Below are positions 1 to 27,631 of a stretch of DNA of 27,631 bases, one piece after another (position 1 is the first letter of the stretch; each line of letters starts with the position of its first letter). The translations under genes were made by a program, and so were the position numbers. The notes under the pieces are model-generated. The model was not told where the DNA came from and did no database searches. It saw nothing but the letters and a program-made list of their open reading frames with translations. The stretch lies in the IMG/VR virus record IMGVR_UViG_3300027980_000259, positions 1 through 27,631 of that record; one strand, given 5' to 3'. Source of the stretch: a virus.

Positions 1-847
1 AATATTCATAAAAGTGATTAAACTTATAATATGCCGTACCACTAAGAATTAATTGGTTCTGTAAAATATCATTCACGAGATCCTTTTCACTGATATCTGC
101 ACCAAGATGTTTAAACACCTTAAGACTTTTTTCATGGTCCATTTGTCCGATTGGGTCTGAAGATACGGAAAGGAACGGAGAGATAACTTCTTCGAAGACC
201 GTTTTATTCATCGACGCGAATTCGTCACTGATAAGGAAGTTAGCACGATATCCACGAATTTTACTACCATCATGGCCAACAGGTAAAGCCCAAACAATAG
301 ACTCACCAAGGCGAAAAGACCAAGCGTCTGCCCCGTGTACCGGTCCATTTTTACCACCTTTATAAATTGATCTTAGAGCTGCTGATCTATTCCAGACATT
401 TTCAATATACTCAAAAACCAGTTTTGCTTGTCTGAAACCAGCACCAGTAACAACACCTTTTGTGCCGGGAATTGTAATCATTCTAATAATGGTATATAAA
501 GCCAGCGTGCTTGTTTTAGCCATACCACGAGAACCGATTAACATCGGAAAACGGTGATTATACATCTCTCTAATGATCATACATTGAAATGGATATGAAT
601 CCATATTAAACAATAAACGAATCATTAAGTAGAAATAATCCGGGTGAGACATTAAATACGATACATACCTCGCAAAATCTTCCATACCCTCATCCGGTAA
701 ATTAAAGAGAGGATTATACAAGGAATCGTCATCGGCGAGAATGTTCCACCTAGCATCACCTTTAATCTTCTCTATAATTTCATTACTAGTCTTGTTATAG
801 AGGAATGTTCCTTTTAGTTTACTTTTAACGTCTTTGGTTATTCTCAT
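1..847 (-). CDS. terL: Terminase large subunit, N-terminal ATPase part (cut by window edge)
   Basis: This is the motor ATPase that drives DNA into the prohead; the first 282 residues are visible and the reading frame is open to the window edge. A Walker A motif GSRGMAKT lies at about residues 105-112, a Walker B LISDE at about 205-209 and a coupling motif LSGTAYY at about 268-274, in the order and spacing usual for TerL ATPase domains. The nuclease domain lies outside the window. The ATG at 847 overlaps the end of the upstream ERCC4-like gene by 23 bases, and no clear ribosome binding site precedes it, so translation may be coupled. The family is certain from the motifs; the exact start is less so. 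Confidence 0.93.
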   Translation of the reverse strand, partial: MRITKDVKSKLKGTFLYNKTSNEIIEKIKGDARWNILADDDSLYNPLFNLPDEGMEDFARYVSYLMSHPDYFYLMIRLLFNMDSYPFQCMIIREMYNHRFPMLIGSRGMAKTSTLALYTIIRMITIPGTKGVVTGAGFRQAKLVFEYIENVWNRSAALRSIYKGGKNGPVHGADAWSFRLGESIVWALPVGHDGSKIRGYRANFLISDEFASMNKTVFEEVISPFLSVSSDPIGQMDHEKSLKVFKHLGADISEKDLVNDILQNQLILSGTAYYKFNHFYEY

Positions 848-1289
848 AATAGTTTTTTAATATACTGTAAGTTTCGTATTCGGCCATATCTCTATCTTCA
901 CAAAAGATAAACTCGACGCCGTATTCTTCTTCAATCTCTCTAATACTTTTAAGTAGAAAAGCAGGTTTAATCCTAACTCTGCGTTGGAATTTACGAGGGA
1001 TTCCTGAATGCGTAGGAAAGCAATGAATATGAGAAAGTGGAAAAGCGCAGACAATATAAGCTTCATCAAAACTTCTCATCCTTTCTAATTCCTTATAGAA
1101 TCTAACTTTAGCAGATCCTAAACAAATTGCTAATTCGGCGCTTGTAGCTTTACGGTCGATAGTTATCTTATCTTCGTATCCCTCAATAGAATAATCGCCG
1201 GTATCTAGTTTACGGGAAATAGTTCTATTGTGTATGCCGATAAAATCAAACGGCTTTTTTTCCCTAGTATCTACGATTAATTTAAACAT
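825..1289 (-). CDS. ERCC4-fold (XPF-type) nuclease
   Basis: This is a 154-residue protein with the signature of the ERCC4 nuclease fold: VDTRE at residues 6-10, GDYS at 31-34 and IDRK at 44-47. These correspond to the family's (V/I)D.RE...GD...(E/D)RK metal-binding site, with D7, E10, D32, D45 and K47 as likely catalytic residues. ERCC4 nucleases cut branched or flapped DNA in eukaryotes; phage versions are small stand-alone proteins. Its place directly upstream of the large terminase, overlapping it by 23 bases, suggests a role in DNA processing before or during packaging, for example resolving branches. That role is inferred. The start overlaps the stop region of the upstream HNH gene by 8 bases. 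Confidence 0.85.
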   Translation of the reverse strand: MFKLIVDTREKKPFDFIGIHNRTISRKLDTGDYSIEGYEDKITIDRKATSAELAICLGSAKVRFYKELERMRSFDEAYIVCAFPLSHIHCFPTHSGIPRKFQRRVRIKPAFLLKSIREIEEEYGVEFIFCEDRDMAEYETYSILKNYYENNQRR

Positions 1290-1962
1290 TAATAAACCTA
1301 TTAAATTGTTCTTTGGTGTTGTTTTTGCGACCGAAACGTTTATGAAATTTTAAATGACATAAACGACAAAGAGTAACACCATTATCAATATCAAATCTAC
1401 GATCTACGCACCAGTGCCAACCATCAAGATGATGAGCATTTAAAGATCCACCTTGTTGAAAACATTTTTGACAAGTGTAATTGTCCCTATGATAAATAGC
1501 TTTCCGCCAATTTCTAAATTCATTAATATTTCTTTTCTGTAAACGTTCTTCATTAGATAGATCGGGATTCCATGATGGATTTTTTTCTTTACTCCATTTT
1601 TTCGAAGCTGCTTCAAGATTCCAACATCCGCAAGATTTAGATGTATTATTTAATAAATCACCAGCTCTTACGGATCTTTCCACACCACACTTACAGCGAC
1701 AATTCCAGTAGATCATTCTGTTTCTACGTTTAGTTTGTATATTGATCACTGTCCAATAATGAAAAGTACGACCTGTTAAATCCTTGTGTTTCCTACTGGG
1801 ATTACATCCGCACGAAGTAACATTACCTCTTTTTCTGGTCAAAGACCCCTGATATATAGATTTTTGTTTCCCACACGCGCACAAACAAATCCAATTATTT
1901 TTATTGTTAGGATCTTTTGATATAACAGTAAGTTTACCAAAGTTTTTATTTTCTAACTTCAT
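1282..1962 (-). CDS. HNH endonuclease with two N-terminal Cys-rich repeats
   Basis: This 226-residue protein has a C-terminal HNH nuclease domain: CQKC at 164-167, HH at 177-178, N194, CRLCH at 199-203 and H207. Before it are two copies of a Cys-rich module, each with a C.C.CG cluster followed by SCGC (C26/C28/C30 with C51/C53, and C88/C90/C92 with C111/C113). These are likely zinc-binding DNA-recognition units. Such architectures are typical of phage homing endonucleases, which cut unoccupied alleles and spread themselves. The gene overlaps both neighbours by a few bases inside the packaging operon. HNH proteins beside terminases can also assist packaging in some phages, so a packaging role cannot be excluded. 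Confidence 0.85.
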   Translation of the reverse strand: MKLENKNFGKLTVISKDPNNKNNWICLCACGKQKSIYQGSLTRKRGNVTSCGCNPSRKHKDLTGRTFHYWTVINIQTKRRNRMIYWNCRCKCGVERSVRAGDLLNNTSKSCGCWNLEAASKKWSKEKNPSWNPDLSNEERLQKRNINEFRNWRKAIYHRDNYTCQKCFQQGGSLNAHHLDGWHWCVDRRFDIDNGVTLCRLCHLKFHKRFGRKNNTKEQFNRFINV

Positions 1963-2921
1963 GATATTTGATGTTTTATTTCTTGTTTGTAAATTGCTAT
2001 TTGTTCTTTCAACGATTTTTTCTTAACAATTGAAATGTATTTATGAGTTACATTTTGCCAAGTTTTAAATCGTGTGACATTCGAAATAATAGTAGGACTA
2101 TTTAACCCCATCTTTTCAGCAATTCTTACTTGTTTTAAATGATATTTATGATATAAAATGAAGATGGCGGACGCCATTGCTTCATCTAAAACTGTCGTGT
2201 CTCTATTTTGACCCTGTACTTCATTTGTACCCCACCGAATATTTCCGGGTCTGTAATCGCCGTCATTATCAATTCTATCAATAGAATATCCATTCGGCCG
2301 ATCACCCAAGTGGGTTTCAACATATTGACGGAAAGTATCAAAATCCAACCAAGCTTTAAAAATCTTAATGCCCCGACCACCGTACCTCTCATATGATTTA
2401 CTATTCTTATTCATGGTTCGATATTTCATTCCGCGCCATGTTTTGCGTAAATAATGTTCTTCATACTTTTGTTTAGTAACTTTATTAGGATCTAAATATT
2501 CGTATTCGGCGAAACTATTTGGGAGTTCTTGGTGCTTTCTTAATTCTTTCATTCGCTCTTCATGTGTAATTTTCCGCTGACGATAAAGGCGTGTATTACG
2601 GGCAACCTTAGCTTGAAATATAGGCTTGTAGTATGTTTCCTTATTTTTAATATCATCGTGACATTGTTTACACAAAGATATAAGATTACGGCGATTACGG
2701 CGAAGAGAAACGTGCTTTGAATACAATTGAATATGGTGAACCTCAAGCTTAACACCCTTCAGTCCACAAAGTTGGCATGTAAAGTTATCTCGGGCCAAAA
2801 CCTTATTACGGGTCATAAGATAACGTTTATTATAACGCCGCTTATTGCTATTCAACTTCAATTCTTTAAGAGTTGAAGGTTTGTATAATTTACGCCTACG
2901 TCCGCGCCGTTTTTTCGCCAT
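1959..2921 (-). CDS. Three-module HNH homing endonuclease
   Basis: Three modules are visible in 320 residues. (1) After a very basic N-terminus comes a classical HNH domain: CQLC at 49-52, HH at 62-63, N79 and CKQCH at 84-88. (2) At about residues 160-225 is the phage module with YGGRG (180-184) and a SIDRIDNDGDYRP...NIRW block (203-220), common in free-standing phage HNH proteins. (3) At about 240-275 is a helix-turn-helix resembling intron-endonuclease DNA-binding repeats. The first ATG overlaps the neighbouring protease gene by one base. Two different HNH genes in tandem imply successive invasion of this operon by homing elements (inference). Confidence 0.85.
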   Translation of the reverse strand: MAKKRRGRRRKLYKPSTLKELKLNSNKRRYNKRYLMTRNKVLARDNFTCQLCGLKGVKLEVHHIQLYSKHVSLRRNRRNLISLCKQCHDDIKNKETYYKPIFQAKVARNTRLYRQRKITHEERMKELRKHQELPNSFAEYEYLDPNKVTKQKYEEHYLRKTWRGMKYRTMNKNSKSYERYGGRGIKIFKAWLDFDTFRQYVETHLGDRPNGYSIDRIDNDGDYRPGNIRWGTNEVQGQNRDTTVLDEAMASAIFILYHKYHLKQVRIAEKMGLNSPTIISNVTRFKTWQNVTHKYISIVKKKSLKEQIAIYKQEIKHQIS

Positions 2922-3496
2922 TAGTAAATTCCGTCAGCAAATCCCATATACACAGCTTCCTCAGCTGTCATATACCAATCTGTCTTTGTTTTAATTTTTT
3001 GATCTAAATAACTTTTAACTTTACTCAAAGATGAACTACGTTCTTTAAAATATTCTCCATTTATGCATCGTGCTGCATATATTTCAATCATTTTTTTATA
3101 CATCAATTTATTTAATTCCGCCCAAGCTATACCACACTTAGCTTCTCCGTCAAAAGAAAAACTACCGGTATGTACTAGATAAAATGTATCCTTACATAAA
3201 AATCTTAAACCAGCAGCTTGCATAATAATTGTACCCATACTTCCTATTAGGCCAGAACCATAAATAGTAATTGGGGAATCACTATTGCGTATATCAGAAT
3301 ACATGCTCATGCCAAAACCCCAATCACCACCATCAACATTAATCAAATATATGTCAATAGGTTTAGAATTTTCTAAATTAAGCTCATATAAATCTTTAAT
3401 AAAATTTGAAACGGTTTTATAATCAACCGAGCAACCGTCATTCTCCTCTTGGTGGAAGAATATAGTTCTGTTTAAAGTTTTTGTTTTCAAGGTCAA
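2921..3496 (-). CDS. ClpP-fold serine protease, probable prohead protease
   Basis: This 191-residue protein has the ClpP/crotonase-like serine protease fold. The nucleophile is S86 in GLIGSMGTI, the histidine is H109 in YLVHTGS and the acid is probably D173 in TDWYMTAEEA, which matches the ClpP segment ending in an EA..(G)..D motif (here AVYMGFADGI). The length is close to bacterial ClpP without a propeptide. In phages, ClpP-like enzymes near the terminase usually mature the capsid by cutting scaffold and major head protein. That role is inferred from position, as capsid genes are not in the window. The first 59 bases overlap the 3' end of the PAS-like membrane gene in another frame. Confidence 0.82.
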   Translation of the reverse strand: MTLKTKTLNRTIFFHQEENDGCSVDYKTVSNFIKDLYELNLENSKPIDIYLINVDGGDWGFGMSMYSDIRNSDSPITIYGSGLIGSMGTIIMQAAGLRFLCKDTFYLVHTGSFSFDGEAKCGIAWAELNKLMYKKMIEIYAARCINGEYFKERSSSLSKVKSYLDQKIKTKTDWYMTAEEAVYMGFADGIY

Positions 3497-4166
3497 TTGC
3501 TATGCCTCCAACAGTTATTGTATCGTCTATCATTACAGGAAATTTCCATATTAACCACTCTTTCATTTCAGAGTTGTTAGACTTTTCAAATGGTTTAAGC
3601 GGAACAAGCTCTTTAGTGATAATACTTATACATTTATTCGCAACCTCCAAATCATTTACGGCAAACAAATCCGCTACTACTTTTGGCCAGAGCTCAATAT
3701 CCGTTTTATTTATATAAGATTGTTTAGAAATATGCCACTGTTCTTCATAAGCTTGATTAATAAACAACATACGTGAATATTCTTCACCCGCCTCTAAATT
3801 AGGTGGCTTTTTTAACCAAGTTGGAGTTGGAATATATTCACAAAATTTTTGTAGCGCCTTAATAGAATTAAATTGTGAATTTACCAAATGATTCAAATGT
3901 ATTAATTTTTCACGTTCGGTTAGTAATAAAATATTTAAACCATTAATTTCTTTTTGTGATTCGAAAAGTTCTTTTTTTAAGTTTTCCACCTCACTACATA
4001 AAGTGGCAATTAATTTAGACTCCGATTCTAATAATAATTCAAATTTGTTAACTACGTTAACACCTTGTTTATTCTTAAAAGTTAACCATGCAGCCCAAGC
4101 AGAGCCCAAAGTACCAATGAGAATACCAATATTATTTTGATTTATACTAAAATCTAGCCAATCCAT
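3438..4166 (-). CDS. Membrane-anchored coiled-coil protein with PAS-like domain
   Basis: In 242 residues there is one hydrophobic segment (about 12-30, containing ILIGTLGSAWAAWL), a long heptad-rich coiled coil (about 40-100) and a C-terminal domain (about 103-228) that reads like a PAS fold. The PAS-like features are FINQAYEE, ELWPKVVADLF and a closing WLIWKFPVMI...VGGIAIDLE strand pair. PAS domains sense small ligands or mediate dimerisation in bacterial signalling proteins. No kinase or cyclase domain follows. Why a phage head operon would carry one is unknown. The PAS call rests on pattern only; the membrane segment and coiled coil are clear. Its 3' end overlaps the protease gene by 59 bases. 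Confidence 0.65.
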   Translation of the reverse strand: MDWLDFSINQNNIGILIGTLGSAWAAWLTFKNKQGVNVVNKFELLLESESKLIATLCSEVENLKKELFESQKEINGLNILLLTEREKLIHLNHLVNSQFNSIKALQKFCEYIPTPTWLKKPPNLEAGEEYSRMLFINQAYEEQWHISKQSYINKTDIELWPKVVADLFAVNDLEVANKCISIITKELVPLKPFEKSNNSEMKEWLIWKFPVMIDDTITVGGIAIDLENKNFKQNYILPPRGE

Positions 4167-4171
4167 TCTTT

Positions 4172-4342
4172 CTATTTCACATGAATTTCTTTTGGGTTTC
4201 GATACATCAAAACATAATTATTACCAGAAGAGCAATCTTCTACCAAACCAACTAAGCGAGCTTGCTTAGATGATTGCAATTCTTGAATCATCTTGAGGCA
4301 CAAGTCAATTGTCCCCTTAAATATATGCATATTGCTGTTCAT
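4172..4342 (-). CDS. Small protein of unknown function
   Basis: This 56-residue soluble protein begins MNSNMHIFKG and ends NPKEIHVK. I chose the ATG at 4342, which follows the upstream stop directly and has a purine-rich GTGGGAAA upstream. An ATG 24 bases earlier has no ribosome binding site and would overlap the dehydratase gene. No family is recognised. It lies between the nucleotide-sugar enzyme and the PAS-like protein and must be co-transcribed with both. Confidence 0.6.
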   Translation of the reverse strand: MNSNMHIFKGTIDLCLKMIQELQSSKQARLVGLVEDCSSGNNYVLMYRNPKEIHVK

Positions 4343-4343
4343 T

Positions 4344-5372
4344 TTATTTCCCACTTCTTCGTACATCAGTTTGTACCATTTCTTGAACTAAATCATCAAA
4401 AGTATTTTCTTGAGTCCATCCTAAACTTTTTAACTTTTTAGAAGATCCTAATAAATACGGAACTTCACACGGACGGAAAAACTTTTCACTAACTCTAACA
4501 TAATCCATATAATTTTTATTGACAAGCCCAAATGCTTGATTACAAAATTCTTTAATGGTATGTGTTTTTTCAGAACAAACAACAAAATCTTCAAATTTTT
4601 GTTTTTCTATCATTAAATCTACAGCGGTTAGACTGTCATTAACATGAGACCAGTCTCTCCTAGCATCAAGATTTCCTAAGAATAAAAAATTGTTTGTTAA
4701 CCCAGCTTCTAATTTACCGATATAAGAAGTAATTTTACGGGTAACAAAATCCTCTGTTCTTAAAGATGATTCCATATTAAAAAAGATTGGTGTGATAATA
4801 TGCATCCCATATGAACGCCTATATAAATCACATATATTGTGAGCATAAATTTTTGCAGCTGCATATGGAGAGTTAGCAGCTAAAGGTGTATTTTCATCTT
4901 GAAAAGCACCATTCGGCAGTTGTTTGTTGGCTAGCAAATCTAAATTGGAATGCTCAAGCTTACCTTCCTGATTTACAAAGGAAAAGTTAGAACCAAACAT
5001 CTCGGAAGAACTGCAATGAACTATTATCGGCCGATACCAATCACCGACCTTGCGTACGCTTTCCAATAGATTGAGAACGGCGGCTCCTGTGTGCTGTAAT
5101 GCTACATCGGGAGTTTTGAAAGATTCGCCGACATGAGAAGCGGCGGCCGTATTAAAAATTACAGTCGGTCGGTGATTATTGATAATATTAAACATAGAGG
5201 TAGCATCGGTGATATCACCCGATTCTAAAATCGGCGAAATTCCTAATTCCTTTAAACGCCACATATTAGATGAACGCCTATGTAAACCTACAACGGTATG
5301 TTTATTATCTAAATATCTTTTAGCTGCCAAAGCACCGACTTGACCTGTAACGCCGGTAATTAAAATTTTCAT
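4344..5372 (-). CDS. gmd: GDP-mannose 4,6-dehydratase-like SDR enzyme
   Basis: This 342-residue extended short-chain dehydrogenase has the NAD(P)-binding GVTGQVG at 7-13, SSSEMFG at 121-127 with the catalytic Ser/Glu, and Y170...K174 in YAAAK. The stretches FFNMESSLRTEDFVTRKI (196-213) and LGNLDARRDWSHVND (232-246) closely follow the GMD consensus. The family converts GDP-D-mannose to GDP-4-keto-6-deoxymannose, the first step to GDP-fucose, rhamnose or perosamine. It sits between candidate packaging genes and overlaps the upstream gene by 4 bases (ATGA type). In a phage it could serve virion glycosylation or alter host surface sugars (inference). A related epimerase specificity is possible, but the GMD-type signatures are strong. 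Confidence 0.85.
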   Translation of the reverse strand: MKILITGVTGQVGALAAKRYLDNKHTVVGLHRRSSNMWRLKELGISPILESGDITDATSMFNIINNHRPTVIFNTAAASHVGESFKTPDVALQHTGAAVLNLLESVRKVGDWYRPIIVHCSSSEMFGSNFSFVNQEGKLEHSNLDLLANKQLPNGAFQDENTPLAANSPYAAAKIYAHNICDLYRRSYGMHIITPIFFNMESSLRTEDFVTRKITSYIGKLEAGLTNNFLFLGNLDARRDWSHVNDSLTAVDLMIEKQKFEDFVVCSEKTHTIKEFCNQAFGLVNKNYMDYVRVSEKFFRPCEVPYLLGSSKKLKSLGWTQENTFDDLVQEMVQTDVRRSGK

Positions 5373-6229
5373 AATTTGCCTTCTTTCTTTAATTCTTCAA
5401 CGATTTCTGAATTCAATACCGGCCGGTCTTCCATGCCATCAGGATACTTATATAATTCAGACAATCGTATATATTCTTCTTTCATACCCAGCCTATTCTT
5501 TTCCATCTTTAATCCTAATTCCCGGCGGTACGCCGGATTCTTTTGCATATATGCTAATTGATCAGCTAGGGACTCATTAGCCTTTGTCAACTCGCTTGCC
5601 CTTGCTTTACGAGTAGAATTCATCTTATCTAAGAGATCTTGTTTAATTTTGAAAAAAGTATTTTGATTAGCACGAATAGTTTTTAATTCATCTTGAGCAG
5701 TTGCTTTCTCAATGTTAGCGCTATCAATCTTTTCCATCAATAAATCTTCTTGTTCGTCGAAATCATCATCGCGCGTTCCTTGTTTTAACTTAGATAAGGA
5801 AGCTTCAAGGGATTGTACCTCTTTGGTCATTTTCTCTATATCTTGCAGTAATACTAATTCGCGCGTCATAGCTCTGTCTAAAAGACAAGCGGCTTTGGCA
5901 TAGTCTAAAATCTGCTGCTCTTCTGAGAAAGTAACATCTGATCCAAATTGCCGCATCATTTGTTCATAAATATTAATGACGGCATCTATTTCGGCGGAAC
6001 CCATTTGTTTTGCCAGAGGAGCAAATTGTGCCGATTCTTTAATCTTCGTTTCAATATTCTTTTCGTTAGAAACTTTATCTCGCGTAATTCCATTGCGTTG
6101 ACAGTATCGTCGAACAGTATTAGGACTGCGGTTTAATTTAACTCCGACTTCTTCGTATGTATGATATGGAATCAATTTTTCTATTTGCCGTTTTTCCTCA
6201 TCCGTCATTCGCCCCTTTTTAATTGACAC
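5369..6229 (-). CDS. HTH/coiled-coil protein, candidate terminase small subunit
   Basis: This 286-residue protein has an N-terminal helix-turn-helix (about 10-48, including YEEVGVKLNRSPNTVRRYC) and a largely helical, charged body with coiled-coil stretches (about 130-240). HTH plus an oligomerising helical body is the usual plan of small terminase subunits, which recognise the packaging site and load TerL. Its position upstream of the large terminase in the same operon agrees. Against this, it is long for a small terminase and five or more genes separate it from terL. A phage DNA-binding protein of another kind is the main alternative. Its stop overlaps the dehydratase start, and its start abuts the sigma-like gene. 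Confidence 0.5.
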   Translation of the reverse strand: MSIKKGRMTDEEKRQIEKLIPYHTYEEVGVKLNRSPNTVRRYCQRNGITRDKVSNEKNIETKIKESAQFAPLAKQMGSAEIDAVINIYEQMMRQFGSDVTFSEEQQILDYAKAACLLDRAMTRELVLLQDIEKMTKEVQSLEASLSKLKQGTRDDDFDEQEDLLMEKIDSANIEKATAQDELKTIRANQNTFFKIKQDLLDKMNSTRKARASELTKANESLADQLAYMQKNPAYRRELGLKMEKNRLGMKEEYIRLSELYKYPDGMEDRPVLNSEIVEELKKEGKL

Positions 6230-6705
6230 TACACTTCCTCCGATTCAGCGATTACTCTCATAGCAGCTAGTACCTTTTGCCGTGAATGATGTGGAATAGA
6301 AACACCGTCTTTCATTCTTAAAAAATCTTCGCGTAAATTTGCCACTATTTTCTCATCTACAATATTTAAGAAATTCACATCGGCGAACAGTTTATGCTCA
6401 TCCTCTACATCAATAGAAAGACTCCCGGCAGTCATCAGCCGTTTCTTGTTCTCAGCGCTTTGCTCATTGAAGTAACGATCTCTTTTCAATGTTATCAGTC
6501 TATTGCGTACAAAGTGATAAAAGAATTGTTCCGGAGTGGATTTCGCCGAATCATATTTTCGTGCTGCTTCCAATATAAGAAAGTATACTTCTTGCTCAAT
6601 ATCATCACTATCGTAAATATCAAATGTAAAGGTATGCTTAAGTTGTTCAGCTACGTACTGTGTTAGACGTAATAGCTCGTTCTCGTTCATCATCACTTCT
6701 TTCAT
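6229..6705 (-). CDS. Sigma-70 region-2-like protein
   Basis: In 158 residues, positions about 30-78 (SDDIEQEVYFLILEAARKYD, then FFYHFVRNRLITLKRD) match the core of sigma-70 region 2. That region binds the RNA polymerase beta' coiled coil and melts the -10 element. A recognisable region 4 is absent; the C-terminus (RQKVLAAMRVIAES) may form a short helical remnant. Phage sigma-like proteins of this kind often direct late transcription. As it is the second gene of the minus-strand head operon, self-reinforced late expression is plausible (inference). Alternative ATGs lie 12-15 bases downstream; the first has the purine run AAAGAGAAG too close to it, so the start is uncertain. Confidence 0.6.
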   Translation of the reverse strand: MKEVMMNENELLRLTQYVAEQLKHTFTFDIYDSDDIEQEVYFLILEAARKYDSAKSTPEQFFYHFVRNRLITLKRDRYFNEQSAENKKRLMTAGSLSIDVEDEHKLFADVNFLNIVDEKIVANLREDFLRMKDGVSIPHHSRQKVLAAMRVIAESEEV

Positions 6706-6799
6706 CTTCTCTTTGTAAGTCCGAAGCTACGCTTCGCTCTAGTTCTGGGGTTTCTTGTATAACCAGTTCAACGTTACCATAAATAATTTTTGCGGACAT
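6647..6799 (-). CDS. Small acidic/basic protein, first gene of the minus-strand operon
   Basis: This 50-residue protein begins MSAKIIYGNVELVI and has a charge-rich C-terminal half (REDERSDDERERA). I set the start at 6799 because AGGAGA lies about 9 bases upstream; an in-frame ATG at 6865 has no such site and would run into the divergent promoter region. Its last 59 bases overlap the start of the sigma-like gene. The coding DNA holds a perfect hairpin, CGAAGC-TAC-GCTTCG, near 6720. No family is recognised. Confidence 0.6.
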   Translation of the reverse strand: MSAKIIYGNVELVIQETPELERSVASDLQREDERSDDERERAITSNTVRS

Positions 6800-6944
6800 T
6801 TTTAATATTCTCCTGAAAATTTGCGTAATTATTTGTAGTCGGCAGATGTCCGAATCGCCGTACACTTATTATTACCCGAAATTTTTAAAATATTTACGAT
6901 TTTCTTACTTTCGGTAAATTTTTATAAAATAATTAGGAGAAAAG
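6800..6944. promoter_or_regulatory. Divergent control region between head operon and rightward genes
   Basis: The 145 bases between two divergent ATGs are very AT-rich. On the plus strand two similar AT blocks occur in tandem (CGAAATTTTTAAAATA and CGGTAAATTTTTATAAAATA). The second carries TATAAAAT about 20 bases upstream of the plus-strand ribosome binding site. On the minus strand a TAATAAT precedes the 50-residue gene. No convincing -35 boxes are seen, as expected if a phage sigma-like factor is used. The promoter assignment is inferred from the divergent layout. Confidence 0.45.
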
Positions 6945-7370
6945 ATGAATTTACAAGCATTTGGTGCAGATAAGGCTATAGAGGACTGGCTCGAAGATTC
7001 TCGAATTCACCCTGAACTCACGAGAGATATACTTGTGAAGCGTGCAAAACGTGGATGGCTTGGTGAAAGAGCTTTGACTACACCAGTAATTAAAGGCGCG
7101 CGGGCTTCAGATTCGAAGGTCCGCGCGAAAGCACGGGCCGAGAAGGCAGAGTATCGCTATTCTATGTTCTGTAAGGCCCAGAAAGTCCGGCGTTCTGCTG
7201 CTAGAGGCAGTGAAGTATCTGACTTAATGGCGCGTTACAACATATCAAAGTCACAGGCTGAGAAGATTATGTCTAAGAATGAGTGGTACAACGTTCATTG
7301 GGACGGTAATTCTCCGGGATATGATCTCGATAGCAATGGGGAGGGGGAAGCGACCGATGCAGATGCGTAA
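6945..7370 (+). CDS. HTH DNA-binding protein resembling homing-endonuclease recognition domains
   Basis: This 141-residue basic protein starts after AGGAGAAAAG. Its N-terminus (AFGADKAIEDWLEDSR...RAKRGWLGERALTTP) resembles a short domain widespread in phage proteins (AFGE.K...DW..D.R......L..R...GW.PE.A). A helix-turn-helix follows at about 92-112 (SDLMARYNISKSQAEKIMS). There is no nuclease motif, so this looks like a stand-alone recognition module or a remnant of a homing nuclease. It is the first rightward gene, and its end overlaps the next gene by 14 bases. A transcriptional role is possible. Confidence 0.55.
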   Translation: MNLQAFGADKAIEDWLEDSRIHPELTRDILVKRAKRGWLGERALTTPVIKGARASDSKVRAKARAEKAEYRYSMFCKAQKVRRSAARGSEVSDLMARYNISKSQAEKIMSKNEWYNVHWDGNSPGYDLDSNGEGEATDADA

Positions 7371-7551
7371 AATACCTAGATTTCCGAAGAAAGAGTTGAA
7401 AAAGGATCTCAAAGTTACTTCTTATATTGGAAAAGATGGATATAAAGAGTCCAAAGTCATCAAGGCTGGAAGTTGGGGCTGTGGCGACATTGTGTATGTA
7501 CATAATGAAACATCATCAGTTGTTTTTAGGACTTTGGACCAAAACGAGTAA
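7357..7551 (+). CDS. Small basic protein of unknown function
   Basis: This 64-residue protein begins MQMRKIPRFPKK. The start at 7357 is chosen because GGAGGGGGAAG lies just upstream, inside the preceding gene. It has a Lys-rich N-terminus and a beta-rich C-terminus (GDIVYVHNETSSVVFRTLD). No family is recognised. It is translationally linked to the HTH gene and followed by an intrinsic terminator. Confidence 0.6.
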   Translation: MQMRKIPRFPKKELKKDLKVTSYIGKDGYKESKVIKAGSWGCGDIVYVHNETSSVVFRTLDQNE

Positions 7552-7579
7552 AAATTTAAAGGATGTTGAACAATGATAG

Positions 7580-7613
7580 GGCTGTGTCATCATAAGGTGA
7601 CATGGCCTTTTTT
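7580..7613 (+). terminator. Intrinsic terminator after the first rightward pair
   Basis: A ten-pair stem (GGCTGTGTCA with TGACATGGCC, two G-T pairs) and an 8-base loop are followed by TTTTTT. It separates the two AT-rich genes from the GC-richer segment to the right. Confidence 0.8.
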
Positions 7614-7789
7614 GTTGGGGCTGCCCGCAGATGTCCGCGGATGTTGTGGGGAAAGTGCTGAAGTTCGTGTGTTGAGGCCCCGGCGATTCCAGCCCTCCCC
7701 GCAAAACCATTTTTGAGAATGAAAAACCCCGACCTAAGCCGTTACGTCCCAACGACTTACGACACAAACGAGAAAATAAAACTAAAGCC
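7614..7789. other. Non-coding stretch upstream of promoter
   Basis: This is a GC-rich intergenic stretch. It contains a partial form of the dyad found elsewhere (CCGCAGATGTCCGCGGATG near 7625) and a TTTTTGAGAATGAAAAA that resembles the TTCTCA/TGAGAA half-sites upstream of the LexA-like gene. No gene is visible. Confidence 0.4.
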
Positions 7790-7817
7790 TTGCGATTGTT
7801 TCTGCCGATGTTATAAT
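7790..7817 (+). promoter_or_regulatory. Sigma70-like promoter
   Basis: TTGCGA at 7790-7795 and a perfect TATAAT at 7812-7817 are separated by 16 bases. It drives the small gene pair starting at 7877. The 16-base spacer is the same as in the two other promoters of this segment. Confidence 0.75.
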
Positions 7818-7828
7818 TAGTGCTCAGT

Positions 7829-7845
7829 GCTGTGACGGTCACAGC
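7829..7845. promoter_or_regulatory. Operator-like inverted repeat at the transcription start
   Basis: GCTGTGAC and GTCACAGC form an 8-base perfect inverted repeat around a single G, about 12 bases downstream of the -10 box. It is well placed for a repressor, or as a hairpin at the 5' end of the transcript. Confidence 0.45.
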
Positions 7846-7876
7846 GGACAACACTTTCCCAAAAGGGAACAACATC

Positions 7877-8155
7877 ATGGCTGTGCGATACATCACAGAG
7901 GAAAACGGTATCACGCCACAATTTGGTTTGTATCACCGAAAGACGGATCAGTCCAAAGTGTGGCATTTTATCAATATTCGATGTGCTGGTCAGAAGTTTT
8001 GGTTTGCGAAGCATGCCTTTACAGCACATAGACGACGATGGACAAACCGCAAGGGCGAAAGAGTCTGGCAGGTTGTAATCGACAACCATCTTCAAACGTG
8101 GGACGGGGATTCTGCCCACGTAATCATTTGGCCACGGGAGTTGAAAGATGCGTGA
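7877..8155 (+). CDS. Small protein of unknown function
   Basis: This 92-residue protein is rich in Trp, His and Arg (KTDQSKVWHFINIRC, RRRWTNRKGERVWQVV) and is probably a compact beta fold. The start at ATG 7877 follows AAGGGAA by about 9 bases. It is the first gene of its transcription unit and overlaps the next gene by 8 bases. No family is recognised. Confidence 0.6.
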   Translation: MAVRYITEENGITPQFGLYHRKTDQSKVWHFINIRCAGQKFWFAKHAFTAHRRRWTNRKGERVWQVVIDNHLQTWDGDSAHVIIWPRELKDA

Positions 8156-8285
8156 ATTGTTTGAGTTGCCGATTCTGATCGGAGTGTCAGTTGTGCTGGC
8201 GTTTGTCATGCCGATTTGGGGACTGGTGTTGCTGTCAGAATGGACAGTGACCAAGATTGAAGAAGTTATCGACTACCTCGCGTGA
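8148..8285 (+). CDS. Single-pass membrane peptide
   Basis: This 45-residue product begins MRELFELPILIGVSVVLAF and has one strong transmembrane helix (about 7-29) and a short charged tail (EWTVTKIEEVIDYLA). GGGAG lies 8 bases before the ATG, inside the end of the preceding gene, so the two are coupled. It could be a small holin-like or membrane-regulating peptide, but there is no evidence beyond hydrophobicity. Confidence 0.55.
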   Translation: MRELFELPILIGVSVVLAFVMPIWGLVLLSEWTVTKIEEVIDYLA

Positions 8286-8299
8286 GGCGGTTTCACACC

Positions 8300-8330
8300 A
8301 CCCGCGGGGAAACCCGCGGGTCACTTTTAG
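8300..8330 (+). terminator. Hairpin terminator with GAAA loop
   Basis: A nine-pair perfect stem (ACCCGCGGG/CCCGCGGGT) with a GAAA tetraloop is followed by CACTTTTAG. The short T run makes termination partial at best. It lies only about 10 bases before the next gene's ribosome binding site and may instead protect transcript ends. Confidence 0.65.
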
Positions 8331-8339
8331 GGGTTTGAT

Positions 8340-8630
8340 ATGCTTGTTTCTATTGTGGACGACCGAAGTGAAATTCAGCTTGCCGCTACTTTACGCCGTG
8401 CCGGATATGCTTCCGTACTGGATTCGGATGTCTGGGAACTGCAATTCCCTGACGGGATCAATCGGAATGTGATCGGGTTTCACGTTGTTGATTGTGACGC
8501 GTTTATCACGGCGTTTCAGTCAGCATTGCCACACACAATGCAATGCGGCGTTGACCGCACAACGGGTGGTGCCCGCATTCATGCTCGTTTCAATGCTGAC
8601 ACCGTAGCACGGACAGAAGTTGAATTGTAG
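8340..8630 (+). CDS. Small protein of unknown function
   Basis: This 96-residue soluble protein begins MLVSIVDDRSEIQLA. It has alternating beta and helical stretches and a His/Cys-containing middle. The ATG follows AGGGG by 7 bases. It stands between two strong hairpins as a single-gene unit. No family is recognised. Confidence 0.6.
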   Translation: MLVSIVDDRSEIQLAATLRRAGYASVLDSDVWELQFPDGINRNVIGFHVVDCDAFITAFQSALPHTMQCGVDRTTGGARIHARFNADTVARTEVEL

Positions 8631-8645
8631 GGTTGAGTCTGAATC

Positions 8646-8685
8646 AAGACCCGCGGGTTTTCCCGCGGGTCTTCTTCTTTGATAA
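8646..8685 (+). terminator. Strong intrinsic terminator
   Basis: A twelve-pair perfect stem (AAGACCCGCGGG/CCCGCGGGTCTT) with a TTTT loop is followed by CTTCTTTG. The CCCGCGGG core is the same as in the hairpin at 8300. Confidence 0.8.
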
Positions 8686-8699
8686 CTTGCGCGTGCGAG

Positions 8700-8749
8700 C
8701 GGACGACAAATGTCCGCGAGCGAATATATTCTTATCAATAGGAATGGTC
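8700..8749. promoter_or_regulatory. Composite regulatory block, copy 1 (dyad core plus ATTCTTAT...GGAATGGTC)
   Basis: The core GACAAATGTCCGCGA (8705-8719) is followed, 8 bases later, by ATTCTTAT-C-AATAGGAATGGTC (8728-8749). The same two elements with the same spacing recur at 9957-10001; the second element differs at one base. A further inverted repeat, TCCCAAAATTGGGA, lies just downstream (about 8752-8765). The block sits about 40-85 bases upstream of a sigma70-like promoter, so it is likely a binding site for a phage regulator. Confidence 0.6.
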
Positions 8750-8788
8750 TTCCCAAAATTGGGAGTAAAAAATTCTTATAAGGCTATG

Positions 8789-8816
8789 TTGACAACGGGA
8801 ATTCACTCGTTACTAT
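8789..8816 (+). promoter_or_regulatory. Sigma70-like promoter
   Basis: TTGACA (perfect -35, 8789-8794) and TACTAT (8811-8816) have a 16-base spacer, upstream of the gene starting at 8875. Confidence 0.7.
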
Positions 8817-8874
8817 GGTATCAGTTCACAGCACTTCGTTGTGATTCGCTTAACTCTTGTTGAAAGGTTCCGCC

Positions 8875-9342
8875 ATGCTCCCATCTTCTCGCGCTGTTAG
8901 CATTCCCGTGTTTGCTGAAATGATGGATTCGTTGGACATCAAGGTTCCGAATGGAGTCTACTGTGAAGACTTCGACTATCATGCTGTTATTCGTGACGGT
9001 CGTCTCGTTGGCGGCATGGTCATGGAATACTATCACAGCGGAGTTCGTGCTGTGTGGTTCGATACTACATCGTACTGGGTTGATGATGATCAACGCTGTT
9101 GTCTCCTGAGGGTTCTCATGAGGGAATACACAGGAACCGAGAGCATCAACTGGGTTGGAATCATGCTTGATATCGAAGATCGGAGACAGCATCCGATCAT
9201 GAACGAGCTTATGCAATCTGCCTTGCGACATCGTGATTTGTGGGTGACTGGCAACAATGCATACTTTCGATTGTGGCCGAATCGTGATCATGCTGAGTTT
9301 CGTTGCTGTCGTCCCGTCATCCGCAAACTGAGTGTCAACTGA
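8875..9342 (+). CDS. ORFan protein
   Basis: This 155-residue protein begins MLPSSRAVSIPVFAEMMDSL. The start at ATG 8875 follows AAAGG. The mixed alpha/beta sequence (YHAVIRDGRLVGGMVMEYY) has the flavour of an acetyltransferase-type sheet, but the acetyl-CoA binding motif is not seen, so no function is assigned. The Cys pairs (RCC twice) are too few for a zinc site call. The gene is monocistronic, with its own promoter and a hairpin after it. Confidence 0.6.
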   Translation: MLPSSRAVSIPVFAEMMDSLDIKVPNGVYCEDFDYHAVIRDGRLVGGMVMEYYHSGVRAVWFDTTSYWVDDDQRCCLLRVLMREYTGTESINWVGIMLDIEDRRQHPIMNELMQSALRHRDLWVTGNNAYFRLWPNRDHAEFRCCRPVIRKLSVN

Positions 9343-9357
9343 TTCAGATCTCTGATC

Positions 9358-9386
9358 GGGGCCGGGGATGTTCCTCGGCCCCACGT
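9358..9386 (+). terminator. Hairpin terminator
   Basis: GGGGCCG pairs with CGGCCCC around an 11-base loop and is followed by ACGTTTTGTT. Confidence 0.65.
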
Positions 9387-9416
9387 TTTGTTCCCTGATT
9401 TACAAGGAAAGACAAC

Positions 9417-9587
9417 ATGAGCACCAAAGAACGGGTTTATCGGCCGGAGCTTTACGCCCGGTACAGTGTCGAGAATGCTGACGGAATTTATTTCGCCACT
9501 CAGGCTACATCCGAGCAGCATGCTCGGAACAAGTTTCGGGACGAACATCCCGAAGTGACGATCCTGAGGGTGCGGAAGCAGGATTGA
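9417..9587 (+). CDS. Small basic protein of unknown function
   Basis: This 56-residue product begins MSTKERVYRPELYARYSVEN and ends VTILRVRKQD. AAGGAAAG lies a few bases before the ATG. It is compact, basic and soluble, and is flanked by hairpins on both sides. No family is recognised. Confidence 0.55.
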   Translation: MSTKERVYRPELYARYSVENADGIYFATQATSEQHARNKFRDEHPEVTILRVRKQD

Positions 9588-9600
9588 TCGCAACAACTGG

Positions 9601-9636
9601 GAGCATCGGAGATCGGCCGGTGCTCTTTCTTTTCTA
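9601..9636 (+). terminator. Intrinsic terminator
   Basis: A nine-pair stem (GAGCATCGG/CCGGTGCTC, one T-G pair) is followed by TTTCTTTTCT. Confidence 0.75.
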
Positions 9637-9650
9637 TTGGAGGGTGTTCA

Positions 9651-9887
9651 ATGATTGCTTTAATTGTGTTCGATAATTATGACCGTCCGTGTTACGAAAC
9701 ACTCTTTGACGGTCCGTGGGGATTTGTCCCGTGGTGCTCTTTTGATCATCAACCCGGATCATTGTTTGACTATACTTGGCGGCTGTTTGATGACGGCCTT
9801 GAAAATGGTCCGGGCACAAAACGACTGAGACCGGCACGATTCTGGGATCCGCGGCATATGGATTTTGTGCCATTTCCCATAATCTGA
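9651..9887 (+). CDS. Small aromatic-rich protein of unknown function
   Basis: This 78-residue protein is rich in Trp, Phe, Asp and Pro (DGPWGFVPWCSFDHQPG, ARFWDPRHMDFVPFP). It starts 8 bases after GGAGGG. The composition suggests a small globular protein with an exposed binding face. No family is recognised. It is a single-gene unit between two terminators. Confidence 0.55.
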   Translation: MIALIVFDNYDRPCYETLFDGPWGFVPWCSFDHQPGSLFDYTWRLFDDGLENGPGTKRLRPARFWDPRHMDFVPFPII

Positions 9888-9908
9888 GGCTTATTCAGTA
9901 AATCGAAC

Positions 9909-9933
9909 CCCCGGAGATATCTCCGGGGTTCTT
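9909..9933 (+). terminator. Palindromic terminator
   Basis: The perfect 20-base palindrome CCCCGGAGATATCTCCGGGG is followed by TTCTTA. Confidence 0.7.
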
Positions 9934-9950
9934 AGCTCAGTGTCACGTGA

Positions 9951-10100
9951 TCGCGGGACAAATGTCCGCGATTTTCGAGATTCTTATAAATAGGAATGGT
10001 CCTCTCAATTTCGGGATTCTCAATATTGAGAAAGATATTCTCATTATTCGGATTCTCAATAGTGACAATTTAGATTCCTATAAATGAGAACAAGCTGTGA
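9951..10100. promoter_or_regulatory. Operator cluster upstream of the LexA-like gene
   Basis: This holds copy 2 of the composite block (GACAAATGTCCGCGA at 9957-9971; ATTCTTAT-A-AATAGGAATGGTC at 9980-10001). A run of TTCTCA half-sites follows: the perfect palindrome TTCTCAATATTGAGAA (about 10017-10032), TTCTCATTATTC, TTCTCAATAGTGACAA and an inverted ATGAGAAC. It lies 35-180 bases upstream of the promoter. Autoregulation by the LexA-like protein encoded just downstream is the simplest reading (inference). Confidence 0.6.
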
Positions 10101-10133
10101 TTTTGTCCATTGTACAAAAGTAAAATTTTATTG

Positions 10134-10161
10134 TTGACGATCCTAGAACAGTCGTTAGAAT
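10134..10161 (+). promoter_or_regulatory. Sigma70-like promoter of the LexA-like gene
   Basis: TTGACG (10134-10139) and TAGAAT (10156-10161) have a 16-base spacer. The leader to the ATG is about 50 bases. Confidence 0.7.
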
Positions 10162-10219
10162 AGGGGCAGAACGCGGCAATCGACCGTGTCAAACACTTCT
10201 TTTTTCAGGAGTTCACACG

Positions 10220-10696
10220 ATGAAACGCAAGGCAACGGAAAACAAACTCACAGAACGACAGGCGAGATTTTTGGACGTTTACTGCAAATTCGTTTTCGAG
10301 AACGGAAAGCCACCCGCGATGCGGACGATGGGAACATTTTTTCCCAACGATAAGACCGGTCGCCCGATGGCAGTCAATGGTGTTAAGGAAAAATTGAACG
10401 AAGTCACCGCGAAGGGATATCTTGAACTGAGAGATCAGGACAAGGCTGCGCCCTATGCAATCACCCACTTTTCACGCTGGGACAATCGTTTCGGGGTTTC
10501 GTCGGATGAAAACCGGCGAATTCTGGTTTTTCCCATTGACGGGAAAATCGTGGTCCAAATTGTGAAAAACGGTGAAATCGAAGAGCGTGAATTCACGCAC
10601 GAACAGGCTCTGCTGACAGCGAAGCATGCTAGCGTTCAGTTGTGGATCGGCAACCCGTATAAGAATTTGGCAGAAATTGCAATTGAAAAATTGTAG
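10220..10696 (+). CDS. LexA-like winged-helix regulator without peptidase domain
   Basis: In 158 residues, the N-terminal 75 follow the LexA DNA-binding domain: LTERQARFLDVYCKFVFENG, KPPAMRTMG as the start of the recognition region, and NGVKEKLNEVTAKGYLEL as the wing-side helix. The remaining 80 residues form a beta-rich domain with no Ser-Lys peptidase signature, so it cannot self-cleave like true LexA. AGGAG precedes the ATG by 7 bases. The upstream TTCTCA cluster and a LexA/DinR-type box GAACATTTGTTC at 13086 are candidate targets. It is probably a repressor controlling this segment; target assignment is inference. Confidence 0.7.
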   Translation: MKRKATENKLTERQARFLDVYCKFVFENGKPPAMRTMGTFFPNDKTGRPMAVNGVKEKLNEVTAKGYLELRDQDKAAPYAITHFSRWDNRFGVSSDENRRILVFPIDGKIVVQIVKNGEIEEREFTHEQALLTAKHASVQLWIGNPYKNLAEIAIEKL

Positions 10697-10716
10697 AATC
10701 TGCCGATGGTTTTCTT

Positions 10717-10747
10717 GCGGCCGGGAATCGTATCCCGGCCGCTTTTT
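10717..10747 (+). terminator. Strong intrinsic terminator
   Basis: A ten-pair perfect stem (GCGGCCGGGA/TCCCGGCCGC) with a 6-base loop is followed by TTTTT. Confidence 0.85.
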
Positions 10748-10769
10748 CTCTCTTTTAGGAATTTCCAAA

Positions 10770-11114
10770 ATGAGTGTTGTTTTCTTTTTGTATCCTATTG
10801 ATTCCGCCGATTCTTCGCAGCCGGTCCACCTGTTCGAAGTGGATCGGAAAATTGCCAAATTTATGGGTGTCGAATTCAGTACAGAGCACTGGTGCTGCAA
10901 TTGGTACAATGTTATTGGTTTTCTCGTCGCTATGGGGTCTCCTCTCGAAAGTGAGAAAATGATTGAGAAAATCGAAGAATGGTATGAGCCAATTTCGGGG
11001 CTGGAAAAACTCGAAGACCGCGAAGCAGCAAAACAGGAAATGCTGAAAATTCTCAATTTTATGAGAGAAAACTGGCGTTCTTCCAGTTATCGGGAACCGT
11101 GGGCAAAAATGTGA
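10770..11114 (+). CDS. ORFan protein
   Basis: This 114-residue protein begins MSVVFFLYPIDSADSSQP. The start at ATG 10770 follows TTAGGA. It has a hydrophobic first strand, then a mostly helical, charged body (EKMIEKIEEWYEPISGLEKL). No family is recognised. It is a single-gene unit between strong hairpins, directly after the LexA-like gene. Confidence 0.6.
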   Translation: MSVVFFLYPIDSADSSQPVHLFEVDRKIAKFMGVEFSTEHWCCNWYNVIGFLVAMGSPLESEKMIEKIEEWYEPISGLEKLEDREAAKQEMLKILNFMRENWRSSSYREPWAKM

Positions 11115-11129
11115 TTCTCAAAAATAAGA

Positions 11130-11157
11130 AAGGGTGGCAATCGGGCCACCCTTAAGG
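11130..11157 (+). terminator. Hairpin terminator (weak T run)
   Basis: AAGGGTGG pairs with CCACCCTT around an 8-base loop and is followed by AAGG rather than a T run. It may end transcription poorly, or act as an RNA-end stabiliser. Confidence 0.5.
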
Positions 11158-11177
11158 GGCCAGAGTGCTTAGTGCGC

Positions 11178-11198
11178 TCGCGGGACAAATGTCCGCGA
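11178..11198. repeat. GACAAATGTCCGCGA dyad, copy 3
   Basis: TCGCGG precedes the core GACAAATGTCCGCGA. GGACA and TGTCC pair around AA, and the flanking TCGC/GCGA extends the dyad with one bulged G. It lies immediately before iteron array 1, as copy 4 does before array 2. Confidence 0.7.
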
Positions 11199-11205
11199 GA
11201 GTGAA

Positions 11206-11290
11206 CATTTGTACAGTGCAAAGATGTCCACCCTATTCTTGTACAGTGTCACTTTGTACATTGATAGTCTGTACAGTGTTCAATATTCCA
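11206..11290. repeat. 15-bp iteron array 1
   Basis: GTACA or a one-base variant begins at 11211, 11226 (GTCCA), 11241, 11256, 11271 and, degenerate, 11286: an exact 15-base period over six units. The array opens with GAACATTTGTACAGT. It lies just upstream of the leader of the large ORFan gene. Phased direct repeats of this kind are typical of replication iterons, partition sites or cooperative operators. The reading as protein-binding sites is inferred. Confidence 0.75.
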
Positions 11291-11313
11291 GTAAAAATCT
11301 TTCCCGAATTGTG

Positions 11314-11386
11314 TGGATTTTGCCGGACAGCTTGCTACAATGGGTTTCCCGGCAGTCTGCCGGGCGGCTGGACATGTGTTCAGCCG
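11314..11386 (+). promoter_or_regulatory. Probable promoter and hairpin leader of the ORFan gene
   Basis: TACAAT at 11336-11341 has only a poor -35 (TGGATT at 11314, 16 bases upstream), which would suit an activator bound to the iterons just upstream. The leader carries two hairpins: CCCGGCA-GTC-TGCCGGG (11348-11364), and CGGCTG with CAGCCG (11365-11386). Confidence 0.4.
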
Positions 11387-11418
11387 ACCGTTTCTCTCTT
11401 GTTTTGAGGAGTGTACAG

Positions 11419-13029
11419 ATGAACAGTTTTCCAACCGGCGTTTCCATGACAGGCGTTACACGTGAACAAATGTCAATGCAGGCATTCCGCCAGCTTCCCA
11501 CAATTCGTGCGGCAGAAGATACCGGAATTCCAGTGTACATCGGTTCAGTCTCCGATATGGCTGAACATCTGTCTATGGACAGCGAATGTCCAGCGTGGGT
11601 CGATGACGTTACCGATCATTGGTACTGTGCTGAACATATGCTCAATATGGACAACGCGTGGACAACTGACCAGCGTATGCTTCGGTTCACACTGTACAGG
11701 ACACGCACCGGATTCATGGCACGACCGACAGTGTACAGATGTACAATGCCGCTTCGTGCTGCAAGGTGCTTGTTCGTGGCACTGTCCAATTGTTCACCTG
11801 AACCGAATCTCGACAACGGGATTCACTATACAGATGAACAGATCAAGATCCTGACCACTATACGTGCGATCAGTGATCCGTTTGTGGTCGATTTCTGCAA
11901 TGCACAGAACCGGAAGCGGGGTGAACGCGTGTCCACCAAGCTGAATTCGATGCGAGAACGGACCACTGTACATCATTCCACTGACGGGACCGCGAATCAT
12001 GGTCGGGGTGGAAAGATGTTCAATCCGGATCGGCAGAGAGATGGACGCGTGTCCAATGGTCTACAACTTCCAGACCAAATCCTGAGTGAGGACGACATTG
12101 AAGACGCTTGCCAGCGAGCGTTTTTGATGAACAATTGTTCAACACTGTGCAGGTGGTTCGATCCGACTGACCGCGGAAAAGCCTATCTGGTCGCACGTAC
12201 AGTTGAACGTGTGGACAACAAGGTTCACGTGGTCGATATGGAAACGGTCAGCCGACGTGCTGATCAAAAGAACACTGTACAGAATCGCAAGATGAAAGAG
12301 ATTCGATTCCGTTGTCGAGAAACTGGACACGAGTTCAGTATTCGGTCACAGTCCGAATCCTATGTACGGAAGTTCAGTGAGATGACTTCGCTCGAAGGCC
12401 CGCTTGAACATCCGATCAGTTATGAAGAATCGACGGGAATCTTCGGGACATTTGTCCAGCAGAAACCGACGTGGATTCAAATTGGACAATCGTCCAGACC
12501 ACAGGAAGTAGTGTACACCCGTGCACTGCGAAACCTGAAGTTCATCGGTGTAACTTTGTACACTATGCTGAATCGTCAGTCTCGTGAGAAGCACGTGGAC
12601 CTGTACATGAATACAGTCCGCCGAACTCACGACGAATACGGCAAGCTGAACAAGTTTCCACTTCATGAGATGATGATGGACGATTCGCTGAACTGGACAG
12701 ATAACCAGTTGGCTCTTTTGCAGAGTCAGATCGAACACGCTGATCATCTGTCCAGCATGTTTCCGAATGTCGATCAGCGAAACCGACGCGTGGCACTGTA
12801 CAATTGTCTACGAAAGAACGGCGACGCCGATCTCGGAATTGCCGCTGATCATAAGTTCAGGCGGATCAAGCGTTCAGCATACTTCGCTCGCCTGAAGGAC
12901 CTGTACAAGAGTCTAGAGAAGAAAATGGAGGACCACGTCTGCATGGACGAATGTACAATGTTCCAATACACTGGACAGGTGCCCAGTCATCGGCGGCATG
13001 GTGGTTTGAACCATCGCAGAGACAGTTGA
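11419..13029 (+). CDS. Large ORFan protein encoded in TGTACA-dense DNA
   Basis: This 536-residue protein begins MNSFPTGVSMTG. I chose ATG 11419, which follows GAGGAG by about 7 bases; the open frame extends upstream through the iteron array but has no ribosome site there. The protein is hydrophilic, with many Arg, His and Cys residues, and no nuclease, ATPase or polymerase motif is recognised. Its DNA carries at least twelve TGTACA sites (11534, 11693, 11732, 11740, 11967, 12276, 12512, 12557, 12602, 12797, 12902, 12952) and many TGTCCA, TGGACA, TGTTCA and TGAACA. Iteron arrays flank it on both sides. A site-specific DNA-binding protein, such as a replication or partition initiator acting on these repeats, is my guess and nothing more. 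Confidence 0.65.
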   Translation: MNSFPTGVSMTGVTREQMSMQAFRQLPTIRAAEDTGIPVYIGSVSDMAEHLSMDSECPAWVDDVTDHWYCAEHMLNMDNAWTTDQRMLRFTLYRTRTGFMARPTVYRCTMPLRAARCLFVALSNCSPEPNLDNGIHYTDEQIKILTTIRAISDPFVVDFCNAQNRKRGERVSTKLNSMRERTTVHHSTDGTANHGRGGKMFNPDRQRDGRVSNGLQLPDQILSEDDIEDACQRAFLMNNCSTLCRWFDPTDRGKAYLVARTVERVDNKVHVVDMETVSRRADQKNTVQNRKMKEIRFRCRETGHEFSIRSQSESYVRKFSEMTSLEGPLEHPISYEESTGIFGTFVQQKPTWIQIGQSSRPQEVVYTRALRNLKFIGVTLYTMLNRQSREKHVDLYMNTVRRTHDEYGKLNKFPLHEMMMDDSLNWTDNQLALLQSQIEHADHLSSMFPNVDQRNRRVALYNCLRKNGDADLGIAADHKFRRIKRSAYFARLKDLYKSLEKKMEDHVCMDECTMFQYTGQVPSHRRHGGLNHRRDS

Positions 13030-13045
13030 CATCTGTACAGCAACC

Positions 13046-13080
13046 CTCCCCTGTACGCTTGTACAGGGGAGCGGTTTGTT
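13046..13080 (+). terminator. Hairpin terminator containing the GTAC motif
   Basis: An eleven-pair perfect stem (CTCCCCTGTAC/GTACAGGGGAG) with a GCTT loop is followed by CGGTTTGTTTG. The stem itself is built from TGTAC sites, so it may be both terminator and binding site. Confidence 0.65.
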
Positions 13081-13085
13081 TGACT

Positions 13086-13147
13086 GAACATTTGTTCTCC
13101 TGATCGTTTGTACACTGTACAGGCGGTCGCGGGACAAATGTCCGCGA
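13086..13147. promoter_or_regulatory. LexA-box-like dyad, paired TGTACA and dyad copy 4
   Basis: GAACATTTGTTC (13086-13097) has the GAAC-N4-GTTC form of Gram-positive LexA boxes. Two GTACA starts 7 bases apart follow at 13110 and 13117. The fourth copy of the core GACAAATGTCCGCGA is at 13133-13147. All share the eight-base core ACAAATGT, or its complement, with the start of iteron array 2. Confidence 0.55.
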
Positions 13148-13155
13148 CAGATGAA

Positions 13156-13280
13156 CATTTGTACACTTAACACTTGTCGACCCCACCTCTGTACACCTCA
13201 CATCTGTATACTCTACACTTGTACACCTTACGCTTGTACACTGTACACCTTTCAAGTGTCCGCACAACGTTTGTACAGTG
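13156..13280. repeat. 15-bp iteron array 2
   Basis: GTACA or a one-base variant begins at 13161, 13176 (GTCGA), 13191, 13206 (GTATA), 13221 and 13236: exact 15-base spacing. A second register, offset by 7, continues at 13243, 13258 (GTCCG) and 13273, again 15 apart. It opens with GAACATTTGTACACT, nearly the same start as array 1. A translated frame through the array gives a five-residue LYT-type repeat, which I take as a by-product of the DNA period. Confidence 0.75.
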
Positions 13281-13398
13281 TTCAAAATTACAGCGTCAAA
13301 TCCTGCCAGAAAAACCGGACAACATACCATCTATAGGTTGTAGGGTGGCGACAGAGACAACGACAAACAACGACACAAACAACGAAACGGGGGAAACG

Positions 13399-13731
13399 GT
13401 GAGAAAACGGTTGAAAATCCCGCGAAAAGCGGAAAACCGGCGGTTCACAATCGTTGAACCCAACGGCAAAAGTCACGAAAAGTGTGCGATTGCTGACCTG
13501 TTTCGTGAGAACGGTCGTTTGTGTGTCCGGTTCGCGGCGTGGAATGGCACGGTCATTCCAAAAGTGTTCTTCGGTGACGAAGTAGCACAACTTTTTGTCG
13601 ATTCTATTAAGGATCGCAAAAAAATTGAAGTTTTCACGGGAATCTCGTGGAAACAGAAGCGGCGGAAAGTCAGGAGTGATCGTGTGATTACCGAAGACAT
13701 TCTGTCTGGATTTTTGTTCGGCGAATCGTAG
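13399..13731 (+). CDS. Small basic ORFan protein
   Basis: This 110-residue protein begins (V/M)RKRLKIPRKAENRR. The GTG at 13399 follows GGGGGAA by about 5 bases. An in-frame GTG at 13345 is possible but less well placed. The protein has a strongly basic N-terminus, then a compact domain (AIADLFRENGRLCVRFAAWN) and a basic tail (KQKRRKVRSDR), suggesting nucleic-acid binding. It is expressed downstream of iteron array 2. No family is recognised. Confidence 0.55.
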   Translation: MRKRLKIPRKAENRRFTIVEPNGKSHEKCAIADLFRENGRLCVRFAAWNGTVIPKVFFGDEVAQLFVDSIKDRKKIEVFTGISWKQKRRKVRSDRVITEDILSGFLFGES

Positions 13732-13774
13732 TAGTCGGACAGTTTTGTTCACCTCATTTTGAGGAGATTTTCTC

Positions 13775-14383
13775 ATGGCTGTGTCGAAACAGACTGAGGA
13801 ATGGTTCGCAGCAGCTTTGGAAAATTCCATTGCTGCAATGCGTAAGGTTCGTGGTGTGAAAGACTACGAAGGGAAGGATGATACAATTTTCATGGCATAT
13901 GTGCTCCAGCACTTTGCCGGATATTGTCTCGTCAACGAAGAGACGCAGATGAATACTGCGTGCCGAATGATCGGCTGGGACGCAAAGGTGGAAGATCCCA
14001 AACTCGGCAAGAGTCCACGCAATTTCTTTCGGGAACAGTGGACTAAGGCAGTGGAATTCGCTCGTGCTTCGCTGTATGACAAGGTTTGTCGGAAGTATTT
14101 CGGCGGCATTGTCGATGCTCGCGGTGCCGGAATCGTCAATCAGGCGGTTCGGAACGCGATGGAAAAGAAGATGGATACCGTCAAGTTCAAGGACGAAGAC
14201 GGTGATGATACGGTGGATCATCCCATCAAGGCTTTGGAAAAGATCGGTTTTCGGAATCTCACCGAAGAACTGTACGCGGAAGCTGCGGAAGATTACCGTC
14301 AGCAGTTGAAGGCGTATACTACGCTGCGGAGCAAACGTGCTCCGAATCTGACTGGCGATGTGCTTGGCGGTTTCTTCCAGTAG
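13775..14383 (+). CDS. ORFan helical protein
   Basis: This 202-residue protein begins MAVSKQTEEWFAAALENSIA and is mostly helical and charged. The ATG follows GAGGAG by 8 bases. The sequence before it, CCTCATTTTGAGG, can form a small hairpin that hides the ribosome binding site, so translation may be regulated. No catalytic motif or family is recognised. The gene is followed by a hairpin terminator. Confidence 0.6.
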   Translation: MAVSKQTEEWFAAALENSIAAMRKVRGVKDYEGKDDTIFMAYVLQHFAGYCLVNEETQMNTACRMIGWDAKVEDPKLGKSPRNFFREQWTKAVEFARASLYDKVCRKYFGGIVDARGAGIVNQAVRNAMEKKMDTVKFKDEDGDDTVDHPIKALEKIGFRNLTEELYAEAAEDYRQQLKAYTTLRSKRAPNLTGDVLGGFFQ

Positions 14384-14404
14384 TCAGGCGTCGGCTGAAC
14401 AATT

Positions 14405-14430
14405 CCGCCCGGTATTCACCGGGCGGGATT
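14405..14430 (+). terminator. Hairpin terminator
   Basis: A nine-pair perfect stem (CCGCCCGGT/ACCGGGCGG) with an ATTC loop is followed by GATTTAC. Confidence 0.6.
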
Positions 14431-14488
14431 TACATGAAAAGAGAACAATCGGCGGACATTCGCAAGCTGTGTTTCTTAGGAGTGTTTC

Positions 14489-14752
14489 ATGTTGGATAGT
14501 CATTTGAATAGAGATTGGTTCGTCACAGTTGTTAATGCTAATGGTAGTGCAACATTGTGGGGTCCGTTCAATAATTCAACTGACGCTCAAGAGGTTGTTG
14601 ACAGAGAATCGGCGGCTGGATCGGCAGAATTACACTCGATTCAGCGACCGATGCAATTAGGTGCAGCAAACAAACTGTGCTTGAATTGCGAAGTCACTTG
14701 CGACAATCCGAATTGCAGTCATCATTTTGAGACTGGCATTCCGGTTGCATAA
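14489..14752 (+). CDS. Small protein with C-terminal Cys/His cluster
   Basis: This 87-residue protein begins MLDSHLNRDWFVTVVNANGS; AGGAG lies 7 bases before the ATG. The N-terminal half is a beta-rich domain. Residues about 64-79 (CLNCEVTCDNPNCSHH) hold four Cys and two His and probably bind zinc. Its function is unknown. It is the last gene before the RNA region. Confidence 0.6.
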   Translation: MLDSHLNRDWFVTVVNANGSATLWGPFNNSTDAQEVVDRESAAGSAELHSIQRPMQLGAANKLCLNCEVTCDNPNCSHHFETGIPVA

Positions 14753-14754
14753 CA

Positions 14755-15380
14755 TTGGCGGATAGCCGATAAGTGATCCCTGTTTGGATCAGTGGTAAGG
14801 CATAAGGTGCATTTTGTTGGTTGATGCTGATAGTCTTGCACCTTGGGATTTCGCCGATAAAAGCTATTGCGGCAATACTGCAAGAATTTTTGTTCGGCGA
14901 TTTTGGAAAGAACCGAGTTGAGGGTTCGATTCCCTACTCAGTCAGTATTCTAGAGGACTTCTCAGATTGATATCAGTTTGAGAATGTTCCGACTATACTA
15001 GAATCGGCTATAATGGCTCATTTGGTAATGGCTCGGTTCGATTTTGTTTGTCGGCGATTTGCCGACTTTTGTGCTGTGTCAATATTCGGCCGAGTATTGA
15101 TTAGACAGTATCACGGCGAAGTAATTCGGGAATCCTCAAAAGCCTACGGGTGAGTCCAGCGATATCCAACATTCCCGCGTTCTGATTGATTGGGATCAGT
15201 CGCCGTTTCTATCGGCAAGATAGCCGAAATCCTACAATAGCCACTCGGAATCTAAAAATATATATGGGTTCAGTGGACACTAACTTCTGGATTTCCGCCG
15301 TCTGTTCTTTCTCCTGTAATTCAGGGGTAGTCCCGTTTATTCTACGGCAGTGGTTGGGACGAATTTTTCCCTGCCGTAAT
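14755..15380 (+). ncRNA. Hairpin-rich non-coding region, possible large structured RNA
   Basis: About 625 bases have no convincing gene. Perfect or near-perfect helices include TGATCC/GGATCA (14774/14786), AAGGTGCA/TGCACCTT (14804/14837), AATACTG/CAGTATT (14874/14943), TTCTCA/TGAGAA (near 14960), GTCGGC-GATTT-GCCGAC followed by TTTT (about 15050-15069), TCAATATT...AGTATTGA (15079-15100), CGGGAAT/ATTCCCG (15127/15171) and TACGGCAG/CTGCCGTA (15343/15371). TCGGCTAT at 15004 can pair with ATAGCCGA at 15220. The region runs straight into the tRNA at 15381. A TATAAT at about 15009 could start a separate transcript. Whether it is one RNA or several is not clear. Confidence 0.5.
14874..14949 (+). other. 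tRNA-like minihelix (T-arm stacked on acceptor-like stem)
   Basis: AGGG-TTCGATT-CCCT (14921-14935) has the T-stem and T-loop of tRNA. It is clasped directly by ACCGAGT (14912-14918) and ACTCAGT (14936-14942), six of seven pairs. There are no D or anticodon arms between the strands. The whole lies inside the outer AATACTG/CAGTATT helix. It looks like a tRNA acceptor/T-arm mimic or a decayed tRNA. Confidence 0.4.
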
Positions 15381-15452
15381 CAGCCTGTGGTGTAATTGGT
15401 AGCATTGCCCACCGTTTATTGGGTAGGTCTGGTTCGAATCCAGCATGGCTGA
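15381..15452 (+). tRNA. tRNA with 8-nt anticodon loop, perhaps tRNA-Asn(GTT)
   Basis: The D-arm GTGT-AATTGGTA-GCAT, the T-loop TTCGAAT with CTGG/CCAG and the outer acceptor pairs CAGCC/GGCTG are clear. The anticodon stem GCCCA/TGGGT encloses eight bases, CCGTTTAT, rather than seven, with C in place of the usual U33 if the anticodon is GTT. Mismatches occur at the base of the acceptor stem and at the first T-stem pair. CCA is not encoded. It may be an expanded-loop tRNA or a decayed gene, and its identity is uncertain. Confidence 0.6.
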
Positions 15453-15493
15453 CTCGTGTTAAATTTCACATTCGTTCAGTTTTGGAGAATCAA

Positions 15494-15853
15494 ATGCAGT
15501 TGCATACTCTGGAAAGCATCATCCGGAAATCTGATACGGAACAGGAAGCTTGTGTTTTTCTGGAAGTTTTCGGTGAGAATCCGAGAGATGTGATCTTGAA
15601 GGTTTATCGGCGGAAGTCGGATGCTAACACAGAGCTGAATCGCATTGCGCAAATGCGTGAACGCTTCATCGAAGATGCTGATATTCAGGCGGACTTGTCT
15701 GCTGCTCAGGGAATGTTCGAATCCGAATACATCCGATCAGAAGAAATTCTGCGGTTCTTTCGTAAGACTGCCGAAAGTATTTCGAGGTGGGGAAGTCGGC
15801 CGATGTCGAAAGCTCGTTACCAACGACTGCGAAAGCAGATCGAAGAAATCTGA
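15494..15853 (+). CDS. Helical ORFan protein
   Basis: This 119-residue protein begins MQLHTLESIIRKSDTEQEA; the start at ATG 15494 follows TTGGAGAA. It is helical and charged, with a coiled-coil-like middle (ELNRIAQMRERFIEDADIQ) and a basic tail (SKARYQRLRKQIEEI). It lies 40 bases after the tRNA and is probably co-transcribed with it. No family is recognised. Confidence 0.6.
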   Translation: MQLHTLESIIRKSDTEQEACVFLEVFGENPRDVILKVYRRKSDANTELNRIAQMRERFIEDADIQADLSAAQGMFESEYIRSEEILRFFRKTAESISRWGSRPMSKARYQRLRKQIEEI

Positions 15854-16297
15854 ACGACGGGGCTTCTGCAAACAACAGAAGTCCGCAAAGCAAACGGGAT
15901 AACGGATAGGGTAGGATTAAGAATTTTTACGTTCTAAGTCCGACCGTTGTGAGGCCAAGTGAGGCCAAGTACATTTTCGTGCAAAACTCCCGTGTTTTTG
16001 ATTTTCAGTTGAGACCACCCCCGGGGAAATTTTGACTACCCTCTTGGGGAATTTTCTTGTCGAAATGACAAAATGTCAAAAAGCCCCGTGTTTTTGTGGC
16101 CGCACCTTTGTCGCCTTTTGACCAAATAAAATCGTGCAAAAGTGATTGAGTTTGAGGCAAAAGTTGCGAAAAAACGCCTGTTTTTGGGGGTTTTTTGGTG
16201 TGAGTGTGGAGTTTTTCACAGAACAAAGCAAAATCCACCCCTTAACACAACACTATACAGAGTGTGCTTAATGTCTTTCTTTTAGGAGTTTCTTGTT
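15854..16297. other. Non-coding regulatory stretch with short tandem repeats
   Basis: There is no gene here. It contains a nine-pair hairpin (GGGCTTCTG/CAGAAGTCC, about 15858-15882), an exact tandem GAGGCCAAGT x2 (15951-15970), and an imperfect 21/22-base tandem (GACCACCCCC-GGGGAAATTTT at 16013, GACTACCCTCTT-GGGGAATTTT at 16034). It also has the dyad TGACAAAATGTCA (16066-16078) and several GTTTTT runs. A TATACA near 16255 is a weak -10 candidate for the operon starting at 16298. It probably serves as a promoter/operator region for that operon. Confidence 0.45.
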
Positions 16298-16453
16298 GTG
16301 TTTGATGAATGGATAGAGGGCTTTATTAGCTCTTATGAGTTCATTGATTTGAGCACTACAATTGCTTATGGTTGGTCTAGCTCAAAAGGTCGCTCACGGC
16401 ATAAAACACGGGAATTTCTGAATGACCCTCTATCTTTTGCTGACTCTCAATGA
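16298..16453 (+). CDS. Small protein, GTG start
   Basis: This 51-residue product begins (V/M)FDEWIEGFISSYEFIDL and ends LNDPLSFADSQ. The GTG at 16298 follows TTAGGAG by about 9 bases; no in-frame ATG exists nearby. It is the first gene of a long operon of tiny overlapping genes and overlaps the next gene by 32 bases. No family is recognised. Confidence 0.55.
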   Translation: MFDEWIEGFISSYEFIDLSTTIAYGWSSSKGRSRHKTREFLNDPLSFADSQ

Positions 16454-16616
16454 GGCTGAAAATTGCAAAGTTTGGAGACCGTTTCAGGTCCCTCAGATTG
16501 TCGCAGAAGAGGTTTTAATTCAGCACGGTTGGAACCCTCAATCTGCCTACGAAGCCTGTCAGAACTTAAACTGGGACTTTATACGAGTCTCTGAAGAAGT
16601 ACAGATAGGATTGTAG
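16422..16616 (+). CDS. Small protein of unknown function
   Basis: This 64-residue acidic protein begins MTLYLLLTLNEAENCKVW and has a UBA-like helical centre (VAEEVLIQHGWNPQSAYEAC). The resemblance to a ubiquitin-associated three-helix bundle is visual only. The ATG lies inside the preceding gene, with GGGAA about 10 bases upstream. The family is unknown. Confidence 0.5.
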   Translation: MTLYLLLTLNEAENCKVWRPFQVPQIVAEEVLIQHGWNPQSAYEACQNLNWDFIRVSEEVQIGL

Positions 16617-16685
16617 TTCGGCGGATATTCAACTGACACATTATCGGCGAATGTTGTGTCACCTGACTTACAAAGGGAGAACATT

Positions 16686-16901
16686 GTGTCAGCATACAAG
16701 CAAATAACAGATGCTGGACTGGAAAAGTTCGGTGGGACAATGATTCCGATCCAATTGTCTACGCTTGTGGATTTGATGGACGGCAAAATAACTCGGCAGG
16801 AAATGTGTGAGTTGATCATCAAATGGATCAAAGAAGAAGAGGCTAAGAAGGGGTATAGTCGTGCCAGAATGCATAAGGTGTGGAGTACCATTGAGTCTTG
16901 A
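16686..16901 (+). CDS. Small helical protein, GTG start
   Basis: This 71-residue protein begins (V/M)SAYKQITDAGLEKFGG. I chose GTG 16686 because AAGGGAGAAC lies directly upstream; an earlier in-frame GTG at 16656 lacks a site. Two dyad arms (TGACACA at 16634, TGTGTCA at 16655) lie just before the ribosome site and may form a leader hairpin. No family is recognised. Confidence 0.55.
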   Translation: MSAYKQITDAGLEKFGGTMIPIQLSTLVDLMDGKITRQEMCELIIKWIKEEEAKKGYSRARMHKVWSTIES

Positions 16902-17097
16902 ATCGACTTGTGTCGATTGTCGGCGATTTCAATGCACATGTGGTGCAGAATTGTCACATCACACAAGTCATTGTCTTGTGTGCCATCGAGCGAATAAAGA
17001 TTATTTGTCTCAGTCTGAGCGTGGTGCCATATTTGTGTCGGAATTTGACACGCATGTTTGTGTCGACACTTTGGATTTACCGGAGATGGACTTATGA
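16861..17097 (+). CDS. Zinc-ribbon protein, GTG start
   Basis: This 78-residue protein begins (V/M)PECIRCGVPLSLESTCVDC. Paired CxxC or CxC motifs (C4/C7, C17/C20, C25/C27, C38/C41) with nearby His make a double zinc-ribbon likely. The GTG follows AAGGGG inside the end of the preceding gene. Such small zinc proteins often bind nucleic acid or ribosomes; its position in the RNA region agrees but proves nothing. It ends with an ATGA overlap onto the next gene. Confidence 0.65.
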   Translation: MPECIRCGVPLSLESTCVDCRRFQCTCGAELSHHTSHCLVCHRANKDYLSQSERGAIFVSEFDTHVCVDTLDLPEMDL

Positions 17098-17393
17098 AGG
17101 TTAACAGAACAGAAGACGAAATCATAATGGCACTGATGCTTCACAGAGATTCCACAAACATGTTTGTCAAGAATAACTTGAAGGATGTGATCAGCAAACT
17201 TGTGCAGGAATTCTGTGGGACTCATGAAGTTTCTCTGTCGGAACTGAAAGAGATTTATGAGTTTGATGGGAAGATTGCGGCCATTAAGTTGCACAGAAAT
17301 AGAACCGGCAGTGGACTGAAGGTGTCGAAAGATCTGGTGGAAAAGATGGCAAAAGATCATGATTGGAAAAAGCCAGATTATTACAGAGGTTGA
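17094..17393 (+). CDS. Small basic protein of unknown function
   Basis: This 99-residue protein begins MKVNRTEDEIIMALMLHRDS. The ATG overlaps the upstream stop (ATGA) and GGAG lies about 9 bases before it. It has a helical N-terminus and a basic C-terminus (IAAIKLHRNRTGSGLKVSKD). No family is recognised; it is translationally coupled to the zinc-ribbon gene. Confidence 0.6.
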   Translation: MKVNRTEDEIIMALMLHRDSTNMFVKNNLKDVISKLVQEFCGTHEVSLSELKEIYEFDGKIAAIKLHRNRTGSGLKVSKDLVEKMAKDHDWKKPDYYRG

Positions 17394-17401
17394 GGGTGAT
17401 T

Positions 17402-17584
17402 ATGCGTCGATACAAAGCGATTCCTGAACCAGCAAGTCATGTTTACTTCTGTGTCAAAGATACCATAACTGGCAAAATTACCGATTATGGATTGAGACGT
17501 GATCAGGCACAGAATATCGCCAATCAATACAACAAACGGGAAAAAGTCCATGCCAGAACGAGACACGATCACTACCCCAGTTAA
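17402..17584 (+). CDS. Small basic protein of unknown function
   Basis: This 60-residue protein begins MRRYKAIPEPASHVYFCVKD; GAGGG lies about 6 bases before the ATG. The sequence VYFCVKDTITGKITDYGLRR looks like a beta-hairpin followed by a basic helix. It overlaps the next gene by 35 bases. No family is recognised. Confidence 0.55.
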   Translation: MRRYKAIPEPASHVYFCVKDTITGKITDYGLRRDQAQNIANQYNKREKVHARTRHDHYPS

Positions 17585-17822
17585 GTCTGTTCCGATCGGT
17601 GCAAATTTCGAAATCAAGGATGATGATTCAGATCGTGTTTATGTTAAGATTCCAGAAATGATCTTGCATAATGATGATTCTGGATTTGTTGTCAATTGTT
17701 TGTGGACTGAAACATCGTATGATACTTACGTTGCACCAACACATATTGCTGATTTTTTGTTTCCAGATATGTTGGTGAACTGGTGGTTTCCAGAAAAGGG
17801 GATTGAAACAAATGATATTTAA
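17550..17822 (+). CDS. Small acidic protein of unknown function
   Basis: This 90-residue protein begins MPERDTITTPVKSVPIGANF and is acidic, beta-rich and aromatic (MLVNWWFPEKGIETND). The start follows GGGAAAAA. It resembles the 77-residue protein at 23801 in opening (VPVGKDFQL versus VPIGANFEI) and overall layout, so the two may be diverged paralogues. No function is known. Confidence 0.55.
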   Translation: MPERDTITTPVKSVPIGANFEIKDDDSDRVYVKIPEMILHNDDSGFVVNCLWTETSYDTYVAPTHIADFLFPDMLVNWWFPEKGIETNDI

Positions 17823-18216
17823 GTTCATGGCAAAGCAGGGACAGCATAACGGCGTAGTTGCTGCATTGGAAATGCTGGAACTCTCACCAATTACAGAGAA
17901 GAAATGTAATGGTGTTTTGGTAACGGCGGATTTGCGGCACTCTGATTTGACCAAAAGTCAAGTCAATAAGTTTCTTCATAGTCTTTCTATTCCGGGTGCA
18001 TTTAGTGGCCGGAAAAATCGAAAGATTATTAAGATTGACGGGAATTACGACACTACTAGTCTGGTTAAGAAAGGACTGTTCAAACGCGGATTCAAATTTA
18101 CCGCAAGTATTCCTTGGGGTAATAGAAGAAGGCTTTATAAAGCAAGGGTGGGTAATGATCCATTTGGTTGTCCATGTTCATGTTGTCCACCGACTCTTGC
18201 AATTATTCTTCGGTAA
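17812..18216 (+). CDS. ORFan protein with C-terminal Cys cluster
   Basis: This 134-residue basic protein begins MIFKFMAKQGQHNGVVAALE. AGGGGA lies about 10 bases before the ATG; a second ATG at 17827 is possible. The middle is helical with SQVNKFLHSL. The C-terminus (GCPCSCCPPTLAIILR) holds four Cys within seven residues. No family is recognised. It is the last gene before a small RNA and a tRNA. Confidence 0.55.
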   Translation: MIFKFMAKQGQHNGVVAALEMLELSPITEKKCNGVLVTADLRHSDLTKSQVNKFLHSLSIPGAFSGRKNRKIIKIDGNYDTTSLVKKGLFKRGFKFTASIPWGNRRRLYKARVGNDPFGCPCSCCPPTLAIILR

Positions 18217-18231
18217 TCGAACGGATTCTTT

Positions 18232-18326
18232 AATACAACCAGATCCGCAATGATCCGCTGTCTTGTATAGGTGGGTAAATCGATTCTACGAAAATGCACA
18301 AAGAATCCTGTGCATCTGGTTGTGTT
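18232..18326 (+). ncRNA. Candidate small structured RNA closed by a 10-13 bp helix
   Basis: ACAACCAGAT (18235-18244) pairs perfectly with ATCTGGTTGT (18314-18323), extended by A-T and T-G pairs on the outside. Directly inside the 3' strand a second perfect helix TGCACA/TGTGCA encloses AAGAATCC. TTTT follows the closing helix. It has the overall plan of a compact RNA of about 95 nt and ends just before the tRNA at 18329. It is not a recognisable tRNA. Confidence 0.5.
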
Positions 18327-18328
18327 TT

Positions 18329-18399
18329 GCCGGAAAGATGAGAGGAACACATAACAGATTTCCATCTGTAGTTCGTAGGTTCGAATCCTACTTCCGGCT
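18329..18399 (+). tRNA. tRNA with irregular anticodon loop, perhaps tRNA-Gly(TCC)
   Basis: The acceptor stem GCCGGAA/TTCCGGC is perfect (seven pairs), and the T-arm GTAGG-TTCGAAT-CCTAC is perfect. The D-arm is short (ATG/CAT) with a GG-containing loop. The anticodon stem ACAGA/TCTGT encloses only six bases, TTTCCA; opening one pair gives eight, ATTTCCAT. If TCC is the anticodon it reads Gly. The loop size is abnormal in either fold. CCA is not encoded. Confidence 0.7.
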
Positions 18400-18430
18400 T
18401 TGTTTTGTGTCAGTAAAAAGGAACAACAGT

Positions 18431-18595
18431 ATGAATGACGGCAATAAGGTGTGGAAATATGTGGACAACAGAGATGATTGCCGAATCATTTTTCAGTGTA
18501 CGGCACTTTCAATGAGACATGCCGACAAAGAATTTATGAAGCATATGGGTTTTGATCCAATGTCTAAAGATTTTATCGGAATCCGTGTAGCTTAA
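18431..18595 (+). CDS. Small protein of unknown function
   Basis: This 54-residue protein begins MNDGNKVWKYVDNRDDCRII. AAAAGGAAC lies about 9 bases before the ATG, just after the tRNA. It has a short beta strand and a helix (MRHADKEFMKHMGFDP). No family is recognised. Confidence 0.5.
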   Translation: MNDGNKVWKYVDNRDDCRIIFQCTALSMRHADKEFMKHMGFDPMSKDFIGIRVA

Positions 18596-18637
18596 TGCTA
18601 CTTTCCTTTGTCCGCAAAGCAACAACCGGAGAACGAC

Positions 18638-18667
18638 ATGGCTGGCATTAGCATTACAAAGAGGTAA
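18638..18667 (+). CDS. Nine-residue leader peptide ORF
   Basis: ATG to TAA encodes MAGISITKR. GGAG sits 6 bases before the ATG, a good ribosome site for so short a frame. The KH-domain gene starts 3 bases after its stop, with its own AGAGG inside the leader's last codons. Ribosomes finishing the leader could hand over to the KH gene. Existence as a translated peptide is inferred. Confidence 0.35.
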   Translation: MAGISITKR

Positions 18668-18669
18668 CC

Positions 18670-19089
18670 GTGAAGAAAAGTCTTGATGAGATTTACGCTG
18701 GGATCGCAAAAGCCATTGTGGCTTACAGCGATAAGCCAGATGACATAGTGAATAATTTGGGCATTGTCCAAATTTATCCTCTTTATGGTAGAACAATCAT
18801 TGTCACTCGTCGGCCCGGTGTTTTGATCGGCAAAAAGGGCAGATTGATCGACAAAATTTCTGAGCAAATCGGAAAAGTTGAAGTTATTGAGGAGGATTCA
18901 GCAACACATGAAGAGCATATTGCTCACTCAGCTGATTCAATTCAATCAGCAGATCAGCAATTCCTTGAAGTCACAGGCAAAGATCCAGCAAAGTGCTCAA
19001 ACATTGGAACATACAGGAATCGTCAATTTAGCGATCGACAAATCATAGCAGAAACAAAAGACGGCAAGCCTTGGATATGGCAGGAGTGA
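18670..19089 (+). CDS. KH-domain RNA-binding protein (uS3-like)
   Basis: This 139-residue protein starts at GTG 18670. Residues about 32-74 form a type II KH domain: IYPLYGRTIIVTRRPGVLIG with the GxxG loop as GKKG (54-57), then RLIDKISEQIGKVEVIEE. The RRPGVLIGKKG segment is very like ribosomal protein S3. KH domains hold short single-stranded RNA across the GxxG loop. The C-terminal half is acidic, then polar, without recognised motifs. Placed among tRNAs and structured RNAs, it may bind one of them or the ribosome; that role is inference. Confidence 0.75.
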   Translation: MKKSLDEIYAGIAKAIVAYSDKPDDIVNNLGIVQIYPLYGRTIIVTRRPGVLIGKKGRLIDKISEQIGKVEVIEEDSATHEEHIAHSADSIQSADQQFLEVTGKDPAKCSNIGTYRNRQFSDRQIIAETKDGKPWIWQE

Positions 19090-19095
19090 GCTTTA

Positions 19096-19314
19096 ATGTT
19101 TACAACTTGTGCACGTACTGCGTGTAAGATTCCTTTAACAAGAGGTTATTGGAACATTAAGAACAACGGCGATGAAAATGGGCGTAATTACTGTCCTAAA
19201 TGTGGCAGGAAAATTGTGTCTTATTCCAAATTGGAATACATGTGTGTAACTGACAGATCTCCTGTTGTTTTCAATAAAAGGGCAGAAAATGAGCAAAGAA
19301 AGTATTCTTTTTGA
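19096..19314 (+). CDS. Small zinc-ribbon protein
   Basis: This 72-residue protein begins MFTTCARTACKIPLTRGYWN. It has a CxxxxC pair (C5/C10) and CPKCG (about 33-37), consistent with one zinc ribbon. GGAGTGAGC precedes the ATG by about 8 bases, overlapping the upstream stop. It is possibly nucleic-acid or ribosome binding; not proven. It overlaps the next gene by 26 bases. Confidence 0.6.
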   Translation: MFTTCARTACKIPLTRGYWNIKNNGDENGRNYCPKCGRKIVSYSKLEYMCVTDRSPVVFNKRAENEQRKYSF

Positions 19315-19675
19315 TTCAAGCAATCTGACTCTTGGATTGAAAGATGCATTGCATGTGCCAATTGTGGTTGTTCAGTGCGATGAATTGCTTCACGGTGGTG
19401 AGTGGGTTCGTTTTGTTGATGCAGAATCGAATAGGGTTATTAAATGTGACCAAGATGAAAGTCACGGATTCGTCAACCCGTATGATACGCCGTTTGACAA
19501 CAAGCCATTCATTATGTTTTTGAATCCCGATATGACTGGTCCAGTACGTCATGAATTTGACATCAAACACAAGGAACGGGAAACTTTAGAAGAGGAATTA
19601 GAGCGACAACGGGAAGAAGATCCAAACTGTGCTGAGTGTTGGCAAATTGAAAACGGTAAAATCATTCGATGGTAG
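19289..19675 (+). CDS. Acidic ORFan protein
   Basis: This 128-residue acidic protein begins MSKESILFDSSNLTLGLKDA; AAAAGGG lies about 8 bases before the ATG. It has a beta-rich N-terminal domain, a Glu-rich helix (ERETLEEELERQREEDP) and a closing CAEC pair. No family is recognised. It is the last gene before tRNA-Lys. Confidence 0.55.
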   Translation: MSKESILFDSSNLTLGLKDALHVPIVVVQCDELLHGGEWVRFVDAESNRVIKCDQDESHGFVNPYDTPFDNKPFIMFLNPDMTGPVRHEFDIKHKERETLEEELERQREEDPNCAECWQIENGKIIRW

Positions 19676-19681
19676 AAACTT

Positions 19682-19754
19682 GGGATCGTAGCTCAATTGG
19701 TAGAGCTCCCGGCTTTTAACCGGGAGGTTGCAGGTTCAAGTCCTGCCGGTCCTA
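19682..19754 (+). tRNA. tRNA-Lys (anticodon TTT)
   Basis: This is a canonical 73-nt cloverleaf. The acceptor is GGGATCG/CGGTCCT, the D-arm GCTC/GAGC, the anticodon arm CCCGG-CTTTTAA-CCGGG with TTT at 19715-19717, and the T-arm GCAGG-TTCAAGT-CCTGC. The discriminator base is A. CCA is not encoded, so maturation needs a nucleotidyltransferase, which this phage itself encodes at 25522. Confidence 0.95.
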
Positions 19755-19769
19755 TTTTGGAGAATTTCA

Positions 19770-20657
19770 ATGCTGACAATCAAGTATTACAGAACTGATG
19801 GTGAAATGTCAACTATAAAAGTTGATTCAGATCAATGTTCTGAGGCTCTCGAAGTATTGATTCGAATAAAGAGGCCGTACCTCTTTAGTACAAATTTCGA
19901 AATTTACGTTAACCCCACAATGACTTCTATTGTGAGGAAGCATACAAGGCTTAATTCGGCAAAGGTCTGGGCTATCAATAGTAGAACGCTTTATGTCAAA
20001 GAGCAAAAAGAAAATGCTGGATACATTTATGTATCTTATGACACCGATGTCTGTAGTTTACATAAATGGTTGCCGAATGAAAATATGGCTATGATGTTTA
20101 GCCGTATTTATGGTAAAAGCTGGACAGAACAAAAACTCAGAATCAAAGTAAGTGGTGTTGAATTTAAGCCGTATTCTACGGTTCCACATGGCTCTCATAT
20201 TCATTTTCAAACGATAGAGCCGTCTAAAGAAACTGTATCAATCAGGTTTAATGACGAAGGTTTCCGCGAATATAAGTGTCGATACAATGAAACCATTGCA
20301 ACTTTGTTCTATGTTGCCTTTTGGGTAAATTGGGATAAAGAGTTTGTGGCTGATATCAATGGTATAATTAAACCATCAAACTCATATGTGCTTCCTTCCG
20401 ACAGAGTTTCTGTTTTTTCCAACAAAGAAAGGATGATGAAGATTGTGACCTCATCATCTTCTACTATTAGTAAATCAAAGAAGACTGTCAATTGGTACGG
20501 TGAGAAGACTTTATCACAATACGTGATTAAGGCACACCGTAAAGGTACTTCTAAGCGGTTGATAATGATGCGTGTTGCTCAGATACTCCGCCGTTTCGGT
20601 AAAAACGATCATGCTGAAAAGTATGTGGATCAGGCTCTTGCTCGTTGTTCCAAGTAA
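19770..20657 (+). CDS. Protein with possible beta-grasp (ubiquitin/ThiS-like) domain
   Basis: This 295-residue protein begins MLTIKYYRTDGEMSTIKVDS. The start at ATG 19770 follows TTTTGGAG, 15 bases after tRNA-Lys. Residues about 153-230 (VSIRFNDEGFREYKC ... ADINGIIKPSNSYVLPSDRV) read like a beta-grasp fold with the NG...L...DRVSVFS ending of ThiS/TGS proteins, without a C-terminal Gly-Gly. A similar pattern may occur near the N-terminus. The last 60 residues are basic and helical. Function is unknown and the fold is inferred by eye. Confidence 0.45.
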   Translation: MLTIKYYRTDGEMSTIKVDSDQCSEALEVLIRIKRPYLFSTNFEIYVNPTMTSIVRKHTRLNSAKVWAINSRTLYVKEQKENAGYIYVSYDTDVCSLHKWLPNENMAMMFSRIYGKSWTEQKLRIKVSGVEFKPYSTVPHGSHIHFQTIEPSKETVSIRFNDEGFREYKCRYNETIATLFYVAFWVNWDKEFVADINGIIKPSNSYVLPSDRVSVFSNKERMMKIVTSSSSTISKSKKTVNWYGEKTLSQYVIKAHRKGTSKRLIMMRVAQILRRFGKNDHAEKYVDQALARCSK

Positions 20658-20697
20658 GTTCTTGGGACATTTTCAGTGTTTTTGAAAGGTTTGTGTT

Positions 20698-21105
20698 ATG
20701 AACTTTGATAAGAATGTGTTCTTGACTGCTTTGGAAAATCAGGTGACTGCAACGTCAACGGACGCAATCAACAAGGCAATTGAAGCACGGCGTGAGGAAG
20801 AAGCGAAAGCTGCTGCCGAACGGGTTGTTTCAGTTTTACGTGATGGTTCGGCTCGTGTTGAAACTTGTGTTTCTGAGTTGCGTCGAGTGCGTAGGCTGGA
20901 AGCCGAAGCTAAGAAGCAGCTTGGTAATGTTGGTTTGGCACATGCTTGGGCTAAGACCGTTGGCGAGGACGGTAATCTGATGAAACTTGTTCCATTGATT
21001 CAGATTGTTTCATATAATCCTCGTGAAGCTGTTGAGCAGTTGGGTCTGAATTGGGATGAGGTGAAGGATACGGAAGTTCCTAAGGACTTTGATCCTACTG
21101 CATAG
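20698..21105 (+). CDS. Helical coiled-coil protein
   Basis: This 135-residue protein begins MNFDKNVFLTALENQVTATS. Its first 80 residues are Ala/Glu/Arg-rich and coiled-coil-like (AIEARREEEAKAAAERVVSV). AAAGG lies about 9 bases before the ATG. Its codons are more GC-rich than its neighbours. Its stop lies immediately before the large structured RNA. No family is recognised; an RNA-associated or structural role cannot be judged. Confidence 0.55.
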   Translation: MNFDKNVFLTALENQVTATSTDAINKAIEARREEEAKAAAERVVSVLRDGSARVETCVSELRRVRRLEAEAKKQLGNVGLAHAWAKTVGEDGNLMKLVPLIQIVSYNPREAVEQLGLNWDEVKDTEVPKDFDPTA

Positions 21106-21109
21106 TGAT

Positions 21110-21792
21110 GTGACCGTTAAAGACGGGAACAGTTGGTATTTTGAACACTTGTGAAATGATGTAAAGATTATGTTGTTGTTCTGATGGACTATCAGCATCA
21201 GGATGTAAAGCATAATCACGCAGTGTGGTAGGTTAAGTAGCGGGTGTTTGAAATACTTGTCGTTTCGCCTCTAATGCCATCTTGTGATGGTACTGAAGCA
21301 CAATAGTGCGAAGCAAGGCCCTATCCCGTGTAAGCCGGGATCATACTTTAATACAGTTTGGCAAACTGGAATAGTATGCGGCGCTTTATATTATTAGAGT
21401 TAGAACAGTTCCCAAGAATAAGCCACTTAGGGAACGGCCTAATGTGCGAAAAGAGACACACAGCTTAAGCTGTGGTTTATCCCTTTATTATATATTATCA
21501 ATAATAAAAGGGATGATCACAGTGCATGCTTCGATCCAAAAGGCTAGGTGGGTCAATACGGTTCATAGATCCTTGTGACATTGAGCTAGACTTACTGAGG
21601 AACATTACCATAAAGTTTAAGGACCGCAAATCTGAGGATTTTATTGTAAGCTTCCGCAAGAAGTTATGATGTGAATGGAACAATAGCATCATAAGTTCCG
21701 ACCTTTGTTCCAACCTCTTAGCGACCCCCACGAAGTTAAGAGTGTGTTCTTTAATCCCCGTTGGCCCTCCCGGTCAACGGGGATTTTTTTTG
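21110..21792 (+). ncRNA. Large ornate structured RNA (about 680 nt) with intrinsic terminator
   Basis: This region is non-coding and full of long-range helices. They include GTATTTTGAACAC/GTGTTTGAAATAC (21136/21244), GATTATG/CATAATC (21166/21211) holding CTGATG/CATCAG, GCCATC-TTGT-GATGGT (21276) and ATCCCG/CGGGAT (21323). Further helices are CATACT/AGTATG (21342/21373) holding CAGTTT-GGC-AAACTG, GTTCCC/GGGAAC (21408/21430), CACAGCTTAAGCTGTG (21459), ATCCCTTT/AAAGGGAT (21479/21507), TTATGATG/CATCATAA (21664/21687) and CTCTTA/TAAGAG (21715/21737). The loop TGGAACAA (21676) can pair with TTGTTCCA (21705), an H-type pseudoknot. Size, tRNA neighbourhood and phage context recall GOLLD and ROOL RNAs, whose role in the virus is not settled. 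I cannot verify membership by eye; a new class is equally possible. Confidence 0.75.
21753..21791 (+). terminator. Intrinsic terminator of the large RNA
   Basis: An eleven-pair perfect stem (AATCCCCGTTG/CAACGGGGATT) and an 11-base loop run into eight T residues. It fixes the 3' end of the structured RNA. Confidence 0.9.
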
Positions 21793-21826
21793 GTCTCGTC
21801 TTTCCTAATTTATAAGGGAAAATGAT

Positions 21827-21916
21827 ATGGTCGGCGAAATTGCAAAATCCATTTACCGATGGTACTTTGGAATGTTAATGATTCTCTTTTTGTTTTTGGT
21901 ATGGAGCATTCTATGA
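21827..21916 (+). CDS. 29-residue membrane peptide
   Basis: MVGEIAKSIYRWYFG is followed by a strongly hydrophobic helix (MLMILFLFLVWSIL). AAGGGAA lies about 9 bases before the ATG, and the stop overlaps the next ATG (ATGA). An overlapping ATG at 21822 in another frame gives an 18-residue alternative that is less plausible. It is probably a single-pass inner-membrane peptide. Confidence 0.5.
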   Translation: MVGEIAKSIYRWYFGMLMILFLFLVWSIL

Positions 21917-22140
21917 TTCCAGAACAGTTAATAAAAGATTTTGATGTATCTCTTAGAGACATGTCTGATGATATGGACGGCTCTGAGGATGTTGGGTTAT
22001 CTGAAGCAAGAAGAGTTTTGGAAACTGGGCGAGCTGTGCTTGGGGCTCTGATGGTATTGGAGCAAGTAAATGTCGTTGAATTATATGAACGTTTTGCAGA
22101 AAGTTGTGCAGATGCAGGTATTTATCAAGCACGTAAATAG
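21913..22140 (+). CDS. Small acidic helical protein
   Basis: This 75-residue protein begins MIPEQLIKDFDVSLRDMSDD. The ATG overlaps the membrane peptide's stop, so the two are translated together. It is acidic and all-helical (SEARRVLETGRAVLGALMVL), with two Cys near the end. No family is recognised. Confidence 0.55.
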   Translation: MIPEQLIKDFDVSLRDMSDDMDGSEDVGLSEARRVLETGRAVLGALMVLEQVNVVELYERFAESCADAGIYQARK

Positions 22141-22226
22141 CAATTGTCCGCAACGCCGACCCACACATCACAATTGAGATGTTGATTGTCTTTTCTTCTA
22201 TAAGTCAGTAAAAGGATCGAATCCCG
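22141..22226 (+). other. Short intergenic with weak hairpin
   Basis: ACAAT/ATTGT flanks a GAGATGTTG loop followed by CTTTTCTTCT, a weak terminator. Nothing else is seen. Confidence 0.3.
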
Positions 22227-22463
22227 ATGAATGACGCACGCTTTTCAGTTATTTCTCATTCAAAGAATGGTCGTGTTCAGGTTGTTGAAAAATGGCCTAC
22301 AGGTGGTAAAAAGAAAAATGGTGAACCAGAAATGATGTCACGTACACATCATTTGGAGGTGGTTCAGGCTAATATTGCGAAGAATAAGAACGGTTCTTTG
22401 TATGTTGATATTAAGACGGGTTGCAGAGTTAAGAAGATGGAAAGGAAAGAATTTGATGAGTGA
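22227..22463 (+). CDS. Small basic protein of unknown function
   Basis: This 78-residue Lys-rich protein begins MNDARFSVISHSKNGRVQVV. AAAAGGA lies about 11 bases before the ATG. It has a beta-hairpin-like N-terminus and a basic middle (TGGKKKNGEPEMMSR), and is perhaps nucleic-acid binding. It overlaps the next gene by 8 bases. Confidence 0.55.
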   Translation: MNDARFSVISHSKNGRVQVVEKWPTGGKKKNGEPEMMSRTHHLEVVQANIAKNKNGSLYVDIKTGCRVKKMERKEFDE

Positions 22464-22674
22464 TCAAGCATCGGTGGTGTGGTGTTTCATAATTGTATGT
22501 TTTCTGTTTTGTTTTTTGATCGGTAGTTGTACATACAGCAGCATGCACACTACTGAGTTTAAAGAAAAAATGCTGAAGGCTGGGTATCAAGAGGTGAAAT
22601 ATACTCGGCCAACAGAATTTATTACAGACACACGGTGGGAAAAAGTTTTGGAAAATGAGACATCACACGACTGA
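22456..22674 (+). CDS. Small membrane protein, possible lipoprotein
   Basis: This 72-residue protein has a hydrophobic helix at about 7-24 ending IGSC, a plausible though imperfect lipobox. A polar tail of about 45 residues (TTEFKEKMLKAGYQEVKYTR) follows. It could be a small lipoprotein or a plain signal-anchor protein. A spanin role is conceivable, but no partner is visible. It overlaps both neighbours. Confidence 0.5.
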   Translation: MSDQASVVWCFIIVCFLFCFLIGSCTYSSMHTTEFKEKMLKAGYQEVKYTRPTEFITDTRWEKVLENETSHD

Positions 22675-22825
22675 TCCGGCAAAACGTGCTGAGCATATTG
22701 CAGATCACGAAGAAATGTTGGAGGAGGAATATCGTGTTTTCCGTGGGATATTCCCGTACCATGATTGGCCTAAGTTTTGGCTAAAGGTTTATCATCAGGT
22801 TTGTAAAGAACTTGTATCACAATAA
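22655..22825 (+). CDS. Small His/Glu-rich protein
   Basis: This 56-residue product begins MRHHTTDPAKRAEHIADHEE and ends YHQVCKELVSQ. It overlaps the membrane protein gene by 20 bases. Its TAA stop is immediately followed by the first base of tRNA-Ile, so tRNA 5' processing cuts right at the end of this reading frame. No family is recognised. Confidence 0.5.
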   Translation: MRHHTTDPAKRAEHIADHEEMLEEEYRVFRGIFPYHDWPKFWLKVYHQVCKELVSQ

Positions 22826-22898
22826 GGCGAGTGTCCTCGACGGTTTTGAGGGCCATCCTTATAAGGTGGTACACAAGGTTCGACTCCTTGACTCGCTA
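22826..22898 (+). tRNA. tRNA-Ile (anticodon TAT)
   Basis: This is a canonical 73-nt cloverleaf. The acceptor is GGCGAGT/ACTCGCT, the D-stem CCTC/GAGG, and the anticodon arm CCATC-CTTATAA-GGTGG with TAT at 22860-22862. The T-arm is CAAGG-TTCGACT-CCTTG and the discriminator is A. CCA is not encoded. Most bacteria read AUA with a lysidine-modified CAT tRNA; a TAT tRNA lets the phage read its AUA codons without that enzyme (inference). Confidence 0.92.
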
Positions 22899-22921
22899 TT
22901 TGCTTCGCAAAGGAAATTACG

Positions 22922-23026
22922 ATGTTGTCAGAACAAAAAATCTACTTTGGGGGACCCACAGTTTTATCAAACCATAAACCAAGGCCGAAAAATGATAGTA
23001 AGACACGTAATCAAGAAGAACAATAG
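22922..23026 (+). CDS. 34-residue peptide
   Basis: ATG 22922 follows AAAGGA by 8 bases and encodes MLSEQKIYFGGPTVLSNHKP with a basic, Asn-rich end. It begins shortly after tRNA-Ile and overlaps the next gene by 35 bases. The good ribosome site is the main support. No family is recognised. Confidence 0.45.
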   Translation: MLSEQKIYFGGPTVLSNHKPRPKNDSKTRNQEEQ

Positions 23027-23423
23027 GTTTTGGGTACAGAAGGAAAAAAGGTGGACCACTTCACTGAGACTAGCAACTCTTTTTCCTTGCAAAAAATCTG
23101 CTGATAATGAAAAGGTTGGAGATTCGGAAGAGGTTTATGTCTCTGAGGATAGAGAGGGTTACGTTAGAACTAGAACCGTAATCAAATATCCTAAAGTGTA
23201 TTGTGTTGCTATTAGGTGTGATGTTACTAACACCGAAAACCATAGTTATTTTTACGACCTTGACAAAGCCACTCAGTACGCTAAAAAACAAGCCGATCTA
23301 TCTGTTCACAATAGGTTGAGTAAATTTGTTGAAATAGATGGTCACGGTGTTGATAATGTTCACATCTGGTTTGAGAATAAGTTTCACGATCAGATACTAG
23401 TGAAAGAAATAACGGTTGCTTAG
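22992..23423 (+). CDS. Small basic protein of unknown function
   Basis: This 143-residue protein begins MIVRHVIKKNNRFWVQKEKR. I place the start at ATG 22992, after AAGG; the frame is open back into tRNA-Ile, which cannot be coding. The sequence is a mixed alpha/beta domain (VYCVAIRCDVTNTENHSYFY, DLDKATQYAKKQ). No family is recognised. Confidence 0.55.
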   Translation: MIVRHVIKKNNRFWVQKEKRWTTSLRLATLFPCKKSADNEKVGDSEEVYVSEDREGYVRTRTVIKYPKVYCVAIRCDVTNTENHSYFYDLDKATQYAKKQADLSVHNRLSKFVEIDGHGVDNVHIWFENKFHDQILVKEITVA

Positions 23424-23445
23424 TTTCGGTTCTAGGAAGGGGAAG

Positions 23446-23658
23446 ATGAAGAAAATGGCTATGCAAAGCATCGATGTGCAATATTTAGTTAACGATGAGC
23501 TTCAAACAGAGGTTCTTAAAATAAGGGATAGTGACGAAAATCAAATTAAATTTAAAGATGGTTTGTTGATTATTCGTAATAACACAGCACAATCGCCATA
23601 TAACATTTTCTTTCCATTGGATAAAGTTGTTCGGGTTAAAGTAACGAAAGAGGAATAA
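23446..23658 (+). CDS. Small beta-rich protein
   Basis: This 70-residue protein begins MKKMAMQSIDVQYLVNDELQ. AGGAAGGGG lies just upstream. Alternating strands (TEVLKIRDSDENQIKFKDGL, LDKVVRVKVTKEE) suggest a small beta barrel or sandwich. It is coupled to the next gene by a TAATG overlap. No family is recognised. Confidence 0.55.
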   Translation: MKKMAMQSIDVQYLVNDELQTEVLKIRDSDENQIKFKDGLLIIRNNTAQSPYNIFFPLDKVVRVKVTKEE

Positions 23659-23801
23659 TGTTGTGGATTTCTGATACATTTGTTACAATCCTATATATTT
23701 TCTTTATGTATGGTTGCATAAGGCATATGTGGGATATGTACCGTGGTCTTCCCATTGAAGAGTGTTATGGTTATGATCCTATTGATGATTGGCCACTTTG
23801 A
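23658..23801 (+). CDS. Small membrane protein
   Basis: This 47-residue product begins MLWISDTFVTILYIFFMYGC, with one hydrophobic helix, then an acidic, Tyr-rich tail (MYRGLPIEECYGYDPIDDWP). Start and stop overlap both neighbours by one base (TAATG, TGATG), a tightly coupled trio. Function is unknown. Confidence 0.5.
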   Translation: MLWISDTFVTILYIFFMYGCIRHMWDMYRGLPIEECYGYDPIDDWPL

Positions 23802-24034
23802 TGAAAGCGGTTGACGTACCAGTCGGAAAAGATTTTCAATTGGGTGACGGCCGTAGATATTGTCGTGTGCTGTTTGAAGATTCACCGACTGTAATTTACA
23901 GATGTGGTGTAAACATTGCCGCCCTTCTTGTAAAGAAAGTAGCTGAAAATTTCATTAAATATGGTGAAACTATTAAGCTTCAATTGAACACGGTGGATGG
24001 TACTTGCACGGTTGTTCCTATTAATAGGTGGTAG
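23801..24034 (+). CDS. Small protein of unknown function
   Basis: This 77-residue protein begins MKAVDVPVGKDFQLGDGRRY and is beta-rich (RVLFEDSPTVIYRCG). The opening V-P-V-G-x-x-F resembles that of the 90-residue protein at 17550, so they may be related. The start overlaps the preceding stop. No family is recognised. Confidence 0.5.
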   Translation: MKAVDVPVGKDFQLGDGRRYCRVLFEDSPTVIYRCGVNIAALLVKKVAENFIKYGETIKLQLNTVDGTCTVVPINRW

Positions 24035-24035
24035 A

Positions 24036-24155
24036 ATGTTTGAATCTCCTTTGTTTTGGTTTGTTATACTGATGATCATTGCGTTAGATTTTCAACGTAA
24101 GGCATCTAAAGCTCAAGAAACTCTTGAAGATATAAAGAATAAGAATGACTCCTGA
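24036..24155 (+). CDS. 39-residue membrane peptide
   Basis: MFESPLFWFVILMIIALDFQ followed by a charged helix (KASKAQETLEDIKNK): one transmembrane segment with a cytoplasmic tail. AGGTGG lies just before the ATG. It overlaps the next gene by 11 bases. Confidence 0.5.
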   Translation: MFESPLFWFVILMIIALDFQRKASKAQETLEDIKNKNDS

Positions 24156-24357
24156 ACAACTTGGTCAATTTGTTATAGAGATTTATACGCAAGATCCACC
24201 AGATCATTTACGGCGTGGACAATGGGCGTATAATCTGTACCGTGCAAGGTATAAGAATATGCCTGATGTTACAAATATGAAGTGTGATCCTTTTTACAAG
24301 GATGAAAATCTTGGTTTATTTTTCGAATTTATTTCTAAGCATGTAACGTGCGAATAA
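24145..24357 (+). CDS. Small helical protein
   Basis: This 70-residue protein begins MTPEQLGQFVIEIYTQDPPD and has an aromatic-rich middle (GQWAYNLYRARYKNMP) and a helical end. It is coupled to the preceding membrane peptide. No family is recognised. Its end lies 16 bases before the tmRNA-like RNA. Confidence 0.5.
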   Translation: MTPEQLGQFVIEIYTQDPPDHLRRGQWAYNLYRARYKNMPDVTNMKCDPFYKDENLGLFFEFISKHVTCE

Positions 24358-24373
24358 CGTTTGTCCGAACTGG

Positions 24374-24506
24374 GGCCTGACTGGTTTTGATTATTCGTGT
24401 AAATAGATATCTACAGGTGGGACTGTAACGTAGATAAATGCTCAAGCAAAAGACTACGGATATTCTAGTAGCGGGTAAGACTTCGGTTCGACTCCGAACA
24501 GGTCCA
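24374..24506 (+). ncRNA. Short tmRNA-like RNA (tRNA-like domain with extended P2 helix)
   Basis: GGGCCTG (24374-24380) pairs with CAGGTCC (24499-24505) as a seven-pair acceptor stem, with discriminator A. The T-arm TTCGG-TTCGACT-CCGAA is perfect. The bases after the 5' acceptor strand, ACTGGTTTTGATT, match the stemless D-loop of tmRNA (tGG.TT.GA). A P2-like rod follows: TTATTCG/CGGGTAA (24392/24472) and TAGATATC/GATATTCTA (24405/24459). Inside are hairpins ACAG-GTGGGA-CTGT and CGTAG/CTACG. At 133 nt it is far shorter than bacterial tmRNA (roughly 250-400 nt). An in-frame GCA to TAA stretch (AKDYGYSSSG) lacks the usual hydrophobic AA end. It may be a reduced tmRNA or a new tRNA-like RNA. Confidence 0.55.
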
Positions 24507-24509
24507 ATT

Positions 24510-24671
24510 ATGAGAACTTCAGCAGAACTTGAAATTGAAATACAGTTGATTTGGGATGAATTGCGTCGACTTGGTAATGCAATTGATATGCTTTCTTTAG
24601 AAGACATTGATGCTTTTTTCAGCAAAGGATTTAATGTAAATGAAGTGGAACAAAACAAAACCTCTGAATAA
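24510..24671 (+). CDS. Small helical protein
   Basis: This 53-residue acidic helical protein begins MRTSAELEIEIQLIWDELRR. The ATG lies 3 bases after the tmRNA-like RNA, whose 3' strand (AGG in CAGGTCC) could act as its ribosome site, so RNA folding and translation would compete. No family is recognised. Confidence 0.5.
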   Translation: MRTSAELEIEIQLIWDELRRLGNAIDMLSLEDIDAFFSKGFNVNEVEQNKTSE

Positions 24672-24798
24672 TTATGTTGATGCACAAATGAAAGCTGCAG
24701 AATTGTCTGATAAGTTTCAGACTAAAATTAAACGTTGTGGACCAAGGGGTTCTCAGTTTACTGTTAAATTTCGGGAGATGAACAATGCCAATGACTGA
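24640..24798 (+). CDS. Small basic protein
   Basis: This 52-residue basic protein begins MKWNKTKPLNNYVDAQMKAA and ends FTVKFREMNNAND, with CGPRGSQ in its centre. AAAGGA precedes the ATG. It overlaps the preceding gene by 32 bases and the next by 14, placing a basic protein directly before a highly acidic one. Confidence 0.5.
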   Translation: MKWNKTKPLNNYVDAQMKAAELSDKFQTKIKRCGPRGSQFTVKFREMNNAND

Positions 24799-24925
24799 TG
24801 AAGAAGACGATTGGATTGAGGGTGAAGAAGATTGGGATGAAGAAGATAATTATTGGGACGAAGAAGACGAAGATTTTTATGACGATGAAGATGACTATTA
24901 CGAAGACGAAGATGAGGATTGGTAA
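24785..24925 (+). CDS. Extremely acidic 46-residue protein
   Basis: MPMTDEEDDWIEGEEDWDEE and onward: after residue 4, nearly all residues are Asp, Glu, Trp or Tyr, with no Lys or Arg. GGGAG lies 7 bases before the ATG. Short polyacidic proteins can mimic nucleic acid or chaperone basic proteins. The basic protein encoded just upstream, overlapping by 14 bases, is a natural partner (inference). It overlaps the next start by one base. Confidence 0.6.
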   Translation: MPMTDEEDDWIEGEEDWDEEDNYWDEEDEDFYDDEDDYYEDEDEDW

Positions 24926-25332
24926 TGATTTTACTATTAGATGATTTTCGTGGACTGACAAGGGTTCTCAATGAAGATATGCATAAACGTCTTAATCTTC
25001 GACCATTTACAGTAAAAGAACGTGAAATCATTGTGAACTCAGGAGTAAAAGATACCTTTTGGTTTAAATCATATGATCCAGCAATGGCATTTCTAAATGA
25101 TTTGAATGCGGGTCTTGAGGAGTGGAATGTTTTACCAGATTTGTTTATCGTGGGTAATTCGAAGTTTCATATCCCAGAATCTGAATCGTGGGAAAGTTTT
25201 CTAGAAGTCGTTTGCAATAAAACACAAAGACGGTTTGAAGCTTTTATGTGTGCTACAAGTAATCTAGAACGAGGTCGTGCACAAAGGATTTATAATGCTT
25301 TCATTAGATCTCTTGGTAATTCCGGTAAATAA
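24925..25332 (+). CDS. Receiver-like protein of unknown function
   Basis: This 135-residue protein begins MILLLDDFRGLTRVLNEDMH. The opening LLLDD, a middle FKSYDPAMAFLNDL and PDLFIVGNS loosely follow the beta-alpha pattern of small receiver-like domains in phages (LDD.R ... A...L ... D.I), but the phosphoacceptor region is degenerate. The C-terminal half is helical and basic. The fold guess is weak. It overlaps the HTH gene by 38 bases. Confidence 0.4.
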   Translation: MILLLDDFRGLTRVLNEDMHKRLNLRPFTVKEREIIVNSGVKDTFWFKSYDPAMAFLNDLNAGLEEWNVLPDLFIVGNSKFHIPESESWESFLEVVCNKTQRRFEAFMCATSNLERGRAQRIYNAFIRSLGNSGK

Positions 25333-25522
25333 ATTTGTCTTTACAAGTGCTGATATTGCAGCTATAATGGGTGTTGCACCCAGAACAGTTGCAAAATGGA
25401 TTGATGCAAAGCGAATGAAGGGTTCTAGAAGGCACGGGACATTGATTCGTTTGGTTACTTTGCCTAATTTGTTGACCTTTTTGCGTACGCATAACTACAA
25501 ATTTACACAAGAAGAAGTATAA
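25295..25522 (+). CDS. Excisionase/MerR-type HTH protein
   Basis: This 75-residue protein has FTSADIAAIMGVAPRTVAKW at about 18-37, then IDAKRMKGSRRHGTLIRLVT and a final helix. This follows the HTH_17/excisionase pattern (helix, turn, recognition helix, beta wing, trailing helix). Such proteins bind DNA as architectural or regulatory factors; with no integrase visible, a transcriptional role is more likely than excision. AAAGGA precedes the ATG at 25295. The stop overlaps the next ATG by one base. Confidence 0.65.
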   Translation: MLSLDLLVIPVNKFVFTSADIAAIMGVAPRTVAKWIDAKRMKGSRRHGTLIRLVTLPNLLTFLRTHNYKFTQEEV

Positions 25523-27540
25523 TGGATATTCCTTTGACCCTTCTCAAAATTGAGAATGAGCTAAAACAATCTGGTTATTCGGCAAGATTATTTATGGCTG
25601 GCGGTTGTGTAAGAGATATTTTGCTTGGTTATGAACCAAAGGATTGGGACGTTGAGGTCTATGGTGTTCATTCGGCAGATTTGATTGAGACTTTGTCAAA
25701 ATATGGTAAAGTAAGTTCTCACGGCGAATCTTTCTTTGTACATAAGTTGACGAATGATGACGGCGAATTTGATTTTAGTTTGCCGAGAAGAGAAAAGAGC
25801 ACTGGACCGTCACATAAAGATTTTAAAATAATCGCCGATAAAGACACCAGTACTAAAGAAGCTTGTCTTCGTAGAGATTTTACTATAAATTCTATGTTAA
25901 TGAGTTTTGATGGCACTATTATTGATCATTACGGCGGTCAAAAAGATCTTAAAGATGGTATCTTGCATCCAACTTCTGTAAAGTTTTGTGAGGATCCATT
26001 GCGTGTTCTTCGTGCGGCACAATTTCTTGCACGATTTCAATTTGAACCATCTGCAGATTTGATAACATATTCTAAAATTCTGCATAGAGATTATTATACA
26101 ATCTCAAAAGAGAGAATCTGGGGAGAGTGGAAAAAGATTGCAACTGCTATTCAGCCGAGTCGAGCATTGCAATTTTTGAATAATACTGGTTGGCTATCGT
26201 ATACGCCTGCTCTTCAGCAAATGATTTTTACGCCGCAAGATCCCGAATATCACCCAGAAGGCGATGTCTTCACACACACGTGTCATGTTGTTGATATGAT
26301 GTATGCGATTATTGCACAAAGAAATATTTTTAATACAGATTATAGTATTCAAATGTTTTTTGCGGCATTGTGTCATGATATTGGTAAGTACAAAACTACC
26401 AAATTTCATAAAGGCCATATTGCCTCACACAATCATGAAAAAATCGCCGATGACATTATTGATGATTTATTTAACCAAATTGGTGTTCCAGATATGTATG
26501 TTAGACCGGTTAAAGGTTTAACTAAGTATCATATGCTTGATAGCAATATGAAACTATCATCAAAAAATATTAAGAAATTAGCGTTCAAACTTAGTGAGTT
26601 TGGCATAAATATTTCAGAATTATTGATGCTTGTACGCTCTGATATGTTTGGTCGCGGTGATAAATTGCCAGATGATCAGCATGTTGCCTTCATTCATAAT
26701 TTAGAAGAGACTGCGTCTAAGCTTAATGTGTTGTTTAGCAAAGAGCCTCGAAAAGTCAGTGGTTATGATTTAATTAAAGCTGGTGCTAAACCGGGACCAG
26801 AAATGGGTCAAGCTTTGGATCATGTATATCGTGTTCAATTGAGTAATTCTGATTTTGATAAAGAGAAGTTGATAAAAGATGGTATGGGTGTTTATAAATC
26901 TCTTATAATGACTCCGGAAGAAAAAATACTTAAGGTAGAAATTGGAAATATAAGAGATAAGTATAATAAAAATAACACCTTTAAGAAAACAGAAAAAAGA
27001 ATGAAATCTGCTTTGAGGAATGGTAAAAAATTTATTACATTTTTCAGAGTAAATGAAGAATATGGATTTTTAAGTCAATGGTTTAGATGTAATTTTAAAA
27101 TGATGCTTGGTGGAGAGGAATGTAAATTTACATCTGCTGAACAAGCTATGATGTTTATGAAAGCAAATTTGTTTGATGATCATCAAATTAAAGAAAGAAT
27201 TTTAAAGACACACGATCCAAATGAAGTTAAAAAATTAGGAAGACAGGTAAAAAATTTCAATGAATATATGTGGAGTGTATCTAACAAAAAAATAGTTAAT
27301 TCCATTAATATGTTGAAATTTAATCAGAATGAGGATCTTAAAGAAAGATTGCTAGCAACTAATGATACAGTATTGATTGAAGCTAGTCCTTATGATAAGA
27401 TTTGGGGTGTTGGTTTATCTGCCGATGATCCTAGGATAGGTGACCCAGATAAGTGGTTGGGTAAAAATTTGCTTGGGCTTTGTCTGATGAAGGTTAGAGA
27501 TAGAATTCTGTTTGAAAAAGAAATTCAGGAGATATCATGA
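25522..27540 (+). CDS. CCA-adding tRNA nucleotidyltransferase-HD-NADAR fusion
   Basis: Three parts are visible in 672 residues. (1) A class II poly(A)/CCA nucleotidyltransferase: GGCVRD at 27-32, catalytic D41-x-D43 in KDWDVEVYG, RRDFTIN at 117-123 and DPLRVLRAAQFLARF at 158-172. (2) An HD domain: H252 region and CHDIGK at 284-289, as in E. coli Cca. (3) A NADAR domain at about 505-662: YGFLSQW, TSAEQAMMFMKA with E540, LGRQVKNF, W584 and WGVGL...DPDKWLGKNLLG. Part 1 would rebuild CCA ends of the phage tRNAs, none of which encode CCA. NADAR enzymes strip ADP-ribose from guanine in DNA, or from NAD-derived metabolites. The fusion is unusual. The start overlaps the HTH gene's stop and the stop overlaps the next ATG. 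Confidence 0.88.
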   Translation: MDIPLTLLKIENELKQSGYSARLFMAGGCVRDILLGYEPKDWDVEVYGVHSADLIETLSKYGKVSSHGESFFVHKLTNDDGEFDFSLPRREKSTGPSHKDFKIIADKDTSTKEACLRRDFTINSMLMSFDGTIIDHYGGQKDLKDGILHPTSVKFCEDPLRVLRAAQFLARFQFEPSADLITYSKILHRDYYTISKERIWGEWKKIATAIQPSRALQFLNNTGWLSYTPALQQMIFTPQDPEYHPEGDVFTHTCHVVDMMYAIIAQRNIFNTDYSIQMFFAALCHDIGKYKTTKFHKGHIASHNHEKIADDIIDDLFNQIGVPDMYVRPVKGLTKYHMLDSNMKLSSKNIKKLAFKLSEFGINISELLMLVRSDMFGRGDKLPDDQHVAFIHNLEETASKLNVLFSKEPRKVSGYDLIKAGAKPGPEMGQALDHVYRVQLSNSDFDKEKLIKDGMGVYKSLIMTPEEKILKVEIGNIRDKYNKNNTFKKTEKRMKSALRNGKKFITFFRVNEEYGFLSQWFRCNFKMMLGGEECKFTSAEQAMMFMKANLFDDHQIKERILKTHDPNEVKKLGRQVKNFNEYMWSVSNKKIVNSINMLKFNQNEDLKERLLATNDTVLIEASPYDKIWGVGLSADDPRIGDPDKWLGKNLLGLCLMKVRDRILFEKEIQEIS

Positions 27541-27631
27541 ATAAGTTTTTTACATGGATAAAAAGTTTCTTCAAATCAGATGAGTGTCAACATGATTTTT
27601 ATCTTATCAAAACTATGTCTCTCTACGAAAT
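27537..27631 (+). CDS. Unknown protein, 5' part only
   Basis: The first 31 codons (MNKFFTWIKSFFKSDECQHD and onward) of a gene run off the window. The ATG overlaps the preceding stop (ATGA), so it belongs to the same operon. It has an amphipathic basic N-terminus. Too little is present to assign a function. Confidence 0.5.
   Translation, partial: MNKFFTWIKSFFKSDECQHDFYLIKTMSLYE

Follow-up and report, generated by a model that had tools for sequence, protein, structure and literature searches.

Message-less tmRNAs are on record from phages and from organelles. Among phages, Hudson et al. (2014) list one tmRNA reduced to the tRNA-like domain (TLD), that of mycobacteriophage DS6A (PMC4131195). 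They describe a similar RNA, chargeable or not, as strongly inhibiting tmRNA, perhaps by titrating SmpB (Mao et al., 2009, cited in PMC4131195), and a DS6A-like tmRNA expressed in E. coli is reported there, and in a later article, to inhibit the endogenous tmRNA (PMC4131195, PMC11915505). Nawrocki et al. (2025) repeat the DS6A case and add plastid forms of about 65 bp as well as tag-less mitochondrial tmRNAs, the latter retained together with SmpB (PMC11915505). In the open-access literature we found no report of a broad family of message-less phage tmRNAs.

The DNA analyzed here, hereafter the window, is a complete IMG/VR virus record of 27,631 bases (IMGVR_UViG_3300027980_000259), in which the initial annotation had placed a 133-nt tmRNA-like RNA at positions 24374-24506. 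The RNA was borne out, but its start had been set one base late: it spans 24373-24506 on the plus strand, as do all its parts given below, and measures 134 nt including the discriminator A24506. The elements of the tRNA-like domain that had been proposed are all present in the sequence and in the predicted fold. The 5′ acceptor strand GGGCCUG (24373-24379), supported by folding and by covariation in homologues, forms seven pairs with CAGGUCC (24499-24505), which is followed by the discriminator (24499-24506 together); G24375 pairs with U24503 as G3-U70, and A73 is present. The D-loop ACUGGUUUUGA (24380-24390), aligned to RF00023 and to our model R1, lacks a D stem and carries the tmRNA motif UGG-UUYGA. 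The first strand of helix H2a, UUAUUCGU (24391-24398), is predicted to form 8 bp with GCGGGUAA (24471-24478), a GAC connector follows, and the T arm UUCGG-UUCGACU-CCGAA (24482-24498), with a 5-bp stem and the UUCRANU motif, is supported by the R1 alignment and by folding. The H2 rod is thus joined to the TLD, the covariation of H2a being that of homologues. CCA is encoded neither by this RNA nor by the three tRNAs of the window.

In place of the message and pseudoknot part, folding gave the two small hairpins that had been noticed. An internal loop (24399-24403) precedes the H2b strand UAGAUAUC (24404-24411), which pairs with 24459-24462 and 24464-24467, and the rod is capped by a three-way junction of hairpin 1, UACAG-GUGGGA-CUGUA (24412-24427), and hairpin 2, CGUAG...CUACG with an inner UGC-UCAA-GCA mini-hairpin (24429-24458). 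Comparison with longer homologues supports hairpin 1, which probably occupies the place taken in ordinary tmRNA by the PK1 stem, and hairpin 2 has a similar position in several of them. There is no room for PK2-PK4 in the window RNA. The fold has an energy of -39.7 kcal/mol (z -2.61), none of 200 shuffles being as stable, and a fold constrained to the TLD lies only 1.1 kcal/mol above this minimum.

ARAGORN, whose use had been recommended together with the Rfam models, called three ordinary tRNA genes elsewhere in the window and missed the message-less RNA, and the Rfam scan at gathering level did not report it; permissive Rfam scans recognized it as tmRNA at 13.9-14.6 bits, a weak match to RF00023 that does not reach the gathering score of 47. 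With R1, a covariance model built from 31 message-less RNAs with the window RNA and every longer homologue excluded from training, the window RNA reached 49.1 bits (E 1.5e-10), whereas ordinary phage tRNAs scored 16-21 bits and the tRNAs of the window 16-18 bits. An IUPAC tmRNA pattern matched the window at this RNA only, with 0 matches expected. As for a canonical tRNA, the window RNA has neither the combination of D stem and anticodon arm nor a match to RF00005 or by ARAGORN, and the 3′ half of the TLD does not precede its 5′ half in the gene, as it would in a permuted tmRNA. Elsewhere in the window, the anticodon loop of a 71-nt tRNA-like gene at 18329-18399 is unusual, and ARAGORN leaves it unassigned (anticodon 'tc').

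The same RNA was sought in related phages, as had been suggested, and the search returned a close relative and a large homologous family. The relative lies at the same locus, with 97% identity, on a 172-kb viral contig (L001; IMGVR 3300005590_000001) and differs from the window RNA at two positions: A24460G retains the pair with U24410 in H2b as G-U, and C24492T falls in the T loop. RF00023 aligned the relative end to end (model positions 1-374) at 38.4 bits (E 3.7e-13), with nearly all of the message domain deleted. No SmpB match was found on this contig, and a terminase search returned only members of this phage species and distantly related short contigs. Positions 735-2708 of L001, about 2 kb, lie between stretches that adjoin in the window (23926/23927), so that the two phages differ here by an insertion or a deletion.

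The family was collected by searching 2.9 million viral contigs with a degenerate pattern in which a short spacer joins the two ends of the tmRNA TLD. A strict scan with an exact 22-mer gave no match, and a first loose pattern gave eight false matches, mostly tandem tRNA T-loops, with one true relative, and was mended by excluding G in the D-loop motif. With a spacer of 72-102 the pattern matched 18 stretches of viral contigs, among which L034-L038, L040, L042, L044, L045, L047, L048 and the relative L001 were judged true; L039, L041, L043, L046, L049 and L050 were discarded as pairs of tRNAs or as segments from inside an ordinary tmRNA, as were the Flavobacteria matches L060, L067 and L076. 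Genome bins added four RNAs (L062, L070, L077, L079) to this longer class, which measures 115-140 nt and includes the window RNA. With a spacer of 28-58 at least 120 stretches of viral contigs matched; among the matches listed, these are TLD-only RNAs of 69-82 nt, with at least 61 unique sequences. Most family members tested scored above the RF00023 cut-off despite the absent message domain (48-118 bits, and 48-73 bits for the many 78-nt homologues that pass gathering), the longer-class RNAs all scored 42-56 bits with R1, and ARAGORN found none of the family RNAs tested.

Several longer-class RNAs, namely that of the window, L035/L040/L045, L038, L070 and L079, follow a common plan, in which H2a, an asymmetric internal loop and H2b lead up to a three-way junction; one of its arms is a small hairpin at the place of the PK1 stem, the other a hairpin whose long loop is rich in A. 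The highest RF00023 score of 118 bits belongs to L062, from a Burkholderiaceae bin, which reads as an ordinary proteobacterial tmRNA with the tag and the later pseudoknots probably cut out. A full-length tmRNA is also present in the bins of L070, L077 and L079, and the short form is therefore an extra copy there. Among TLD-only RNAs, the H2 cap AAAGCCGCA(C/T)GCGGA is identical in phages with differing H2a stems (L201 2501-2578, L202 2501-2579, L203 1001-1078, L093, L133, L144), suggesting that the loop itself is recognised by something. Two phage records (G031, with L145, and G024, with L100) hold two TLD-only RNAs each, about 1.3 and 1.9 kb apart.

Since the window's own lineage amounts to two near-identical sequences, covariation of the window RNA's helices is not direct and comes from these homologues. 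Acceptor pairs 4-7, which the search pattern left unconstrained, were always paired in 65 unique sequences, with two to five pair types each; in the same set the H2a pairs showed three to six types and the T-stem pairs were kept with one exception. Over 31 sequences (alignment A3, with length differences in loops and D-loop padded with N), 96.8% of cells were paired and 210 changes affected both sides of a pair, against 61 in shuffles and 31-47 with the partner strand slid. The doubt raised beforehand, that the acceptor and the "P2" rod (our H2a) might show no covariation in homologues, did not materialize: the acceptor, H2a and T helices covary strongly. When third pairs with U70 and C70 were compared, the G3-U70 pattern matched at least 120 stretches of viral contigs and the G3-C70 pattern a single one; the alanine identity pair G3-U70 is therefore kept, and, as judged from these sequence comparisons, selection acts strongly on this pair and on the TLD. 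The window RNA is very probably a message-less tmRNA. Three readings had been offered, a minimal tmRNA, a decoy of ribosome rescue or a new tRNA-like RNA; the homologue covariation best supports the first two, whereas the last is unsupported, because the kinship with tmRNA is clear and a message-less phage tmRNA, DS6A, has been reported.

The family extends to cultured phages of laboratory hosts. The Streptomyces phages LuckySocke, GiJojo, pSt2308, Alone3, Shaeky, BRock and Samisti12 match TLD-only RNAs, mostly in tRNA arrays, at sites that carry no RNA annotation, and the five of these seven that were scored with R1 reached 50-71 bits. Streptomyces phage Riptide (L215) has a TLD-only RNA at 2204-2280 (51.9 bits with R1) and, at 13768-14034, an annotated full tmRNA with the degradation-type tag ANSKFAFALAA. 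No other tRNA was found in 63 of 81 loci of the TLD-only, 78-nt form, within the stretch examined; the TLD-only RNA is therefore not simply part of a tRNA set. In counts that include near-duplicates, it lies about 120 bases upstream of the major capsid gene in 18 loci and about 230 bases downstream of the prohead protease gene in 15, always co-oriented.

In the window, a called 70-aa ORF (24145-24357, plus strand) ends 15 nt before the RNA, and the ATG of the next gene, a 53-aa ORF (24510-24671, plus strand), begins 3 bases past it, as had been remarked. One kilobase downstream, domain search identified a CCA-adding tRNA nucleotidyltransferase (PolyA_pol head and HD) fused to NADAR in one 672-aa protein (25522-27540, plus strand), which could supply CCA to the window RNA and to the three phage tRNAs. 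A small, very acidic ORF with long Asp/Glu/Tyr runs lies between, at 24786-24926. The region 7000-16500 has a G+C content of about 0.48, against 0.35 in the flanks, and contains long unassigned ORFs in which Cys and Thr abound (e.g., 12866-13336).

We propose, with a probability of roughly 0.6, that the window RNA acts as a decoy, or inhibitor, of host trans-translation. The support consists of its structure, the homologue covariation, the homology to tmRNA, G3-U70 and the lack of a recognisable shared tag or later pseudoknots; the presence of similar or still shorter versions in dozens of phages fits a decoy, and the DS6A-like molecule is reported to inhibit tmRNA. On this view the locus is a tmRNA minus its mRNA-like domain, with TLD and H2 rod kept and two vestigial hairpins as a cap. 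The RNA would be excised from a polycistronic phage transcript, its 5′ end presumably made by RNase P, and receive CCA, perhaps from the phage's own enzyme. It would then bind SmpB, be charged with alanine and compete with the full host tmRNA for SmpB, AlaRS or EF-Tu, or for stalled ribosomes at their A site; with no message to resume on, trans-translation would be damped or blocked during infection, to the probable benefit of the phage. A search of 14 phage records, some of which are fragments, found no SmpB gene, and SmpB of the host would have to be the partner. Riptide speaks against a pure inhibitor, a full tagged tmRNA and a TLD-only RNA in one phage being an odd combination.

The strong selection on G3-U70 and the TLD would also suit a rescue factor working without message, in which the alanyl-TLD with SmpB takes over the nascent chain and frees the ribosome untagged, as may occur in mitochondria whose tmRNA lacks a frame; tag-less mitochondrial tmRNA is indeed kept alongside SmpB (PMC11915505). 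We consider this unlikely, as the DS6A molecule, which resembles the window RNA, is described in the accounts cited above as inhibiting rather than rescuing. Release of the chain without a stop codon would moreover be required, for which we know of no step.

The tight placement of the RNA between genes (15 nt and 3 nt), the 78-nt form found, co-oriented, between the protease and the capsid gene in one phage lineage, and a possible Shine-Dalgarno sequence for ATG 24510 within the acceptor strand (AGG, 24500-24502), a site that would be lost when the RNA is excised, could together indicate that the TLD merely provides an RNase P site separating or stabilising neighbouring mRNAs. Such a site, however, needs neither G3-U70 nor the UGG-UUYGA D-loop nor H2a, yet all are kept where an ordinary tRNA would do, and this makes mere punctuation an improbable account.

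We regard it as no more probable that the RNA works as a miniature tmRNA with a short tag, on which the ribosome would resume at a GCU or GCA of hairpin 2 and read (AQ)AKDYGYSSSG up to UAA. An in-frame reading of this kind, (AQ)AKDYGYSSSG-stop or AQAKDYGYSSSG-stop, is present in the window RNA, and its AUAAAUGC context is similar to the region where permuted tmRNA resumes (consensus UAAaUGC in RF04321). In the groups of L035 and L045 the reading is GCA AAU ACG ... UAG/UAA, and tags as short as 2 aa have been reported from other bacteria (PMC11915505). The frame, however, is not shared with the homologues: no start, frame or stop is common across the longer class, and L034 and L037 have no GCN-initiated frame with a stop ahead of the TLD. 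In the window the frame runs through a strand of H2a and would stop at the final pairs of this helix, with the UAA in the H2a 3′ strand at the H2a/TLD border. Differences between L035 and L045 in this region, compared by eye, track the pairing within hairpin 2 and H2b and not third codon positions, and the relatives of 69-82 nt are too short for a tag. A tag in the window RNA is thus unlikely.

That an integrating element brought along an attachment-site remnant from the ssrA gene of a host is very improbable: ssrA genes are common integration sites (PMC11915505, PMC10865867), but both halves of the TLD are retained and its helices covary, and a tyrosine integrase occurs in just 2 of 25 records, about 15 and 36 kb from the RNA, which argues against it.

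Beyond the window, the decoy reading may be extended, tentatively, to message-less tmRNAs as a widespread anti-rescue device by which many unrelated phages shut down or re-tune host trans-translation, in some cases from the capsid operon and in some, Streptomyces phages like Riptide, beside a full tmRNA of their own. If message-less RNAs do inhibit trans-translation, ribosome rescue would become a recognised target in phage-host conflict. For annotation, ARAGORN, a standard tool, overlooks these message-less tmRNAs.

Among known systems, the tag-less mitochondrial tmRNAs and the plastid tmRNAs of Mallomonadaceae, of about 65 bp, resemble the window RNA in being tmRNAs without a reading frame, but they are organellar and the mitochondrial ones are usually permuted (PMC11915505). 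The permuted two-piece tmRNA of RF04321 (e.g., Synechococcus phage BUCT-ZZ01) has similar TLD segments (GCGGGUAAGAC...GGUUCGACUCC) and an AUAAAUGC stretch, whereas in the window the acceptor 5′ strand comes first and the gene order is unpermuted. With the one-piece tmRNA of RF00023 the window RNA has in common the acceptor with G3-U70, the D-loop motif, the T arm and the order H2a, internal loop, H2b; it differs in having no recognisable shared tag frame, no PK2-PK4, a score below gathering and no ARAGORN call. Like the DS6A tmRNA, it is phage-encoded and pared down to roughly the tRNA-like domain, without the message domain, as its score with the TLD-only model indicates; compared by description, it comes from an unrelated phage and has about 55 nt more, comprising H2b, the three-way junction and the two hairpins. 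At 134 nt it thus exceeds the size of little more than a TLD (69-82 nt in our set), and because of this length, H2b and the two extra hairpins we term it a variant of the DS6A kind. Where DS6A was the one phage example on the literature record, the sequences compared here show a widespread phage family, with at least 61 distinct TLD-only sequences and a longer class, cultured Streptomyces phages included, of which the window RNA is a longer variant.
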